Below are positions 1-64,000 of a DNA stretch of 64,000 nucleotides, piece after piece. Numbering within the stretch: position 1 is the stretch's first letter; every line of letters starts with the position of its first letter. The notes under the pieces are model-generated. The model was given only the letters and a program-made list of their open reading frames with translations, did not search any database and was not told where the DNA came from. Both the position numbers and the translations under genes were made by a program. The stretch is from Cupriavidus taiwanensis (GTDB lineage: Bacteria > Pseudomonadota > Gammaproteobacteria > Burkholderiales > Burkholderiaceae): the NCBI RefSeq assembly GCF_900249755.1, contig NZ_LT976854.1:622574-686573 (forward strand), written 5' to 3'.

Positions 1-743
1 GGTGGAAGACCGATGCAAACACCAAGCCGGCCAGCCTTGCGGCTGCCTCGTGTCCGGCCCGCCATGGATGACAAGCGCGTACGCGGAGACAGGCGGCGTC
101 GAAGACGCCGTCCTGTGGTGCTTGCAGTCCGGGCTTCCACGCCCGGTCACCGTTGTGTGCGATGACCGTGTCAGTCTCCCGCGTTAGAGCCAGAAACTCG
201 ATAAGACACTTCGCATTCCTGCGCGGACGCAGCATCGTGCCTTGGCTGCGCTCGTTCGCAAATCGCCATTCTCTGAAACGATTCCGCAAGAGGTGGCTTT
301 GGCTGTGAGATTGCTTGGGGTTGCAGTCTTGACTTCGTTGACGCACCGGCCCTCTCCCCCGCCCCTCTCCCGCAAGCGGGAGAGGGGAGAAAACATGCGG
401 GGAATCGGGGACGGTGGAGCGCGCAGCGCAGCCGAAGGCGTCCCACAATAACGCCGTTAGTAGGCCGACACAGGCCTAGGGGCGATTTCGTCGATCCGAT
501 CAGACATATCCTATATACAGCACTAAGGTTCGTCGATATAAGCGAAATTCTCGGCTTTCTTCGCTTCGCGACCATGATGAAAGGCATCGTCCACCAAGGC
601 GACGGGCACATGACCCACGCAACCTACAGACGCCCATTACGCCTGCCGAGCTTCTATCGGTGGTGAGCAAATCCAACCGTGTCGTGGAGCGAAGGCTATA
701 CCCGAGAGGTTGGGAGCATGGCGCATCCGAGAACTGGTAGACG
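1..743. other. Stretch without a convincing gene
   Basis: No open frame here looks like a protein. The longer frames are low-complexity or are translations of the inverted repeat at 362-387. The part from about 440 to 730 is less GC-rich than the rest of the window, so it may be the worn edge of an inserted segment or an old pseudogene, but I could match it to nothing. No transposase, integrase or tRNA was recognised. Confidence 0.5.
362..387. repeat. Perfect 12-bp inverted repeat (CTCTCCCGC-type)
   Basis: CCCCTCTCCCGC, a 2-nt AA spacer, then GCGGGAGAGGGG: the two arms are exact complements. Elements of this kind are scattered between genes in many proteobacteria. As RNA it would fold into a very stable hairpin. 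It lies in DNA with no gene, and it has no T-run, so it is better called a dispersed repeat than a terminator. Confidence 0.7.
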
Positions 744-1037
744 ATGAGAAAGGCACTAGTTGCTTTGGCATTGCTCGCCTTTCTTGCGGCGGCGTACTTC
801 TTTGTTACGGGTGAGCGTATTAGTTTTACGCCCGGCGTAACCATGACTGCCGTAAAGCTGTACGCCACCGAGGCCGATGCCGATGCGCAGACAGAGCGCT
901 TTCAGGTTCTGCCAATCAATACCAGGTGCTATCTAACCAAGGTCGGAAGCAAGTACAACTCCAAGCGCGTGCGCTGCGAGAACCCGGACGTTGAGGGCTG
1001 GGTTATAGACTTCCACCTATTCATGCCTCGGCTATAA
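744..1037 (+). CDS. Small membrane-anchored hypothetical protein
   Basis: 97 residues. The N-terminus (about residues 4-22) is one hydrophobic segment after a Met-Arg-Lys start, so the protein is anchored in, or secreted across, the inner membrane. The rest is a soluble domain of about 70 residues with two cysteines (in NTRCYL and VRCEN) that could pair in the periplasm; its size, and the 'ALYATEADADAQ'-like start followed by a closing GW, recall small bacterial SH3-like domains. I do not recognise a family. It stands alone and is followed by a strong hairpin at 1084-1119. The ATG follows a purine-rich GTAGACGATGAGAA context without a strong Shine-Dalgarno. Confidence 0.55.
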   Translation: MRKALVALALLAFLAAAYFFVTGERISFTPGVTMTAVKLYATEADADAQTERFQVLPINTRCYLTKVGSKYNSKRVRCENPDVEGWVIDFHLFMPRL

Positions 1038-1083
1038 GCAACGGACGGAAACCTGGCATGCATCCTGCGATGCGTACCAGACA

Positions 1084-1119
1084 CAAGGCCCTCGGCTCAC
1101 CCCCGAGGGCCTTGTCTTT
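1084..1119 (+). terminator. Rho-independent terminator
   Basis: Stem CAAGGCCCTCGG / CCGAGGGCCTTG (12 perfect pairs, 1084-1095 and 1103-1114) with a 7-nt loop, followed by TCTTT. It lies 47 bp after the small membrane protein on the + strand. The downstream side toward the cyclase gene lacks a long T-run, so its main role should be to stop + strand transcripts. Confidence 0.8.
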
Positions 1120-1239
1120 GGTGCTGCGGCACCACGCTCGCTCCCCCTCGGACAAGAAGTAGGTTGCCGGCTACGCCGGCGAAACAGCCCACGCCCGCCA
1201 AGCATGACCACCAAACCAAAACGCCGAAGACACAAAAAC

Positions 1240-2295
1240 TCACACCGTAGCAACCGGCGTAACCGGTGACCCCACCGCCCCCGGCAACCGCAATGGCGGC
1301 GCCGTCAACTGAAACCGCGTGCGCCCATTCCCCCGCAGCCAATCCGCCAGTTCCCGCAAGTACCATAGCTCCCCCAGCGGCAACCCCAGCTTGAACAGGC
1401 AATGGTGGTGCAGCGGCAGCAGCGGATGGCTTGCATCGCCATCTGGCGCAGGGCGGGCCGGGTAGCGCTCCACGGCATAGTTGTCAGCAATCAGCGCCGC
1501 GATTCCCGCATCGGTGATCCAGTTCAGCAACCTGTCATCCCGTCCGTCGAGCGCGCAGCAACTGTGATGCAGCACCGCCTCATCAGGCTCGCGCTGCATC
1601 GACAGCACCACTTCGGCAAAGCCGGTGCGCAGCAGCAGCATGTCGCCGCGTTCGACTTCCACCTTGCCGGCCTCGATCGCACGCATCAGGTCGTCGTAGC
1701 CAACATTGCGGAAGTCCATGCCGAACACATGCGCCAGGTCCACCAGCACGCCGCGGCCCTGCATGCCCTTGACCGCGAAATTCTCGATGCCTAGCGCGTG
1801 CGCCGCGCTGTGGTCGTGGCCGCACGGGTGCGCCGCGAAGTTGTCGTCCTCGGCATAGTCCATCGGCCCGACGATATGCTCGTTGGCACGGTAGCCGTTG
1901 TAGTAGACCCGCTCGGCACGGCCGTCGCCGTCGGCGTCGAACAGGGCGCCCACATGCGCCAGCGCGTCCCATTGCGTGCTGTACTGCAGGCACATCAGCA
2001 CCTGGTCGTCGCTGATCACATCGGTCGCGGCAGGATCCACCTTCGCCAGCGGGAAGTTGGTGAACGGCGTGTCGTCGCGGAAGGTCGGCCGCAGCACCGG
2101 CGGGTGCCGGCGCGGGTTGAGCTTGTTGCCGCCGGGGTAGTCCAGCGGCAGCGACAGGCAAAAGCTCCGGCCGGCCTGCACCTCGCGCGCGCCCTTGATG
2201 ACCTGTTCGGGGCCGATCAGGTTGATGCGGCCGAGCTGGTCGTCGGGGCCGAAGTCTCCCCAGTTGGAACCTTGCGGACGTTGCTTCCAGCGCAT
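1240..2295 (-). CDS. Cyclase family protein (putative metal-dependent hydrolase)
   Basis: 351 residues, the long form of the cyclase/kynurenine-formamidase fold. Visible landmarks are a GDFGPDDQLGRINL opening, QWDALAHVG near residues 106-114 (the metal-site region of the family), the HDHSAAHALGIENFAVKG segment and GRGVLVDLAHVFG. Members hydrolyse amides or lactones, or act on cyclic acids, with Mn or Zn; the substrate here is not known. An AGGAGG lies 8 nt before the chosen ATG. The gene is divergent from galactarate dehydratase, with two operator-like palindromes between them, so a role in sugar-acid or related lactone use is possible but is only inferred from context. Confidence 0.8.
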   Translation of the reverse strand: MRWKQRPQGSNWGDFGPDDQLGRINLIGPEQVIKGAREVQAGRSFCLSLPLDYPGGNKLNPRRHPPVLRPTFRDDTPFTNFPLAKVDPAATDVISDDQVLMCLQYSTQWDALAHVGALFDADGDGRAERVYYNGYRANEHIVGPMDYAEDDNFAAHPCGHDHSAAHALGIENFAVKGMQGRGVLVDLAHVFGMDFRNVGYDDLMRAIEAGKVEVERGDMLLLRTGFAEVVLSMQREPDEAVLHHSCCALDGRDDRLLNWITDAGIAALIADNYAVERYPARPAPDGDASHPLLPLHHHCLFKLGLPLGELWYLRELADWLRGNGRTRFQLTAPPLRLPGAVGSPVTPVATV

Positions 2296-2604
2296 GAGTC
2301 ATGCCTCCTATCATGTGGCGTGGCCGGCGCTACCGGCCAGGCGGTGCGGAATCGAAAGCAGGCCGGGGCGTGCGTTGCGCCGCGCCGGCGTGTCGGTTGG
2401 CCGGTCCCCATCAACCCTGAAACCGGTTGCATCCTTATAGGCCATGTCACGCGGAACGGTCATTCTGCAGTGCAGCATGAGGATCTTTGCGCCGGGAACG
2501 ACATCTGCCGCTTTAAATCGTTGTCATACAACATAAGTGAAAGCTAGAATGTTGTCAGACAACGTAACACATACCCCGACCACCGGTCCGGGGCTGGAGA
2601 GGAC
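2296..2604. other. Divergent promoter region of the cyclase gene and garD
   Basis: 309 bp between two divergent genes. No protein frame of note. It holds two near-identical palindromes at 2520-2563 (listed separately) close to the garD side. The stretch at 2430-2550 is clearly richer in A and T than its surroundings, as expected for promoters. Confidence 0.6.
2520..2563. promoter_or_regulatory. Two tandem GntR/FadR-type operators
   Basis: GTTGTCATACAAC (2520-2532) and GTTGTCAGACAAC (2551-2563) are palindromes that differ at one central base. Their centres are 31 bp apart, three helical turns, so two dimers would sit on the same DNA face. The TTGTC-N-GACAA/TTGT-N3-ACAA pattern is typical of FCD-type (FadR subfamily) GntR repressors, which often control sugar-acid genes. 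No GntR gene of this type lies in the window, so the regulator would be encoded elsewhere. They sit 40-85 bp before the garD start. Confidence 0.7.
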
Positions 2605-4170
2605 ATGGCAGGGACCCCTACAGCGGCCACGCACGCGTCGCGCCCGCTCTACATCGCGATGCACCCGCACGACAACGTCGCCATCGTCGCCAACGATGGC
2701 GGCCTGCCGGCGGGCACCGCGTTCCCGTGCGGCCTGGTGCTGGCTGAAGCCGTGCCGCAGGGCCACAAGGTAGCGCTGGCGGACCTGCGCGAAGGCGATG
2801 CGGTGATCCGCTACAACGTGGTGATCGGCTACGCGCTGCAAGACCTGCCGCGTGGCAGCTGGGTCAACGAGCGCGTGATCCGCATGCCGGCCGCGCCGGG
2901 ACTGGACGATTTGCCGGTTGGCACGCGCGTGACGCCGCTGCCGCCGCTGGAGGGCTATACCTTCGAGGGCTACCGCAATGCCGACGGCTCGGTCGGCACG
3001 CGCAACATCCTGGGCATTACCACCACGGTGCAGTGCGTCGAGGGCGTGGTCGAGTTCGCGGTGCGGCGCATCAAGGAAGAACTGCTGCCGAAATATCCCA
3101 ACGTCGACGACGTGGTCGGCCTCGAGCACACCTACGGCTGCGGCGTGGCGATCGACGCGCCCGATGCCGGCATCCCGATCCGCACCATCCGCAATATCGC
3201 GCTGAACCCCAACTTCGGCGGCGAGGTGATGATCGTCAGCCTGGGCTGCGAGAAGCTGCAGCCCGCGCGGCTGATCGGCGCCGGCACCATCCCGATCCAG
3301 ATAGCCGGCGAGCCCGACGTGGTCTGCCTGCAGGACGAACAGCACGTGGGCTTTGCCTCGATGATCGAAGCGATCATGGCGACCGCGGACAAGCACCTGG
3401 CGCGCCTGAACGCGCGCCGGCGCGAGACCTGTCCGGCGTCGGACCTGGTGGTGGGGGTCCAGTGCGGCGGCAGCGATGCGTTCTCCGGCGTCACCGCCAA
3501 CCCGGCGGTGGGCTTTGCCACCGACCTGCTGGTGCGCGCCGGCGCCACGGTGATGTTCTCTGAAGTCACCGAGGTGCGCGACGGCATCGACCAGCTCACC
3601 GCCCGTGCCGCCACCCCCGAGGTGGCCGAGGCGCTGCTGCGCCAGATGGCCTGGTATGACCGCTACCTGGAGCGCGGCCAGGTCGACCGCAGCGCCAACA
3701 CCACGCCCGGCAACAAGAAGGGCGGCCTGTCCAATATCGTCGAAAAGGCGATGGGCTCGATCGTCAAGTCCGGCACCGGCCCGATCCACGGCGTCAGCGG
3801 CCCGGGAGAAAAGGTCACGCAGAAGGGCCTGATCTACGCCGCCACGCCCGCCGGCGACTTTGTCTGCGGCACGCTGCAACTGGCCGCCGGCATGAACCTG
3901 CACGTCTTCACCACCGGTCGCGGCACGCCGTACGGGCTGGCGGAAGTGCCGGTGGTCAAGGTCTCCACCCGCAACGACCTGGCGCGGCGCTGGCACGACC
4001 TGATGGACGTCAACGCCGGCCGCATCGCCACCGGCGAAGCCACCATCGAGGAAGTGGGCTGGGAGCTGTTCCACACGCTGCTGGCCGTGGCCAGCGGCAA
4101 GAAGTCATGGGCGGAGCACTGGAAGATCCGCAATGCACTGGTGCTGTTCAATCCGGCGCCGGTGACGTGA
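2605..4170 (+). CDS. garD: Galactarate dehydratase
   Basis: 521 residues, the normal length for GarD. It converts galactarate (mucate) to 5-keto-4-deoxy-glucarate in the cytosol, the first step of galactarate use. The N-terminal SAF-like domain (residues about 14-95, [26 protein letters not shown]) is followed by the UxaA/GarD core: [17 protein letters not shown] near 125-140, a GCGVAID cysteine motif, SLGCEKLQP and [17 protein letters not shown]. These segments match the E. coli enzyme closely, including RGTPYGL and the closing FNPAPVT. The conserved cysteines fit the metal site of this family. It is the lone sugar-acid gene in the window, likely controlled by the tandem palindromes upstream. 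Confidence 0.95.
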
Positions 4171-4214
4171 GGCGGGCCGAGGAACTGGCGCACGGTCCCT
4201 CCCTCGTCGTTCCG

Positions 4215-5117
4215 TTATCCGCTGCTCGCCTTGAGCCGCGGAATCAGTTCCTGCAGGAACTTGCGCGTGGCCAGCGTCGGCCGGCCAAGCCGGCGCTGGA
4301 TCAGCGAGAGCCGATGCGCGTCCGGCGGAATGTCGACGATGGCGATCGTGCGCATGCCCCATTCTTCGGCAATCTTGGCGGCATAGGATGGCGCGATCAG
4401 CACGCTGTCCCCGCGCTTGACCAGACCCAGCGCAGACGTCAGGGTGCCCACTTCCACACCGCTTGGCATGACCACGCCCTTGTCGGCAACCAGCTGGTCC
4501 AGCGTCCGGCGCACGCTGAAGAAGCGGCGCAAGCTGATGTGGTCGAAGCGCGAAAGGTCGGCCAGCCGTATCCGCTCGCGGTTGGCCAGCGGGCTGTCCA
4601 TGCTTACCACGGCACGCATGCGCCCCTGATAGACCACCTCTGACGATACTCCCGGCAGCTCGTCTTCGACCGCGCCAAGGCCGAAGTCGACAATGCCTGC
4701 GCGCACGCTTTCCACCGTCTCGTCGGTGGACAGCTCGTGCAGCTCGAATCGCACCCCCGGAAATTGCTTCCTGTACTCGGTGATCGGGCCTGCCAGCAGG
4801 CCGTAGATCATCAGCGGCGAGGCGGCGATGCTCACTTTCCCCCGCTTCATTGCCGCGAGTTCCTCGACGCTTCGGGTCGCGGCCTGCATGGTGGCGATCA
4901 CGTCGACGGCGAAGGCATGGAATTCGATCGCCGCGTCGGTCGGCTCTACCCGGCGCGTGGTCCGGTCAAACAGCGCAAAGCCGAGCTGTGTCTCCAGTTC
5001 CGCAATCACCTTGCTCGCGGCGGATTGGGTGATGTTCTGCCGGGTTGCCGCAGCCGTGATGCTGCGCGTCTCGAAGACTTCGAGGAAGAGGCGGAGCTGG
5101 CGCAAAGTGATATTCAT
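4215..5117 (-). CDS. LysR family regulator (left end of catabolic cluster)
   Basis: 300 residues from the start used here. The winged HTH fills residues 1-60 (MNITLRQLRLFLEVFETRS, then ITQSAASKVIAELE), followed by a periplasmic-binding-protein-like effector domain with VSIAASPL and HELSTDETVE. A second ATG 21 bp upstream would add MNTVGQG; it overlaps an inverted repeat, and the shorter form begins like other LysR proteins. It is divergent from the first Bug gene, so it probably controls that gene and the cluster behind it and represses itself. It is clearly related to the LysR at the other end of the cluster: the two share AASP, LHELSTDET, DFGL and the FS-x-RRT-x-D and EVGT segments. Confidence 0.9.
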   Translation of the reverse strand: MNITLRQLRLFLEVFETRSITAAATRQNITQSAASKVIAELETQLGFALFDRTTRRVEPTDAAIEFHAFAVDVIATMQAATRSVEELAAMKRGKVSIAASPLMIYGLLAGPITEYRKQFPGVRFELHELSTDETVESVRAGIVDFGLGAVEDELPGVSSEVVYQGRMRAVVSMDSPLANRERIRLADLSRFDHISLRRFFSVRRTLDQLVADKGVVMPSGVEVGTLTSALGLVKRGDSVLIAPSYAAKIAEEWGMRTIAIVDIPPDAHRLSLIQRRLGRPTLATRKFLQELIPRLKASSG

Positions 5118-5132
5118 GCCTTGACCGACTGT

Positions 5133-5164
5133 ATTCATGAAAAGAAGTCGATTGTGTCATGAAT
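5133..5164. promoter_or_regulatory. Inverted repeat in LysR/Bug divergent promoter
   Basis: ATTCATGA (5133-5140) and TCATGAAT (5157-5164) are exact complements, with centres 24 bp apart. The repeat lies just upstream of the LysR start and 74 bp before the first Bug gene. Its place suits an operator for the divergent LysR protein. That it is bound by LysR is inferred from position only. Confidence 0.45.
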
Positions 5165-5237
5165 GGGCTGTCCCTACTATCTGGCCGTGCAGTCACACGA
5201 CGCGGGCAAACCGCGCGCCAGAGTGGAGGAGACAAGA

Positions 5238-6212
5238 ATGCTTCGAACCGTGTCATGGAGGCGTCGCCTGATCGGCGCCTGCTTCCTGCTGGGATCGTCA
5301 GGCGTACTGGCTGACGGGGCCTATCCGCACAAGCCGGTGACGCTGGTGGTTCCCTTCGTAGCCGGAGGCATGACCGACGTGATGGCCCGGCAGTTGGCCG
5401 CCACGATGCAGAAGGCAACGGGTCAGCCCGTGCTGGTGGAAAACCGCCCCGGCGCGGGCGGCATCATCGGCGCGGAAAAAGTCGCCCGCGCGCAGCCGGA
5501 TGGTTATACCTTGCTCGTTACCACCACGGCACATGTGGTGAATCCCGCGATTACGAAGCGGTTGCCGTACGACACGGAGCGCGATTTCGCGCCGATCGCG
5601 CTGCTCGCCAGCACGCCCAGTGTGCTGGTGGTCAATCCTTCGGTTCCCGCCAAGAATCTCCAGCAGTTGCTCGCGTTCGCGCGCCGGTCCGGAAGCGTCA
5701 GCTACGGCTCGGCGGGTACCGGAGGCACCACGCATCTATCGGGCGCCCTGCTGGCAAGCCGCACCGGAGCACCGCTTCTCCATGTGCCCTACAAGGGCAC
5801 TGCCGCGGCCGTCAACGACCTGCTGGGCGGGCAGATTCAAGCGTCGTTCGTCGACGCGCTGACCGCACTCAAGTACATCCAGGCCGGGAAGCTCACACCG
5901 GTTGCCGTCACGACTAAGACCCGTGCCGCGGTCCTGCCAGATGTGCCGACTGTGGCGGAGCAGGGCGTGCCGGGCTACGAAACCGAGATCTGGATCGGCT
6001 TCTACGGCCCCGCAAGGCTGCCGTCCGGGATTCAGGCGCGGCTGAACGATCTGGCGCGAAGCTCGATGAATGACCCGCCATTCCAGGAAATGCTGCAGCA
6101 GCAAGGTACGACGCCGGGCCGCATGCCGGTACCCGAATTCCAGCGCTTCGTCAGCCAGGAGATTCGCAAGTGGGACGACATCGTCAAACGAACCGGCATC
6201 GAACCGCAATAG
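5238..6212 (+). CDS. Bug-type tripartite tricarboxylate receptor (first of a tandem pair)
   Basis: 324 residues, a normal length for Bug (TctC-type) periplasmic solute-binding proteins. A Sec signal occupies residues 1-26 (RRRLIGACFLLGSSGVLA), then YPHKPVTLVVPF, the GGMTDVMARQ ligand loop, NRPGAGGIIGAEKVA and a DGYTLL segment, all hallmarks of the family. These proteins bind carboxylic acids in the periplasm. The ATG is preceded by GGAGGAG; an upstream in-frame ATG would break the signal peptide. The next gene is a paralogue. No TctA/TctB membrane genes lie nearby, so it is an orphan receptor that works with a distant transporter or in sensing. Confidence 0.92.
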   Translation: MLRTVSWRRRLIGACFLLGSSGVLADGAYPHKPVTLVVPFVAGGMTDVMARQLAATMQKATGQPVLVENRPGAGGIIGAEKVARAQPDGYTLLVTTTAHVVNPAITKRLPYDTERDFAPIALLASTPSVLVVNPSVPAKNLQQLLAFARRSGSVSYGSAGTGGTTHLSGALLASRTGAPLLHVPYKGTAAAVNDLLGGQIQASFVDALTALKYIQAGKLTPVAVTTKTRAAVLPDVPTVAEQGVPGYETEIWIGFYGPARLPSGIQARLNDLARSSMNDPPFQEMLQQQGTTPGRMPVPEFQRFVSQEIRKWDDIVKRTGIEPQ

Positions 6213-6261
6213 CGCCCACAGCAAGTCCCTCGCGGCCACCACCTGACACCCGGAGACACCC

Positions 6262-7215
6262 TTGAAATCCGCAATCCCCTTCGCCATCGCCGCGTTCGCC
6301 ACCGTTGCGCACGCCGCCGAAACCTACCCCACCAAGCCCGTCACGCTGGTCGTGGCCTACGCGGCTGGCGGCATGACCGACATCCTGGCGCGCAAGGTCG
6401 CGGCGGACCTGCAGGCGCAGACCGGGCAGCCGTTCGTGGTGGACAACAAGCCTGGCGCCACCGGACAAATCGCGACGGAATACGTGTCGCGCCGGCCTGC
6501 GGACGGGTACACGATCCTGGTGGGCGCGACCAGCCACGTGATCAATCCGGCGATGAAGAAGGCGCTGCCATACGATGCCAGGAAGGCATTCGATCCGGTC
6601 GCGCTGCTGGCCATCAGCCCCAACTTCGTCCTGGTGAATGCGGGCCTGAGCATCAAGACCTTCGCTGACCTGAAAGCGTATGCCAGCACGCATTCGACGA
6701 TTCCGTATGGCACCGCGGGGATCGGCGGCGCACCGCATGTGGTGGGAGAGCTGTTGCGCGCGCAGAGCGGCCTGCCGCTGGTGCACGTGGCCTACAAGGG
6801 TGCGGGCCCCGCGATGGGTGACCTGGTGTCGGGGCAGGTGCCGTTCGGCGTCGCCGAGTCGGTGACGGCGAATGCTTACCTGAAGTCCGGAAAGATCGTG
6901 CCGCTGGCGGTGGCGTCGGCGCGCCGCAGCGAGCAGTACCCGGCGGTGCCGACGCTCAACGAGCTCGGCTACAAGGGCTTTGACCTGACGACCTGGGTCG
7001 GTGTCTACGCGCCCGCCGGCACGCCGCCGCAGGTCCTGGCCACGCTAAACCAGGGTTTTCGCAAAGCAATCGCCAGCCAGGCGACCTCCGAGTACATCCG
7101 CTCTACCGGATCGGAGCCCGGCAATATGGACCTGCCCACCTACAAGGCCTTCGTTCTGTCGGAGATGGACAAATGGAAGGCTGTGATTCAACAGGCGGGG
7201 GTCAAGGATGAGTAA
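6262..7215 (+). CDS. Bug-type tripartite tricarboxylate receptor (second of a tandem pair)
   Basis: 317 residues with a short signal peptide (MKSAIPFAIAAFATVAHA) and the Bug core: YPTKPVTLVVAYAAGG, GGMTDILARK, DNKPGATGQIATEYV, ADGYTILVG. It resembles its upstream neighbour, sharing the GGMTD loop, which suggests tandem duplication and similar ligands. The stop overlaps the start of the DUF35 gene by 8 bp, so the receptor is translationally linked to the enzymes behind it. This is the best evidence that its ligand, or a close relative, is the substrate of the cluster. Confidence 0.92.
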   Translation: MKSAIPFAIAAFATVAHAAETYPTKPVTLVVAYAAGGMTDILARKVAADLQAQTGQPFVVDNKPGATGQIATEYVSRRPADGYTILVGATSHVINPAMKKALPYDARKAFDPVALLAISPNFVLVNAGLSIKTFADLKAYASTHSTIPYGTAGIGGAPHVVGELLRAQSGLPLVHVAYKGAGPAMGDLVSGQVPFGVAESVTANAYLKSGKIVPLAVASARRSEQYPAVPTLNELGYKGFDLTTWVGVYAPAGTPPQVLATLNQGFRKAIASQATSEYIRSTGSEPGNMDLPTYKAFVLSEMDKWKAVIQQAGVKDE

Positions 7216-7606
7216 TCGCGACGAGGCCCGTGCGCACGGCGACGAGTCGCCCGAACAGGCGTTCTTCGCGGCGCTTCGCGCCGGTACGCCGAAGGTGCAG
7301 TGTTGCCAGGGATGCGGCAAGCGCTTCTTTGCCCCGCGCACGCATTGTCCGGTGTGCCGCAGCAGCCAGTACGCGTGGGTGTCGATGACAACCGCGGGCA
7401 CGCTTTACTCCTACTCGGAGATTCCGCCGCAGGGCGGCAATCCCGGCCGGAATGTCGTGCTGGTCGACATGGCCGACGGCTTTCGCATGATGTCGACGGT
7501 TCCCGGCGCAGGCCCCGGCGCGCTGGCCATCGGGATGCGCCTGACCGCGCTTGTCGATGCCGGCACGGAACCGCCGCGTATTGTTTTTGAAGAGGACGGC
7601 AAATGA
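7208..7606 (+). CDS. DUF35 zinc-ribbon/OB-fold protein, thiolase partner
   Basis: 132 residues. The N-terminal rubredoxin-like zinc ribbon is visible as CQGC near residue 34 and CPVC near 49, followed by the OB-fold (GTLYSYSEI to LVDMADGFRMM). Proteins of this family form stable complexes with thiolase-fold enzymes and bring them their acyl-CoA substrate, as in actinobacterial steroid side-chain breakdown. It overlaps the Bug gene by 8 bp and the thiolase gene by 4 bp (ATGA), as expected for a co-translated pair. Confidence 0.9.
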   Translation: MSNRDEARAHGDESPEQAFFAALRAGTPKVQCCQGCGKRFFAPRTHCPVCRSSQYAWVSMTTAGTLYSYSEIPPQGGNPGRNVVLVDMADGFRMMSTVPGAGPGALAIGMRLTALVDAGTEPPRIVFEEDGK

Positions 7607-8772
7607 TCGACTGGGAGCCATCGTTGCGGGGCAGCATCGCCATCGCCGGCAGCGCCACCGCGGGCATTGGCGATGCCGGAGGCCAGACCGACCTCGAGAT
7701 TACCTCTCGCGCCGTGCACGCCGCCGTGGAAGATGCCGGGCTGACGATGCCGGAGATCGACGGGCTGATGAGCGCGAGCCTGGCTTCGTCGATGTGGGTG
7801 GTGAAGCTGGCCGAGTACCTCAACCTCAGGCCGTCCTTCTCGGACAGCACGCAGATAGGCGGCGCGTCGTTCGTCGGTCATCTGCTGACGGCGGCCGCCG
7901 CGATCCGGGCGGGACTGTGTCGCAACATCGTGATCGCGTACGGTGCCACGCCGCGGGGCGGGAACAGCGTTTCGGCGACCTCGCCCGCCCGCGCGCGGCT
8001 GGACCCGTATCCGTTCGAGGATCCGTTCCAGCCTTTCAATCCGCCGACCAGCTATGCGCTGGCCGCGATGCGGCACATGCACGTGTACGGCACCACGCGC
8101 GAGCAGCTCGCGGAGGTTGCGGTGTCGGCGCGCCAATGGGCCCGGCTGAATCCGGAAGCGTTCCGGCGCGAGCCCCTGACGATCGATGAGGTCTTGCATG
8201 CCAGGCCGGTGTCGTCGCCGTTCACGGTGCGCGACTGCTGCCTGGTGACGGATGGCGCGGGCGCCGTCGTGGTGACCAGTGCGGAACGCGCCGGCGCGCT
8301 CAGGCGCCAGCCCGTCTACGTGCTGGGGACCGCGACTTCGCATCACCATCGCCAGATCTCGTCCATGGACGACCTTACCGTGACCGACGCGCGCATCAGC
8401 GGGGCGCTGGCACTGAAGCGCGCCAAAGCCAGTCTCGCCGAGATCGACCTGGTCCAGCTCTACGACGCGTTCACGATCAATCCCATCCTGTTCCTCGAGG
8501 ACCTAGGCTTCTGCGAAAAAGGGGAAGGCGGCCGCTTTGTCCAGGATGGCCGCATCGCCCCTGGCGGTGCGCTGCCGGTCAACACCAATGGCGGCGGCCT
8601 GTCCTGCGTGCACCCCGGCATGTACAGCATGTTCGGCCTGGTGGAGGCCGTGCGCCAGCTGCGTAGCGAGTGCGGCGAGCGCCAGGTCGCGCGCGCGCGG
8701 ACCTGCCTGGTCCATGGAAACGGCGGTGTGCTGAGCGCACAAGCCACAACTATCCTTTCAACCGAGAGATAA
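7603..8772 (+). CDS. Thiolase-fold enzyme without obvious nucleophilic Cys (SCP-x/Ltp2-like)
   Basis: 389 residues with the thiolase double fold of the SCP-x/lipid-transfer type. Where a normal thiolase has its reactive Cys (a CxxG/CSSG helix start near residue 90), this protein reads QIGGASFVGHLL. It keeps LYDAFTI, the NTNGGGLSCVHPG histidine loop and a C-terminal HGNGG. Loss of the Cys together with a DUF35 partner is known from Ltp2-type retro-aldolases, which cleave hydroxyacyl-CoA side chains; ordinary thiolysis is the alternative. Lies between DUF35 and SDR genes in a tight operon. Confidence 0.8.
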   Translation: MIDWEPSLRGSIAIAGSATAGIGDAGGQTDLEITSRAVHAAVEDAGLTMPEIDGLMSASLASSMWVVKLAEYLNLRPSFSDSTQIGGASFVGHLLTAAAAIRAGLCRNIVIAYGATPRGGNSVSATSPARARLDPYPFEDPFQPFNPPTSYALAAMRHMHVYGTTREQLAEVAVSARQWARLNPEAFRREPLTIDEVLHARPVSSPFTVRDCCLVTDGAGAVVVTSAERAGALRRQPVYVLGTATSHHHRQISSMDDLTVTDARISGALALKRAKASLAEIDLVQLYDAFTINPILFLEDLGFCEKGEGGRFVQDGRIAPGGALPVNTNGGGLSCVHPGMYSMFGLVEAVRQLRSECGERQVARARTCLVHGNGGVLSAQATTILSTER

Positions 8773-8776
8773 GCGA

Positions 8777-9682
8777 ATGCTGAACGGTAAAGTCGTCGTG
8801 GTAACGGGCGCGGGTAACGGTATCGGCCGTGCCGCGGCCATCGAGCTGGCGCGCCAGGGCGCGGCGGTGGTGGTCAATGACCTCAGTGTCTCGCTCGATG
8901 GGCACGAGGCCGGGGCGGACGCCGCTTCGGCCGTGGTCGAAGAGATCGTGCGGGCCGGCGGCAAAGCGGTGGCAAACGGCGACTCGGTGGCCGACTACGC
9001 CGGCGCGCAGCGCATGATCGACGCGGCGGTGCGGAACTTCGGACGCATCGACGCGGTGGTCAACAACGCCGGGATCGTGCGCGACAAGATGTTCCACAAG
9101 CTGACGCCGGAGGATTTCGACGCGGTCGTGAAGGTGCATCTGTACGGCACCTTCAACGTGAGCCACGCCGCGGCACAGCACTTCAAGGACCAGTCCGGCG
9201 GCAGCCTGATCCACATGACGTCGAATTCCGCGGTCATCGGCAACCGCGGCCAGGCCAATTATTGCGCCGCCAAGCTGGGCATCGTCGGTCTTTCCAAGGC
9301 GATCGCGCTGGACATGCAGCGCTTCAATGTCCGTTCGAACTGCATCGCGCCGCTCGCCTGGAGCCGGATGACCGAGACGATTCCGGCGAAGACGGCCGAG
9401 CAGGCGCGCCATATCGAAAAGATCCGCCGCATGGGGCCGGAAACCATAGCGCCGCTGATTGCCTATCTGGCGTCGGACGAATCGGCCAGCGTGTCGGGCC
9501 AGGTCTTTGCGATCCGCCTCAACGAGATCTTCCTGATGAGCCAGTCGCGCCCGGCGAAATCGGTCCACCGTTCCGACGGCTGGACCCCGCAGGCGATTGC
9601 CAGCCACGGCATGCCGGCGCTGCGCCAGTCCTTCATGCCGCTCGATACCTCCGCAGAAGTGTTCGCGTGGGACCCGGTGTAA
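8777..9682 (+). CDS. SDR family oxidoreductase (3-hydroxyacyl-CoA dehydrogenase, MFE-2 type)
   Basis: 301 residues. NAD(P)-binding TGAGNGIGRAAA lies near residues 12-23, NNAG near 95, and the catalytic Ser / Tyr-x3-Lys as SNSAVIGNRGQANYCAAK near 155-172. It is longer than a plain SDR (about 250) because of a C-terminal tail of some 50 residues, as in the dehydrogenase half of peroxisomal MFE-2. The next gene encodes a hydratase-2, the other half of MFE-2. Expected role: oxidation of a hydroxyacyl-CoA formed in side-chain beta-oxidation. Confidence 0.85.
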   Translation: MLNGKVVVVTGAGNGIGRAAAIELARQGAAVVVNDLSVSLDGHEAGADAASAVVEEIVRAGGKAVANGDSVADYAGAQRMIDAAVRNFGRIDAVVNNAGIVRDKMFHKLTPEDFDAVVKVHLYGTFNVSHAAAQHFKDQSGGSLIHMTSNSAVIGNRGQANYCAAKLGIVGLSKAIALDMQRFNVRSNCIAPLAWSRMTETIPAKTAEQARHIEKIRRMGPETIAPLIAYLASDESASVSGQVFAIRLNEIFLMSQSRPAKSVHRSDGWTPQAIASHGMPALRQSFMPLDTSAEVFAWDPV

Positions 9683-9689
9683 GCGTGCC

Positions 9690-10583
9690 ATGGCGATCGA
9701 TTACCACCGGCTCAGGTCAGCCGCGTTCGCGCCGCTGCGCCACGCCTACGGCCCGGATGACTGCATTCTTTACGCGCTGGGCGTGGGCGCCGGGCTGAGC
9801 GAGGACCCCGCGATCGGCGACGAGGTCGAGTACCTGTATGAGGAAAGACTGAAGGCGCTGCCGTCGATGGCCGCCGTGATTGCGTACCCGGGCTTCTGGA
9901 TGCGCGACGCGGTGCACGGCATCGACTGGCGGCGGGTCGTGAATGGCGAGATGCGCATGACGCTGTTTCGGCAGCTCGCGGTTAGCGGCGACGTCATCGG
10001 TCACAGCCGCGTGGCGCGCGTGACGGACAAGGGGCCGCGTGGCGGCGCGCTGGTCGTGACCGAGCGGTCCATCGTCGACGCGGCCACCGGGCAACCGGTC
10101 GCGCGCGTGGACCAGGTCAATCTCTGCCGCGGCGACGGCGGCTATTCGGCGGGAGACGCCGCGCAGTCGGACGAGGCCTTGCCGCCGATTCCGCGCGCCC
10201 CGGAACGTAGCCCCGACGACATCCTGGTGCTTCCCGTCAGCAGGAACCAGGCGGCCATCTACCGGCTCACCGGCGACCGGAATCCGCTGCATATCGATCC
10301 GCAGAGCGCGAAGCTGGCCGGCTTGGATGCGCCGATCCTGCATGGCGCATCGATGGCCGGGCTGGCAGCCAGGGCGGTGATGCGGACGCCGCCGTCCGCG
10401 CACGCCTGGGTTGGCGGGATCGATATCCGCTTTACCGGGATGGCGTATCCGGGGCGCGCCGTTGCCGTTGAACTGTGGCGCTCGCCGGAAGCGACCAGCT
10501 TCCGTTGCGTCGAGGCTGACAGTCACAGAGAGCTGGCGTTCGGCGTTGCCGCGTGGCAATCCGCCGGTTCCATGGAGGCATGA
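9690..10583 (+). CDS. MaoC-like (R)-enoyl-CoA hydratase (hydratase 2)
   Basis: 297 residues, a double hot-dog protein. The C-terminal half carries the hydratase-2 motif TGDRNPLHIDP with the Asp/His catalytic pair (near residues 193-203), then LHGASMAG. The N-terminal half (from the chosen ATG to about residue 150) is the substrate-binding hot-dog without that motif. It starts 7 bp after the SDR stop. Together the pair matches the two halves of an MFE-2 enzyme: hydration of a trans-2-enoyl-CoA to the 3R-hydroxyacyl-CoA, then oxidation. Confidence 0.87.
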   Translation: MAIDYHRLRSAAFAPLRHAYGPDDCILYALGVGAGLSEDPAIGDEVEYLYEERLKALPSMAAVIAYPGFWMRDAVHGIDWRRVVNGEMRMTLFRQLAVSGDVIGHSRVARVTDKGPRGGALVVTERSIVDAATGQPVARVDQVNLCRGDGGYSAGDAAQSDEALPPIPRAPERSPDDILVLPVSRNQAAIYRLTGDRNPLHIDPQSAKLAGLDAPILHGASMAGLAARAVMRTPPSAHAWVGGIDIRFTGMAYPGRAVAVELWRSPEATSFRCVEADSHRELAFGVAAWQSAGSMEA

Positions 10584-10586
10584 GGC

Positions 10587-11264
10587 ATGCAGGACAAGCT
10601 GATCGCATCGGCGGCTGAGGCAGTGGCGGACATACGCTCCGGAGCGTCGATATTCGTGGGCGGGTTCGGTGGATCGGGCATCCCGGCGCAGTTGCTTGCT
10701 GCATTGCTCGAGTGCAGCAGCGCGACCGAACTTACGCTCGTCAACAACAACGCCGGTGCGGGGGACGCCAGTTTCCTGGCACTGGTGCGTGGCGGGCGGG
10801 TGCGGCGCATCGTCTGCTCTTACCCGCGCATGCCGGGCTCGGAAGTCCTTCGCGACCTCGTGCTGGCCGGAAGGCTGCAGGTGGAGGTGATGCCGCAAGG
10901 CACGCTGGTCGAGCGCATCCGCGCCGCCGGGGCCGGGCTGGGGCCCTTCTTTACGCCGACCGGCTATGGAACGCCGTTCGCATCGGGCAAGGAATGCCGA
11001 GTCATCGACGGCAAGGGGTACGTGCTGGAGCAGCCGCTCCATGCCGACTACGCCTTCGTCAATGCGTCGCGAGCCGACAGGCTGGGCAATCTCGAGTACC
11101 GCTACGCCCAGCGCAACTTCGGCCCGGTCATGTGCACGGCGGCAACGATCACGATCGTCGAGGCAGACGTCATCGCGGAAACCGGCTCGCTCGATCCGTG
11201 CCACATCGTGACGCCCAGTGTCTTTGTCAGCCGCGTCGTCAGGAGGGAACCATGCGCCATCTGA
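10587..11264 (+). CDS. CoA-transferase family I, subunit A
   Basis: 225 residues, as usual for the alpha subunit of 3-oxoacid/acyl CoA-transferases. The glycine-rich FVGGFGGSGIPAQLL near residues 25-40, VNNNAGAG and FTPTGYGTPFASGKE are family landmarks. It transfers CoA from a donor such as succinyl- or acetyl-CoA to a carboxylic acid. Its 3' end overlaps the subunit B gene by 13 bp. In this setting it probably activates the acid brought in by the Bug receptors, or recycles CoA from a late intermediate. Confidence 0.9.
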   Translation: MQDKLIASAAEAVADIRSGASIFVGGFGGSGIPAQLLAALLECSSATELTLVNNNAGAGDASFLALVRGGRVRRIVCSYPRMPGSEVLRDLVLAGRLQVEVMPQGTLVERIRAAGAGLGPFFTPTGYGTPFASGKECRVIDGKGYVLEQPLHADYAFVNASRADRLGNLEYRYAQRNFGPVMCTAATITIVEADVIAETGSLDPCHIVTPSVFVSRVVRREPCAI

Positions 11265-11953
11265 CGCGACCTGACATTGCCCGCATGGTGGCGGCGGACT
11301 TTCCGCAGCATGCCGTGGTGAATCTCGGCATTGGCATGCCAACGCTCGTGACCGGGCATATTGCGCCGGGGCTGGGCATACACCTGCACAGCGAGAACGG
11401 CATTCTCGGCATGGCGCAGCGAGACCCGCAGGTGCCGCCGGACCCCGACCTGATCAATGCCAGCAAGGAGCACGTGGCGCTCCAGCCCGGCGCGTCGATT
11501 TGCGACCACGCCTTGTCCTTCACCATGATGCGCGGCGGCCACCTCGATATCACGGTGCTGGGCGCGTTCGAGGTCGCGGCCAACGGCGACATCGCCAACT
11601 GGGCGCTGGGCGAGGGCGATCCGCTGCCTTCCGTGGGCGGCGCGATGGACCTCGCGGTCGGCACGCCGACGGTGTGGGTGATGATGGAAACGCTGACACG
11701 TGCCGGCGCTTCGCGCCTGGTCAGCCACTGTTCGCTGCCGCTGACCGCGCAGGGGGTGGTCAGCCGGGTGTATTCAGAGATCGGCGTCTTCGACGTGGAA
11801 GACAACCACTTCGTCCCCCGGCGCCTGCTTGCCGGGATCGGGCTGGAATCCATGTCCCGCTGGGTGGGCGGACCGGTCGCGTGGCCGGCCGGCGGACCGG
11901 CGGTCATCGCGTTGCCACCGGACGGGCAGGGCGGCTCAGCACCGCGCCTTTGA
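11252..11953 (+). CDS. CoA-transferase family I, subunit B
   Basis: 233 residues. The catalytic glutamate lies in HSENGILGM near residue 49, and NLGIGMPTLV, GGHLDITVLGAFEV and the GGAMDLAVG segments follow the family. The ATG has an AGGAGG 5 nt upstream, inside the end of subunit A, so translation is coupled. Together A and B make the active heteromer. The substrate is unknown; the beta-ketoadipate and acetoacetate enzymes have the same architecture. Confidence 0.9.
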   Translation: MRHLTRPDIARMVAADFPQHAVVNLGIGMPTLVTGHIAPGLGIHLHSENGILGMAQRDPQVPPDPDLINASKEHVALQPGASICDHALSFTMMRGGHLDITVLGAFEVAANGDIANWALGEGDPLPSVGGAMDLAVGTPTVWVMMETLTRAGASRLVSHCSLPLTAQGVVSRVYSEIGVFDVEDNHFVPRRLLAGIGLESMSRWVGGPVAWPAGGPAVIALPPDGQGGSAPRL

Positions 11954-11969
11954 CATGGAACGGAATCCA

Positions 11970-13142
11970 ATGAAACAAGATATCGTCGCGGAAGCCACGG
12001 CATGGCTGCAGAAGGCACTGGCCGTGCTGCGGCAGGAGTTTCCCGCGCACGCCAACCCTGGCCAGCCGTGTCGCATCCGGTGGAATGCGCTGCTATGCGA
12101 GGCGGACCTGGTGGCATTGACCTGGCCCGAGGCACTGGGCGGGCGCGGCTTGCCGACGTCTGACCTGATCGCCTTTCACGAACTGTGCGCAAGGTTCGGC
12201 GCGCCGCAGCCCATCAACAGCATTGCGCATTCGATACTCGCGCCCACGCTGCTGAAATTCGGCACGGACGCACAGAAGGCAAAGTTTCTTCCCGGGATTC
12301 GCGCGGGCACCGAGATCTGGTGCCAGGGCTACTCCGAGCCGGGCTCGGGGTCCGACCTTGCCTCGGTCCGCACCCGTGCCGCCAGGATGGATGGCGGCTG
12401 GGTCGTGAACGGACACAAGATCTGGACCACGCAGGCGCACCTGGCGCGATGGTGCTTTGCGCTGGTTCGTACCGAAGCCGGAAGCGCGGGACACCGGGGG
12501 CTGAGCTTCATGCTGGTGGACATGCAGGCGCCAGGCGTTCGGGTCGAGCCGATCCGCCAGCTGACCGGCGAGGCCGACTACAACGAGGTGTTGTTCGAGG
12601 ACGTGCGGGTCCCGGACGGCCACATCGTGGGCGAGGTGGGCGAAGGCTGGCGCATTGCGATGGCCGCGGCGGAATTCGAGCGCGGCATCTATTTCCTGCC
12701 CCGCGTGGTGCAGCTCGAGCACGAACTGGAGCGGGCCAGGACACTGCTGGAGCAGGCGCAACTGAACGCCGCGGACGCCAGCGGCTATCGCCACCGGCTG
12801 CTCGAGGTCAGCGACAGCTGCCAGGTCATTCGCTGGCGTGTCGAACAGGTCGTCAGCCAGGTCGCAGCGGGAAAGACGCCGGGTACGGATGGCGCGATCC
12901 TCAAGCTGCTGTGGAGCGAAACGCGCCAGAAGGTGATCGAGCTCCAGCTCGACCTGCTTGGCGCGCGCGGCATGGTCGGACCTGAAGCGGGCGGCGCGTA
13001 CTGCGAAGACGCCGCGGTCGTCAGGGAATTCTTGTGGTCTCGCGCCGAGACAATCGTCGCCGGCACTTCCGAGATCCAGCGAAACATCATTGCGGAGCGC
13101 ATCCTGGGGCTTCCGAAGGACAAACATGGCAACGCAAACTGA
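11970..13142 (+). CDS. Acyl-CoA dehydrogenase, large subunit-like
   Basis: 390 residues with the full ACAD fold: N-terminal helices, QGYSEPGSGSDLASVRTRA (FAD/substrate loop) near 120-138, GHKIWTTQAH, and a C-terminal VAGTSEIQRNIIAERILGLP. In short-chain ACADs the base is the Glu of YEGTSEIQ; here that place reads IVAGTSEIQ, so the base must come from elsewhere, as in several FadE proteins. It overlaps the next ACAD gene by 17 bp. The pairing suggests a mixed enzyme. An in-frame ATG 15 bp upstream is possible. Confidence 0.88.
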   Translation: MKQDIVAEATAWLQKALAVLRQEFPAHANPGQPCRIRWNALLCEADLVALTWPEALGGRGLPTSDLIAFHELCARFGAPQPINSIAHSILAPTLLKFGTDAQKAKFLPGIRAGTEIWCQGYSEPGSGSDLASVRTRAARMDGGWVVNGHKIWTTQAHLARWCFALVRTEAGSAGHRGLSFMLVDMQAPGVRVEPIRQLTGEADYNEVLFEDVRVPDGHIVGEVGEGWRIAMAAAEFERGIYFLPRVVQLEHELERARTLLEQAQLNAADASGYRHRLLEVSDSCQVIRWRVEQVVSQVAAGKTPGTDGAILKLLWSETRQKVIELQLDLLGARGMVGPEAGGAYCEDAAVVREFLWSRAETIVAGTSEIQRNIIAERILGLPKDKHGNAN

Positions 13143-14136
13143 AGCGGAAGACATGCTGCCGGCGTCGTTCGGCAGACTGATGCGCGAGCAGCATCCGCTG
13201 GCCGATGCGCGCCGCGGCGATACGCTGGATGAACCGCGGCACTACGCAAAATGGGCAAGCCTCGATCAAGGGGGCTGGCTCGAACTGGCGGACGTCGAGG
13301 CCGAACCCGGGACGCATTACCCGCTTGCGCTGGGCGAAATGATGGGGCGGTCGCTGCTCAACCTGCCGCTGGCGTTTTCCGCCTATGTCCTGCATCCGCT
13401 GTGCCAGCAGGTTCCCGAACTGCTGGGCGCGGGCACCGTGTTGCCATGGCAGCGGCATCCCGGCGTTGGCCGCGTGGAGCAAGCGGAGCCGGAGGACGAC
13501 GCGCGTTTCATTGATTTCCATGGGCGGCGCGCGTGCTATTACCGGCTTGCGCCCGCCGGGGAGCGCGACGGTAGCTGGCAAATCCAGCGTTATGACGGCA
13601 CCGATGTCGACGTTGTCGCGGGCATGGACGTGTGCGGAGCGCTCGGATGCCTGCCTGCCGGCAGTGCGGCGGCGCAAGCCGGCTTTTCGCTGCCGTGGGC
13701 CAGCATGCAGCCGTTGTTGCGCAGGTACCTGGCGGTGGAGCTGGCGCAGACACTCGGAGCGGCGGCTGCCGCGCTGGACATGGCGGTCAGCTACGCCACC
13801 GAGCGCCGCCAGTTCGGCAAGCCGATCGGCCAGTACCAGGCCATCAAGCATGCGCTGGCCAATGCCTGGGTAGCACTGGACAACGGGCGCTATGCGGTCC
13901 GGGCCTTGCTGGGGGAGGGCGCGGCGCCTGACGTGGCTGGCATCGCAACCCGGCTGGTGGTCGCGGCCGCGACGCAGGCGACAAAGCTGGCGATCCAGGT
14001 CCACGGCGGCATAGGCTTTGCCTGGGAGCACGACGCGCATCTGTTCCTGAAGCGCGTCTATCACAAGCGCTTGGAGGTGCAGCGTCTGGCGAGATTGCTG
14101 GATACGTACCAGCATCCCGTCCGGATCGCAGCGTAG
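13126..14136 (+). CDS. Acyl-CoA dehydrogenase, divergent partner subunit
   Basis: 336 residues, shorter than a normal ACAD (about 380). The N-terminal and middle parts are weakly conserved (the usual EPxxGSD loop is not seen), while the C-terminal domain is typical: SYATERRQFGKPIGQYQAIKH near 222-242, then IQVHGGIGFAWEHDAHLFLKR. This pattern, next to a full ACAD, is like the alpha2-beta2 dehydrogenases that act on CoA-bound steroid side chains, where one subunit has lost part of the active site. It overlaps the upstream ACAD gene by 17 bp. Confidence 0.85.
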   Translation: MATQTEAEDMLPASFGRLMREQHPLADARRGDTLDEPRHYAKWASLDQGGWLELADVEAEPGTHYPLALGEMMGRSLLNLPLAFSAYVLHPLCQQVPELLGAGTVLPWQRHPGVGRVEQAEPEDDARFIDFHGRRACYYRLAPAGERDGSWQIQRYDGTDVDVVAGMDVCGALGCLPAGSAAAQAGFSLPWASMQPLLRRYLAVELAQTLGAAAAALDMAVSYATERRQFGKPIGQYQAIKHALANAWVALDNGRYAVRALLGEGAAPDVAGIATRLVVAAATQATKLAIQVHGGIGFAWEHDAHLFLKRVYHKRLEVQRLARLLDTYQHPVRIAA

Positions 14137-14238
14137 CGCGAAGCGGCCACGCTGCGGCCCCTGCGAACCGCTCGCAGCCGCGCGGATATATTCCAAAGCA
14201 CGATAATTCTATGAACACAATTCGCTTGTTGGCATGAG

Positions 14239-14253
14239 TGTTCGGGCCGAACA
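14239..14253. promoter_or_regulatory. Palindrome upstream of third Bug gene
   Basis: TGTTCGG G CCGAACA: two exact 7-bp arms around one base, 28 bp before the Bug start. It lies in the 144-bp gap that follows the ACAD pair, an AT-rich stretch suited to an internal promoter. It may be an operator for one of the LysR proteins or a 5' hairpin; the sequence does not decide. Confidence 0.4.
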
Positions 14254-14280
14254 TGGCGGCTATCAGACAAGGAGACAGAG

Positions 14281-15234
14281 ATGAAGGCCCTGATTGCCGC
14301 CCTGGTGACCGCAACGATGATTGCGCCCGCCGCCTTCGCGCAAGGCGATTCTTATCCCAGCCGGCCGGTCAAGCTGGTGGTGCCGTTTACCGCCGGGAGC
14401 GCCTCGGACACGGCGGCCCGCATCATTGCCGAAGAGGTGCGCACCTCGCTGGGCACCATCGTCGTCGACAACCGGCCAGGTGCCAACGGCATCATCGGCG
14501 CGAGCTATGTGGCGAAGTCGCCGGCAGACGGCTACACGCTGTTGCTGACCAGCAGCTCGACCCATTCCGGCATCGAGGCGCTGTACAAGCGCCCCGGCTA
14601 CGATCCGATCAAGGACTTCGTCCACATCTCCCGCATTGCCACCATTCCGATGGTGCTGGTGACGCGCCCAGACGCGCCCTACAAGTCGGCCCGCGACATG
14701 GCAGCGCATGCGCAGAAGAGCCGCTTGCGCTATGGCTACGGCAGCGGATCGGCGCAAATCGCCGCGGCAACGTTCTCGCAGCTGGCCAACGTGCCTGCCG
14801 ATGCGATTCCGTACAAGAGCCAGCCTCCGGCGGTGACCGACCTGCTCGGCAGCCAGATCGACTTCATGGTCGCGGACACGTCGGTGGTGATGGGCTTCCT
14901 GCATGGCGGGAAGCTGAACGGGCTGGCGATTACCAGCCCGAAGCGCCTGCCCGAGTTGCCGAACGTGCCGACCATGGCCGAAGCCGGCTACCCGCAGTTC
15001 GACCTGGTGGTGTGGGTCGGACTGGCGGCCCCGGCCGGAACGCCTGCGCCCATCGTGGCGCGCTGGAACCAGGCGGTGAACGAGGCGATCGCCCGCCCCG
15101 CCGTCGTCGACAAGCTGGGCAAGCTTGGCATGGTCGCCGCCCCGGCTAGCACCCGGGAGTTCGCGGCATTCACGGTGGCACAACGCGGCATCTGGACTTC
15201 CCGGGCGTCGAAGGCCGGTGTGGAGCAGCAATGA
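14281..15234 (+). CDS. Bug-type tripartite tricarboxylate receptor
   Basis: 317 residues: signal peptide 1-20 (ending AAFAQG), YPSRPVKLVVPF, a GSASDTAARI loop in place of the GG-x-TD loop of the first two Bugs, NRPGANGIIGASYVA and DGYTLLLT. The altered loop suggests a different ligand from the 5.2 and 6.3 kb receptors. GGAGACAG precedes the ATG. The stop overlaps the CoA-transferase start by 4 bp (ATGA), so receptor and enzyme are co-translated. Confidence 0.92.
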   Translation: MKALIAALVTATMIAPAAFAQGDSYPSRPVKLVVPFTAGSASDTAARIIAEEVRTSLGTIVVDNRPGANGIIGASYVAKSPADGYTLLLTSSSTHSGIEALYKRPGYDPIKDFVHISRIATIPMVLVTRPDAPYKSARDMAAHAQKSRLRYGYGSGSAQIAAATFSQLANVPADAIPYKSQPPAVTDLLGSQIDFMVADTSVVMGFLHGGKLNGLAITSPKRLPELPNVPTMAEAGYPQFDLVVWVGLAAPAGTPAPIVARWNQAVNEAIARPAVVDKLGKLGMVAAPASTREFAAFTVAQRGIWTSRASKAGVEQQ

Positions 15235-16397
15235 CGAACCAGGCAGCACAGGTTGCGGCACAGGTCGCGGGTCCGTTGGCCGGGGTGCGGGTGCTGGACC
15301 TGACCTCGGTCATCATGGGGCCGGTCTGCACGCAGATCCTCGCCGACTACGGCGCCACCGTGGTCAAGGTCGAACCGCCGGAGGGCGACGTCATGCGCCA
15401 TGCCGGCAGCAAGCGTGCGCCGGGGTTGGGCTCGATGTTCCTGCACGCCAACCAGGGCAAGCAATCGGTCATGCTCGACCTGAAGCGCGAGGCGGATATC
15501 GCCACGCTCAGGCAGATGCTGCCGGATTTCGACGTGCTGGTGCACAACGTGCGGCCGCAGGCGATGCGGCGCCTTGGCCTGGACGACGAAGCGGTGCGCA
15601 AGCTGAACCCGGGCATGGTGTATGTCGAATTGTCGGGCTATGCCGACGGCGGTCCGATGCGCGGACGCGCCGCCTATGACGACGTGATCCAGGCCGAGGC
15701 CGGCCTGGCGGACCTGTTCGCCCGGCAGACCGGCGGCGCGCCGCAATACGTGCCGACGCTGATCGCCGACCGCGTGACCGGCCTGACCGCCGCGCACGCC
15801 ACCATTGCCGCGCTCTACAGCCGGCAGCGCAGCGGACGCGGCGATACCCTCCGCGTTTCCATGTTCGAGACCATGGCCGCGTTCGTTCTGGGCGACCACC
15901 TGGGCGGCGCTTCCTTCGAACCGGCAGCCGGCCCGATGGGCTACAGCCGCCTGCTTACCCCGCACCGGAAACCCTACCAGACCAGCGACGGCTACATCGC
16001 CGCGGTGGTCTACAACGACAAGCACTGGCGCGCGTTTTTCGAGGCCATCGGCGAAATCCGCAGGTTTGAGGCCGACCCGAGATTCCAGACGGCCGCCGCC
16101 CGTGCGGACAACTACGACGCCATCTACGGCTACCTGGCCGAAGTCATGGCAACACGCACCACGCAAGAGTGGGTGGACTTGCTGGAAGGCGCGGATATTC
16201 CCCACGCCCGCGTCAATCGTGTCGAGGACCTGCTGGATGACGCCCAGCTCAGGGCCGTCGGGTTCTTCGATGAACGCGATTTTGGCGATGCCGGGCAACG
16301 CCGTATTGCGGCGCGCTTCCGCTCGCCGGCAGCCGCGCATGACTTTCCGACACCCGCCCCGACGCTGGGCCGCGGGACAACGAACACTGGACAATGA
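15231..16397 (+). CDS. CaiB/BaiF family (class III) CoA-transferase
   Basis: 388 residues, usual length. GVRVLDLTSVIMGPVCTQILADYGATVVKVEPPEGD opens the protein; the catalytic Asp is predicted at about residue 180 in LIADRVTGLTAAHA, matching the family pattern Asp-x3-Gly. Such enzymes form interlocked dimers and move CoA between acids in the cytosol. It overlaps the Bug gene before it and the crotonase gene after it, each by 4 bp. This is the second way to activate an acid in the cluster, beside the two-subunit CoA-transferase. Confidence 0.92.
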   Translation: MTNQAAQVAAQVAGPLAGVRVLDLTSVIMGPVCTQILADYGATVVKVEPPEGDVMRHAGSKRAPGLGSMFLHANQGKQSVMLDLKREADIATLRQMLPDFDVLVHNVRPQAMRRLGLDDEAVRKLNPGMVYVELSGYADGGPMRGRAAYDDVIQAEAGLADLFARQTGGAPQYVPTLIADRVTGLTAAHATIAALYSRQRSGRGDTLRVSMFETMAAFVLGDHLGGASFEPAAGPMGYSRLLTPHRKPYQTSDGYIAAVVYNDKHWRAFFEAIGEIRRFEADPRFQTAAARADNYDAIYGYLAEVMATRTTQEWVDLLEGADIPHARVNRVEDLLDDAQLRAVGFFDERDFGDAGQRRIAARFRSPAAAHDFPTPAPTLGRGTTNTGQ

Positions 16398-17173
16398 CGA
16401 TGGAAGACCTGAAACACCTGACGCTGCAGGTATCGGACCAGGGCGTGGCAACGCTGCAGATTGCCAACGGCACGAGCCTGAATATCCTGGACTCCGACAC
16501 CATCACCGAATTCACGACTACGCTGCGCCGGCTGGCAAGGCGCCCCGACGTGCGCGTGCTGGTGTTGCGCGGTACCGGCGAGAAAGCGTTCATTGGCGGC
16601 GCCAACATCAAGGAGCTGGCGAAGCTGAACCCCGAGACCGCGGTGGCTTTCATTACGCGCCTGCACGATCTTTGCGAAGCGGTGCGCGACTTCCCCGTGC
16701 CGACGATTGCGCGGCTGTCCGGCTGGTGCATGGGCGGCGGAATGGAGTTCGCCGCGGCCTGCGACATCCGCATCGCGGATGACCGCGCGAACTTTGCCAT
16801 GCCCGAGGTACGGATCGGGATTCCGTCGGTGATTCACGCCAACATCCTGCCGCGGCTGATCGGCGAGGGGAACACGCGCTGGATGCTTCTGACTGGCGCT
16901 TCCATCGACGCCGCCCGCGCGCAAGCCTGGGGCTTTGTGCATGAGGTCGTGCCGAACAGCGGCCTGGATCACGCCGTGGCGCATACCGTAGCCGAGATCC
17001 TCGAATGCGCTCCCGAAGCGGTGCGCGCGCAGAAGGCCCTGCTGCGCGCCTGGGAAGACCCCGCGATCGAGCGCGGGCTGAAGCACAGCATCGAAGTCTT
17101 CGGGGCATGCTATGCCGGCGCCGAACCGGACACCTACATGACCCGCTTCTTCGCGCGCAAGCAGCAGCGATGA
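16394..17173 (+). CDS. Enoyl-CoA hydratase/isomerase (crotonase family)
   Basis: 259 residues. The first oxyanion-hole segment is KAFIGGANIKELAKL near residues 57-71, the second is GWCMGGGMEFAAACDIRIA near 110-128; a MPEVRIGIPSV segment follows, where the acidic residue can serve as one catalytic Glu. This fits a hydratase, isomerase or hydrolase of the crotonase fold. It is the last enzyme gene before the second LysR and closes the presumed operon. Confidence 0.9.
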   Translation: MTMEDLKHLTLQVSDQGVATLQIANGTSLNILDSDTITEFTTTLRRLARRPDVRVLVLRGTGEKAFIGGANIKELAKLNPETAVAFITRLHDLCEAVRDFPVPTIARLSGWCMGGGMEFAAACDIRIADDRANFAMPEVRIGIPSVIHANILPRLIGEGNTRWMLLTGASIDAARAQAWGFVHEVVPNSGLDHAVAHTVAEILECAPEAVRAQKALLRAWEDPAIERGLKHSIEVFGACYAGAEPDTYMTRFFARKQQR

Positions 17174-17227
17174 AAGGGCAGGGGGCCGTCAGGTATGATC
17201 GACGGCTCTGCCAAGCCTGCCTTGCCC

Positions 17228-18136
17228 ATGAACTTCACGCTCCGGGAGTTTCGCGTTTTTCGCGTCGTCTACGAACTGCGCAGTTTCAGCGGCGCTTCGC
17301 AGGCGCTGCACATGACGCAGTCCGCGGTCAGCAAGGTCTGCCAGGAGATGGAGTCGAAGGTCGGCCAGCGCCTGTTCGAGCGCTCGACGCGCAAGGTCGT
17401 GCCCACGCTGCTGGCCGAGCAGCTGTACCGGCATGTTTGCGAGGTGCTCGGCACCATGGACGCCGCCGAGCGCAGCATGCGCAGCCTGTTGAACATGGAA
17501 GCGGGCGAGGTCAGTGTCGCCGCTTCGCCGATGCTGTGCGTGGGGCTGCTGCGCAAGGCCGTCACGGCGTTCCACCAGGCCTACCCCGCGATTCGCATCG
17601 GCCTGCATGAGCTGTCAACCGATGAAACCATCGACTACGTCGTCAACGGCAAGGCTGACTTCGGCCTGGCCTCCATCGAGGGCGCGCATCCGAAGCTGAC
17701 CATCGAGCATGTCTTCAACGAAAGGATGTTCGTCGTCTGCGCCGCGGACCATGCGTTGGCGCGCAAGCGCTCGGTAAGCTGGGAGCAGCTGGCGGCCTGG
17801 CCGCAGATTTCATTGCACCCGACCTTCAGCACGCGGCGCACCGTGGACCGGGTCTTCGCTGGCCGTGGCCTGGCGTATGCCAGCGCGATCGAGGTTGGCA
17901 CCGTGCTGTCGGCGATCAGCTTTGCCAAGGCTGGTGTCGGCGTGGCGGTGCTGCCGGGCTATGTCACCGAGCTGGTCGGGGAGTTCGGCCTGGTGGCCAA
18001 AGCCCTGCCGGCTGAAGGCGTCGAGCACCCGATCGCCATCATCACGCGGCACAACGCCATGTTGTCGGCGCCGGCAGCGCGCCTGCTGCATGACGTCAGG
18101 CAGTCGCTCGAGCAACGGCTGCGCTCGCGGCCATAG
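17228..18136 (+). CDS. LysR family regulator (right end of catabolic cluster)
   Basis: 302 residues from the ATG used here; an ATG 33 bp upstream would add MIDGSAKPALP. MNFTLREFRVFRVVYELRS and MTQSAVSKVCQEME form the HTH. The effector domain is related to the LysR at 4.2-5.1 kb (AASP, GLHELSTDETID, DFGL, FSTRRTVDR, IEVGT). It follows the crotonase gene by about 50 bp and may be co-transcribed. With its twin at the far end it brackets the catabolic cluster; both may answer to related CoA-pathway intermediates. Confidence 0.9.
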   Translation: MNFTLREFRVFRVVYELRSFSGASQALHMTQSAVSKVCQEMESKVGQRLFERSTRKVVPTLLAEQLYRHVCEVLGTMDAAERSMRSLLNMEAGEVSVAASPMLCVGLLRKAVTAFHQAYPAIRIGLHELSTDETIDYVVNGKADFGLASIEGAHPKLTIEHVFNERMFVVCAADHALARKRSVSWEQLAAWPQISLHPTFSTRRTVDRVFAGRGLAYASAIEVGTVLSAISFAKAGVGVAVLPGYVTELVGEFGLVAKALPAEGVEHPIAIITRHNAMLSAPAARLLHDVRQSLEQRLRSRP

Positions 18137-18156
18137 CGCGGCGCCCCGGCCCGGCA

Positions 18157-18387
18157 TCAGTCAATGCCTGTGCCGCGCAGCGGCTTCAGCAAATGCGACA
18201 GCCCGTTGTGATCCAGTTCATGCATCAGCGCCAGCAGCGCGCCGATCTGTCCCGGCGGAAAACCCTCGCGCGCGAACCAGTTCAGGTAGTTGCCCGGCAG
18301 GTCGGCGATCAGCGTGCCTTTGTGCTTGCCAAAGGGCATGGTGACGGTGACCAGGCGTTTGAGGGCGTCGGCGTCGAAATCGGTCAT
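18157..18387 (-). CDS. DUF3820 family protein
   Basis: 76 residues. The TVTMPFGKHKGTLIADLP motif near residues 14-30 and the NWFAREGFPPGQIGALLALMHEL segment are the marks of this small family, found in many proteobacteria; some members are described as virulence or quorum-related, but no molecular function is settled. The ATG used gives MTDFDADALKR; a GTG 27 bp upstream is also in frame. It lies between two unrelated LysR genes, oppositely oriented to the first. Confidence 0.8.
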   Translation of the reverse strand: MTDFDADALKRLVTVTMPFGKHKGTLIADLPGNYLNWFAREGFPPGQIGALLALMHELDHNGLSHLLKPLRGTGID

Positions 18388-18445
18388 GGGGCAAAGCCAG
18401 TCGGAAAACGCCACGCTACCACAGCCGCGGCGGCGATAACGGGGC

Positions 18446-19354
18446 TCAGCTGGCGCGTGCTGCGGTGGCCTGCGCCACGGCGTCGCGCACGCATTCTGCC
18501 AGAAGCTCCGAGGCGCGCGACCGCGTTGCGCGCGCCGCGCGGGCGATCACCAGCGGCTGGCGCACGGTGTCTTCCCGGATCGGTTTTTCCACCACGGCCG
18601 TAACCTGCGACGACGCGGGCGCCTGCGTGATCAGCAGCGCCACGCCCAGGCCATTGGCCACCATGCCGCGCGCCAGCTCCAGCGAGGTGGCGCGGTAGCG
18701 TACCTCGGGCTGCAGCCCGTATTGCCAGAACGGCGCCATCAGGAATTCGCGGCTGTGCGGCAGGTCGATCAGGATCAGCGGCTCCTGCGCCAGTTCGTGC
18801 AGCGACACGCTGCCCCGGCGCCGCGCCAGCCGCGAGCCGGCGGGCACCAGCCCGTAGGGCCGCAGCTCGGCCAGCCGTTCGCGCTCGAGGTCGTCGGGCA
18901 TGCCGACGTCGTAGCTCAGCGCCAGTTCGATCTGCCCGCCGTGCAGCCAGTCTTCCAGCTGGGCCAGGTCACCCTCGACAAAACGCACCGCCAGGTTCGG
19001 ATAGCGCTCGCGCGCGATCCGCAGCACTACCGGCAGATAGACCGGCGCCAGCGTGCGGAACACGCCGATCTGCACTTCGCCGGCGGCGCCGTCGCCGCTT
19101 TTGTCGATTTCAAACGCCGTGGCCGCACCGAGGATCTGGCGCGCTTCGGCCAGCTTGCGCACGCCGAAGCGGGTCAGGGTCATGCGCGCGCCCGCGTCGC
19201 GGGCGAACAGGGCTTCCTCGAACAGCGTCTCCAACTCGCGGATGGCGACGGAGATCGACGGCTGCGACACGTTCAGCAGCCGGGCCGCCGCCGTGGTGCT
19301 GCCGGTTTCCGCCGTCGCGGCGAAGTAGCGCAACAGCCGCAGCGAGACACGCAT
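18446..19354 (-). CDS. LysR family regulator
   Basis: 302 residues. MRVSLRLLRYFAATAETGS and LNVSQPSISVAIRELE form the HTH; the effector domain contains RFVEGDLAQLEDWLHGGQIELALSYD. It is divergent from the CaiB/acyl-CoA dehydrogenase pair, with 100 bp between the two start codons, and is the likely regulator of that pair. It is not close to the two LysR proteins around the 4-18 kb cluster. A perfect CCTATAGG palindrome lies 9 bp upstream of its start. Confidence 0.9.
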   Translation of the reverse strand: MRVSLRLLRYFAATAETGSTTAAARLLNVSQPSISVAIRELETLFEEALFARDAGARMTLTRFGVRKLAEARQILGAATAFEIDKSGDGAAGEVQIGVFRTLAPVYLPVVLRIARERYPNLAVRFVEGDLAQLEDWLHGGQIELALSYDVGMPDDLERERLAELRPYGLVPAGSRLARRRGSVSLHELAQEPLILIDLPHSREFLMAPFWQYGLQPEVRYRATSLELARGMVANGLGVALLITQAPASSQVTAVVEKPIREDTVRQPLVIARAARATRSRASELLAECVRDAVAQATAARAS

Positions 19355-19454
19355 CAGGAAATCCTATAGGTGCTAGTCGAATTGCATATTTTACTTGATA
19401 GCTTGCGCTGCGCAGAATCGAACCACCGAAACGCAAGCCATCGAGGAGCACGCC

Positions 19455-20633
19455 TTGGACCCTTCCTGCCATTCCGACCTGCCGCTGGCCGGCATTCGCG
19501 TCATCGACTTCTCGCGCGTGCTGGCGGGCCCGTATTGCACGGCACTGCTGGGCGACCTGGGCGCCGAGGTGATCAAGATCGAGCCGCCGGGCGGCGACGA
19601 CTACCGCGCGGTCGGGCCCTTCGTCGACGGCAGCAGCGGGCTGTTCGCGGCGATGAACCGCAACAAGCAGAGCATCGTGATCGACCTGAAGACGGCGGCG
19701 GGGCTGGAGCTGGCGCGCGCGCTGTGCGAGCGCGCCGACGTGGTGGTGGAGAATTTCCGCCCGGGCGTGGCGGACAAGCTCGGCATCGGCTACGCGGCGC
19801 TGCGCGCGCTGAATCCGGCGCTGGTCTACGCGAGCGTGTCGGGCTTCGGCCAGACCGGGCCGGAATCGCACCGGCCGGCCTACGACATCATCCTGCAGGC
19901 GATGTGCGGGCTGATGGACGCCACCGGCGCGCCGGACGGCGCGCCGACCATGCTGGGCGAGGCGGTGTCCGATGCGGTCAGCGGCCTCTTTGCGTCATGG
20001 GGCGTGCTGGCCGCGCTGCTGGCGCGCGAGAAAAACGGGCGCGGCACGCATGTCGATGTCTCGATGTTCGACGCCACGCTGAGCCTGAGCGCCACGCTGG
20101 TGGCACGCTACGCCGCCACCGGGCTGGCGCCGCAACGGGTCGGCAACCGCCATCCCTCGTCCGCGCCGTTCGGCGTGTACCGCGCCGCGGACGGCTTCTA
20201 CGTGGTGGCCGTGCTCAACAACAGGCTGTTCCACACGCTGGCCGAGGCCATCGGCCGTCCGGAAATGGCGCACGACCCGCGCTTTGCCGATGATGCATCG
20301 CGCTGCCGCTTCGAGCCCGCGCTGCGCGCCGGGCTGGAAGCGTGGTCGTCGGGCCGCTCCGTGGCCGAGGTGACCCGCCTGCTGGGCGCGGCGGGCATTC
20401 CGGTGGCGCCGATCCGCAACGTCAAGCAGGCGCTGGAAAGCGAGCATGCCGTCCATCGCGGCCTGCTGACCGAAGTGGCCGGGCCGGATGGCGGCACCGT
20501 GCGGCTGCCGTCGCAGCCGGTGAAGTTCTCCGGCTATGGCCCCAACCGCGTCACGCCCGCGCCGGCGCTTGGGCAGCACACCGAGGCCATCCTGGCCGCG
20601 CATGAATTCAGCAAGGAGCAACAGCATGCTTAA
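19455..20633 (+). CDS. CaiB/BaiF family (class III) CoA-transferase
   Basis: 392 residues from a TTG that has GAGGAG 6 nt upstream; the next in-frame start upstream would overlap the promoter. AGIRVIDFSRVLAGPYCTALLGDLGAEVIKIE opens the fold, and the catalytic Asp is predicted near residue 173 in EAVSDAVSGLFAS. NRNKQSIVIDLKT is also typical. It overlaps the acyl-CoA dehydrogenase gene by 8 bp. The pair would make a CoA ester and oxidise it, a common two-gene unit for dicarboxylic or branched acids; the substrate cannot be read from sequence. Confidence 0.92.
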   Translation: MDPSCHSDLPLAGIRVIDFSRVLAGPYCTALLGDLGAEVIKIEPPGGDDYRAVGPFVDGSSGLFAAMNRNKQSIVIDLKTAAGLELARALCERADVVVENFRPGVADKLGIGYAALRALNPALVYASVSGFGQTGPESHRPAYDIILQAMCGLMDATGAPDGAPTMLGEAVSDAVSGLFASWGVLAALLAREKNGRGTHVDVSMFDATLSLSATLVARYAATGLAPQRVGNRHPSSAPFGVYRAADGFYVVAVLNNRLFHTLAEAIGRPEMAHDPRFADDASRCRFEPALRAGLEAWSSGRSVAEVTRLLGAAGIPVAPIRNVKQALESEHAVHRGLLTEVAGPDGGTVRLPSQPVKFSGYGPNRVTPAPALGQHTEAILAAHEFSKEQQHA

Positions 20634-21765
20634 ACGACTCGGCGTCGAGCCGGCCGACCTGGAAATTGCCGATGCCATCGGCCGCTTCGCGCAAAGCGAA
20701 CTCGCGCCAAAGGCTGCCGAAGTGGATCGCGCGGAAACCGCTACCACGCGCTATGTGCCGCAACTGGCCGAACTCGGCCTGATGGGGATGAACCTGCCGG
20801 AGCGCTGGGGCGGCACGGAAACGTCGCCGGTGGCGCTGATCCTGTCTCTTGTGGAGATCGCCAAGGCCTGCGCCTCGACGTCATCGATGCTGGGCGCGCA
20901 CTACCTCGCCACCGATTCCATCCTGATCGGCGGCGACGACAACCAGCGTGCGCGCTACCTGCCCGACGCGGCGGCCGGCACGCGGCTGGGCGCGTTCGCG
21001 CTGACCGAACCGCGCGCCGGCTCCAACCCGGCCGACATGGCCACGCGCGCCACGCCGGAAGGCGACGGCTACCGGCTGCGCGGGGTCAAGCACTTTATCT
21101 CCAACGCCGGGGCGGCGGACTTTATCGTGGTCTATGCCAAGACCGACCCGGCCGCGGGCACGCGCGGCATCAGCGCCTTCGTGGTGGACCGGCACAGCGA
21201 CGGCGTGCAGGTGGCGCCGCCCGAGAAACTGATGGGCATCCACGGCGCGCCGGCGCATGAGGTGGCGATCGACTGCTTCGTGCCCGCGGCCAACCGGCTG
21301 GGACCAGAGGGCACCGGTTTCCGCACCGCGATGAAGGTGCTGGACAACAGCCGGCTCGACGTCGCCGCCACCAGCCTGGGCATTGCCGAGGCGGCGCTGG
21401 CGTGCGCGGTGGACTGGGCCCGGCAGCGCCAGGTGGGCGGCGAGCCGCTGGCGCGCAAGCAGGGCCTGCAATGGATGTTCGCGGACATGCGCACGCGGCT
21501 GGAGGCGGCCTGGCTGCTGACGCTGCAGGCCGCGGCGCGGCGCCGCGACGGCGAGCCCTTTACCGAGCAGGCGTCGATGGCCAAGCTGTATGCGTCGGAG
21601 ATGGTGGGGTTCGTCACCGATGCCGCGCTGCAGATCCACGGCGGCTACGGCTTTACGCGCGACCTGCCGCTGGAGCGGCTGGTGCGCGATGCGCGCATCC
21701 TGCGCATCTACGAGGGCTCGTCGGAAATCCAGCGGACGGTGATCGCGCGCGCGGTGCTGGGGTAG
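20626..21765 (+). CDS. Acyl-CoA dehydrogenase
   Basis: 379 residues, the standard ACAD length. AFALTEPRAGSNPADMATRA near residues 124-143, GVKHFISNAG, and the C-terminal RIYEGSSEIQRTVIARAVLG are seen; the Glu of YEGSSEIQ is the usual catalytic base in short/medium-chain enzymes. AAGGAG lies 7 nt before the ATG, inside the end of the CoA-transferase gene. It should oxidise the CoA ester made by that enzyme, passing electrons to ETF. LysR at 18.4-19.4 kb is the probable regulator. Confidence 0.92.
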   Translation: MLKRLGVEPADLEIADAIGRFAQSELAPKAAEVDRAETATTRYVPQLAELGLMGMNLPERWGGTETSPVALILSLVEIAKACASTSSMLGAHYLATDSILIGGDDNQRARYLPDAAAGTRLGAFALTEPRAGSNPADMATRATPEGDGYRLRGVKHFISNAGAADFIVVYAKTDPAAGTRGISAFVVDRHSDGVQVAPPEKLMGIHGAPAHEVAIDCFVPAANRLGPEGTGFRTAMKVLDNSRLDVAATSLGIAEAALACAVDWARQRQVGGEPLARKQGLQWMFADMRTRLEAAWLLTLQAAARRRDGEPFTEQASMAKLYASEMVGFVTDAALQIHGGYGFTRDLPLERLVRDARILRIYEGSSEIQRTVIARAVLG

Positions 21766-21793
21766 GCGCCGCCGGACGGCCGGCGGCGGGGGA

Positions 21794-22555
21794 TCATGGC
21801 GTTTGCGGCGTGGCCGGCGCTTCCGGCGTGGCCGGCGTTTCCGGCGTTTCCGGTGTTTCCGGCGTGGCGGTGGCCTGGGCCTCGGCGGGCGCCTCGGCTG
21901 GCTCCGCAGCCGGTGCCGCAGCTGCGGCAGTTGCGCCATTTGCGGCCGGCGCTGCGGCCTTGGCCTTGCGTACCGCGCCGGCGCGGCGCGCCTTCAGTTG
22001 CTGCGCGCGCTTGGCGTCCGCCTGCGTGACCACGCCGGCCTCGTTGCCGTCCAGGTCCAGCCGCTTGGCGCCTTCGACCATGCACGACCAGTAGCGCGCG
22101 CCGCTGCACCAGGTGCGGATCGCCTCGCGCAGCTCGGCCTCGTCCAGGCCAAGCTTTGCCGAATGCTGGGTCAGGTCTTCGAAGGTGCCGACCTTCAGCG
22201 GCACCTTGGGCGCTGGGTTCTTGGGGAAGGCCTTGGGGAAGTGCTTCTGCAGCCGGGCAATGGCATGCACCACCGGATCGACCGGCTTGCCGGGCGCGGC
22301 AGCAGGCGCCGGACGGCGGCCCCTGGCGCCCGCGGGCGCGTCGGCACCCGCCGCGGTACGCTCGCCGTCGCGGGGGCGGTGCGGCTTGCCCCTGGACGTG
22401 CCCTTGGACGCGTCGCCGGTTGCGCCGCCGGCCGCGCCGCTGGTCGCGCCGCTGGTCGCGCCTTTGCGCGGGCCCTTGCGTTCGTCCTTCTGTTTTTCGG
22501 CGGCCGCCTTCTTGGCGAGTTGGTCCCTGAGTGCTGCCAGTTGTTCGAAGCCCAT
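21794..22555 (-). CDS. ProQ/FinO-domain RNA-binding protein
   Basis: 253 residues. A basic, low-complexity N-terminal third (residues about 15-95, rich in Lys, Arg, Gly, Pro) leads to the FinO domain near 95-165: HFPKAFP, PLKVGTFEDL, LREAIRTWCSGARYWSCMVEGAKRLDLDG. The tail is Ala/Pro/Glu-rich with TPETPETPETP repeats. Proteins of this kind bind structured RNA and sRNA and help base pairing and mRNA stability. The long disordered arms on both sides are typical of beta-proteobacterial forms. It stands alone. Confidence 0.9.
   Translation of the reverse strand: MGFEQLAALRDQLAKKAAAEKQKDERKGPRKGATSGATSGAAGGATGDASKGTSRGKPHRPRDGERTAAGADAPAGARGRRPAPAAAPGKPVDPVVHAIARLQKHFPKAFPKNPAPKVPLKVGTFEDLTQHSAKLGLDEAELREAIRTWCSGARYWSCMVEGAKRLDLDGNEAGVVTQADAKRAQQLKARRAGAVRKAKAAAPAANGATAAAAAPAAEPAEAPAEAQATATPETPETPETPATPEAPATPQTP
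21799..21870. repeat. Short 9-nt-type repeats coding the ProQ tail
   Basis: GGCGTTTCC-like 9-nt units (GGCGTGGCC, GGCGCTTCC, GGCGTTTCC and a GGTGTTTCC variant) follow each other in the last 75 bp of the ProQ-type gene. They encode the Thr-Pro-Glu/Ala-Pro tail. Their near-identity makes slippage, and so length variation between strains, likely. Confidence 0.65.
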
Positions 22556-22654
22556 GATGTCTGCCGTTGTGTGAACCGGGATTGTATCAAGGCCGGGCGG
22601 CCAGCATGTCTGGCGGCCTCGGCCGGCATCGGGCGCGGGCGGAGGATGCGGCGC

Positions 22655-22990
22655 CTATGGCCTGGAGCGGGTCTGCGGCGCCGAGGCCCGCCATTCCCGG
22701 AACACGGCATCGAGGCAGGCGGCCGTGTCGCAACGATCCCGCTTGTTCCGGAATGCGGCGATGTCCGCGTCGGTGATGGCGCCCGCGCTGAGCAGCCGTT
22801 GCTGGTCGGCGTAAATGCGCTGGTAGCCCATGGAAAACAGCGCGGATTCGCAGATCAGCCGCTGCGCCGGGGTGGCGGCGGCCGGCCTGGCGGACGGGTC
22901 GCAGTCGATATCGGTGGCCCGGGCGGTGCCCAGGCTGAGCAGGCCGGCGGCGGCCACGCAAAGGAGGGCGAGGGGAGGACAGCGGTTCAT
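22655..22990 (-). CDS. LprI-like (DUF1311) secreted protein
   Basis: 111 residues. A Sec signal covers 1-25 (ending GTARATD). Then come DIDCDPSARPAAATPAQRLICESALFSMG and NKRDRCDTAACLDAVFREW, the two-disulfide layout of the lysozyme-inhibitor LprI N-terminal type. The fold may block lysozyme or serve another envelope role; which one is not decided. It lies just downstream of tauC on the same strand, separated by a GC-rich hairpin, and looks separate from the transporter. Confidence 0.75.
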   Translation of the reverse strand: MNRCPPLALLCVAAAGLLSLGTARATDIDCDPSARPAAATPAQRLICESALFSMGYQRIYADQQRLLSAGAITDADIAAFRNKRDRCDTAACLDAVFREWRASAPQTRSRP

Positions 22991-23051
22991 GACGGGGTTG
23001 CAGGGGGGCCGGATCCGCTCCGGCGAAAGCCCCGCCATGGTACAGCGCAAC

Positions 23052-23078
23052 CGGCCCCGGGGCATGGCACCGGGGCCG
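23052..23078 (-). terminator. GC-rich hairpin after tauC
   Basis: Stem CGGCCCCGG / CCGGGGCCG (9 pairs, 23052-23060 and 23070-23078) with a 9-nt loop, in the 94-bp gap that follows tauC. No run of T follows on the minus strand, so it is a weak, perhaps Rho-aided, end or just a stabilising 3' hairpin. Confidence 0.4.
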
Positions 23079-23084
23079 CCGGCA

Positions 23085-23960
23085 TCACATCCGTCCCTTC
23101 CAGGGCACCAGCCACTTGGCCAGCTTGCGCATCAGCAGGTCGAACACATAGGCGATCAGCCCGATCAGCACGATGCCCATGATCACCACGTCGGTACGCA
23201 GGAAGTTGGAGGCGTTGAGCACCATCTGGCCCAGCCCGGCGGTAGCCGCCACCATCTCCGCGGCGACCAGCGTGGTCCAGCCGAAGCCGATGGCAATGCG
23301 CATGCCGGTCAGGATATCGGGCAGCGCCGCCGGGATCACCACATGGCGCACCACCTGCCAGGGGCTCGCGCCCATCGAATACGCCGCGTTGATCTGCTCG
23401 ATCGTGACCGAGCGCACCCCGGCCTGCGCCGACATCGCCAGCGGCGCGAAGCAGGCCAGGAAGATCAGCAGCACCTTCGAGGTTTCGTCGATGCCGAACC
23501 AGATCACGATCAGCGGCAGGTAGGCCAGCGGCGGCAGCGGCCGGTAGAACTCGATCGGCGGATCGAAGATGCCGCGGGCGATGCGGGATACGCCCATCAT
23601 CACGCCGATCGGCACCGCGGTCGCCACCGCCAGCGCGAACGCGCCGAACACGCGCAGCATGCTCGCCGCGAAATGCTCGGTCAGCGGCTGGCCGCCCTGC
23701 AGGTTGCCCTGCCAGGCATCGATAAAGGCGGTGAAGATCGACTCGGGCGTGGGCAGGAACAGCGGCGGCAGCCAGCGCAGGTGGCTGGCCAGCCACCACA
23801 GCGCCAGCAGCAGCACCACGGTGATGGTGGAAATGCGCGAGCTCGACCCTTCGCCCGGCAGGCGGTAGCCCGACACGGTCTTCATGGGGCGGCTGGCCGC
23901 GGCCGCGGGCGCCGCGGCGGCTTGCGGCGGCGGCTCGATGCGTTGGACGGTAGCGGACAT
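23085..23960 (-). CDS. tauC: Taurine/sulfonate ABC transporter, permease
   Basis: 291 residues. Hydrophobic segments begin near residue 44 (TVVLLLALWWLASHL), with more in the 100-125, 155-185, 205-230 and 255-280 ranges, and the BPD_transp EAA-type loop as AAYSMGASPWQVVRHVVIPAALPDILTGMRIAIGFGW. This is the SsuC/TauC class of permease for sulfonates. The ATG with AGGAGA upstream is preferred over an ATG 24 bp earlier. It lies 10 bp after tauB in a tauABC order. The taurine call rests on the paired binding protein. Confidence 0.88.
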   Translation of the reverse strand: MSATVQRIEPPPQAAAAPAAAASRPMKTVSGYRLPGEGSSSRISTITVVLLLALWWLASHLRWLPPLFLPTPESIFTAFIDAWQGNLQGGQPLTEHFAASMLRVFGAFALAVATAVPIGVMMGVSRIARGIFDPPIEFYRPLPPLAYLPLIVIWFGIDETSKVLLIFLACFAPLAMSAQAGVRSVTIEQINAAYSMGASPWQVVRHVVIPAALPDILTGMRIAIGFGWTTLVAAEMVAATAGLGQMVLNASNFLRTDVVIMGIVLIGLIAYVFDLLMRKLAKWLVPWKGRM

Positions 23961-23970
23961 CTGGTTCTCC

Positions 23971-24747
23971 TCAGGCGGTGGCATGGATCAGGTCGACGAT
24001 CTCTTCGCGGTAGCGGATGAACTCCGGGTCGGCCTTGACCGCGCGCGCGTCGCCGCATTCGATGAAGCGGCGCGCGAACGGCAGTTCATAGGTGTGCGCG
24101 ATGCGTCCGGGCGAAGGCGTCATCACGATCAGCCGCGTGGCCAGGAACAGCGCCTCTTCCACGCTGTGCGTGATGAAGAAGACGATCTTCTGCTCGCGCG
24201 CCCACAGCTTCAGGATCAGCGCCTGGATCGACTCGCGCGTGAGCGCGTCGAGCGCGCCCAGCGGTTCGTCCATCAGCATCACCGCCGGATCGCAGGCGAG
24301 CGCGCGGGCAATGCCCACGCGCTGCTGCATGCCGCCCGAGAGCTGGTAGACCGGCTTGGCGGCGACGCTTTCCAGCCCGACCGCGGCCAGCTTTTCATGG
24401 GCAATGCGCAGCCGCTCGGCGCGGGATACGCCGCGCAGGCGCAGGCCCAGCGCCACGTTGTCCTCGACGCTGAGCCACGGCATCAGCGCGTGCTTCTGGA
24501 ACACCACGCCGCGTTCGGCACCGGGGCCGTGCACGGGCTTGCCGCTGAGCCGGATTTCGCCCTCCGACGGCTCCATGAAGCCCGCGATGCACGACAGCAG
24601 GGTGGTCTTGCCGCAGCCCGAGGCACCCAGCGCGACCACGAAATCGCCGCGCTCCATGGTGAGATTGACCTGCGACAGGGCCAGCGTTTTTGCGCCGCCC
24701 GCGGTGCCGTAGTTGACGCTGACATTATCGATTTCGAGTTGGTACAT
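23971..24747 (-). CDS. tauB: Taurine/sulfonate ABC transporter, ATP-binding protein
   Basis: 258 residues. Walker [12 protein letters not shown] near residues 42-52, the Q-loop [13 protein letters not shown] near 80, signature [15 protein letters not shown] near 134-148, Walker [13 protein letters not shown] near 155-166 and the switch His in [11 protein letters not shown]. It hydrolyses ATP to drive import by the TauC dimer. Gap to tauC is 10 bp, to tauA 86 bp. Confidence 0.93.
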
Positions 24748-24833
24748 GAGGGGGCTCCCGGAACAGGACTTGTGCGGGGCCGCCGCGCTGCAAGGGAGCG
24801 CGCGGCGGCCGGCTTCGGTAGCGCGGCGCGTGG

Positions 24834-25841
24834 TCAGCGCAAGGCCCGTTTGGCCCATTCCGCGTTGACGCCCGGGCCGTAGTCCGGCAGCACGGTCTGG
24901 ATGGTGCCTTGTTCCTTCAGGAACTGCGCCGCCGACTGCAGCGCGCGCGCCGCGCCGCCGCCGAGCCAGCGCTCGGATACCTGCTCCTGCAGCGTGGGGA
25001 AGCTGTACAGCGCCATGCTGGCCGGCACGGTCTCGGGCTTGGCGCCGGAGACCTTGGCCACGGCCTTCACCATCGGCGAATCCGCGGACCACGCCGCCTT
25101 GTTCTTGCGGTAGTTGTCATCCGCCGCGGCCAGCACGCGCACCAGCTTGACCATGAATTCCGGGTTCTCGCGCGCGAACTTCTTGTTGGCGATCATGCCG
25201 TCGAAGGTGGCCTTGCCGGTGTCGGCGGCGATCTGCCCGGAGGTGGTCAGCACCGTGCCGGACTGCTTGAGCTTGGCCAGCACCGGATCCCAGATAAAGG
25301 TGGCGTCGATGTCGCCGCGCTCCCATGCGGCAGCGACTTCGGGCGGGCGCATGTTGACGATGCGCACGTCCTTCGGATTGATCTTCGCGCGCTCCAGGGC
25401 GACCAGCGTGTGGTAGTGCGTGGTCGATACGAACGGCACGCCGATGCGCTTGCCCTTCAGGTCGGCGATGCTGGCGATCTTGCTGCCGTTGCGCGCGACC
25501 ATCGCCTCGGCCGCGTTGATGTCGTCGAGGATCCAGAACAGCTCGACATCCAGTCCCTGCGACAGCGCCGACGCGATCGGCGAGGTGCCGGCCTCGCCGA
25601 TGGCGATCTGCCCCGACGCCATGGCGCGGATCACGTCGCCGCCGCCGCCGAACTGCCGGAACGAGACCGTATAGCCGGTCTGCTTTTCCAGCTCCTTCAT
25701 GTCCTGCGCGTAGCGCCAGGGCACCACCATGTCCTGGTAAGCAATCACTACATTCTTGCTTTGGGCATGTACGGACTGCGCGGCCGGCGCCAGCGCCGCC
25801 GCCAGGGCGATATACGTCGCGATCTGCTTGAACCACCGCAT
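24834..25841 (-). CDS. tauA: Taurine-type ABC transporter, substrate-binding protein
   Basis: 335 residues; signal peptide 1-26 ([24 protein letters not shown]), then [41 protein letters not shown] and [19 protein letters not shown], which match the TauA family. It catches taurine or a similar sulfonate in the periplasm and hands it to TauCB. AGGAG lies 8 nt before the ATG. First gene of the tauABC operon. No tauD or xsc gene is in the window, so what happens to the taurine is not shown here. Confidence 0.9.
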
Positions 25842-25885
25842 GGTTGTGCTCCTCGGATGAGAAATGGGTTTGGGGGTCACGGCTT

Positions 25886-25915
25886 TATAGGTGAGCCCGA
25901 TTCCGCGCCTATAGG
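25886..25915. promoter_or_regulatory. Candidate operator/promoter of tauABC
   Basis: TATAGG (25886-25891) and CCTATA (25908-25913) form an inverted repeat with centres 22 bp apart; the second arm is itself the palindrome CCTATAGG. On the minus strand this reads CCTATAGG-N14-CCTATA, 45-75 bp before the tauA start, where a CysB/Cbl-type LysR protein would be expected to bind for sulfonate genes. The AT-rich parts may also form a -10 box. Binding by CysB/Cbl is inferred only. Confidence 0.4.
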
Positions 25916-26067
25916 ACCAGTTGCCCGGATTCGCTGGGGCCAGAACCGGCCGCGCGCGCGCAGGCCGCGCCGGGCCGCGGGGAGCGGTGGCGCGGGGCTG
26001 CGTCAATCATGGAATTCCTGTACCGGCCGCGGCGCGGGCCGGGGTCTTGCCAGAGGCGCTCAGGGGC

Positions 26068-27048
26068 TCAGGCGCTCAGGGAGAACCCCGAGTCGAAGGT
26101 CTGCCGCACATCGAGCCGCTGCCTGAGCAGGCCGGCTTTCAGGTAGAAGTCCGCGGTGCGCTGCTGCTCGGCGATCAGCGCCGCGTCGATGCTGCGCCAC
26201 TGCGTGCGGCGCCGCTCGAACTGCAGCCGCGCCGCCTGCGGCGAGATGCCGATGATGCGCGCGAGCGTTGCCGAGAACTCCGGCACATGCTGGTAGGACC
26301 ACTGCTGCGCGCGCACCACGCGGTGCAGGAAGTCCTGCAGCACCGGGCGCCTGGCCGCCAGCGCCGCCTCGGTCGCGGCCAGGTAGCTCAGGCCCGACCA
26401 CAGCCCGCGGCCGCTGACCAGCACGCGCGCATGCTGGCTGGTTTCCGCCATCGCGGTATAGGGTTCCCACGTGGCCCACGCATCGATCGAGCCGCTGCTC
26501 AGCGCCAGCTTGGCATCCGCGGGCGGCAGGAAGCGCAGGTCGGCGTCATCCGGCTTCAGTCCGGCGGATTCCAGCGCCTTGAGCGCGATCAGGTGCCCGA
26601 TCGAGCCGCGGTTGGTGCCGATGCGCTTGCCTTTCAGGTCGGCCGCCTGCCGCAGTGGCGAGTCGGGCCGCACCAGCACGGCCGTGCCGTAGGGGTCCGA
26701 GCGGTTCGCACCGATCAGCCGGATGCGCGTGCCGGCGGCCAGCGCGAAGATGGCCGGCGCATCGCCGATCGGGCCGCTGTCGACCGCGCCCGCGTTCAGC
26801 GCCTCGGCCAGCGGTGCCGCGGCGGGAAACTCGGTCCACTGGATGTCGTAGTCCAGGCCCTCGAGCGCGTTGGCGGATTCGAGCAGCGCGCGCAGGCCGC
26901 CTTTCTGGTCGCCGGCCTTCAGCAGCGGGCGTCCCTGCGCGTGCGCCGGGCCGGCGCCGAAGGTGTTGAAAGTCAGGACGGGGACGGCGGCAAGCGCGGC
27001 CGTGGCGGCAGCGCCGTGGCGCAGGAACTGGCGTCGGGAAGCGGTCAT
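26068..27048 (-). CDS. Sulfonate-type ABC substrate-binding protein with Tat signal
   Basis: 326 residues in the SsuA/TauA family ([79 protein letters not shown]). The N-terminus SRRQFLRHGAAATAALA is a twin-arginine signal, so it is exported folded, unlike TauA. It lies upstream of tauA on the same strand with a 226-bp gap and no permease or ATPase of its own in the window, so it may feed TauBC with another sulfonate. Confidence 0.88.
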   Translation of the reverse strand: MTASRRQFLRHGAAATAALAAVPVLTFNTFGAGPAHAQGRPLLKAGDQKGGLRALLESANALEGLDYDIQWTEFPAAAPLAEALNAGAVDSGPIGDAPAIFALAAGTRIRLIGANRSDPYGTAVLVRPDSPLRQAADLKGKRIGTNRGSIGHLIALKALESAGLKPDDADLRFLPPADAKLALSSGSIDAWATWEPYTAMAETSQHARVLVSGRGLWSGLSYLAATEAALAARRPVLQDFLHRVVRAQQWSYQHVPEFSATLARIIGISPQAARLQFERRRTQWRSIDAALIAEQQRTADFYLKAGLLRQRLDVRQTFDSGFSLSA

Positions 27049-27170
27049 CGGGTTCTGTGGCGATGGATATCGGAACCCCTGAACGTACGCGCGCCGCGGC
27101 CGCGCACCAACGAATAAATCCGCGCTTCGATATGCGTGGCACGCGGCGGCCCCTGGCCGCCATGGTGCGC

Positions 27171-28577
27171 TCAGTCGGGTCCGGTGGACTCCGCGGGATC
27201 CCGCTGCGAACGGATGTCTTCCGGGCTGAGCAGGATATAGCCCAGCGACTTGAGCAGCTGCACCGCTTCCAGTTCGGCGTCGAGATACACCGGGCGCTCC
27301 GGGCGCGCGCGCTGTGTTGCCGGCGGCCACGCGGCGCTGCCTTGCGCGGCCAGTGGCACCGCCGGCGCCGTGCCCTGCAGCCAGCGCGCGCTCAGGATGC
27401 GGCAGTGCTCGAGGTTGGGTTTCCACGTCACGTCGACGGCCGCATTGAACCTGCCGCTGCAAAGACGCAGCCGCTTCAGCGCCTTGAGCCAGCCGACAAA
27501 GGCCTCCGGCTGGTCCGGCGGGTAGCCGCGCAGCAGGGTCTCGAGGTGTTCCTGCGCGGCGCCGCCGTCGGGCGCCGGGTCGTCGTCGAGCAAGGCAATT
27601 TCAAGCGCCACGTGCTTGCGGCCGTCGTGGTCGTAGATGGTGCATTCGCTATCGAGCACGCCTTCGCCCAGCAGCTCGCACAACAGCGCCCAGGCCCTGG
27701 GGTTCTTGTCGAGCCGGCCTTCCAGCGTGGGGTCGATGCGGGCGAGCAGCTCCGGCACGGTGCGCGCCTCGCCGGACTGGACCGCCGCGGCAAACGCCAT
27801 CGCGTTGGCGCCAGGCTTGTCGCCGTGTGCCAGCCGTTGCAGCGAGGCGTCCTTGAGTTCGCGGATTTCGGCGGCGGTATCGACCGCATGCATCCACGCA
27901 TAGTCTTCCAGGCTGGCGCAAAGCTTGCGCGCGGCCCGGGCCAGCTGTCCGGCCAGCGACTGGACAAAGCTGGTGCAAAGCGCGCAGCGGCATTCGAGCC
28001 GGCCGGCGTGCAGGAAGCCGGCATACAACCGCTCCTGGTGGCCGCAATGCGCGCATTCGAGCGAAAAGCCCCCCTGGCGCACGGGCCGCTGCGATGCCAG
28101 CAGGCCATCGACCTGGTACTGCGCCCGGCCGCCGCAGCACGGGCACAGCCATTGCAGCTTGTGCGCGCCATCGCGCGGGGCGACGGCGCGCTCGAACTGG
28201 CGTGCGATGGCGCTGCGCGGGATGCCCTGGGCGCGTCCGACCACATCGGCGCAATAGCTCCAGTAGCAGTACGAGCAGGCCAGCGCGGCCTGTTCCGCCG
28301 ACAGTTGCTGCAGGGCCGGCAGCACGGCGGCGCTGCGGCGGATCTCGGGCGCGAGCGCGTCGATCCGCTCCGCCCCGCCCGGCATTCCTGCCTCGAGGGC
28401 GGCGCGGCTCTGCTCCACGAAATCGGGCACGTAGACCCGGCGGATGAAGTCTTCGTTCTCCAGCCAGAACAGGTGGCCCGGCAGCGCTTCCAGCGCCTCG
28501 ATGCCGTCCCTGACTTCCGTCATGCCGGCGCAGGCGAGAAACGTGAACGGCTTGCTGAACAGGAATTGGTCTGTCAT
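27171..28577 (-). CDS. Cysteine-rich protein of unknown function
   Basis: 468 residues; I do not recognise it. The central part has at least four cysteine pairs in zinc-ribbon-like spacing: CSYC near residue 101, CPCC near 143, CAHC near 175 and CALC near 197. Between them are LLASQRP and CGHQERLYAGF segments. The outer parts are Leu/Ala-rich and predicted mostly helical. No signal peptide or membrane segment is seen. The layout recalls FdhE-like zinc-binding chaperones, which are shorter (about 310), but no FdhE motif is convincing. It stands alone among transport genes; the start ATG has no strong Shine-Dalgarno. Confidence 0.6.
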   Translation of the reverse strand: MTDQFLFSKPFTFLACAGMTEVRDGIEALEALPGHLFWLENEDFIRRVYVPDFVEQSRAALEAGMPGGAERIDALAPEIRRSAAVLPALQQLSAEQAALACSYCYWSYCADVVGRAQGIPRSAIARQFERAVAPRDGAHKLQWLCPCCGGRAQYQVDGLLASQRPVRQGGFSLECAHCGHQERLYAGFLHAGRLECRCALCTSFVQSLAGQLARAARKLCASLEDYAWMHAVDTAAEIRELKDASLQRLAHGDKPGANAMAFAAAVQSGEARTVPELLARIDPTLEGRLDKNPRAWALLCELLGEGVLDSECTIYDHDGRKHVALEIALLDDDPAPDGGAAQEHLETLLRGYPPDQPEAFVGWLKALKRLRLCSGRFNAAVDVTWKPNLEHCRILSARWLQGTAPAVPLAAQGSAAWPPATQRARPERPVYLDAELEAVQLLKSLGYILLSPEDIRSQRDPAESTGPD

Positions 28578-28923
28578 GTTGTCGTCAACGGCGCATGCCG
28601 CCCACGAGCCCCGACGTGCTCGTGTGCGATCGACTCACCCCGTGACCAGGCCAAAATAACGCGAGGAAGGCGCCAGCCTTGCGGCGCGCTCCCTGCATGG
28701 GGGACTTGCCCCTTCTTGTTGTTCAGTGCGTGCGAATGTGCGAATGCTGCGCGGATTTTTCCGTCGCATTGGAAAGCATAGGCGACACGGCGGCTTCCTT
28801 ACAGGGGAATCGAGAGTGCCTTGCGCCACCCCTTGCCCTGCGCACGCCGGGCGCGCAGTGATGATCTCGGCGCCCGCAAGGCCCCTGGCGCCGGCCTGCG
28901 GAGCCCGAGTCGCCGGCACGCCG
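28578..28923. other. 346-bp gap between unrecognised genes
   Basis: This stretch separates the cysteine-rich protein gene from the small exported protein gene, both read on the minus strand. It is likely the promoter region of the first. A 60-residue frame at 28679-28861 (plus strand, several Cys) is without Shine-Dalgarno or family likeness and was not called. No repeat or strong hairpin was seen. Confidence 0.4.
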
Positions 28924-29493
28924 CTACAGCGGCGCAGGCTGGGGCGGTGCCGCGGTGGCCGCCGCGGCGGGCTTCTTGCCGCCGCCGCTGTACGAGAAGT
29001 ACTTCGCCTTGGCGCCCCTGGCCCAGTAAGCCACGGTGAAGTGCTTGCTGTCGCGCCCGTAGAGCAGCTCCAGGCTGCCATTGGCGGCGCTCCATTCGGC
29101 ATAGCCGTTCTCGGCCGCGCCTTCGGTCTTGCGCAAGGCGGCATAGCGCGCGTCCAGCTTGCCGCGCACCTCGTCCAGCGCGGTGCGCTCGAAGGTCATG
29201 GTGACCAGCGCCACGGCATCCTGGCCATCGCAGTTCAGCACCACGCGCGACAGGCCGGGCAGGTGGAAGCGCTCCAGGTGCTTCAACTCGACCGTATCGC
29301 CGCCGGCCCATTCGGAGGCGCCGGTCCTGGCGTGGTTCTGCGGCGGCGACAGGCGCGAGCACCTGGCCTTGCCCAGTTCGAGTCCCAACGGCGCCGCGGT
29401 GTTACCGGCAGGCTCGGGCTGGGCCGCGGGGGGTGCGGCGTGGACGGAAACGGAGGCCAGCAATGCGGCGCAGAGCAAGGGGAACTGCTTCAT
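28924..29493 (-). CDS. Exported protein of unknown function
   Basis: 189 residues. Signal peptide 1-19 (KQFPLLCAALLASVSVHA) by the ATG used; a GTG 24 bp upstream would add 8 residues. The mature part has Cys near 45 and 86 (KARCSR, VVLNCDG) and ends with an Ala/Pro-rich tail that is probably disordered. I do not recognise a family. It is probably periplasmic. It lies between the cysteine-rich gene and an MFS gene, all on the same strand, with wide gaps, so an operon is not implied. Confidence 0.65.
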   Translation of the reverse strand: MKQFPLLCAALLASVSVHAAPPAAQPEPAGNTAAPLGLELGKARCSRLSPPQNHARTGASEWAGGDTVELKHLERFHLPGLSRVVLNCDGQDAVALVTMTFERTALDEVRGKLDARYAALRKTEGAAENGYAEWSAANGSLELLYGRDSKHFTVAYWARGAKAKYFSYSGGGKKPAAAATAAPPQPAPL

Positions 29494-29634
29494 GTTGAGG
29501 CGGGAAAGGACTTTCACGGCATGGGATCGGGTTGGATGCGAGATTCTAAGCCCTTCTTGCCCGGATTTTCCCGCGCTTTCGTGCAGTTTTCGTGCAGCTT
29601 TCGCGCAGTGTTCGCCTGAACGGGTGAGGCCGCG

Positions 29635-30879
29635 CTAGGGCGTGGCGTGCGCCGGCATCAAGCGCCGCGTGCCGGCCCAGAACCCCAGCGCCAGCAGGCT
29701 CACCGCTGCGCCCAGCACGCAAACGCCGCGCCAGCCGGCCGCGTCATAGGTGGCCGTAGTGGCGATCGCGCCCAGGCCGCTGCCGGTCGCATAGAACAGC
29801 ATGTAGGCGCCGACCAGCCGGCTGTGCGCGCTGGCGTCGGCGCGGAAGATCATGCTCTGGTTGGTGACGTGGATGGCCTGTCCGCCCAGGTCGAGCAGCA
29901 CGATGCCGAGCGCCAGCGGCCACAGCGAGATTTCCAGCCAGGACAGCGGCAGCCAGGCAACCACCAGCAGCACCAGCGCGGCGAGCGTGGTGCGCTGGCC
30001 GAAACCCTGGTCCGCCCAGCGACCCGCGCGCGCCGCGGCCAGCGCGCCGGCCGCGCCGACCAGCCCGAAGGCGCCGATGGCCGTGTGCGACAACTGGTAG
30101 GGCGGCGCGCTCAGCGGCAGCACCAGCGCGCTCCAGAAGATATTGAACGCGGCGAACATCAGCAGCGCGATCACGCCCCGGATCTGCAACACGCGGTCGC
30201 GGCGCAGCAGCGCGAACATCGACAACACCAGGCTGGCATAGCGCATGCGTTGCGCGGGGCCGGATACCACCGGCAGCGAGCGCCACAGCAGCAAGGCCAG
30301 CACCAGCATGGCCGCCGCCGCGCAGACATAGACGCTGCGCCATCCGGCCAGGTCGCTGACGCCGCCGGCCACCACGCGCGCCAGCAGCAAGCCGGCAAAC
30401 ACGCCGCCCTGCGCGGTGCCGACCACGTGGCCCCGTTCCTGCGGCGGCGCCGCGGCGGCCGCATAGGCGATCAGGCCCTGCGTCATCGCGGTGCCGAGCA
30501 GGCCGGTCAGCAGCATCCCGACCAGCAGCATCGTGACCGACGGCGCCAGAGCCACTGCCGCCAGCGCGCCGGCCAGCGCCAGCACCTGCGCCAGCATCAG
30601 GCGGCGGCGCGGCAGCAGGTCGCCGAGCGGCACCAGCAACAGCAGCGCCAGCGCGCAACCGGCCTGGGTCGCGGTGACCACGCCGCCGATGGCCGCGGCG
30701 CCGATGTGGAAATCGGCCATCAGCGCATCCAGCAGCGGCTGCGCGTAATAGACGTTGGCCACGCTCAGCCCGCTGGCGCACGCGAACAGCAGCACCGCGG
30801 CGCGCGGCAGGGTGGCAGGCATGGCTGCGGGGCAGGGTAGCGGCGATGCCGCGTCCGGCGAGGAGGAACAGGCGTCCAT
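29635..30879 (-). CDS. MFS transporter (drug/metabolite exporter type)
   Basis: 414 residues and 12 hydrophobic segments starting near residue 20. FACASGLSVANVYYAQPLLDAL opens TM1, with LLPRRRLMLAQVL (motif A-like loop near 90) and the GVFAGLLLARVVAGGVSDLAGWRS segment near 155. This matches the YnfM/arabinose-efflux branch of MFS proteins. It is divergent from a HxlR regulator; a gene pair of this sort usually exports an effector or toxic compound that the regulator senses. AGGAAG precedes the ATG. Confidence 0.9.
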   Translation of the reverse strand: MDACSSSPDAASPLPCPAAMPATLPRAAVLLFACASGLSVANVYYAQPLLDALMADFHIGAAAIGGVVTATQAGCALALLLLVPLGDLLPRRRLMLAQVLALAGALAAVALAPSVTMLLVGMLLTGLLGTAMTQGLIAYAAAAAPPQERGHVVGTAQGGVFAGLLLARVVAGGVSDLAGWRSVYVCAAAAMLVLALLLWRSLPVVSGPAQRMRYASLVLSMFALLRRDRVLQIRGVIALLMFAAFNIFWSALVLPLSAPPYQLSHTAIGAFGLVGAAGALAAARAGRWADQGFGQRTTLAALVLLVVAWLPLSWLEISLWPLALGIVLLDLGGQAIHVTNQSMIFRADASAHSRLVGAYMLFYATGSGLGAIATTATYDAAGWRGVCVLGAAVSLLALGFWAGTRRLMPAHATP

Positions 30880-30909
30880 GGGCTGGCTTCCTAACTCGTT
30901 GCAAAAGTA

Positions 30910-30961
30910 GTTGCAAAATAAAACCAGTTGAAGCGTAAGCATACTAGTTTTAAAATGCAAC
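30910..30961. promoter_or_regulatory. Inverted repeat in MFS/HxlR divergent promoter
   Basis: GTTGCAAAATAAAAC (30910-30924) and GTTTTAAAATGCAAC (30947-30961) match as an inverted repeat except for three central positions. It lies between the divergent MFS and HxlR starts in an AT-rich stretch, and a further TTGCAA copy is seen at 30899. This is the expected spot for HxlR operator and the two promoters. Confidence 0.5.
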
Positions 30962-31001
30962 CACTTTGACAGCAGGGCGATATGCCCAAGGCAAACCAGA
31001 C

Positions 31002-31448
31002 ATGGCCACCCGCAAGGACCCCGGCGAAGACACCTGCCCCGTGGCGCGCGCGGTTGCGCTGGTCGGCGACCGCTGGACGCTGATGATCGTGCGCGATGCC
31101 TTCGACGGCATGCACCGCTTCAGCGACTTCCAGCGCAGCCTGGCGGTGGCGCGCAATATCCTGTCCGACAGGCTGCGCCGGCTGGTGGACGCCGGCATCC
31201 TGGCGACGCGGCCGGCATCGGACGGCTGCGCCTACCAGGAATATGTGCTGACGGAAATGGGTGAGAGCCTGTTCCCCATCGTGCTGGCGTTGCGCCAGTG
31301 GGGCGAGCACCACCTGTTCGCGCGCGGCGAGCGCCGCTCGCAACTGGTGGATAAGCGCACCGGCAAGCCGGTGCCGCCGATGGTGCCGCGAGCAAGCGAC
31401 GGCAAGGTGCTGGCGCCGGCGCAGGCGGAGGTGCGCAAGCCGCGCTAG
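31002..31448 (+). CDS. HxlR family winged-helix regulator
   Basis: 148 residues. EDTCPVARAVALVGDRWTLMIVRDAFDGMHRFSDFQ is the signature start, with the early Cys (near residue 11) that in some HxlR proteins senses electrophiles or redox state. ILSDRLRRLVDAGIL is the recognition part and a winged end follows. It is divergent from the MFS exporter and likely represses it until a signal compound appears. Confidence 0.92.
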   Translation: MATRKDPGEDTCPVARAVALVGDRWTLMIVRDAFDGMHRFSDFQRSLAVARNILSDRLRRLVDAGILATRPASDGCAYQEYVLTEMGESLFPIVLALRQWGEHHLFARGERRSQLVDKRTGKPVPPMVPRASDGKVLAPAQAEVRKPR

Positions 31449-31466
31449 GCGCCCGCGCGCGGGGCC

Positions 31467-31802
31467 TCAGCTGCCCCGGTACGTGCCGAAGCTCCACGGC
31501 GAACACAGCAGCGGCACATGGTAGTGCTGCGCGGCATCCGCGATGGTAAAGCGCACCGGCACGATGTCGGCGAACACGTCGGGCGTGCGGAAGTAGTCCG
31601 CGACCCAGAAGCGCAGCTCGAACTCGCCGGTGCGCGCCTGCGCCGGCGGCAGCATCGGCGCGTCGGTGCGGCCGTCGTGGTTGGTGCGGGTGCGCGCCAG
31701 CAGCCGGGGCGGCTGCACCGCGACGTCGAACAGTTCGACCTGCATGCCGGCCACCGGCCGGCCCAGCGATACGTCGAGCACATGCGTGCTGATACCTGCC
31801 AT
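31467..31802 (-). CDS. uraH: 5-hydroxyisourate hydrolase (cytosolic form)
   Basis: 111 residues, the transthyretin-like HIUase length. ISTHVLDVSLGRPVAGMQVEL at the start holds the conserved His, and the C-terminal YRGS tetrapeptide is the family marker. It turns 5-hydroxyisourate (the urate oxidase product) into OHCU, which uraD at 35.1 kb then uses. No signal peptide is seen, so it is cytosolic. It sits downstream of the exported form, 30 bp apart, in one operon. Confidence 0.93.
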   Translation of the reverse strand: MAGISTHVLDVSLGRPVAGMQVELFDVAVQPPRLLARTRTNHDGRTDAPMLPPAQARTGEFELRFWVADYFRTPDVFADIVPVRFTIADAAQHYHVPLLCSPWSFGTYRGS

Positions 31803-31832
31803 GATGCGATGTCTCCGGGTGGGGCCGCGCGC

Positions 31833-32342
31833 TCAGCTGCCGCGGTAGTAGCTGTAGCTCCACGGCCCGAACAGCACGGGCAGGTGGATGCGCTGGCCGG
31901 CGTCGGTCACGCGCACGCGCAGCGGGATCTTCGACAGGAACGACGGTTGCGGCAGGCTGGCCTGGCGCGCGGCGAAGTATTCGTCGGCGTGCAGGATCAG
32001 TTCATAGGTGCCGGTGCGGTAGCTGTCGCCGATCAGCAGCGGCGGTTCGCTGCGGCCGTTGGCGGCCAGCGTCACGGTCTGCAGCGGCGTGCGCCGGCCA
32101 TTGTCGATGCGGAACATCTCCACGCGCATGCCGGCCGCGGGGGTGCCGTGGTAGGTGTCCAGCGCATGCAGCGTCAGGCGCGGGCCCAGGCCGCCCTGCT
32201 GCACCGGCGCCGCGGTCTGGTCGGGGGCCGGCGCGTCCGGCGTGGCGCCCCAGCTGGCGCCGGCCAGCAGCGCGCCGCCGCCCAGCGTCATCGATTGCAG
32301 CGCGAAGCGCCGGCGCGCGGGATCGAAGCTGTGGTCGTCCAT
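31833..32342 (-). CDS. 5-hydroxyisourate hydrolase with Tat-like signal
   Basis: 169 residues. The first 33 residues include PARRRFALQSM and a hydrophobic run, a twin-arginine signal. The mature part is HIUase: LTLHALDTYHGTPAAGMRVEM, RSEPPLLIGD and the closing YRGS. It would work in the periplasm, on 5-hydroxyisourate formed there or lost from the cell. The two HIUases differ well outside the active-site motifs, so they are not a recent copy. One base separates its start from the MFS stop. Confidence 0.9.
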   Translation of the reverse strand: MDDHSFDPARRRFALQSMTLGGGALLAGASWGATPDAPAPDQTAAPVQQGGLGPRLTLHALDTYHGTPAAGMRVEMFRIDNGRRTPLQTVTLAANGRSEPPLLIGDSYRTGTYELILHADEYFAARQASLPQPSFLSKIPLRVRVTDAGQRIHLPVLFGPWSYSYYRGS

Positions 32343-32343
32343 C

Positions 32344-33693
32344 TCAGGCTCCTTGATGTGCAGGCTTGGCGCGCAGCTGGCGGATGCCCACCAGCACCAG
32401 CACCGCGGCCAGCACTTCGATCACTGCCACCAGGTAAAGCCCGGAGGCCAGCTTGCCGGTGCTGTTCTTGACCAGCCCCATCACGTACGGGGCGCCGAAG
32501 CCGGCCAGGTTGGCCACCGAGTTGATCAGCGCCACCCCTATCGCGGCGGCGCTGCCGGCCAGGTAGCGGTTGGGCAATTGCCAGAACACCGGAATCGCGC
32601 TCATGGTGCCGACCAGCGCGGCGGTCATGGCCAGCAGCGCGATCACCGGCGACAGCACCTGCGCGCCCAGCAGCACGGCCAGCACGGCCATGGCGCCGCC
32701 GCCGACCAGCGCTGCGCCGCTGAAGTGCCAGCGCACTTCATTGCGGCGGTCGGAATGCGCGCCGTTGAGGATCATGCCGGCGGCGCCGCACAGGTAGGCC
32801 ACCGCGGCGATCCAGCCCACCGCCATCGGCGTGGTGAAGCCCACGTCCTTGATGATGGTCGGGATCCAGAAGGTCAGCGTCGAGTTGGCGCACAGCAGGC
32901 AGAAGAAGATCGCGATCAGCAGCCACACCTTGCGGTTGGTGAAGAGCGTGCGCCAGTCGTGGCCGCGCTCGCCCAGCGTGGCGTTGTCGCGCCGCAGGGC
33001 GTCGTGCACCACGCGCTTTTCGGCGTCGGAGAGCCAGCGCGCCTGCTCGGGCTTGTCGGTCATGTAGAACCAGGCAAAGATGCCGGCCAGCACCGACGGG
33101 ATCCCCTCCAGGATAAACAGCCACTGCCAGCCGTGCATGCCGTTGACGCCGGCCATGCCGGTCATGATCCAGCCGGCCAGCGGGCCGCCCAGCACGCCGG
33201 CGATGGCCGACGCCGACATGAAGGTGCCGAAGGCGCGCGCGCGGCGCTGCGACGGGTACCAGTAGGTCAGGTACAGGATCACGCCGGGGTAGAAGCCGGC
33301 CTCGAACGCACCCAGCAGGAAGCGCAGGATGTAGAACTGCGTGGGCGTGGTGACGAAGCTCTGCAGCATGCAGATCACGCCCCAGCAGATGGTGATGCGC
33401 ATGATCGTCTTCTTGGCGCCGATCTTCTGCAGCAGCATGTTCGACGGCACCTCGAAGAAGAAGTAGCCCAGGAAGAAAATGCCCGCGCCCAGCCCGTACA
33501 CGGCTTCGCTGAAGCGCAGCGCATCGAGCATCTGCAGCTTGGCGAAGCCGATGTTGACGCGGTCCAGCCAGGCCAGCACCCACAGCACCCCGAGGAAGGG
33601 CAGCAGGCGCCAGGTAACCTTGCGGTAGACGCTGTCCTCGGCGTCTTCGGCGGTGCCGGCGAATACCGGAACGCCTTGTTTCGTGATCGACAT
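32344..33693 (-). CDS. MFS transporter, ACS family (anion:cation symporter)
   Basis: 449 residues. [26 protein letters not shown] opens TM1 with the DRVNIGFA motif, followed by LFRKIG-type loops and FEAGFYPGVILYLTYWYP. This branch imports organic anions such as sugar acids, aromatic acids or allantoate. It is the first gene of the operon with two HIU hydrolases, so urate or an urate product is the likely cargo. AGGAGA lies before the ATG. Confidence 0.9.
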   Translation of the reverse strand: MSITKQGVPVFAGTAEDAEDSVYRKVTWRLLPFLGVLWVLAWLDRVNIGFAKLQMLDALRFSEAVYGLGAGIFFLGYFFFEVPSNMLLQKIGAKKTIMRITICWGVICMLQSFVTTPTQFYILRFLLGAFEAGFYPGVILYLTYWYPSQRRARAFGTFMSASAIAGVLGGPLAGWIMTGMAGVNGMHGWQWLFILEGIPSVLAGIFAWFYMTDKPEQARWLSDAEKRVVHDALRRDNATLGERGHDWRTLFTNRKVWLLIAIFFCLLCANSTLTFWIPTIIKDVGFTTPMAVGWIAAVAYLCGAAGMILNGAHSDRRNEVRWHFSGAALVGGGAMAVLAVLLGAQVLSPVIALLAMTAALVGTMSAIPVFWQLPNRYLAGSAAAIGVALINSVANLAGFGAPYVMGLVKNSTGKLASGLYLVAVIEVLAAVLVLVGIRQLRAKPAHQGA

Positions 33694-34074
33694 GATGTCT
33701 CCTGTCTTGTGGTGTTCTGCCAGGTCTAGCTTGGCGGCGGGTGCATGCGGTCCGCCGGGTTGGGAGCAAGTATATGAATGGCCCGCCGCTGCGAAACGAG
33801 GGGGCTGGTATAGGGCCCATAGCAGCGTCGATATGGGCCGCAATCCCTTGCCGGGCGCGGGTTTCCGGGCATCGGCGGCGGCTCCGCGCGGACCTATGGA
33901 TTACCCTGATCGGCACGCCGCGCGGGGCGAGTGGGGGCGCCGGTGCGGGTTCCACCGGTTGCCGTGCGGTGCGCGACACGCTACAAAGTCGCCATGGCCC
34001 GGCGCGCCGGCGCCGCCCGGAGCGGCGGCCGCCGCACCCCGCCATGCCTTCCCGATTCCCGCCACTGACCCGAC
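33694..34074. other. Divergent promoter region of the urate cluster
   Basis: 381 bp between the MFS operon and the LysR gene, no protein frame. A TATAGGGCCCATA near-palindrome lies at 33809-33821, with a second ATATGGGCC nearby at 33831. The same TATAGGGC octamer recurs before uraD. These are likely LysR-binding sites. Confidence 0.45.
33809..33821. promoter_or_regulatory. Candidate LysR operator, urate cluster (left)
   Basis: TATAGGGCCCATA reads nearly the same on both strands. Its first eight bases equal TATAGGGC at 35045-35052, before uraD. Both lie upstream of urate genes and one LysR gene lies between them. The match could be chance; it is short. Confidence 0.4.
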
Positions 34075-35019
34075 ATGATTCGCGCCGACGACCCGTTCGA
34101 TACCTACCTGCTGCGCGTGCTGTGCATCCTGATTGCCGAGCAGAGCGTGTCGCGCACCGCGATCCGCCTGAACCAGTCGCAGCCGGCCATCAGCGCCGCG
34201 CTCAAGCGGCTGCGCGCGATTTTCAACGACCCGCTGCTGACGCGCGAGAAGAACGTGATGGTGCCGACCGAGCGCGCGCTGCAACTGGCGCGCAACGCCC
34301 AGGCCGCGCTCAGCGCGCTGGACAACCTGCTGGTCTCCGACGACCGCTTCGATCCCGCCACCACCGAGCAGAGCTTCGTGGTGGCGATGCCGGACTACCT
34401 GGCGCCGCCGTTCTTTGCCCATGTGGTGCGCGCCGTGCGCCGCGCCGCGCCGCATGCGCGGCTGTCGGCGCTGCCGCTGGGGGCCAGCTTCGACTATGAA
34501 CAGGCGCTGTCGGCGGGCGCGGTCGATATCGTGATCGGCAACTGGCCCAACCCGCCCGAGCACCTGCATTTGTCCGTGCTGCTGGAAGACGAGGTGGTGT
34601 GCGTGGTGGCGCAGGACAGCGTGCACGCGCAGCCCGGCAAGTTCACCGCGCAGGCCTACCTGGGCGCATCGCATATCGTGCCGACGCCGTACTCGCGCGA
34701 CCAGCGCGGGCTGGTCGATGCCGGCCTGAGTACCATGCGCGTGCACCGCGACAACCGGGTCAGCTGCCCGTACTTCAACCTCGCGCCCAGCCTGATCCCC
34801 GGCACCGACCTGATCCTGACCACGGCGCGCCACTTCGCCAACTACCATGCGCAGCATGTGCCGCTGGCGGTGCTGGAGCCGCCGATCGAGTTCCCCTTCA
34901 TGCGCTTCTACCAGCTGTGGCATCCGTCGCGCCACCGCTCGGCCGCGCATGTGTGGCTGCGCGGCATGCTGAGCGCGGCCTCGCAGGAACTGCGCGAGCT
35001 GCGCGATATGCGCCGCTAG
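34075..35019 (+). CDS. LysR family regulator of urate cluster
   Basis: 314 residues. FDTYLLRVLCILIAEQSVSRTAIRLNQSQPAISAALKRLR forms the HTH near residues 10-50, then a long effector domain with VVAMPDYLAPPFFAHVVR. The gene lies between the MFS-HIUase operon (divergent) and uraD (same strand, 124 bp later). Position makes it the likely activator of both when urate or a product is present. Confidence 0.9.
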   Translation: MIRADDPFDTYLLRVLCILIAEQSVSRTAIRLNQSQPAISAALKRLRAIFNDPLLTREKNVMVPTERALQLARNAQAALSALDNLLVSDDRFDPATTEQSFVVAMPDYLAPPFFAHVVRAVRRAAPHARLSALPLGASFDYEQALSAGAVDIVIGNWPNPPEHLHLSVLLEDEVVCVVAQDSVHAQPGKFTAQAYLGASHIVPTPYSRDQRGLVDAGLSTMRVHRDNRVSCPYFNLAPSLIPGTDLILTTARHFANYHAQHVPLAVLEPPIEFPFMRFYQLWHPSRHRSAAHVWLRGMLSAASQELRELRDMRR

Positions 35020-35044
35020 CGGTATCAGTTTCTGTTATGCGATC

Positions 35045-35089
35045 TATAGGGCGCGGGCTCTCGCCGCTGCGGCGGGGCGTTCCTATACT
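35045..35089 (+). promoter_or_regulatory. uraD: uraD promoter with candidate LysR site
   Basis: TATAGGGC (35045-35052) is repeated from the promoter of the MFS operon. TATACT at 35084-35089 can serve as the -10 box and there is no good -35, as is common for LysR-activated promoters; the operator would then lie about 50 bp before the transcription start. Confidence 0.4.
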
Positions 35090-35143
35090 CGGCCCCGTAT
35101 CCAACGATCCGCGTTGCGCGGGATCCCTACGGGAGCAGCCTCC

Positions 35144-35662
35144 ATGCCTCAACCCTTCGACCTGGCGACGGTCAACGCGCTCGACCAGGCCGCTTTTGCC
35201 GACGCCCTCGGCAGCGTCTTCGAACACTTTCCGCAGGCCGCGGCAGGCGCCTGGGCGCAGCGCCCGTTCGCCTCGGCCGCGGCGCTGCATGACGCGATGA
35301 TGGACGTGGTGCGCAAGCTCGATGCGCCGCGCCAGCGCGATTTCCTCAACCTGCACCCGCAGCTGTCGGCGCGCAATATCCGCGCGGGGACCATGACGGC
35401 GGATTCGAATGCCGAGCAGAAGAGCGCGGGCCTGGATGCGATGTCGGTGCAGCAGGAAGCCGCCCTGGACCAGCTCAACGCCGACTACCAGGCGCGCCAC
35501 GGCTTCCCGTTCATCATCTGCGTGCGCCACTACACCCGCGAAGGCATCTTTGCCGCGTTCGAGCGCCGCATCGGCCGCAGCACGCCGCAGGAACTGGACG
35601 AGGCGCTGGCCCAGATCGCGGCCATCACGCGCGGGCGGCTGGCGGCGCGGCTGGCAGGCTGA
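35144..35662 (+). CDS. uraD: OHCU decarboxylase
   Basis: 172 residues, the usual size. It converts 2-oxo-4-hydroxy-4-carboxy-5-ureidoimidazoline to S-allantoin. Seen are FLNLHPQLS with the catalytic His near residue 70, the DYQARHGFPFIICVRHYTREGI segment near 112-131 and the R/E-rich end. GGGAGC lies before the ATG. With the two HIU hydrolases it completes urate breakdown from 5-hydroxyisourate to allantoin; the urate-oxidising enzyme is not in the window. Confidence 0.93.
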   Translation: MPQPFDLATVNALDQAAFADALGSVFEHFPQAAAGAWAQRPFASAAALHDAMMDVVRKLDAPRQRDFLNLHPQLSARNIRAGTMTADSNAEQKSAGLDAMSVQQEAALDQLNADYQARHGFPFIICVRHYTREGIFAAFERRIGRSTPQELDEALAQIAAITRGRLAARLAG

Positions 35663-35704
35663 GCGCTGACGGATAAGCGCTGACGGATAAGCGCTGACGG
35701 ATAA
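35663..35704. repeat. Three perfect 14-bp tandem repeats
   Basis: GCGCTGACGGATAA occurs three times head to tail (35663-35676, 35677-35690, 35691-35704), beginning right after the uraD stop codon. Each unit has stop codons in several frames. It lies in the convergent gap between uraD and the membrane protein gene. A slippage-prone minisatellite is the simplest reading. Confidence 0.85.
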
Positions 35705-35713
35705 CCGCGGAGC

Positions 35714-36379
35714 CTAGCCAGAGACTTCAAGGGCCAGCGCCAGCACGCCCACCAGGATCAGGCTGAGGGCCCAGACCGCCTCCAGGTTGAACCAGCTGCG
35801 CGACACGAACTGCAGCCCCAGGTAGCGGTAGACCAGCCACGCCATGCCGCCGCCCGCGGCAAGCATCGCCATGGTATGGAGCAGGGCGACGACCAGCGCC
35901 ATGCCCAGGTTGGCGCTGGCCAGCGTGGCGGCGGCCTGGTGCCCCGGCTCGGTGTCGGCGCGGCACAGGCCAAGATAGATCGGCACCAGCATCAGCCCGG
36001 CGCCATGCGCGATTGCTACCGCGAACGACCACAGCGCGAGGCGCGAGGGCGCGATGCGCACCAGCGCGCGCGGATGGCCGCGCCTGAGCAGCAGCGCGAT
36101 ACCGCATCCCACCAGCAGCACGCTGGCACCGATGCGGATCTGCGCCTGCCATGCGACCAGCGCGGCCAGCATGCCGAATGGCAGCGTCACCGCGAGCACC
36201 GCCAGCGCATGCCCGGCGGCCAGATACCCCAGCGCGGCCACCAGCGCGCCGCTGCTGCGCGCCAGCAGCCCGTTCGATACCGCCAGCGGCCAGCCCATCG
36301 CCGGATTGACGCCGTGATAGAGCCCGCTGGCCAGCACCGCCGACCACAGGCCGAACTGTTCCCACGCATGTCCGGTCAA
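35714..36379 (-). CDS. Polytopic membrane protein next to SBP56
   Basis: 221 residues from a TTG that overlaps the SBP56 stop (TTGA). It is nearly all hydrophobic, with about six membrane segments (near residues 8-28, 38-62, 75-95, 110-130, 150-172 and 195-218). GLYHGVNPAMGWPLAVSNGL near residues 18-37 is a marked motif, recalling the His-containing loops of NicO- or sulfite-exporter-like proteins, but I am not sure of a family. Start is uncertain: no clear Shine-Dalgarno. Coupling to the SBP56 gene suggests a shared job, such as moving the substrate or product of that enzyme. Confidence 0.6.
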   Translation of the reverse strand: MTGHAWEQFGLWSAVLASGLYHGVNPAMGWPLAVSNGLLARSSGALVAALGYLAAGHALAVLAVTLPFGMLAALVAWQAQIRIGASVLLVGCGIALLLRRGHPRALVRIAPSRLALWSFAVAIAHGAGLMLVPIYLGLCRADTEPGHQAAATLASANLGMALVVALLHTMAMLAAGGGMAWLVYRYLGLQFVSRSWFNLEAVWALSLILVGVLALALEVSG

Positions 36380-37782
36380 GCGCTGGCCGACGGATAGCAG
36401 AACGAATCGGTCGAGCAGTCGCCGCCTTCCAGCCGGATCTGGTGCGCGCGGTAGCCGTCGGCAAACTCGACCCAGTAATCGTCGGCCAGCGTCAGGCCGC
36501 CGTCCGCGCCCGCCCGCGCCATGACCTGCGCGCCGGGAATCCCGTCGGGGTAGAACTGCTGGTCCCAGGTGGAATACAGCGAGTTGGTCCAGTAGACGCG
36601 CTGGCCGTCGCGGCTGATCTCGACCATCTGCGGCCCGCCGGCGAAGGGCTTGCCGTTGGGGTGCGGGGTGCGGCGGACTATGCCGCCGAGATGGACCGAG
36701 CCCGCCAGCCGGGGCTTGCGTGGATCGGTGACGTCGTACTGGCGCATTTCGCCCGTGCCCCAGCACGACACGTAGAGGAACCTGTCGTCCAGGGACAGAT
36801 CGATGTCGGTCACCAGCGGCGGCACCGCGCCGAAGCCTTGCAGCAGCGGCGGCAGCTGGCTGGCGTCGGCGCCTTCCGGCGGGATCGTCGCGGTTTTCTC
36901 GGCGTGGAACTTGCCGTCCTCGCGCCACCAGGTCCAGATCGACCCCTCCAGGCTGGTGGTGTCGACCACCACGCCGACGAAGCCGTACTCGCGCACCGGA
37001 TCATGCGCGGGCCGGACTTCCAGCGCCATCTGGTGGTTCGCGCCCAGGTCGATGGTCTGCACGTTGCGCCGTGCGCGCAGGTCCCAGAAATGCAGCTTGT
37101 GCCCGTAGCGGTTGCCGAGCAGGTCTTCGGGCACCAGCCCGTTCTCGAACTGCGGCGGCAGCGCCCATTCGCTGGACACCATGTAGTCGCGCGGCAGGTT
37201 CCACCAGAAGTCATAGTGCTTCTGCTGCTCGCCGCGGTCGATTTCCCAGCGGCCCAGCACCTCGAAGGTTTCGCAATCCATGATGAAGATGCCGGGCGTG
37301 CCGCCCGTCCCATCCGGCCCGCTGCCGCCCAGCGTGCTGACATAGATGCCTTCCGGGCCGCAATGCACGGTATGCGGCCGCGAATAGCCGGTCTTGCGGA
37401 AGATCTCCTCCGGCTCGACGATCTTGTGGATGCGCGCCTGGGTCGGATGCGGCCTGGTGTCGACGATATACAGCCGCGACGAGCGCATCCCGGGAATGAT
37501 CAGGTAGCGCCGCTCCAGGAAGGCATGGCCGGTCAGCGGCGACAGCGCCGAAGAGCACGCGTTCCAGCCGAAGTGATGGAGTTCGTCGCCCTTGTGCGTC
37601 ATCGGCACCGTATGCACCACCTGGCTGTAGGTGGGCGATCCGGGCTTGACGTCGATCACCGCCAGCGCGTCGGGCTGCGCGCCGCCGGGACTGAGCAGCA
37701 CCGTATAGGCGAAGGATTCCGCTGGCGCGTGGATCGCAAGCTCCGGCGAGGCGTGAAACGTCGGATCTGGCCGCATGTTCAT
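36376..37782 (-). CDS. Selenium-binding protein / methanethiol oxidase-type (SBP56)
   Basis: 468 residues, the size of SBP56/MtoX. The protein has the family histidines and cysteines: VPMTHKGDELHHFGWNACSS near residues 61-80, SRPHTVHCGPEG near 134, KHYDFWWNLP, GHKLHFWDL and DIDLSLDDRFLYVSCWGTGE. Members oxidise methanethiol to formaldehyde, hydrogen sulfide and peroxide with copper; others only bind selenium, so function is not certain. No signal peptide is seen at the chosen ATG (AGGAGG 9 nt upstream). The SCO1/MauG-type genes that often lie next to mtoX are absent; a membrane protein gene overlaps its stop. Confidence 0.85.
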   Translation of the reverse strand: MNMRPDPTFHASPELAIHAPAESFAYTVLLSPGGAQPDALAVIDVKPGSPTYSQVVHTVPMTHKGDELHHFGWNACSSALSPLTGHAFLERRYLIIPGMRSSRLYIVDTRPHPTQARIHKIVEPEEIFRKTGYSRPHTVHCGPEGIYVSTLGGSGPDGTGGTPGIFIMDCETFEVLGRWEIDRGEQQKHYDFWWNLPRDYMVSSEWALPPQFENGLVPEDLLGNRYGHKLHFWDLRARRNVQTIDLGANHQMALEVRPAHDPVREYGFVGVVVDTTSLEGSIWTWWREDGKFHAEKTATIPPEGADASQLPPLLQGFGAVPPLVTDIDLSLDDRFLYVSCWGTGEMRQYDVTDPRKPRLAGSVHLGGIVRRTPHPNGKPFAGGPQMVEISRDGQRVYWTNSLYSTWDQQFYPDGIPGAQVMARAGADGGLTLADDYWVEFADGYRAHQIRLEGGDCSTDSFCYPSASA

Positions 37783-38034
37783 GGTGAGCCCCTCCTGGTC
37801 CTGGCGGACCTTGCGACATCGCCGGTACGTCACTTGGCGCATGGCCGAGTGCGCGGTAAGCCTACCTAGACTAGGTCGTTACGAATTCCGAGTCAAAGCC
37901 GCGCTTGCCTGTCGCGGCAGCAGTGCCGGCGGGGATTCATGCAGGCGGAAGGTCCGGTTTGCGAAATACAGATTGTCGGAAACACGCAGATCGCGCAGAA
38001 AGGAGGCTTGATCAAGCAAAGGAAAAACCAGGCG

Positions 38035-38451
38035 ATGGACGCGGCAATGGCAGCAGGCAAGGGCGAGGCATACGACCTCGACAATCCGGCACTGGAAAGC
38101 ATCGGGGTCAGGATCACCCACTGGCGCGACGACTACGTCGAACTGGAACTGCCGCTCGCGCCCAATATGCTGAACCGCAGCCGCGTCGTGCATGGCGGCA
38201 CCATCTGCACCTTGCTCGATGCCGCCACCGGCTATGCCGGCCTCTACGCGGCGCCGGGCGAGACCCCGCGGCACGCGGTCACGCTGTCGCTGACGTCGAA
38301 CTTCCTCAGCAACGGCACCGGAAAATTGCTGACGGCGAAAGGGATGGTCGACCGCCGCGGGCGTTCGATCTTCTTTTCGCGCGCCGAGGTGTGGCTCGAT
38401 GGCGAGCTGCTGGTGGCCACTGGTGTTGCCACGATGAAGTACCTGAAGTAG
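38035..38451 (+). CDS. PaaI-type acyl-CoA thioesterase (hot-dog fold)
   Basis: 138 residues from the ATG used. NRSRVVHGGTICTLLDAATGYAG is the hot-dog helix with the HGG motif near residues 46-52; LTSNFLSNGTGKLLTAKG follows. It should hydrolyse acyl-CoA thioesters, perhaps of aromatic acids. Start is unsure: an ATG at 37939 would add 32 poorly conserved residues, and an AGGAGG at 37999 lies between the two candidates. It stands apart from its neighbours. Confidence 0.82.
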   Translation: MDAAMAAGKGEAYDLDNPALESIGVRITHWRDDYVELELPLAPNMLNRSRVVHGGTICTLLDAATGYAGLYAAPGETPRHAVTLSLTSNFLSNGTGKLLTAKGMVDRRGRSIFFSRAEVWLDGELLVATGVATMKYLK

Positions 38452-38462
38452 CGGCCTGCGGC

Positions 38463-39398
38463 CTACCGCTTGCGGTGGCGCGCGCGTGCGGTCGCGAACA
38501 TCGACATGTCGCGCAGGATGCAGTCCAGCAGCGTGTTGGCCGCCACGCCCATGGGCCGGCCGGCCTTGACCAGCAGGCGCGCCTTGGCGGCTTCGAACAG
38601 CGGATGGGCGATCGCCAATGTCACCAGTTCGCCGGACTGCAATTCCCGGTAGGCCGCAAAGCCACCGATCAACGTGATGCCGTCATGGCGCTTCACGAAG
38701 TGGCGCAGCACCGCCAGCGAGTTGGTGGTCAGCGTCGGGCGGATCTGGATGTTCTCCGCATAGGCCAGCATCTGCACCACCTGGCCCAGGCCGAACGCCG
38801 GCGGCATCATCGCCAGCGGATAGTCCGCCAGTTCGTGGACGTCGACCTTGCCGCCCCGGCGCGCCAGCGGATGCCCGGCATGCACCAGCAGCACCACCGG
38901 CTGCGATGACGTCGCCACCCAGGCGATGTCGGCATGGCCGGGCGGGTTGTAGGCCAGGCCGATATGGGCGCGGCTCTCCGCCACTTCCTGCAGCACGTTG
39001 TTCACCGGCAGGATGTCGACGGTGACGTCGAGCCTGGGATAGCGCGCGCAGAAGTCGGTCAGCACTTCATCCATCAGGCCGTCGACATAGCCCTCGCTGG
39101 TGGCGATGCGCACCTGGCCGTGCTGCAGCCCGCGCAGGGCCTGCAGGCGGTCTTCGAACAGCTCCTGCTGGGCGCGGCAGCCTCGCCAGTACTCCAGCAG
39201 GTGCGCCGCGGCCTCGGTCGGCTGCACGCCGCGCGCATGGCGGTCGAACAGCGGCGCGCCGACTTCTTCTTCCAGCAGGCGGATCTGGCGCGTGATCACC
39301 GACGGCGAGGTGTTGATGCTGTCGGCTGCGCCGCGGATCGAGCCGTGGGTCAGCACCTCGTGGAAGTAGCGCAGCCTGCGCTGGTTCAGTTCCCGCAT
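38463..39398 (-). CDS. LysR family regulator
   Basis: 311 residues. [43 protein letters not shown] is the HTH; the effector domain has [34 protein letters not shown] and [12 protein letters not shown]. It is divergent from the MFS-MlrC operon, 168 bp apart, and probably controls it. Confidence 0.9.
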
Positions 39399-39566
39399 GT
39401 CGGATCTCGTGGTCTGGGGTGGAAGGCGTCGGCGTGCCGTTTGTTGCCAGCAGGGCAACGATAGCCGACTTAAGTTGCTCTTGCTCTGTTTTTTCAGATG
39501 CCAGACGATCGATGCCTGCCACCGACAGACATCGCGTCCACAGAGCCGACCACGGGAGAGATCGAC

Positions 39567-40886
39567 ATGTCCGCAACCCTGCCCCCACGCACCATCACGG
39601 AAACCGGCAGCGCCGCACAGCAGGCGCTGTACCGCAAGCTGAACTGGCGCCTGTTGCCGTTCCTGCTGCTGTGCTACACCTTTGCCTACCTGGACCGCGT
39701 CAATATCGGCTTCGCCAAGCTGCAGATGCAGAGCGACCTGGGCTTTTCCGATGCGGTATACGGGCTGGGCGCCGGCATCTTCTTCTTCGGCTACGTGCTG
39801 TTCGAGATCCCGAGCAACCTGCTGCTGCCCCGCATCGGTGCGCGCAAGACCATCAGCCGCATCCTGGTGCTGTGGGGCCTGACCTCGGCGGGCATGATGT
39901 TCGTGCGTGACGAAACCACGTTCTACGTGCTGCGCTTCCTGCTCGGGGTGTTCGAGGCCGGCTTTGCCCCTGGCATGATCTTCTACCTGACCTACTGGTA
40001 CGGGCAGCGGCGCATGGCCCGGGTGATGGCGGTGGTGATGCTGGCCGGTCCCATCGGCGGCATCTTCGGCTCGCCGCTGTCGACCTGGCTGATGACGGCG
40101 CTGTCGGGCGCGCACGGCCTGGCGGGGTGGCAATGGATGTTCCTGGTCGAAGGGCTGCCATGCGTGCTGCTGGGCGTGCTGGCGCTGCGCGTGCTCGCCG
40201 ACCGGCCGGCCGAGGCCCGCTGGCTCAGCGACGCGGAGAAGCGCCTGCTCGCCGCCGAGCTGCACGCGCCGGCGGGCGGGCATCAGTCGTTCGGCCAGGT
40301 GGCGCGCGATCCGCGCGTGTACCTGCTGGCCTTTGCCTACTTCACCATGATCTGCGGCATCTACGCGGTGAGCTTCTGGCTGCCGTCCATCCTGAAGGCG
40401 GACGGCGTCACCGACACCATGCAGATCGGGCTGTATTCGATGATTCCCTATATTGCCGCGGCGATCGCCATGGTCGTGATCGGCCGCAGTTCCGACCGCC
40501 GCGGCGAGCGCCGCTGGCATAGCGCGGTGCCCGCCTTTGCCGGCGCGGTGGCGCTGGCCGTGGCCACGCTGTACAGCGGCAACCTGCCGGTGTCGCTGCT
40601 GTGCATGACCATCGCCACGGCGATGATGTGGGCCGCCTATACCGTGTTCTGGGCGATTCCGTCGCAATACCTGAAGGGCGATGCCGCCGCCGGCGGCATT
40701 GCGCTGATCAACACCATCGGCCTGATCGGCGGCTTCCTCAGCCCCACCATCATCGGCGCGGTGCGCACCGCCACCGGCAGCATGCAGGCCGGCCTGCTGG
40801 TGATGGTGGCGCTGCTGGTGGCCGGCGCGGCGGTGCTGGTGGCCAACCGGATGCCGTCGCCGCAGGGCGCGGTGTCGCCGGCCTGA
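39567..40886 (+). CDS. MFS transporter, ACS family
   Basis: 439 residues with 12 hydrophobic segments. [29 protein letters not shown] opens TM1; [17 protein letters not shown] and [24 protein letters not shown] are typical. It belongs to the same branch as the urate-cluster MFS at 32.3-33.7 kb. Next gene begins 29 bp later: an MlrC-type hydrolase. An imported amide, peptide or cyclic compound hydrolysed by MlrC is a fair guess. GGGAGAG precedes the ATG. Confidence 0.92.
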
Positions 40887-40915
40887 GGCCGGTCATTCCA
40901 TTCACGGAGAAAACC

Positions 40916-42412
40916 TTGGCAACACGGATCCTGGTCGCCGGCTTCCAGCACGAGACCAATACCTTTGCCCCGTCAAAGGCTACTTATGCCAGCTTCGAGC
41001 GCGGCGAGGGCTTTCCGGCGATGGTGCGCGGCAACGACATGCGCGCGCTGCGCGACGTCAACATACCGGCCGGCGGCTTCATGGCCGCCGCCGAGCAGCA
41101 TGGCTGGAGCCTGCTGCCGGTGATCTGGGCCGGCGCCAGCCCGTCCGCGCACGTGACCGAGGACGCGTACGAGCGCATCGCCGGCGAGATCGTCGGCGCG
41201 GCGCGCGCGGGCGGCTTCGACGCGGTCTATCTGGACCTGCACGGCGCCATGGTGGCCGAGCATACCGACGACGGCGAGGGCACGCTGCTCGAGCGCATCC
41301 GCGCGGCGGTGGGGCCCGGCGTGCCGGTGGTCGCGTCGCTCGACCTGCACGCCAACGTCACGCAGGCCATGCTGCAGGCCGCCGACGTGCTGGTGGCCTA
41401 TCGCACCTACCCGCACGTCGACATGGCCGAGACCGGCGCGCGCGCCGCGGCGCTGCTGCAGCGCCTGCTGGCGCGCAAGCTGCCGCTGCACCGCGCGGTG
41501 CGCCGGCTGCCGTTCCTGATCCCGATCAACGGCATGTGCACGATGCTGGAGCCGGCGCGGGCCATGTACACGCTGTTGCAGCAGTGCGAGCGCGGCGAGG
41601 TGGTGTCTCTGTCGTTCGCGCCGGGCTTTCCGGCCGCGGACTTTCCGGAGTGCGGTCCGGTGATCTGGGGGTATGGCGAGGATGCCGGTGCGGCCGAAGC
41701 GGCGGTGCAGGCGCTGTACGACCGGATGCTGGCCGACGAGCCGGCCTGGGAGGTGCCGTTCCTGTCGCCAGACGAAGCCGTGCTCGAGGCCATGCGCATG
41801 GCCGCGGCGGCAACGCGCCCGGTGGTCATTGCCGACACCCAGGACAACCCCGGCGCGGGCGGCGATTCGAACACCATGGGCATGCTGCGCGCGCTGCTGC
41901 GCCACGGCGCGCGGCAGGCGGCGATCGGGCTGATCTGGGACCCGGCCGTGGTGGCCGAGGCGCACCGTGCCGGCGTGGGCGCGACCATCGAGGTCGCGCT
42001 CGGCGGTGTCTCCGGGGTGCCCGGCGATGCGCCGCTGCAGGGCTGCTTCGAGGTGCTGAAGCTGTCCGACGGGGTCTGCCGCTACGGCGGGCCGATGATG
42101 CACGGCATGCTGGCCGATATCGGGCCGGTGGCGCTGCTGCGCATCGACGATGTCCAGGTGGTGGTCAGCGCCGGCAAGGCCCAGATGCTGGACCGCAACC
42201 TGTTCCGCGCGGGCGGGGTCGAGCCAGAGGCGATGAAGATCCTGGTCAACAAGAGCTCCGTGCATTTCCGCGCGGATTTCCAGGGCATCGCGCATGCCGT
42301 GCTGGTGGCCAAGGCGCCGGGCCCGATGACGGCCGATCCGGCCGACCTGCCCTGGACCCGGCTCGCGCCGGGCATCCGGCTCAAGCCGATGGGCAGGCCC
42401 TTCCGGCGCTGA
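40916..42412 (+). CDS. M81 family metallopeptidase (MlrC-like)
   Basis: 498 residues from a TTG with GGAG 6 nt upstream; no better start gives the FQHETNTFAP N-terminus. Metal-binding segments are seen as FQHETNTF near residue 11, LDLHGAM near 104, SLDLHANV near 142 and YRTYPHVDM near 166; DNPGAGGDS near 318 is typical too. The MlrC fold was named for microcystin breakdown, but most relatives are found next to transporters and act on other amide compounds. Substrate is unknown here; the adjacent MFS gene should import it. Confidence 0.9.
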   Translation: MATRILVAGFQHETNTFAPSKATYASFERGEGFPAMVRGNDMRALRDVNIPAGGFMAAAEQHGWSLLPVIWAGASPSAHVTEDAYERIAGEIVGAARAGGFDAVYLDLHGAMVAEHTDDGEGTLLERIRAAVGPGVPVVASLDLHANVTQAMLQAADVLVAYRTYPHVDMAETGARAAALLQRLLARKLPLHRAVRRLPFLIPINGMCTMLEPARAMYTLLQQCERGEVVSLSFAPGFPAADFPECGPVIWGYGEDAGAAEAAVQALYDRMLADEPAWEVPFLSPDEAVLEAMRMAAAATRPVVIADTQDNPGAGGDSNTMGMLRALLRHGARQAAIGLIWDPAVVAEAHRAGVGATIEVALGGVSGVPGDAPLQGCFEVLKLSDGVCRYGGPMMHGMLADIGPVALLRIDDVQVVVSAGKAQMLDRNLFRAGGVEPEAMKILVNKSSVHFRADFQGIAHAVLVAKAPGPMTADPADLPWTRLAPGIRLKPMGRPFRR

Positions 42413-42458
42413 GAGCGGGCCGGCTGCGAAGGTCGGCGGAGGGGGGCGGCGGGGCGGC

Positions 42459-43076
42459 CTATGCCTCGCGCCGCGCCAGCGCCACGAACGCGCCCAGGCC
42501 CAGCATGGTGACACCCGACGCACGCGTCATCAGACGCGCGCGTGCCGCGCGCGCGGCGCCCGACCTGAGCAGCCGGTGCGCGGCGAACACCACCACCACG
42601 TCCACCAGCGTGTTGAGCGCCACGCAGATGCAGCCCAGCAGCACCAGTTGCGACACCGCCGCTGCGCCCGGCGCAACGAACTGCGGCAGGAACGCGAGGA
42701 AGAACAGCGCGGTCTTGACGTTCAGCACCTCGACCACCACGCCATCGACCAGCGCGCGGCGCGCGCCCCGGGACGGCACGGCGGCGACCACGGCCGGCTG
42801 TTCCCTGCGCAGCAGCAGCCGGATGCCCAGGTACACCAGGTACGCCGCGCCCAGGTACTTGAGCAGGCTGAACGCCAGCGCGGACTGCGCGATCACCAGC
42901 GACAGGCCTGCCGCTGCCGCCAGCACGTGGAGCAATCCGCCGAGGCCCGTACCCAGGCATGAGGCCAGGCCCTCGGCGCGCCCGCCGGCCACCGTGCGCG
43001 CGACCACGTAGGCGATGGCCGGGCCGGGGGTGATGGCGAGCACGACGGCGGCAATCAGGAAGGGAATCAGGGACAT
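42459..43076 (-). CDS. LysE/RhtB family amino acid exporter
   Basis: 205 residues. LIAAVVLAITPGPAIAYVVARTVAGGRAEGLAS (residues 7-40) is the family start, followed by about five further membrane segments. It exports amino acids such as homoserine, threonine or leucine. It lies head to head with no other gene, between MlrC and the PaiB-like gene. Confidence 0.9.
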   Translation of the reverse strand: MSLIPFLIAAVVLAITPGPAIAYVVARTVAGGRAEGLASCLGTGLGGLLHVLAAAAGLSLVIAQSALAFSLLKYLGAAYLVYLGIRLLLRREQPAVVAAVPSRGARRALVDGVVVEVLNVKTALFFLAFLPQFVAPGAAAVSQLVLLGCICVALNTLVDVVVVFAAHRLLRSGAARAARARLMTRASGVTMLGLGAFVALARREA

Positions 43077-43163
43077 GGTGCGAAGTTCCTTCAGCGGTGG
43101 GTCAGAGTATGTGGAAAGGCGCGGCGCTGCGCCCGCGCCAGCGCGGCTTGCGGCGATACCGGC

Positions 43164-43787
43164 TCAGAGCGCGTCGCGCATCGACTGCGCCAGTTCGCGG
43201 TGGCCGCCCGCGTCCAGCGCAGCGGCCACGCCAAGCCGGTCGCGCGCCTCCTTCTGCTGGCTGAGCTTGACCTTGCCCACCAGCGACGTGACGGTAATCT
43301 CGATGCCGACGATGCTGCGCAGCAGTTCGTCAAGGTAATCGGGCGGGGCGTCTCCCATCTTCCACGGCTTCTGCTGGGCCGCCTCGTGCCGCCGCGTCAG
43401 GCGCGCGACCAGCGCGCGCACGAAGCGTTCGTCGTCGCGTACGGCAAGCGTACCGTGCGCGTGCACCACCTCGTAGTTCCAGGTCGGCACCTGGCGGTGC
43501 GCCTCATGCTTGCTCGGGTACCAGTTCGGCGAGATATACGCCTCGGCGCCGCGGAACACCACCATCACCGGCGTGCCGGTCGGGCACCGCTGCCAGACCG
43601 GATTGGCGCGCGCCACGTGGGCGGTAAGCACGCCGTGGGGGCCGGTGCCGGGATCGAATTCGAACGGGATATGGTCGGCATCCAGTCCGTGCGGGCCATG
43701 CGTGACCAGCATGCCCAGCGGGTGCGCGTGGATGATGCGGGCGAGGGCCTCGGGGCGTTGCTCGGCGAAAGCGTCTGGGATGTACAT
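43164..43787 (-). CDS. FMN-binding negative regulator (PaiB-like)
   Basis: 207 residues. MYIPDAFAEQRPEALARIIHAHPLGMLVTHGP and DADHIPFEFD are the family start, with a split-barrel flavin fold expected. Named for B. subtilis PaiB; the enzyme function is unclear. It is divergent from a MocR gene, 83 bp apart, an arrangement that is common in proteobacteria, so the two likely work together. Confidence 0.9.
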   Translation of the reverse strand: MYIPDAFAEQRPEALARIIHAHPLGMLVTHGPHGLDADHIPFEFDPGTGPHGVLTAHVARANPVWQRCPTGTPVMVVFRGAEAYISPNWYPSKHEAHRQVPTWNYEVVHAHGTLAVRDDERFVRALVARLTRRHEAAQQKPWKMGDAPPDYLDELLRSIVGIEITVTSLVGKVKLSQQKEARDRLGVAAALDAGGHRELAQSMRDAL

Positions 43788-43870
43788 CGCGGGGACTTGG
43801 GGACGGTTGGATGCTCGATACTTTCGCCGACAACTGGCACAATCGGAAGGTCCAGTTTCCGGGAATTTGC

Positions 43871-45352
43871 ATGGGCCAGTTAGACCAGCCCGCCGGCTCG
43901 CGGCCGGGCGCCGCGGGCGCGGGACGTCGCATCTACGACCTGCTGCGCGCCCAGATCGCCGACGGCACGCTGCCGCCGGGCGCGCCGGCGCCGTCCACGC
44001 GCGGCCTGGCGGCCGAGCTGGGGGTCTCGCGCACCACCGTGACCGCGGCCTACGAACAGCTTGCGGCCGAGGGCTTCCTGGTCACGGCCAGGGGGCGGGC
44101 GGCCCGGATTGCCAGCCCGCTGGCGGCTTCCACCCCCGCGATGCCGGCCGCCGCGCGCCCAGCCACCGCGGAGCCGGTGCTGTCGCGGCAGGGCCGTCGC
44201 GTGGCGGCAATGGCCCTGCCGGCCCCGCCGTCGGAACCGGTCCGCTTCGATTTCCTGTACGGCGCGGTGGCCTGGCGCGACTTCCCCGCGCTGGCCTGGC
44301 GGCGCGCGTGGCAGGCCGAGCTGCTGCGCCAGCAGGACAGCCTGTGCTACGCCGCGCCCGAAGGCGAGGCCTCGCTGCGGCGCGCGCTGCAGGGCTATCT
44401 GCGCCGCGCCCGCGGGCTGGCCTGCGATGCCGGGCAGATCGTGGTGGTGCATGGCTCGCAGCAGGCCATCGACCTGTGCGCGCGGCTGCTGCTGGATGAC
44501 GGCGATGCCTTCGCCTTCGAAGACCCGGGCTACCTGATGGCCAGGCGCTGCTTCGAAGCCACCGGCGCCGGCTGCGTGCCGGTGCCGGTGGACGGGCATG
44601 GCATGGATGCCGCCAGCCTGCCGGCGGATGGCCGGGTACGGCTGGCCTACGTGACGCCGTCGCACCAGTTCCCGCTGGGCGGCGTGCTGCCGATCGGCCG
44701 GCGCCAGGCCCTGCTGGACTGGGCCCGGCGCCATGACGCATGGATCGTCGAGGACGACTACGACGGCGAGTTCCGCTACGGCCAGCGGCCGATCGACACG
44801 CTGCGCGCGATCGACACCGATGGCCGCGTGATCTATGTCGGCACCTTTTCCAAGGCGCTGTCGCCGCAGCTGCGGCTGGGCTACCTGGTGCTGCCGCCGC
44901 AACTGGTGCCCGTGTTCCGGCAGGCCAAGCGGCTGGCTGACCGCCACGCGCCCGTGCTGGAGCAGCGCGTGCTGGCCGCGCTGATCGACAGCGGTGCCTA
45001 TGAACGCCACGTCCGCCGCATGCGCCGCGAGAACGAGCGCCGCCGCGCGGCGCTGCTCGATGGCATTGCGCGCCACCTGCCGGGCGATGCCGAGGTCAGC
45101 GGCACCGCCGCCGGGCTGCACGTGGTGCTGTGGCTGCCGTCGCTGCGGCCGCAAGACGAGCCGGCGCTGGTGGCCGCCGCGCGCCGCCACGGCGTGGGGG
45201 TCTATCCGGTCTCGGCGCTGTATGCGCGCCCGCATGGGCCCGGCCGGCCCCGCGCGGCCGGCCTGGTGCTGGGCTACGCCAGCCTGACGACGGCGCAGAT
45301 CGAGCAGGGTGTGCGCGTGCTCGGCACTGTGGTTGCGACGATGGCGCAATGA
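43871..45352 (+). CDS. MocR/PdxR-type GntR-aminotransferase regulator
   Basis: 493 residues. N-terminal winged helix of GntR type (APSTRGLAAELGVSRTTVTAAYEQLAAEGFL, residues 37-67), then a fold-type I aminotransferase domain with the YVGTFSKALSPQLRLGYLV segment near 325, whose Lys binds PLP. Such proteins sense PLP or amines and are used as activators. Divergent from the PaiB-like gene, its likely target. Bug receptor gene follows on the same strand, 160 bp later. Confidence 0.92.
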   Translation: MGQLDQPAGSRPGAAGAGRRIYDLLRAQIADGTLPPGAPAPSTRGLAAELGVSRTTVTAAYEQLAAEGFLVTARGRAARIASPLAASTPAMPAAARPATAEPVLSRQGRRVAAMALPAPPSEPVRFDFLYGAVAWRDFPALAWRRAWQAELLRQQDSLCYAAPEGEASLRRALQGYLRRARGLACDAGQIVVVHGSQQAIDLCARLLLDDGDAFAFEDPGYLMARRCFEATGAGCVPVPVDGHGMDAASLPADGRVRLAYVTPSHQFPLGGVLPIGRRQALLDWARRHDAWIVEDDYDGEFRYGQRPIDTLRAIDTDGRVIYVGTFSKALSPQLRLGYLVLPPQLVPVFRQAKRLADRHAPVLEQRVLAALIDSGAYERHVRRMRRENERRRAALLDGIARHLPGDAEVSGTAAGLHVVLWLPSLRPQDEPALVAAARRHGVGVYPVSALYARPHGPGRPRAAGLVLGYASLTTAQIEQGVRVLGTVVATMAQ

Positions 45353-45512
45353 ACCGGCCGGTGCGCCCGGCCGCGCATGCCGGGCGATTCTGCCAATGAC
45401 ATTGAACAGAACGGCAATTGGCCGGCCTGGCGCAACGCTCTAAGGTCTGTCGAAAACGACCGCAGCCGGCACACCGGGCGGCAACACAAGAACGGCAACC
45501 AGGAGACAGCGC

Positions 45513-46511
45513 ATGGCGATCACAAAGCGTGGAAGGGGCGGGCGTCTGCTATCGGTCATGGCCAGGGCCATGGCGGCAATGGCGATCTGCGCGGCGGCAG
45601 TGCCGGCCGCGATGGCGGCGGGGGAGTTCCCGGCCAAGCCGATCGAGTTCTGGATTCCGTTCCCGCCGGGCGGTCCCACCGACGGCTCGCTGCGCACGCT
45701 GCTGGCGGCCGCCGGCAAGGAGCTGGACCAGCGCGTGGTGCCGATCAACAAGCCCGGTGCGGGCGCCACGCTGGCCGCGCAGGTGATGTCCCAGACCGCG
45801 GCGCCGAACGGCTACACGCTGTCGATGGTGGCGGCCAATATCTTCCGCATGCCGCACCTGCAAAAGACGCCATACGACCCGCTCAAGGACTTTACCTACA
45901 TCATCGGCCTGACCAACTACCGCTATGGCCTGGTGGTGCGCGCGGACGCGCGCTGGAAGACGCTGGAAGAATTTATTGCCTACGCCAAAGCGAACCCCGG
46001 CAAAGTGACCTACGGTGCCGTCGGCATCGGCAGTTCGGGGCATATCTCGATGGAAAAGCTCGGCCGTGCCGCCGGCGCGAAATTCACCTTCGTGCCCTAC
46101 AAGGGCGGTGCCGAGGAAATGATGGCGCTGCTGGGCGGCGATATCGACGCGGTGCTGGACCCGGGCTGGGGCCAATATGCCGTCGCCGGCAAGGTGCGGG
46201 CGCTGGCCATCGTCGGCGACACGCGCTTTGCGCGCTTCAAGGACGTGCCGACGCTGAAGGAGCGGGGCTACGACATCAGCGCCAGCTCGCTGGTGGGCAT
46301 CGTCGGCCCGCGCGGCATGGACCCGGCGGTGGTCAGGAAGCTGCACGATGCGTTCTTCCGCGCCGCGCAGGATCCCGCCTACCTGCGCTCGCTCGAGGCC
46401 ATCGACCTGGAACCGGTGCACCTCAACAGCGCCGACTACGCCAGGTTCGCGGCGGAACAGTTCGAGCGCGAAAAGCGCGTGGTGCAGCAACTGGATATCA
46501 GCCTGCAGTGA
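45513..46511 (+). CDS. Bug-type tripartite tricarboxylate receptor
   Basis: 332 residues, with a longer signal region (1-41, ending AAMAAGEFPAK) and the family parts IEFWIPFPPGGPTDGSLRT, INKPGAGATLAAQVMS and NGYTLS. The ligand loop reads GGPTDG. It is an orphan: no membrane subunits and no enzyme genes touch it. GGAGA precedes the ATG by 9 nt. Confidence 0.9.
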   Translation: MAITKRGRGGRLLSVMARAMAAMAICAAAVPAAMAAGEFPAKPIEFWIPFPPGGPTDGSLRTLLAAAGKELDQRVVPINKPGAGATLAAQVMSQTAAPNGYTLSMVAANIFRMPHLQKTPYDPLKDFTYIIGLTNYRYGLVVRADARWKTLEEFIAYAKANPGKVTYGAVGIGSSGHISMEKLGRAAGAKFTFVPYKGGAEEMMALLGGDIDAVLDPGWGQYAVAGKVRALAIVGDTRFARFKDVPTLKERGYDISASSLVGIVGPRGMDPAVVRKLHDAFFRAAQDPAYLRSLEAIDLEPVHLNSADYARFAAEQFEREKRVVQQLDISLQ

Positions 46512-46691
46512 TCACCGCGCCGCTGGCTGCACTGTCTTAGTGCGGGGCGTTCAGGCGCTGGCATGCGCGGCTGCGGCAAGCGCCGCTTCTTTGGTACGCT
46601 GAAGGGGTACCTGCCGCTGCCATTCCTGCATGCCCCCTGAGCGCGGGCGACTGTTGCACTCCCCCGGCTGGCAGCGGCCCAAGGAGTGATC

Positions 46692-47015
46692 ATGCAAGAG
46701 CTGACCTTTAGCGCCCTGCTGTACCGCTATTTCTTCTTCGGCTGGCTGTTCCGCGACGCCAGCCGCGGCAACCGCGCCGAACGCACGCGCGCCTGGCACT
46801 TCAACCAGGCGCGCGCGCATTGGCTGCTGACCTACATGCGGCGCTGGCTCTGGTGCGGCGTGTTCTTCTACGGGCTCGGCAGCGCGGTCGAGCTGATGCT
46901 TGCAGCGCCGGCACTGTCGGCGCTTTTCTATGTGCCCGGCGCGCTGTGCGTGCCGGTCAACGTCGTCATCGGCGTGTTGTGGCTGGGCCTGAAGACGCTG
47001 CCCGGGCCGCTGTGA
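46692..47015 (+). CDS. Small membrane protein of unknown function
   Basis: 107 residues, two likely membrane segments (near 55-75 and 82-103) and a charged, amphipathic N-terminal half. AAGGAG lies 6 nt before the ATG. Its stop is 2 bp before the AadA-like gene, so the two are co-transcribed. I do not recognise a family. Confidence 0.65.
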   Translation: MQELTFSALLYRYFFFGWLFRDASRGNRAERTRAWHFNQARAHWLLTYMRRWLWCGVFFYGLGSAVELMLAAPALSALFYVPGALCVPVNVVIGVLWLGLKTLPGPL

Positions 47016-47017
47016 AC

Positions 47018-47836
47018 ATGGTGGCCGCATCCCTGCCTGCTGACATCGCCCGGCAAGTCCGGCTGGCGCTGGCCGTGATCGAACGGCATCTGGCCGGCAC
47101 CCTGCTGTCCGTCCACCTGTTCGGCTCGGCGCTCGACGGCGGGCTCAGGCCTCGCAGCGATATCGACCTGCTGGTGACCACGCGCGCCATTCCCGGCGAC
47201 GCCGTGCGGCAAGCGCTGCTGCGCGAGCTGCTGGAGGTCTCCGCGCCGCCGGGCAACGGTGGGCCGTGGCGGCCGCTGGAGATCACCGTGGTGGCGCGCG
47301 GCGAAGTGGTGCCCTGGCGCTATCCGGCCACGCGCGAGCTTCAGTTCGGCGAATGGCTGCGCCAGGACATCCGGGCCGGCGTGTTCGAGGCCCGGATGCC
47401 GGATCACGATCTCGCCATCCTGCTGAGCCAGGTGCGCCAGCACAGTACCGCGCTGCTTGGCCCGCCGGCGACGACCTGCTTCGAACCCGTGCCCTGGCAG
47501 GACTTCATCGCTGCGCTGACCGACACCGTCGCGCAGTGGCAGACCGACAGCGACTGGGCCGGCGACGAGCGCAACGTGGTGCTGGCGATGGCGCGGATCT
47601 GGTACAGCGCCGCCACCGGCCGGATCGCGCCGAAGGACGTGGCGGCGGCCTGGGTGCTGGAGCGCCTGCCGGCCACGCATCGGCCGCTGCTGGCAGCGGC
47701 GCGGGCGTCGTACCTGTCGGGCGGGCCGGACGATCCGGTGCTGCGCAGCCCCGCGACCGCGGCGTTCATGCGTTACGCCGCAGGCGTTGTCAGCGAACTG
47801 CTGGCGCAGCCGGCGGGGTCGAGCGCCCCACGCTGA
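47018..47836 (+). CDS. AadA-type aminoglycoside nucleotidyltransferase (ANT(3'')-like)
   Basis: 272 residues, like AadA (about 260). SVHLFGSALDGGLRPRSDIDLLVTTR (residues 28-53) carries the nucleotidyl-transfer Asp pair; PWRYPATRELQFGEWLRQDI, LAILLSQVRQHS and DWAGDERNVVLAMARIWYSA follow the AadA pattern closely. Such enzymes adenylate streptomycin and spectinomycin. It is chromosomal in style, with local GC and no integron attC or cassette neighbour, so it seems to be intrinsic. Whether it gives resistance is not known. Confidence 0.85.
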   Translation: MVAASLPADIARQVRLALAVIERHLAGTLLSVHLFGSALDGGLRPRSDIDLLVTTRAIPGDAVRQALLRELLEVSAPPGNGGPWRPLEITVVARGEVVPWRYPATRELQFGEWLRQDIRAGVFEARMPDHDLAILLSQVRQHSTALLGPPATTCFEPVPWQDFIAALTDTVAQWQTDSDWAGDERNVVLAMARIWYSAATGRIAPKDVAAAWVLERLPATHRPLLAAARASYLSGGPDDPVLRSPATAAFMRYAAGVVSELLAQPAGSSAPR

Positions 47837-47917
47837 GGGCCGATACCGCTGCGGACACGCTGACGCCGGTCCGCCGCCGCCAACGGCGTGGCTTGCGCTC
47901 TGCTATGGTTAACTGGC

Positions 47918-47959
47918 CCGTCCGCCACGCGCGCCGGCCCATGCCGGCGCCACGGACGG
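47918..47959 (+). promoter_or_regulatory. Imperfect long hairpin in 5' region of DUF5666-like gene
   Basis: CCGTCCG ... GCCGGC CCAT GCCGGC ... CGGACGG: inner perfect 6-bp stem (47933-47938 / 47943-47948), outer perfect 7-bp stem (47918-47924 / 47953-47959), with a bulge between. It lies 35 bp before the ATG of the exported protein and could affect its expression, or end the upstream transcript. Confidence 0.4.
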
Positions 47960-47994
47960 TGGCCCACGGCAACACCGCAACCAGGGAGAACGGC

Positions 47995-48582
47995 ATGAAA
48001 ACCGGCAAGCTATTGGTGGCGGCGGCGCTTGCCGCCGCGTCCGGCATGGCGATGGCGCAACCCGAGACCCGCGTTGACTCGGTTGCCGGCGTGGGCGCGT
48101 CGCGCACTACCGGCACGGTCAAGGCCACGGCCACGGTGGTGGGGATCGACGCCGCCACGCGCACCATCACCCTGAAGGACGAGCAGGGCAAGGTCACCGA
48201 CGTGCAGGTGGGCGACGACGTGCGCAATTTCGGGCAGCTGCGCGTGGGCGACGCGGTCACGGCCGAGTACACGCAGGCCTTGTCGGTCAGCCTGAACCGG
48301 CAGAGCGGCATCCGCTCCAGCAGCGAGCGCGAGATTGCCCAGCGCGCCGCGCCCGGCGCCAGGCCGGGCGGCATGGTGGGGCGCGAGGTGACGGTCACCG
48401 CGGACGTGGTGGCGGTCGACACCAACACCGGCATGGTCACGCTGAAGGGCCCGCGCGGCCGGACGGTGGACGTGCATGTCGCCGACCCGAAGCAGCTGAA
48501 GGCGGTCCGCGCCGGCGAGCAGGTGCAGGCGGTCTACACCGAGGCGATGGCGATCTCGGTGACGCCGCGCAATACGCGCTGA
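47995..48582 (+). CDS. Exported protein with DUF5666-like domains
   Basis: 195 residues. A signal peptide (ending SGMAMAQP) leads to two repeats of a beta-rich unit: TATVVGIDAATRTITLKDEQGKVTDVQVGDDVRNF and VTADVVAVDTNTGMVTLKGPRGRTVDVHVADPKQL. Both have the VxxIDxxxxTITL pattern of small OB-like domains common in secreted bacterial proteins. Function is unknown. GGGAGAA precedes the ATG. The gene stands alone. Confidence 0.72.
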   Translation: MKTGKLLVAAALAAASGMAMAQPETRVDSVAGVGASRTTGTVKATATVVGIDAATRTITLKDEQGKVTDVQVGDDVRNFGQLRVGDAVTAEYTQALSVSLNRQSGIRSSSEREIAQRAAPGARPGGMVGREVTVTADVVAVDTNTGMVTLKGPRGRTVDVHVADPKQLKAVRAGEQVQAVYTEAMAISVTPRNTR

Positions 48583-48599
48583 TGGCTGGCTGCAGCCGG

Positions 48600-49670
48600 C
48601 TACATCACGCGCCCGAACCACCACAGCGACAACAGCCCCGCGCACGCCGCCAGCAGCGCGCCCAGCGCGGCGAACAGCGCGGTGATCTCGACCTGGCTGC
48701 GCTTGTCGAATGCCAGCCGCGCGTTCAGCGCGCGGTACACCCGTTTCAGTTCGGTGGCGTCTTCCAGGCGGAAGTACTCGGCCCCGGTGGCATCGGCGAC
48801 TTCCTTCAGCACCTTCTCGTCCAGCTTCACGCGGGCCGACCAGCCGTCGACCGACAGCACTACCCCGTCGGTGGTGCCCACGCCCACGGTATAGACGCGC
48901 ACGCCATGCTCGGCGGCAAGCTGCGCCGCACGCAGCGCGGCCGGGCCGGCGTTGCTTTCGCCGTCGGAGAACAGCACGATCGCGCCGGAGGTATAGGAGC
49001 CCGGCTTCACCGGCTCGGCGTCGGCGGGAGGGCTGGCCAGCGCCCGCGGTTTCTTCGGCGGCGGGGTGTCGTCGTTCATCAGCCGCTCGGCATCGGCGGT
49101 GACCTCGGGCAACAGCGTGGTCAGCGCAATCAGCAGGCCGTTGCCCAGCGCGGTGCCGCCTTGCGGCTGCAGGCGTTCGATGGCGGTGGCCACCGCCTCC
49201 CTGGCGCGGGTGGGGGCCTGCGTCACGGCGGCGGTGCCGGCCATGGCCACCACGCCGACGCTGACGCCCGCGGGTTGCGCGTCCAGCAGCACGGTGGCGG
49301 CCTGCTGCGCAGCGCCCAGGCGGCTCGGCTTGACATCCTGGGCGCGCATGCTGCCGGACAGGTCCAGCACCATCACCACGGTCTCGATGCGAGAGGGCAG
49401 CATCATCACGGCCTGGGGCCGTGCGATCGCCGCGATCAGTGCGGCCAGCGCCAGCAGGATCAACATGGGCGCCACGTGGCGGCGCCAGCCTGCGCCGCTG
49501 CCAGTGGCAACGCCCGCTATCTTCAGCGCCGGATAGTGCACGGCCGCGCGCCGCCTGCGCCGGTCGAGCCAGACATAGCCCGCCGCCAGCACCCCGACCA
49601 GCGCGAACAGCCACAGCATGCCCGGCCACAGGAAGCTGAACACAGGCAGGCGGCTGAGCGCGTCGATCAT
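48600..49670 (-). CDS. VWA domain protein (BatB-like)
   Basis: 356 residues. N-terminal membrane segments (near 12-32 and 58-80), a von Willebrand A domain with MIDAS DLSGSM near residue 105 and ALSDGES-type FSDGESNAG near 250, and a C-terminal membrane segment. It overlaps the DUF58 gene by 4 bp (ATGA). In Bat-type systems VWA proteins are inner membrane parts facing the periplasm and work with a MoxR ATPase. Confidence 0.87.
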   Translation of the reverse strand: MIDALSRLPVFSFLWPGMLWLFALVGVLAAGYVWLDRRRRRAAVHYPALKIAGVATGSGAGWRRHVAPMLILLALAALIAAIARPQAVMMLPSRIETVVMVLDLSGSMRAQDVKPSRLGAAQQAATVLLDAQPAGVSVGVVAMAGTAAVTQAPTRAREAVATAIERLQPQGGTALGNGLLIALTTLLPEVTADAERLMNDDTPPPKKPRALASPPADAEPVKPGSYTSGAIVLFSDGESNAGPAALRAAQLAAEHGVRVYTVGVGTTDGVVLSVDGWSARVKLDEKVLKEVADATGAEYFRLEDATELKRVYRALNARLAFDKRSQVEITALFAALGALLAACAGLLSLWWFGRVM

Positions 49671-50681
49671 GCTGCGCCCCTGGTCATGTTCGCGGCCCTG
49701 GCGCTGCCTTGCTGGCGCCGGCGCTGGCGCGCGAAGCTCAGCAGGGCCAGGTCGAGCCGGGCGTAGGTCGACAGCGTCAGGCATGCGACCCCGGCGCGGG
49801 CGAAGGCCTGGCGCAGCTCCGCCTCGCGCGCTTCGGCGGCGGCGGCGAAGCGCTTGCGGAAGGACGGGTCGTGCGTATCGACGAACAGCTGCTCGCCGGT
49901 TTCCGCATCCTGCAGCACCACCAGCCCCAGATCCGGCAACGCGGTTTCGAGGGGATCGACCAGCCGCACCGCGACCACTTCATGCCGCCGCGCCAGCATG
50001 CCCAGCGATGCCTGCCAGCCCGGCGCGCTGATGAAATCCGACACCACGAATACCACCGAGCGCCGCCTTGCCACCGCGCGGGCGCGTTCGAGCAGGTCGC
50101 GCAGGCGGGTGTCGCCCGGCGATGCCGCCGGCGTGGCGCGCATGCGGTGCAGCAGGTGCAGCAACTGGCGGCGCCCGGCGCGGGGGGGTACCACGGTGGC
50201 GTCCACATCGGTGGCGCCGCCGTACAGTACGGCGCCTACCCGGTTGCCATAGCGCGTCAGCAGCAGCGCCATGACCGTGGTGAAGTCGCTCAGCAGGTCG
50301 CGCTTGCGCACGCTGCCCGAGCCGAAGTCGATCGATCCGCTCAGGTCCAGCAAGAACCAGGCCGCGACTTCGCGGTCTTCCTGGTACTCGCGCACATGGG
50401 GCGTCTGCAGCCGCGCGGTCACGTTCCAGTCGATGTGGCGCACGTCGTCGCCGGGATGGTATTCGCGCAGGTCGGCAAGGTCCAGGCCGAAGCCGCGGAA
50501 CAGCGTGCGGTAGTCGCCTTGCAGCAGCCCGTCGAGGCGGCGCACCACGGTCCATTCCAGCCGGCGCAGCAGGGCGTCGGTCTGACTGGAGCCGACGCCG
50601 GCCAGCGCCACGCCCGCGGGCTCTCCGCCGGGCATGGTGGCAGGGGTGGCGCCGCCCGCCTGGTCCGGGGCGTCCCGGCGC

Positions 50682-50701
<20 letters not shown>
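49667..50701 (-). CDS. DUF58 domain protein
   Basis: 344 residues. The DUF58 hallmark sits near residues 75-90 (REYHPGDDVRHIDWNVTAR) followed by EYQEDREVAAWFLLDLSGS, which resembles a degenerate VWA fold. It links the MoxR ATPase to the VWA subunit. It overlaps the moxR gene by 20 bp and the VWA gene by 4 bp, so the three are one operon. Confidence 0.9.
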
Positions 50702-51692
<991 letters not shown>

Positions 51693-51703
51693 AGGTCCTC
51701 GCT

Positions 51704-52624
51704 TCAGAAGGGGGAAGATCCGATGGATACGCCGGCGCTTTCGATCGTGGTGGCGAAGCCGATGCCGATGAAAGTGCCGCTATTGCCGGGATTGAGGATG
51801 GCGGTGACGATGCCCACCACCTCGCCGCTCATGTTCACCAGCGGGCCGCCCGAATTGCCCGGGTTGACCGCGGCGTCGAACTGGATCAGCTTGTCGAGCG
51901 TGCGCTTGTTGTCCGGCGCGACGAACTCGCGGTCCAGCCCCGACACCACGCCGGCGGACACCGACGGGCCGATGCCGAACGGAAAGCCGACCGCGACCAC
52001 CTCGGAACCCGGCATCAGGTCGCGGCTGGAACCGAGCGTGGCCGCGGGCAGGTCGTCGGGTATCGACTTGGCCTGGAGCACGGCCAGGTCTTTCTCGGGA
52101 ATCGCCTGCAGCAGGGTCGCCTCGGAGGTGTGGCCGTCGTGGAAGGTCAGCTCCAGCCGGCGCGCTCCGGCGACCACGTGAAGGCTGGTAAGGATCACGC
52201 CGCGCTCGGTCACCACCACGCCCGAGCCGATGTGGCGCGATTCGGGTGTGTTTTCGGCGCTGTTGCCGGGCGGGCGCTCGTTGGGCAGCGGCGGGACGGT
52301 CGGGGCGGGGGGAGTCGAGGGGGAAGATTCGGGCGGCGTGGCCGGGGCGTCACGCCCGGCCTGCGGCGCGGAAGCCGCATCGGCGGATTTCTCCGGCGCG
52401 GGGAAGTTGCGGATTTCGACCACCGATTCACGCACCGCCTCGGCCGCCATCGCGGTGCGCGAGGGCAGGGGCTTGGTCTCCAGCGTGTGCAGCACGGCCG
52501 CGTCGATGTCCTTCTGCGTCAGCGCGCGCACCTTGGGCTGCATCAGCCACGCCGAGCCCACGCCGGCGGCAAGAACCAGCGCGACGGCCGCCGAGACCCA
52601 CCCGTAGATCGTCACCCGCTTCAT
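51704..52624 (-). CDS. S1C family trypsin-like serine protease (DegP type without PDZ)
   Basis: 306 residues. A membrane anchor (residues 8-27) is followed by a Pro/Ser-rich linker (75-130), then the trypsin fold. Catalytic residues fit His in TSLHVVAGARR, Asp in EKDLAVLQ, Ser in NPGNSGGPLV. No PDZ domain follows. It is expected in the periplasm, held by its anchor, and starts the moxR operon. A protease next to MoxR/VWA is not standard. Confidence 0.9.
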   Translation of the reverse strand: MKRVTIYGWVSAAVALVLAAGVGSAWLMQPKVRALTQKDIDAAVLHTLETKPLPSRTAMAAEAVRESVVEIRNFPAPEKSADAASAPQAGRDAPATPPESSPSTPPAPTVPPLPNERPPGNSAENTPESRHIGSGVVVTERGVILTSLHVVAGARRLELTFHDGHTSEATLLQAIPEKDLAVLQAKSIPDDLPAATLGSSRDLMPGSEVVAVGFPFGIGPSVSAGVVSGLDREFVAPDNKRTLDKLIQFDAAVNPGNSGGPLVNMSGEVVGIVTAILNPGNSGTFIGIGFATTIESAGVSIGSSPF

Positions 52625-52698
52625 CGCAGCCCCCGAGGTCCCGTCCCGCCGTGGAAAATACAGTACCATCCTCTTAACCACGCGCCAAGGAGCAGGGC

Positions 52699-53760
52699 AT
52701 GCAGTTTCTCTGGCCGCAGATGCTCTGGTTGCTGCTTGTGCTTCCGGTGCTGGCAGCCGCTTACCTGTACCTGCTCGCGCGGCGCAAGAAGGCGGCGCTG
52801 CTGTATGCAAGCCTTGCATTGCCGCGCGCCGCGCTGGGCCCGCGCCAACGCCTGCGGCGCCACATTCCCCCGTTGCTGTTTTTCTTCGCGCTGGCCGCGG
52901 CGCTGCTGGCGTGCGCGCGTCCCAGCGCGACCATCACCTTGCCGGCCGACACCGTGACCCTGGTGCTGGCGATGGACACCTCGCGCAGCATGGAGGCCGC
53001 CGACGTGCCGCCCAACCGCATCAGCGCCGCCCAGCAGGCCGCCCGCGACCTGGTGGTGGGGCTGCCGGCCAGCGTGCGGCTGGGCATCGTCTCCTTTGCC
53101 GGCACCGCCGCGGTGGTGCTGCCGCCCACCGACAACCGGCAAGACATGCTCGACGCGATCGAGCGCTTCCAGCTGCAGCGCGGCACCGCCACCGGCAGCG
53201 GCCTGTTCCAGGCGCTGGCGGTGCTGTTTCCGGAAGACGGCATCGACCTCGAAGTGATCCTGTTCGGCAGCCGCACCGACCGCGCCGGACGCGGCACATC
53301 GCTGGACGAGGCCGCCGCCGCCGATGCCGCACGCCGGCGCGAGCAGAGCCAGCAGGCGGCGCAACCCGGCTCATACCGCCACGGCGCGGTGATCCTGCTC
53401 AGCGACGGCCGCCGCACCACCGGCCCGGACCCTCTCGACGCCGCGCGCATGGCCGCGCAGCGCGGCGTGCGCGTCTACACCGTCGGCTTCGGCTCGCCCC
53501 AGGTCACGGGCGCGCCGGAATCCAGCCTGTCCTACTTCATGCAGCTCGACGAGCCTGCGCTGCGCGCGGTCGCCACCATCACCGGCGGCGAATACTTCCA
53601 CGCGGGCACGGCGGCCGACCTGAGCCAGGTCTACCGCCAGCTCAGCGCGCGCTTTGCGCTGGAGCGCCGGGAAACCGAGCTGGGTGCCTTGTTCGCCGCC
53701 GGCTCGGTGCTGTTGCTGGCGGTGGCTTGCGGGTTGTCGATGTTGTGGTTCAGGCGGTGA
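52699..53760 (+). CDS. VWA domain protein (BatA-like), divergent
   Basis: 353 residues. Membrane segments near 6-24 and 52-72, VWA domain with MIDAS DTSRSM near 93, ILLSDGRRTTGPDPL near 232 and a final membrane segment (335-352). Its layout matches the VWA protein at 48.6 kb, and the two share a fold and likely a membrane complex. It lies on the other strand, 74 bp from the protease start, so both sides share one promoter region. Confidence 0.88.
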   Translation: MQFLWPQMLWLLLVLPVLAAAYLYLLARRKKAALLYASLALPRAALGPRQRLRRHIPPLLFFFALAAALLACARPSATITLPADTVTLVLAMDTSRSMEAADVPPNRISAAQQAARDLVVGLPASVRLGIVSFAGTAAVVLPPTDNRQDMLDAIERFQLQRGTATGSGLFQALAVLFPEDGIDLEVILFGSRTDRAGRGTSLDEAAAADAARRREQSQQAAQPGSYRHGAVILLSDGRRTTGPDPLDAARMAAQRGVRVYTVGFGSPQVTGAPESSLSYFMQLDEPALRAVATITGGEYFHAGTAADLSQVYRQLSARFALERRETELGALFAAGSVLLLAVACGLSMLWFRR

Positions 53761-53803
53761 TCACGGCGTTCACCTCGGTCGCGGGTCGCTGACGACATGC
53801 GCT

Positions 53804-55567
53804 TCACTTCGATCGCGAGGCGTCTGGTCCGCGCTCGAGGATCTTGTACAGGTGAGAGCGGGAAATCTTCAGTTGCTCGGCCGCGCGCTTCTTGTTGCCG
53901 CCATGGCGCGCGACTGCGTCCATCACCGCGGCATAGGCAAGCTCCCTCATGCCAGCGGCGGACCCGCCTTGAGGCCGGGGCGCGGCCGCTGGCAACGGTG
54001 CCGTGTCCGCCGCGGCAGTCTCGTACGAATACGCCGGGCCGGCTGCATGCACAGCGGGCTGATGCTCCGGCGCGGACCGACCGGGCGTTGGTTCGCCGCG
54101 TGCGAAGTCGGCCACGCGCAGCGTCCGGCCATCGCAGAAGACCAGCGCTTCCTCGATGCGCTGGCGCAGCTGGCGCACGTTGCCTGGCCACGGCTGGCCG
54201 GCGAGGTAGCGCGCCACCTCATGGTCGATGACTGGCGGCGGCATGGCGTTGCGCACGCAGAAGGCGTCGACGAAATGCTGTAGCAGTGCAGGAATGTCCT
54301 CGCGCCGCTGGCGCAGGGCAGGGATGCGCAGCACCACGCCGCTGAGGCGGTAGTACAGGTCGAGGCGAAAACGCTCGGCATCGATCAGCTCGGGAATATC
54401 GCGGTTGGTAGCCGAGACCAGCCGGAACTCGACCCGCTGCGCCTGGCGGCTGCCCAGGCGTTCGACCATGTGGTCTTCGAGCACGCGCAGCAGCTTGACC
54501 TGGATCTCCATCGGGATGTCGGCAACCTCGTCGAGGAAGACCGTGCCGCCGGCCGCCAGTTCGAGCTTGCCCGCCTGGCCCCGGCGCTGGCTCCCGGTGA
54601 AGGCGCCGGGCGCGTGGCCGAACAGTTCGGACTCGATCAGCGTCGCAGGCAGGGCAGCGAGGTTCAGGCTGACCAGCGGCCGCGCGCTTGCAGGCTCGGG
54701 CCCGGCGCCGTGGATGGCGCGGGCCACCAGTTCCTTGCCGGTGCCGCTTTCGCCCAGGATCAGCACCGGCACGTCAAGGCGCGCCACGGTCTGGATTTCC
54801 CGGCGCAGGCGCTGCATCGGCGCGCTTTCGCCGATCAGGCCGAAGCCCGCCTGGCGCCCGTGCATGCCGTCGCCCAGGCCATGGAACTCGCGCTGGTAGC
54901 GCGCCACCTCCGAGCGCAGTTCGACCAGCTCCTTGTGCATGCGGACCAGTGCTTCCGGCCCCTTGAACATGACCTGGCCGATGGCGCCCACCACGTTGCC
55001 GTCCTGCCGGATCGGCATGCGGTTGACCACGCGCGTGGCGCCGCCAAGCTGCTGCAGCTGCCCGATCTCGGCCTTGCCGCTGGCCACCACCTGCGGCAGC
55101 CGCGAATTGGGAATGACGTCGGCCGCCGGGCGGCCGATGCCGCCGCCGGTGTCGAGGCCCAGGAATTTTTCGTGGATGGGGCTGATGAAGCGCACCCGGC
55201 CCGCCTTGTCGACCACCGTGATGGCCTGGTACGGGTCGTTCAGGAAGTAGTCCAGGATCGCGCCGGCGAAGGGCACCGTGCCCAGGAAGTCGAGCAGCAC
55301 GGTCTGTGCGTCGGCGCGATGCAGGAGGATCAGCTGGTGGTCGCCGTCTTCCAGGCAAAGGCCGATGTATCGCCGGGCGCCGGCCTCGACCGGGAACAGC
55401 GTGCGGCCCAGGCCAGGCGCCCTGGCGGCTGCGCAGGCCGCGAGCGCCGCGTCGGCAATGACCGGGTCGGCACAGTCACCGATCGCCGCCACCCGAATGC
55501 CGTCGCGAGAACAAACCAGCGCACTGAGCGCGACCGGGTCCGGGTGTTGTGTCGTCAGTGAGGGCAC
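53804..55567 (-). CDS. Sigma-54-dependent Fis family activator
   Basis: 587 residues from a GTG with GGAG 7 nt upstream; a GTG 36 bp earlier has no such site. An N-terminal sensory part with a PAS domain ([21 protein letters not shown], about 115-135) comes first, then the AAA+ domain: [34 protein letters not shown] with the GAFTGS loop that touches sigma-54, [35 protein letters not shown] is the Fis-type HTH. It faces the carboxylase operon across a clear -24/-12 promoter and is its likely activator. Confidence 0.93.
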
Positions 55568-55647
55568 TGCGTGTCTCCGTATGTGCCTCTGCTGCGGACA
55601 CACTTATGTAGTCATTGCGGACATCCTAACGGCGGCCAGGAAAATAT

Positions 55648-55671
55648 TCAATGAAATCAACGCGTCATTGA
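55648..55671 (+). promoter_or_regulatory. Inverted repeat and IHF-like site upstream of sigma-54 promoter
   Basis: TCAATGA (55648-55654) and TCATTGA (55665-55671) are exact inverted copies. Overlapping them, AATCAACGCGTCA at 55655-55667 fits the IHF pattern WATCAA-N4-TTR save for one base. A DNA-bending site between an upstream activator and a sigma-54 promoter is normal. Which of these roles holds is not decided. Confidence 0.45.
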
Positions 55672-55683
55672 GCGTGCTGTGGC

Positions 55684-55700
55684 TGGCACGGCTCCTGCGG
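55684..55700 (+). promoter_or_regulatory. Sigma-54 (-24/-12) promoter
   Basis: TGGCACGGCTCCTGCGG: TGGCACG, 4 nt, CTGCG. The GG of the -24 box and the GC of the -12 box are 12 bp apart, as required. The transcription start is expected near 55710, about 34 bp before the carboxyltransferase GTG. The sigma-54 activator gene lies directly upstream on the other strand. Confidence 0.8.
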
Positions 55701-55743
55701 AAGCTTACCGGCACATGTACCGCGCGAAGACACAGGAGAGACA

Positions 55744-57294
55744 GTGAGCTGGCAGCCCGAAATCGATGAACTGGCCCACCGCCGGCGGCTTGCCGCCCGG
55801 ATGGGTGGCGAAGGCAAGGTGGAACGCCACAAGGCCGCCGGCAAGCTGACGGTGCGCGAGCGTATCGATGCGCTGGCCGATCCCGGCTCGTTCCGCGAGG
55901 TCGGCGGGCTTACCGGCAGCGGTCGCTATGACAGCAACGGGCGGCTGGTGGACCTGATTCCGTCGAACCTGGTGATGGGCCGCGCGCAGGTCGGCGGCCG
56001 GCCGGCGGTGCTGGTGGGCGACGACTTCACCGTGCGCGGCGGTGCCAACGAGGGCGCGGTCGGCGACAAGCTGATCCACGCCGAGAAAATGGCGCACGAC
56101 CTGCGTCTGCCGATGATCCGGCTGGTCGACGGCACCGGCGGCGGCGGCTCGGTGCGCAATATCGAGATCAAGGGCCATACCCTGATCCCCACCATGAAGG
56201 TCTGGCAACACGTGGTGGACAACATGTCCGTGGTGCCGGTGGTCTCGCTGGCATTGGGATCGGTGGCCGGCATGGGCGCGGCGCGCGTGGCCGCGAGCCA
56301 CTATTCGGTGATGGTCAGGGAAACCTCGCAACTGTTCAGCGAGGGTCCGCCATCGGTGGTGGCCCGCGTGGGCGAGGCGCTGAGCAAGAACGAGCTGGGC
56401 GGCAGCCAGATCCACACCCGCAACGGCGTGGTGGACGATGAGGTCGGCACTGAGCAGGAGGCCTTCGCGCGCGCGCGCCGGTTCCTGTCCTATCTTCCGT
56501 CTTCGGTTTTCGAACTTCCGCCGCGGGCCGAGCCCGGCGACGACCCGGCGCGCCGCGACGAATGGCTGCTGGCGGCGATTCCGCGGGACAGCCGCGCCGA
56601 CTACCAGGTCCGGCCGATCGTGCAGGCCCTGGTGGATGTGGATTCCTTCTTCGAGATCGGCATGCACTGGGGCTGCGCCATCGTTACCGCGCTGGCCCGC
56701 CTGGATGGCTGGCCGGTGGCCGTGATCGCCAGCGACCCGGCCTTCCATGGCGGCAGCTGGGACAGCGACAGCGCGGAGAAATTCACGCGCTTCGTCGACA
56801 TGGCGCAGGCGTTCCACCTGCCGGTGGTCAACCTGGTCGATACCGCCGGGTTCCAGGTCGGCCTGGAGGCCGAACGGGTAGGGATCATGCGCTACGGCGT
56901 GCGCGCGCTGGCAGCGCTCTACCAGGCCACGGTGCCGTGGTGCTCGGTGATCCTGCGCCGTGCCTACGGCGTCTCGGCTGCGGCCCACCAGCACATGGGG
57001 CGCTTCAACTTCCGCTATGCCTGGCCATCCGCCAACTGGGGCGCATTGCCGCTCGAAGGCGGCCTCGACGTCGCCTACAAGGCCGAGATCGAAGGCGCCG
57101 ACGATCCGGTGCAGAAGCGCGCCGAGATCGAGCTGCGCGTGCGCAGCCTGACGTCGCCGTTCCGCAGCGCCGAGGCCTTCGTCATCGAGGACATCATCGA
57201 CCCGCGCGACACCCGCATGCTGCTGTGCGAGTTCGCCAACCTGGCGGCGCCGCTGCGCGAAGCCGGGATCAGCCGGTTCGGCATCCGGCCCTGA
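55744..57294 (+). CDS. Acyl-CoA carboxylase, carboxyltransferase subunit
   Basis: 516 residues, the size of stand-alone carboxyltransferase beta subunits. GGSVRNIEIKGHTLIPTMKVW and LALGSVAGMGAARVAASHYSVM near residues 140-195 belong to the N-half; the C-half carries VVNLVDTAGFQVGLEAERVGIMRYG and RAYGVSAAAHQHMG near 390-420. It moves CO2 from biotin to an acyl-CoA. Only 62 bp separate it from the gene for the single-chain enzyme, which already contains a carboxyltransferase domain. GAGAG lies before the GTG. Confidence 0.92.
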   Translation: MSWQPEIDELAHRRRLAARMGGEGKVERHKAAGKLTVRERIDALADPGSFREVGGLTGSGRYDSNGRLVDLIPSNLVMGRAQVGGRPAVLVGDDFTVRGGANEGAVGDKLIHAEKMAHDLRLPMIRLVDGTGGGGSVRNIEIKGHTLIPTMKVWQHVVDNMSVVPVVSLALGSVAGMGAARVAASHYSVMVRETSQLFSEGPPSVVARVGEALSKNELGGSQIHTRNGVVDDEVGTEQEAFARARRFLSYLPSSVFELPPRAEPGDDPARRDEWLLAAIPRDSRADYQVRPIVQALVDVDSFFEIGMHWGCAIVTALARLDGWPVAVIASDPAFHGGSWDSDSAEKFTRFVDMAQAFHLPVVNLVDTAGFQVGLEAERVGIMRYGVRALAALYQATVPWCSVILRRAYGVSAAAHQHMGRFNFRYAWPSANWGALPLEGGLDVAYKAEIEGADDPVQKRAEIELRVRSLTSPFRSAEAFVIEDIIDPRDTRMLLCEFANLAAPLREAGISRFGIRP

Positions 57295-57356
57295 GCGGCC
57301 ACGCCGTGCCGCCGGGCATGGCACAGACATCGAACAATGCCAACGAGGAGACTGCA

Positions 57357-60300
57357 TTGAAAAAGCTGTTGATCGCCAATCGAGGGGAGATCGCGCTGCG
57401 CGTGCTGCGCGCGGCTCGCGATCTCGAGATCGGGACCGTCGCGGTCTATTCGCAAGACGACCAGGGCGCGCTGCACCGGATCCTGGCCGACGAGGCCATT
57501 GCCCTCGACGGGACCGGGCCGGCCGCGTACCTGGACATGGCAGGCATCATTGCCGCGGCGAGGGCATCCGGCTGCGATGCGATCCATCCGGGCTATGGCT
57601 TCCTCAGCGAACGGGCCGACTTTGCCCAGGCCTGCCACGCCGCCGGCATCCGCTTTATCGGCCCGACCGTCGAGCAGCTTGCGCTGTTCGGCGACAAGGG
57701 GCGGGCGCTTGAACTGGCGGCCGACAGCGACGTTCCGGTCATGCCGGCGACGCGCGGCGCCGCGACGCTGGAGGAAATCGCCAGCTTCTTCGACAAGCAA
57801 GGCGGCGCCGGCGTGGTGATCAAGGCGGTCGGCGGCGGCGGCGGCCGCGGCATGCGCGTGGTCCGCCGGCGCGAAGACCTGGCCGAAGCCTATGCGCGCT
57901 GCCGGTCCGAGGCGAGCTCGGCGTTCGGCATCGACGCCGTCTACGCCGAGCGGCTGGTTGCGCGCGCGCGCCATATCGAAGTGCAGGTCGCCGGCGACGG
58001 CACGCACGCCATTGCCCTCGGCGAACGCGACTGCACCTTGCAGCGCCGCTTCCAGAAGCTGGTGGAGATCGCCCCCAGCCCGGTGCTCAAGCCGCAGCTG
58101 CGCGACCAGATCATCAAGGCGGCGCTCAGGCTGGCGCGCCGCGTCAACTACCAGAGCCTGGGCACCTTCGAGTTCCTGGTCGAGGAAACCGAATCCGGCG
58201 AGCAGAAGGACTTTGTCTTTATCGAAGCCAATCCCCGCCTGCAGGTCGAGCACACCATCACCGAGCAGGTCACCGGCGTCGACCTGGTCGCGCTGCAGAT
58301 CGGCATTGCCGCGGGACAGACGCTGTCCGAGCTGGGCCTGGACCCCGCTGTGCCGCCGACGCCCCGCGGATTTGCCATCCAGGTGCGCATCAACGCCGAA
58401 ATGACCGATGCACAGGGCCTGGCGCGTCCGGCGCACGGCCGCCTGGAGCGCTTCGATCCGCCGTCCGGTCCCGACGTCCGTGTCGATACCCACGGCTACA
58501 CCGGCTATGAACCGTCGCCCAATTTCGACACGCTGCTGGCCAAGCTGATCGTCACCAGCGCAGCGCCGAAGTTCGACGCGGCCGTGCGGCGCCTGCAGCG
58601 CAGCCTGGCGGAGTTCCGCATCGCCGGCGTGCCGACCAACCTCAACCTGCTGCGCGCGCTGGTGCAGCGCGACGACTTCCTCGCGCAGGATGTCCATACC
58701 CGGCACTTCGAGGCGATCGTGCAGGAACTGACCGCGGCGGCAGAGGTCCTTGCGCAGGACGGACGTGCGCACGAAGCCTTGCTGGGCGGCGCGGCCCGCC
58801 CTGCGCCGGCGCTCGCGCCGCGCCACGTCGATCCGGTAGAAGAAATCAGCGAGGGGCTGGTGGCCATCCGTGCGCCGCTGACCGGCCGCGTCGTGGAGAT
58901 CGCTGTCGCGCTCGACGAAATCGTCAAGCCCGGCCAGACCGTCGCGGTGCTCGACGCCATGAAGATGGAGCACGCCATCGCCGCCGATTGCGGCGGGCGC
59001 GTGGTCGACCTGCGGCTGGAGCCGGGCGCGCTGGCTGCCGAGAACCAGGTGCTGATCGTGCTGGAGCAGCTCGAGGCCGATGGCATCGCCGTCGCCGCCG
59101 CGCAGCAGGCCGATCCCGATGCGATCCGCGCGGACCTGCAGCGCGTGCTGGACCGGCATGCCTACCTGGATGACGCCGCGCGGCCCGAGGCCGTCGCCCG
59201 GCGCCGCTCGCGCGGCCAGCGCACCGCGCGCGAGAACGTCGCCGACCTGTGCGATCCGGGCACCTTCGTGGAGTACGGCGCGCTCGCGCTCGCCGCGCAG
59301 GCATCGCGCCGCACCCAGCAGGACCTGATCGCCAACACCCCGGCGGATGGCCTGATCACCGGCATCGGCGATATCAACGGCGAGCTGGTCGGCAAGGAGC
59401 GGGCCCGCAGCGCGGTAATGGCCTACGACGCCACGGTGATGGCCGGCACGCAGGGCAAGCGCAACCACATCAAGACCGACCGCATCGTCGAGGTAGCGCT
59501 GCGCGACGAGCTGCCGCTGGTGCTGTTTGGTGAAGGCGGTGGCGGCCGGCCCGGCGACGTGGATTTTCCTTCGGTGTCCGGGCTGTACCAGCCGTCGTTC
59601 GCTGCCTTTGCCGAGCTGAGCGGCAATGTGCCGGTGGTGGGCATTGTCTCGGGCCGCTGCTTCGCCGGCAACGCGGCCTTCCTCGGCTGCTGCGACGTCA
59701 TCATTGCCGACAAGTCCGCCAATATCGGGATGGCGGGACCGGCCATGATCGAAGGCGGCGGTCTCGGCATCTTCAGCCCCGAGGAAGTCGGTCCCGCGTC
59801 GGTGCAGGTTGCCAACGGCGTGGTCGATATCCTGGTCGACAACGAGGCCGAGGCCGTGCGGGCAGCAAAGCACTACCTGTCCATGTTCCAGGGACGCGTG
59901 GCGCAATGGAGCGCGCCGGACGCGCTGGCGCTGCGCCATGTCGTGCCCGAGAACCGGCTGCGCGTGTACGACACCCGCAAGGCCATCGAGGGCATTGCCG
60001 ACGTCGGCAGCGTGCTGATGCTGCGCGCCGGTTTCGGCGCGGGGATCCACATCGCGCTGGCCCGCGTGGAAGGGCAGCCGGTCGGCATCATGGCTAATAA
60101 CCCCTATCACCTCGGCGGCGCCATCGACGCGGATGCCGCGGACAAGGCATCGCGCTTCATGCAGCTGTGCGATGCGCACGGGCTGCCGATTATCTCGCTG
60201 ATCGACACCCCGGGGTTCATGGTCGGTCCCGAATGCGAGGCCCGGGCGCAGGTGCGGCACGTGTCGCGCATGTTCCTGACGGCGGCCAAGCTGCGTGTCG

Positions 60301-60674
60301 CGTTGCTGGCGATGACGTTGCGCAAGGGCTACGGGCTGGGCGCGATGGCCATGGCGGGCGGTGGCTTCCGCTCGGCAAGCTTTACCGTGTCGTGGCCGAC
60401 CGGCGAATTCGGGCCGATGGGACTGGAAGGGGCTGTCAGGCTGGGCTTCAAGAAGGAGCTCGAGGCCGTGCCCGATGGCCCGGAGCGCAAGGCGCTGTTC
60501 GACCGGCTGGTGGCCCAGTCCTACGAGCGCGGCCATGCGATCAACACGGCGGCAGCGGTCGAGATCGACGCCGTGATCGATCCTGCGCAGACCCGGAAGT
60601 GGATCGCACAGGGCATCGCCTCGGCGGAGGTGCGCAGCCGCAGGGCGCGCCGCGGTTTCATCGATGCATGGTAA
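57357..60674 (+). CDS. Single-chain acyl-CoA carboxylase (biotin carboxylase-BCCP-carboxyltransferase)
   Basis: 1105 residues from a TTG with GAGGAG 6 nt upstream; a frame ATG lies 39 bp earlier. Biotin carboxylase 1-450: IANRGEIALRVLRAA, ATP loop GGGGGRGMRVV near 159-168, IEANPRLQVEH near 289-299. Biotin domain: DAMKMEHAIA with the biotinylated Lys near 536. Carboxyltransferase 600-1105: RGQRTARENVADLCDPGTFVEYG, GIVSGRCFAGNAAFLGC, SLIDTPGFMVGPE. This is the layout of single-chain acyl-CoA carboxylases, which are far less common than two-subunit ones. Substrate is unknown; geranyl, citronellyl, long-chain or other enoyl-CoA are options. Confidence 0.93.
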   Translation: MKKLLIANRGEIALRVLRAARDLEIGTVAVYSQDDQGALHRILADEAIALDGTGPAAYLDMAGIIAAARASGCDAIHPGYGFLSERADFAQACHAAGIRFIGPTVEQLALFGDKGRALELAADSDVPVMPATRGAATLEEIASFFDKQGGAGVVIKAVGGGGGRGMRVVRRREDLAEAYARCRSEASSAFGIDAVYAERLVARARHIEVQVAGDGTHAIALGERDCTLQRRFQKLVEIAPSPVLKPQLRDQIIKAALRLARRVNYQSLGTFEFLVEETESGEQKDFVFIEANPRLQVEHTITEQVTGVDLVALQIGIAAGQTLSELGLDPAVPPTPRGFAIQVRINAEMTDAQGLARPAHGRLERFDPPSGPDVRVDTHGYTGYEPSPNFDTLLAKLIVTSAAPKFDAAVRRLQRSLAEFRIAGVPTNLNLLRALVQRDDFLAQDVHTRHFEAIVQELTAAAEVLAQDGRAHEALLGGAARPAPALAPRHVDPVEEISEGLVAIRAPLTGRVVEIAVALDEIVKPGQTVAVLDAMKMEHAIAADCGGRVVDLRLEPGALAAENQVLIVLEQLEADGIAVAAAQQADPDAIRADLQRVLDRHAYLDDAARPEAVARRRSRGQRTARENVADLCDPGTFVEYGALALAAQASRRTQQDLIANTPADGLITGIGDINGELVGKERARSAVMAYDATVMAGTQGKRNHIKTDRIVEVALRDELPLVLFGEGGGGRPGDVDFPSVSGLYQPSFAAFAELSGNVPVVGIVSGRCFAGNAAFLGCCDVIIADKSANIGMAGPAMIEGGGLGIFSPEEVGPASVQVANGVVDILVDNEAEAVRAAKHYLSMFQGRVAQWSAPDALALRHVVPENRLRVYDTRKAIEGIADVGSVLMLRAGFGAGIHIALARVEGQPVGIMANNPYHLGGAIDADAADKASRFMQLCDAHGLPIISLIDTPGFMVGPECEARAQVRHVSRMFLTAAKLRVALLAMTLRKGYGLGAMAMAGGGFRSASFTVSWPTGEFGPMGLEGAVRLGFKKELEAVPDGPERKALFDRLVAQSYERGHAINTAAAVEIDAVIDPAQTRKWIAQGIASAEVRSRRARRGFIDAW

Positions 60675-60717
60675 GCGCCGTGCCTGACGGATCCCTACAC
60701 AGGGCCTGGAGATTCCC

Positions 60718-63186
60718 ATGATCAAGCATGGATTGGACCCGGCGCAGCTGGCGCTGGGCGGGTTGCGGGTGCTCGAGCTCGGCAGCGGGCCGGCGCTGGC
60801 TTATGCGGGCAAGCTGTTTTCGGACTTCGGCGCCGAAGTCATCAAGGTGGAGAGCCCGGCTGGCGACGCGTGGCGGCAGATGCCGCCCCTGGTCGGCGCA
60901 GCGGGCGCCGCGCCGGAAAGCGCCCTGTTCGCGTGGTTGAACACCAACAAGCGCAGCGTGACTGCCGATGACGCAAACGCTGAGGACGGCGCATGGCTGG
61001 CCCGGCTGGCGCGGACGTGCGACGTGGTGCTGGATGCCCGAGCCCTGGCTGCGGGCCCTGGCATTCTCGGCACACCGGTGTGGCAGGCGGCGGCCGACGA
61101 AGCGCAGGGCCACGAGCCGATCGAGGTGGCACTCACCTGGTTCGGCGAGAGCGGGCCGTACAGCCATTACGCCGGCGCCGAGGCGGTGTGCCGCGGGCTT
61201 GCCGGCGCCGTGCACGGCAGCGGTCCCGCGGATGGGCCGCCGCACATGCCGCACGACGTGCAGTCGGCCATCGTGGTCGGGCTGAGCGCCTTCTCCGCCG
61301 CCGTCGCGGCGCTGACCGGGAGCGGGCAGGGCAGCCGCCGCTATGTGCTGAGCGCGCACGAAGCCATTTTCAGCGTAGTCGAGATGGAAGCGGGCATGGT
61401 GCAGGACCAGCGCCATCCGCTCCGGCGCCTTGGCGTCAACCGCTTCTGCGGCACCCATCCGGCCGGGATCTACCAGACTGCCGAAGGGTGGATCGGCCTC
61501 TTTACGCATACCCTGCCGCAGTGGAAGGGCTTGTGCGAAGCCATCGGACGCCCGGAGCTGGGCAGCGATCCGCGCTATGCAAGCGGCCCCGAGCGGATGG
61601 CGCGGGCCGACGAGATCGATGCGCTGCTGCTGCCTGCGCTGCTGGCGCGCACGGCCGGGGAGTGGTTCGCGATCCTGGGCGACAAGAAGCATCCGGCCGT
61701 AATCGTGCCGACCATGGAGACCTTGCTTGGCCAGCAAGTGCACCGGCAGCGCGGTGCGTTCGTACCGGTCGACGTGGCCGGCGTGTCGCTCGAAGGCCCG
61801 GTGGTGCCGCTGCGCCTCGACGCGGCGGGCCCGCTGCCCGGCGGCAGGGCGCCGGTGAAGGGCGCGCATGACCTCTACTACCGGACATCGGGACTGGATC
61901 ACCGCCCGCGCCGGCAACTCAGCCGAGTGGCTGGGGAGCGCTTGCCGCTGCAGGGTCTCCGCGTCGTCGACCTGACCATGGGCTGGGCCGGTCCGCTTGC
62001 GTCGAGGACGCTGGCCGACTTTGGCGCCGAGATCATCAAGGTCGAAAGCACCGGCTATCCCGACTGGTGGCGCGGCGCCAATTTCACCGAGGCGTTCTAC
62101 CGGGACAGGCTGTACGAGAAGAACTCGAACTTCAACCTGATGAACCGCAACAAGCAGGGCATCACGCTGGACCTGACCCGCCCGGAAGGCAAGGCGCTGC
62201 TGATGCAGCTGGTCGAAACGGCCGATGCGGTCATCGAGAACTACTCGGCGGAGGTCCTGCCAAAGCTCGGCCTGGACTACGAGGCCCTGCGCGCCAGGAA
62301 CGAACGGCTGGTCGTGCTGTCGATGCCGGCGTTCGGGCTTGGCAATGCCTGGAGCAATACCCGCGCTTACGGCGGCACGCTCGAGCAGGCCAGCGGGTTG
62401 CCGCTGTACACGGGGCACCCCGATGGCCCGCCGGCCATGACGTCATACGCCTATGGCGACCCGATCGGCGGCCTGAACGGCGGCGCGGCGAGCCTGCTCG
62501 CGCTGTTTGTCCAGCAAGCGACAGGACAGGGGCGCCACATCAACCTGTCGCAGGTGGAGGCCATGTTGCCGATGGCCGCACCGTTCATGCTGGAGCAATC
62601 CGCCCGCGGCACCGTATCGCCGCGGCAGGGCAATCGCCATCCGCTGCATACCCCGCATGGGTGCTTCCGCTGCGCAGGGGACGATGCGTGGATCGTGCTG
62701 ACGGTGACCGACGCGGACTGGCCCGCACTGTGCCGGGCGCTCGACCGGGCAGACCTCGCGGCCGATCCACGCCTGGCGCACGCATCGGGACGGCGCGCCG
62801 AGGAAGACCGGATCGAGCAGGCAATCAAATCCTGGTGCGCGGACCGGGACGCGGAAACGGCAATGGAACTGCTGCAAAGCGCCGGCGTCGCCGCCGGCGT
62901 GGTGCGGCCCATGTCGCAGGTGCTGCAGGACATCCACCTGCGCGCGCGCGGCTTCTGGCGTGAGGTCGAACGCGCCCACATCGGCCGCTACACGGCCAGC
63001 ACGGCATGGTTCAGGACCGGGCCGCAGCCGCTGCCCATCCGCCATGTCGCGCCGACGCTGGGCGAACACACCGAAGCGGTGCTGAGCGGCGTGCTGGGAC
63101 TGAGCGCGGAGCAGATCGCCAGCCTGGAGCGGCAGGGCATCACCGGCACCGTCGCGAAACCCAGGCAGGCAAGGGAAATGGCATAG
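60718..63186 (+). CDS. Tandem fusion of two CaiB/BaiF CoA-transferase domains
   Basis: 822 residues, twice the normal length. Domain 1 (about 12-395) opens GGLRVLELGSGPALAYAGKLFSDFGAEVIKVE and has an Asp in PHDVQSAIVVGLSA at about 180. Domain 2 (about 408-820) opens LQGLRVVDLTMGWAGPLASRTLADFGAEIIKVE and has an Asp in YGDPIGGLNGG at about 581. Both positions match the catalytic Asp of the family, so both halves may be active. Normally two single chains interlock into a ring dimer; here one chain may do so alone. It lies 43 bp after the carboxylase and likely loads the acid with CoA. Confidence 0.92.
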   Translation: MIKHGLDPAQLALGGLRVLELGSGPALAYAGKLFSDFGAEVIKVESPAGDAWRQMPPLVGAAGAAPESALFAWLNTNKRSVTADDANAEDGAWLARLARTCDVVLDARALAAGPGILGTPVWQAAADEAQGHEPIEVALTWFGESGPYSHYAGAEAVCRGLAGAVHGSGPADGPPHMPHDVQSAIVVGLSAFSAAVAALTGSGQGSRRYVLSAHEAIFSVVEMEAGMVQDQRHPLRRLGVNRFCGTHPAGIYQTAEGWIGLFTHTLPQWKGLCEAIGRPELGSDPRYASGPERMARADEIDALLLPALLARTAGEWFAILGDKKHPAVIVPTMETLLGQQVHRQRGAFVPVDVAGVSLEGPVVPLRLDAAGPLPGGRAPVKGAHDLYYRTSGLDHRPRRQLSRVAGERLPLQGLRVVDLTMGWAGPLASRTLADFGAEIIKVESTGYPDWWRGANFTEAFYRDRLYEKNSNFNLMNRNKQGITLDLTRPEGKALLMQLVETADAVIENYSAEVLPKLGLDYEALRARNERLVVLSMPAFGLGNAWSNTRAYGGTLEQASGLPLYTGHPDGPPAMTSYAYGDPIGGLNGGAASLLALFVQQATGQGRHINLSQVEAMLPMAAPFMLEQSARGTVSPRQGNRHPLHTPHGCFRCAGDDAWIVLTVTDADWPALCRALDRADLAADPRLAHASGRRAEEDRIEQAIKSWCADRDAETAMELLQSAGVAAGVVRPMSQVLQDIHLRARGFWREVERAHIGRYTASTAWFRTGPQPLPIRHVAPTLGEHTEAVLSGVLGLSAEQIASLERQGITGTVAKPRQAREMA

Positions 63187-63232
63187 ACCCTGCAAATCTT
63201 CAGAGACACCACAATTACCATACGGAGACGAC

Positions 63233-64000
63233 ATGAACACACCGACAGGGATCCAGCGCCGCCAGGCAGGCGCAAAGGCCGGCAAATTCAGCATGGCGGC
63301 AGCCGCGCTTGGCATCCTGGCCGCGACGATGGCCGCGCCCGTCGCGGCGCAGCAGAATACCGGCTGGCCCAACAAGCCGATCCGGATGATCGTTCCCTTT
63401 CCGGCCGGCTCGTTCACGGATACCGTGGCGCGGGTGCTTTCGGAACGCCTGACCAAATCGCTCGGCCAGCCCGTGGTCGTGGAAAACAAGGCGGGAGCCA
63501 ACGGACTGATCGGCGTCGGCGAGGCCGCCAAGGCCGCGCCCGACGGCTATACCTTGCTGGTCACCAACTCCAGCAGCATCACCATCAATCCGCAGATCTA
63601 CAAGAAGGGCACGTACTCGCCGAAGGACTTCACGCCAGTCACGCTGGTCCTGGAGGCGCCGTTCATCCTGGTGACCAATCCGGACTGGTCGCAGAAGCAC
63701 GGGGTGGGTTCGGTGCCGGAATTCGTGCGCTACGCCGCGCAGCATCCCGGCAAGGTCAGCTATGGCTCGGCGGGGCCGGGCAATATCGCGCACCTGAGCT
63801 TCGCCATGCTGAACAACCGCGCGAAGATCAAGACCACGCACATCCCGTACAAGTCTGCCGCCCAGGCGCAACTGGCCGTGATCAGCGGCGAGCTGGATAC
63901 GGCATTCGACACCTGGACGGCGCTGCCGCAGATCAAGGCAGGCAAGCTGAAGCCCATCGCAGTCACCGCCTCGAAACGCATGACGCAGTTGCCGGATGTA
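63233..64000 (+). CDS. Bug-type receptor, cut by window end
   Basis: 256 residues are inside the window; about 70 more are expected. Signal peptide 1-40 (ending MAAPVAAQQ), then WPNKPIRMIVPFPAGSFTDTVARVL with loop GSFTDT, ENKAGANGLIGVGEA and DGYTLLVTNSS. GGAGACGAC precedes the ATG. It follows the CoA-transferase fusion on the same strand (46 bp) and so ends the sigma-54 operon: uptake, CoA loading and carboxylation of one acid. Confidence 0.92.
   Translation, partial: MNTPTGIQRRQAGAKAGKFSMAAAALGILAATMAAPVAAQQNTGWPNKPIRMIVPFPAGSFTDTVARVLSERLTKSLGQPVVVENKAGANGLIGVGEAAKAAPDGYTLLVTNSSSITINPQIYKKGTYSPKDFTPVTLVLEAPFILVTNPDWSQKHGVGSVPEFVRYAAQHPGKVSYGSAGPGNIAHLSFAMLNNRAKIKTTHIPYKSAAQAQLAVISGELDTAFDTWTALPQIKAGKLKPIAVTASKRMTQLPDV

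Follow-up and report, generated by a model that had tools for sequence, protein, structure and literature searches.

Several described systems join a thiolase-fold protein to a DUF35 partner. The benzoylsuccinyl-CoA thiolase BbsAB has such a composition, and the bbs operon also encodes a CoA-transferase, a dehydrogenase, a hydratase and an SDR. In the IpfD-IpfE pair, IpfE is a DUF35 protein. For this pair, which acts in ibuprofen degradation in Sphingomonadaceae, the published account (PMC9195938) describes the thiolase as releasing propionyl-CoA by a retro-aldol reaction. The Sal-Shy aldolase of Comamonas testosteroni (9MYR) and Ltp2-ChsH2 (6OK1) share with the locus described here a Cys-less thiolase fold, a DUF35 partner and the Tyr of a YDxF/YDxY motif; Ltp2 Tyr294 and Sal Tyr302 are named as catalytic bases in PMC12329534.

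We analysed this locus in a stretch of 64,000 nucleotides from Cupriavidus taiwanensis (the window). Open reading frame and profile searches revealed eleven tightly packed genes at 7208-17173, all on the plus strand and with open reading frames. A first-pass annotation had claimed a beta-oxidation gene set here, and all of the genes it named were found, co-oriented and open. The Bug gene at 14281, which sits inside the string, was missing from its list. Neighbouring genes overlap or lie at most 16 bp apart, except for a 144-bp gap between ACAD2 and Bug; the start of the DUF35 gene is overlapped by the Bug gene 6262-7215, and a LysR gene lies directly 3' of the crotonase gene. The features are as follows:

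4215..5138, minus strand: LysR-type regulator (open reading frame; 41% identical to the LysR at 17195)
5163-6212 and 6262-7215, plus strand: two Bug (tripartite tricarboxylate) solute receptors (open reading frames; annotated relative)
7208..7606, plus strand: DUF35/ChsH2-type zinc-ribbon and OB-fold partner of THL (Pfam PF01796 and PF12172 above cut-off; PDB 9MYR_B, 6OK1_B)
7603..8772, plus strand: THL, thiolase-fold enzyme (NCBIfam PRK06158), predicted retro-aldolase (profiles, alignment, predicted structure)
8777..9682, plus strand: SDR resembling the MFE-2 domain with (3R)-3-hydroxyacyl-CoA dehydrogenase activity (PDB matches)
9690..10583, plus strand: MaoC enoyl-CoA hydratase-2, two hot-dog halves (Pfam PF01575 and PF22622 above cut-off; PDB)
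10587..11264, plus strand: 3-oxoacid-type (PcaIJ/ScoAB) CoA-transferase subunit A (TIGR02429, 292 bits, above the cut-off of 128.5)
11252..11953, plus strand: 3-oxoacid-type CoA-transferase subunit B, containing SENG (TIGR02428 at 227.7 bits, a little short of the cut-off of 243.55)
11970..13142, plus strand: ACAD1, acyl-CoA dehydrogenase, probable catalytic subunit (PDB matches)
13126..14136, plus strand: ACAD2, short divergent acyl-CoA dehydrogenase, probable partner subunit (profile and structural matches)
14281..15234, plus strand: Bug solute receptor (annotation of a relative)
15231..16397, plus strand: CaiB-type (class III) CoA-transferase (PF02515, 344 bits)
16394..17173, plus strand: crotonase (PRK06143) with Glu at both crotonase positions, 118 and 138 (NF004795, 397 bits, cut-off 283)
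17195..18136, plus strand: LysR-type regulator closing the cluster (95% identical in G249)

A relative of the Bug proteins carries the annotation "tripartite tricarboxylate transporter substrate binding protein", and the LysR gene 4215..5138, divergent from the Bug-Bug-DUF35 genes, possibly encodes a local regulator. The gene string is not a chance arrangement: a second genome of the genus (G249) has all eleven genes in the same order, with protein identities of 81-97% and dN/dS values of 0.06-0.28 (simple NG86-type count). The one stop counted in the G249 ACAD2 gene is where that gene itself ends, a few codons sooner. Nucleotide synteny extends over at least 1147-20404 of the window, 20404 being where the compared stretch ends, so the cluster is no bounded island in that genome.

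Alignment revealed that the nucleophilic thiolase Cys is missing from THL and from all 102 relatives more than 50% identical to it, with Gly, Ala or Ser in its place (THL positions 86-89). Among these relatives, the YDAF motif was conserved in 102/102, His337 in 101 and His371 in 97, and Tyr287 of the motif (Y287-D-A-F) aligns with Ltp2 Tyr294 and Sal Tyr302. The predicted structure model (pLDDT 82.6) was nearest to 4U4E, an uncharacterised protein (Z 50.1, 1.8 Å over 352). It matched the aldolases 9MYR (Sal) with Z 48.4 (2.5 Å over 366) and 6OK1 (Ltp2) with Z 47.3 (3.1 Å over 365), although by the aligner's own rule the latter value is tied with TbSLP (46.7, 2.1 Å over 358) and an archaeal acetoacetyl-CoA thiolase (46.5, 2.0 Å over 361); BbsB (7PYT) gave Z 42.5 (2.8 Å over 364) and biosynthetic thiolases Z values near 33. 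The absent Cys, the retained aldolase Tyr and a predicted fold near Sal and Ltp2 indicate that THL is not a classical thiolase. An SCP2-type or degradative thiolase identity was rejected on the Cys, and BbsAB identity on the profile scores, both far below cut-off (BbsA 26.9 bits against 250, BbsB 136.7 against 750). The first-pass annotation had named a thiolase-fold enzyme here and likened the set to a mycobacterial toolkit with a DUF35-Ltp2 aldolase; with the Cys absent, "DUF35-Ltp2 aldolase" comes closer to the truth than "thiolase".

The DUF35 protein carries the zinc-ribbon pattern CxxC...CxxC (Cys33, 36, 47 and 50), and at least 93 of the 103 THL loci have a DUF35 gene no more than 10 kb from THL. 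Like the Ltp2/Sal retro-aldolases, THL has an adjoining DUF35 gene, no nucleophilic Cys and the Tyr of YDxF/YDxY, and DUF35-THL probably cleaves the carbon chain by a retro-aldol reaction. YDAF in THL differs from YDCY in Sal and YDHF in Ltp2, as does His337 from a Gln in Sal and Tyr344 in Ltp2; the second catalytic residues of these enzymes (for Ltp2 Tyr344 and the YDHF His, for Sal Cys304) are unmatched by Ala289 and His337 of THL. Because of this mismatch, THL is described as probably working like these enzymes and not as a member of their group.

Operons closely similar to that of the window were found in public genomes of Achromobacter (L079, L080), "Pantoea sp. 18069" (L084) and "Streptomyces sp. 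ODS25" (L102). They share DUF35-THL-CoATA-CoATB-ACAD-ACAD, with CaiB further on and Bug and/or crotonase, but carry FadJ (crotonase plus 3-hydroxyacyl-CoA dehydrogenase) instead of SDR and MaoC. L084 has the order CaiB-Bug-crotonase rather than Bug-CaiB-crotonase, and a small thioesterase-like gene was recognised by eye in L079 and L084. The literature searched yielded neither a description of FadJ-type DUF35-THL operons nor a substrate assigned to the window's gene order. On the THL tree, their THL proteins belong to the FadJ-rich clade (14 rows together, SH-aLRT 99; operons reading DUF35-THL-CoA-transferase-ACAD-ACAD-FadJ-CaiB) that is sister to the pair containing the window's THL. The idea that the gene set stands alone was not supported: its order is rare but not isolated, and the DUF35-THL family is common (at least 598 stretches matched, 80 kept).

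The SDR (301 aa) and MaoC (297 aa) had been likened, at about 300 residues each, to the two halves of MFE-2, and both size and likeness were borne out. MFE-2, 17-beta-HSD4 or (3R)-hydroxyacyl-CoA dehydrogenase names accounted, by sequence likeness, for all of the top three PDB matches of SDR (2ET6, a (3R)-hydroxyacyl-CoA dehydrogenase, 333 bits; 1GZ6, 208; 1ZBQ, 205) and two of the three for MaoC (in order, MFE-2 3OML, the bacterial MaoC protein 3KHP and MFE-2 1S9C), which also contains a GDRNPLH motif. The two activities are encoded by separate genes, and not as the single chain of MFE-2; an SDR-MaoC fusion suspected in L048 proved to be a wrong reading frame. FadJ and a window-type SDR never occurred together near THL (0/103 loci; FadJ alone in 19, SDR alone in 36; Fisher p = 1.2e-4, and 0/81, p = 0.0039, after collapsing by genus and pattern), although the loci share ancestry and these and the following Fisher tests are not independent. 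Judged by gene content, the two are mutually exclusive in the loci compared, and the window's MFE-2-type SDR and MaoC occupy the place of the MFE-1-type FadJ of sister operons. The exchange pattern is less clear for MaoC than for SDR: L088 carries FadJ and MaoC, 16 SDR loci have no MaoC, and exclusion was weaker (p = 0.038 for 103 loci, 0.10 for 81 collapsed). The fewest switches on the THL tree numbered five; the direction of exchange is inferred, and the intermediate's stereochemistry should be inverted between the two versions.

The top three PDB matches of ACAD1 are all subunits of steroid heteromers (4X28_A, 6WY9_A, 6WY8_B). For ACAD2, the best NCBIfam model was IpdE2, at 86 bits far below the cut-off of 450, and the top structural match of a low-confidence predicted model was 6WY8_C. 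A full-length gene adjoins one for a divergent partner, as in heteromeric steroid-type dehydrogenases, with ACAD1 probably the catalytic and ACAD2 the partner subunit of a predicted heteromer. The steroid-type pair of the first-pass annotation therefore stands for ACAD1 and is less sure for ACAD2.

Subunit B of the PcaIJ-type transferase contains, within SENG, the ENG that we take to be the catalytic motif of 3-oxoacid CoA-transferases. CoA-transferase and CoA-ligase genes were rarely found together near THL (2/103 loci, p = 8.8e-5; collapsed 2/81, p = 0.012, again from loci of shared ancestry), which suggests that the transferase probably activates the acid; 43 of the 103 loci had ligase genes and no transferase.

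With moderate confidence, we propose that the operon serves to break down a branched or cyclic acid by CoA transfer, dehydrogenation, hydration and retro-aldol cleavage by DUF35-THL. The Bug receptor would capture the acid, the PcaIJ-type transferase and/or CaiB would put CoA onto it, and the ACAD1-ACAD2 pair would desaturate the acyl-CoA. MaoC would hydrate the product to a (3R)-3-hydroxyacyl-CoA, and DUF35-THL would cut the C-C bond, with Tyr287 acting as base on the 3-hydroxyl, to yield a ketone or aldehyde and a short acyl-CoA. The SDR, as an R-type hydroxyacyl-CoA dehydrogenase, would act on a hydroxyacyl-CoA before or after this cut; in sister operons, the FadJ-type (MFE-1-like) protein would take the hydratase and dehydrogenase roles. 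The branched, terpenoid or cyclic acid suggested earlier is plausible, and the substrate would be one whose chain ordinary thiolysis cannot finish, most likely owing to a branch or ring close to the carboxyl group.

A retro-aldol cut needs no preceding 3-hydroxyacyl-CoA dehydrogenase, yet FadJ or SDR accompanies THL in 55/103 loci (neither lies within 10 kb in 48). This counts against the proposed route and favours a hydrolytic retro-Claisen cleavage, in which an SDR or FadJ of interchangeable type makes a 3-oxoacyl-CoA, THL splits it with water, independently of CoA, and the transferase re-adds CoA to the free acid that leaves alongside an acyl-CoA. The missing Cys, without which the usual acyl-enzyme cannot form, and the 3-oxoacid family transferase within the operon agree with such a reaction, but the conserved Tyr is most simply read as a base for a hydroxyl, the 43 ligase loci have no transferase, and we know of no characterised DUF35 partner performing it; we regard it as rather unlikely. 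Nor is the lack of the Cys special to the THL family: of six other thiolase-fold proteins aligned, only two (L005 and a BktB) show a Cys there and four do not, which again weighs against the retro-aldol reading. Ordinary beta-oxidation of a simple acid, with THL degenerate or accessory and the cut made by another thiolase, would suit a Cys-less THL and the five further thiolase-fold matches in the genome; it is improbable, since the invariant YDAF and the THL dN/dS of 0.09 (against G249) place THL under constraint.

A narrower form of the retro-aldol reading, compatible with it, has THL release propionyl-CoA from a chain with an alpha-methyl branch, in the manner of peroxisomal and Ltp2-type routes and, according to PMC9195938, of ibuprofen cleavage by IpfDE. 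In relatives, all seven loci with a carboxyltransferase gene (at least 50% identity; 7/103) also hold a CoA-transferase, and this carboxyltransferase is closest to beta chains of propionyl-CoA carboxylase, scoring 251 bits there and 165 bits with methylcrotonyl-CoA carboxylase. The window operon has no carboxylase gene, however, the carboxyltransferase reached 298 bits in its best NCBIfam model against a cut-off of 999, and weaker carboxyltransferase relatives (29% and 25%) occur in L068 and L137 without a transferase, which leaves propionyl-CoA release possible but doubtful. The same carboxylase genes beside the core, and the 3-oxoacid-type transferase, could instead serve a leucine or acyclic-terpene type of route, in which a carboxylated beta-methyl intermediate is hydrated and cut as by HMG-CoA lyase, yielding acetyl-CoA plus a 3-oxoacid for the transferase to activate; the carboxyltransferase's greater likeness to propionyl-CoA carboxylase than to the methylcrotonyl- and geranyl-CoA enzymes and the operon's lack of a carboxylase make this the least likely reading considered. 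Steroid or bile-acid side-chain degradation is scarcely more credible. DUF35-aldolase, paired ACADs and MaoC do form the steroid side-chain toolkit, but the genome's best HsaA ring-marker score was 58 of 450 bits and its PRK12844 ketosteroid dehydrogenase score 488.6 of 789, weak evidence against steroid use in that no control genome passed either cut-off. The window also shows no steroid setting; its DUF35 is separate from MaoC and has four ribbon Cys, unlike Shy, in which the two are fused and the ribbon is C3H1.

Public records label THL-family genes "thiolase" or "acetyl-CoA acetyltransferase", also in Pseudomonas aeruginosa. If the family consists of C-C lyases that do no thiolase chemistry, many pathways are misannotated; if true, a set of acid-degrading pathways becomes directly testable, and retro-aldolases for non-steroid acyl-CoAs would be valuable in biocatalysis. 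The exchange of FadJ for SDR and MaoC offers a clean system for asking whether the downstream lyase tolerates either stereochemistry.

Compared with known systems, the DUF35-THL pair resembles BbsAB in its DUF35 and thiolase-fold subunits, with HDAF in BbsB against YDAF in THL. By description, IpfD-IpfE acts after a ring dioxygenase, whereas THL would be placed after ACAD and hydratase. Peroxisomal MFE-2 and SCP-x likewise set R-type dehydrogenase and hydratase-2 modules before an SCP2-thiolase-fold enzyme, but here the proteins are separate, the Pfam matches include no SCP2-like domain and the thiolase Cys is lacking. We tentatively suggest that YDAF (PRK06158-type) proteins may form a separate class of C-C lyases, widespread in Burkholderiales, Pseudomonas and other bacteria, that depend on DUF35 and act on non-steroid acids, either as aldolases or as retro-Claisen hydrolases independent of CoA. 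Their operons would exist in an S version with FadJ and an R version with SDR and MaoC, exchanged repeatedly, much as peroxisomes have MFE-1 and MFE-2.

The eleven genes of the cluster overlap or are spaced by 16 bp or less, the sole exception being a 144-bp gap behind ACAD2:

7208-17173, + strand: DUF35 (zinc-ribbon/OB-fold protein), THL (its thiolase-fold partner), SDR (MFE-2-like dehydrogenase), MaoC (hydratase-2), CoATA and CoATB (PcaIJ-type CoA-transferase subunits), ACAD1 and ACAD2 (acyl-CoA dehydrogenase pair), Bug (solute receptor), CaiB and crotonase; eleven genes.

Two more Bug genes and a divergent LysR gene lie upstream and another LysR gene downstream, on a contig of 2.36 Mb in a genome of 5.95 Mb. 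The regulators, Bug receptors, and crotonase of the cluster gave no clue to the substrate. The galactarate dehydratase gene at 2605-4170 (928 bits against a cut-off of 731) is probably unrelated to the cluster, and a PF04199 cyclase-type gene occupies 1240-2295 on the opposite strand. The two Bug genes that follow the dehydratase gene could serve either it or the acid cluster. Positions 18446-21765 hold a LysR gene (minus strand) and CaiB and ACAD genes (plus strand), perhaps a second acid-use unit, the best model for the ACAD being acryloyl-CoA reductase (381 of 640 bits). Farther off, at 56562-63186 and some 40 kb away from the cluster, a single long frame matching biotin carboxylase and carboxyltransferase is followed by a double-length CaiB protein.

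A second genome of the genus (G249) retains the cluster with 81-97% identity and dN/dS values of 0.06-0.28. ACAD2 was the most specific marker, matching at E <= 1e-40 in three of 60 genus genomes, own genome included. THL matched at E <= 1e-120 in 21 of 299 family genomes, with identity above 64% only in its own genome and G249. The wider THL family is common: 568 of 72,556 plasmid records matched at E <= 1e-5 with distant matches counted, 368 of them with one place spanning 80% of the query, and the genome-collection search matched at least 598 stretches, of which 80 were kept.

We compared 103 loci with a THL of more than 50% identity, the window and G249 among them. Genes were scored within 10 kb of THL, requiring at least 40% identity over more than 150 aa for FadJ (the MFE-1-type counterpart of SDR and MaoC) and at least 50% for SDR and for carboxyltransferase, while the MaoC, ligase, and ACAD labels denote matches at E <= 1e-8 to a small chosen library. 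DUF35 was found near THL in 93 loci, a lower bound because an unlabelled DUF35-like ORF adjoins THL in locus L074. Loci L063 and L142 (identical THL) are probably the same genome, and L144 and L153 also share an identical THL; collapsing by genus and pattern (81 loci) removes this redundancy only in part. The co-occurrence p-values below come from loci that share ancestry, with incomplete correction.

In a quick LG+G4 tree of 102 THLs (L098, with a stop inside the translated match, was left out), the window, G249, and 12 others formed a 14-row group (SH-aLRT 99). Among these 12, FadJ-type genes occurred in 11 (all except L069) and CoA-transferase genes in six. L084 and L102 share the order DUF35-THL-CoATA-CoATB-ACAD-ACAD-FadJ-CaiB; Bug and crotonase come next in L084, and crotonase in L102, whereas the window operon carries SDR-MaoC between THL and the transferase. 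Read from this gene order, the window operon is the same operon with SDR-MaoC where those two have FadJ, which, as a crotonase plus 3-hydroxyacyl-CoA dehydrogenase, has the same two activities. The search for the gene string in other genomes, proposed in the first-pass annotation, thus gave a divided answer: the exact order is rare (window and G249), but close FadJ-type operons exist. The L084 and L102 records name distant genera ('Pantoea sp. 18069' and 'Streptomyces sp. ODS25') although their operons are near Burkholderiales copies, reflecting transfer, contamination, or misnaming.

Across the 103 loci, FadJ and SDR never occurred together (FadJ alone 19, SDR alone 36, neither 48; p = 1.2e-4), and the exclusion held after collapsing (0/81, p = 0.0039). 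Since some contigs were short, the count was repeated on those collapsed loci that span 18 kb or more (59 loci; together 0, alone 13 and 21; p = 0.0021). At least five FadJ/SDR switches were required on the THL tree, a count valid for that tree, in which 30 of 97 inner branches had support below 80. SDR and MaoC were associated (both in 20 loci, SDR alone 16, MaoC alone 6; p = 4.6e-7); FadJ and MaoC co-occurred in one locus (p = 0.038, collapsed 0.10), a less strict exclusion. The window's own genome also holds a core paralogue with FadJ (L007, C2:259001-278000; order Bug-DUF35-THL-FadJ), so a single cell contains both versions. About 4 kb beyond the L007 core lies a gene for a KstD-like flavoprotein (best model PRK06134, 772 of 747 bits).

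The proposed resemblance of SDR and MaoC to the halves of MFE-2 was borne out by PDB comparisons. SDR was best matched by peroxisomal (3R)-hydroxyacyl-CoA dehydrogenase and 17-beta-HSD4 (333, 208, and 205 bits), followed by the bacterial short-chain dehydrogenase 3QLJ (199 bits), with chains named as 3-oxoacyl reductases at 160 or below; the closest entries to MaoC were MFE-2 3OML, the bacterial MaoC protein 3KHP, and MFE-2 1S9C. A fused SDR-MaoC protein, considered for a 672-aa open frame in another genome (G560), was rejected: the frame holds MaoC, and SDR lies in a different frame. The top three matches of ACAD1 (4X28_A, 6WY9_A, 6WY8_B) are, by their titles, the steroid ACAD entries ChsE4-ChsE5 and Tcur3481-Tcur3483. 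ACAD2 had IpdE2 as best model, far under the cut-off (86 of 450 bits), and its low-confidence predicted structure (pLDDT 66.3) ranked Tcur3481 barely ahead of other ACADs. The CoA-transferase has an SENG motif, and motif residues are retained in MaoC and crotonase.

CoA-transferase and CoA-ligase genes were rarely found together (2/103 loci, p = 8.8e-5; collapsed 2/81, p = 0.012), which suggests that the transferase activates the acid. L072 (Pollutimonas) combines DUF35-THL, CoATAB, SDR-MaoC, CaiB, and an ACAD pair in a different order and with a THL of another clade; a like toolkit was therefore built more than once. A Pseudomonas aeruginosa variant carries an acetate--CoA-ligase-family gene, MaoC, two ACADs, crotonase, SDR, and a porin; in L149 and L127 the order is DUF35-THL-ligase-MaoC-MFS-PaaI-ACAD-crotonase-ACAD-SDR-NADH:quinone reductase, with an OprD porin and a THL annotated as thiolase in L149. 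We take this locus to be probably PA1015-PA1025 of PAO1. On plasmid pBPS33-1 of Hydrogenophaga sp. BPS33 (L067), a DUF35-THL-CoA-transferase cluster is flanked by IS3 and IS1071 transposase genes, possibly on a catabolic transposon.

Judging from the enzyme families, the acid would be activated, desaturated, and hydrated, and DUF35-THL is predicted to cut the C-C bond, with roughly even chances that it does so as a retro-aldolase. Hydrolytic cleavage of a 3-oxo substrate is rather unlikely, although the co-conserved dehydrogenase speaks for such a substrate and keeps this alternative alive. Carboxylase genes, found in 7/103 loci, and the ibuprofen precedent (PMC9195938) suggest that the pathway is connected with propionyl-CoA, but the window operon has no carboxylase gene. 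HMG-CoA-lyase-like (leucine) logic, considered for the same seven loci, was demoted because the carboxyltransferase is closer to propionyl-CoA carboxylase. A steroid substrate seems very improbable; no HsaA match in the genome passed the cut-off and the nearest PRK12844-type protein fell under its own, which argues only weakly against steroids because no control genome passed either.

The first-pass annotation knew of no named pathway with this order, and the open-licence papers searched assign it no substrate under DUF35 aldolases, ipfDE, PA1017/PA1022/PA1024, retro-aldol plus MaoC, 4-sulfoacetophenone, OB-fold/thiolase, Castellaniella monoterpenes, or DUF35 plus Cupriavidus. As far as the accessible texts go, conversion of 3-aryl-butyrate to acetophenone in C. 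testosteroni KF-1 leaves the cutting enzyme unnamed (PMC3746432), and a BadI-like ring hydrolase is proposed in Castellaniella defragrans, in a main text without the word 'thiolase' (PMC4109377).

Among 102 relatives of more than 50% identity, THL positions 86-89 are nearly always Gly-Gly-Ser/Ala-Ser/Ala and never include Cys, YDAF is invariant, and His337 and His371 are kept in 101 and 97, respectively. On these residues, THL is no classical thiolase. Cys loss also occurs outside this family: the alignment includes six further thiolase-fold proteins, four of which lack the residue (BktB and L005 have it). The AlphaFold model of THL (pLDDT 82.6) was closest to the uncharacterised 4U4E (Z 50.1), followed by the DUF35-partnered steroid aldolase Sal (9MYR; 48.4); Foldseek gave the same first and second ranks. 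The related aldolase Ltp2 (6OK1; 47.3), TbSLP (46.7), and an archaeal thiolase (46.5) were tied within 1, ahead of the benzoylsuccinyl-CoA thiolase subunit BbsB (42.5), SCP2 thiolases (about 42), and classical thiolases (about 33). BbsB was compared on PDB alignments, given that its profile NF053628 gave an uninformative zero (0 of 274 class genomes and likewise 0 of 14 controls). In the PDB alignment, Tyr287 of THL falls on the Tyr that serves as a catalytic residue in Ltp2 and in Sal (roles described in PMC12329534). The suggested kinship with the DUF35-Ltp2 aldolase thus stands for the aligned Tyr and the nearby fold, but not for the second catalytic residues, whose places are occupied by Ala289 and His337; THL is therefore best described, on alignment and model, as putatively aldolase-like rather than as a member of the Ltp2/Sal group.
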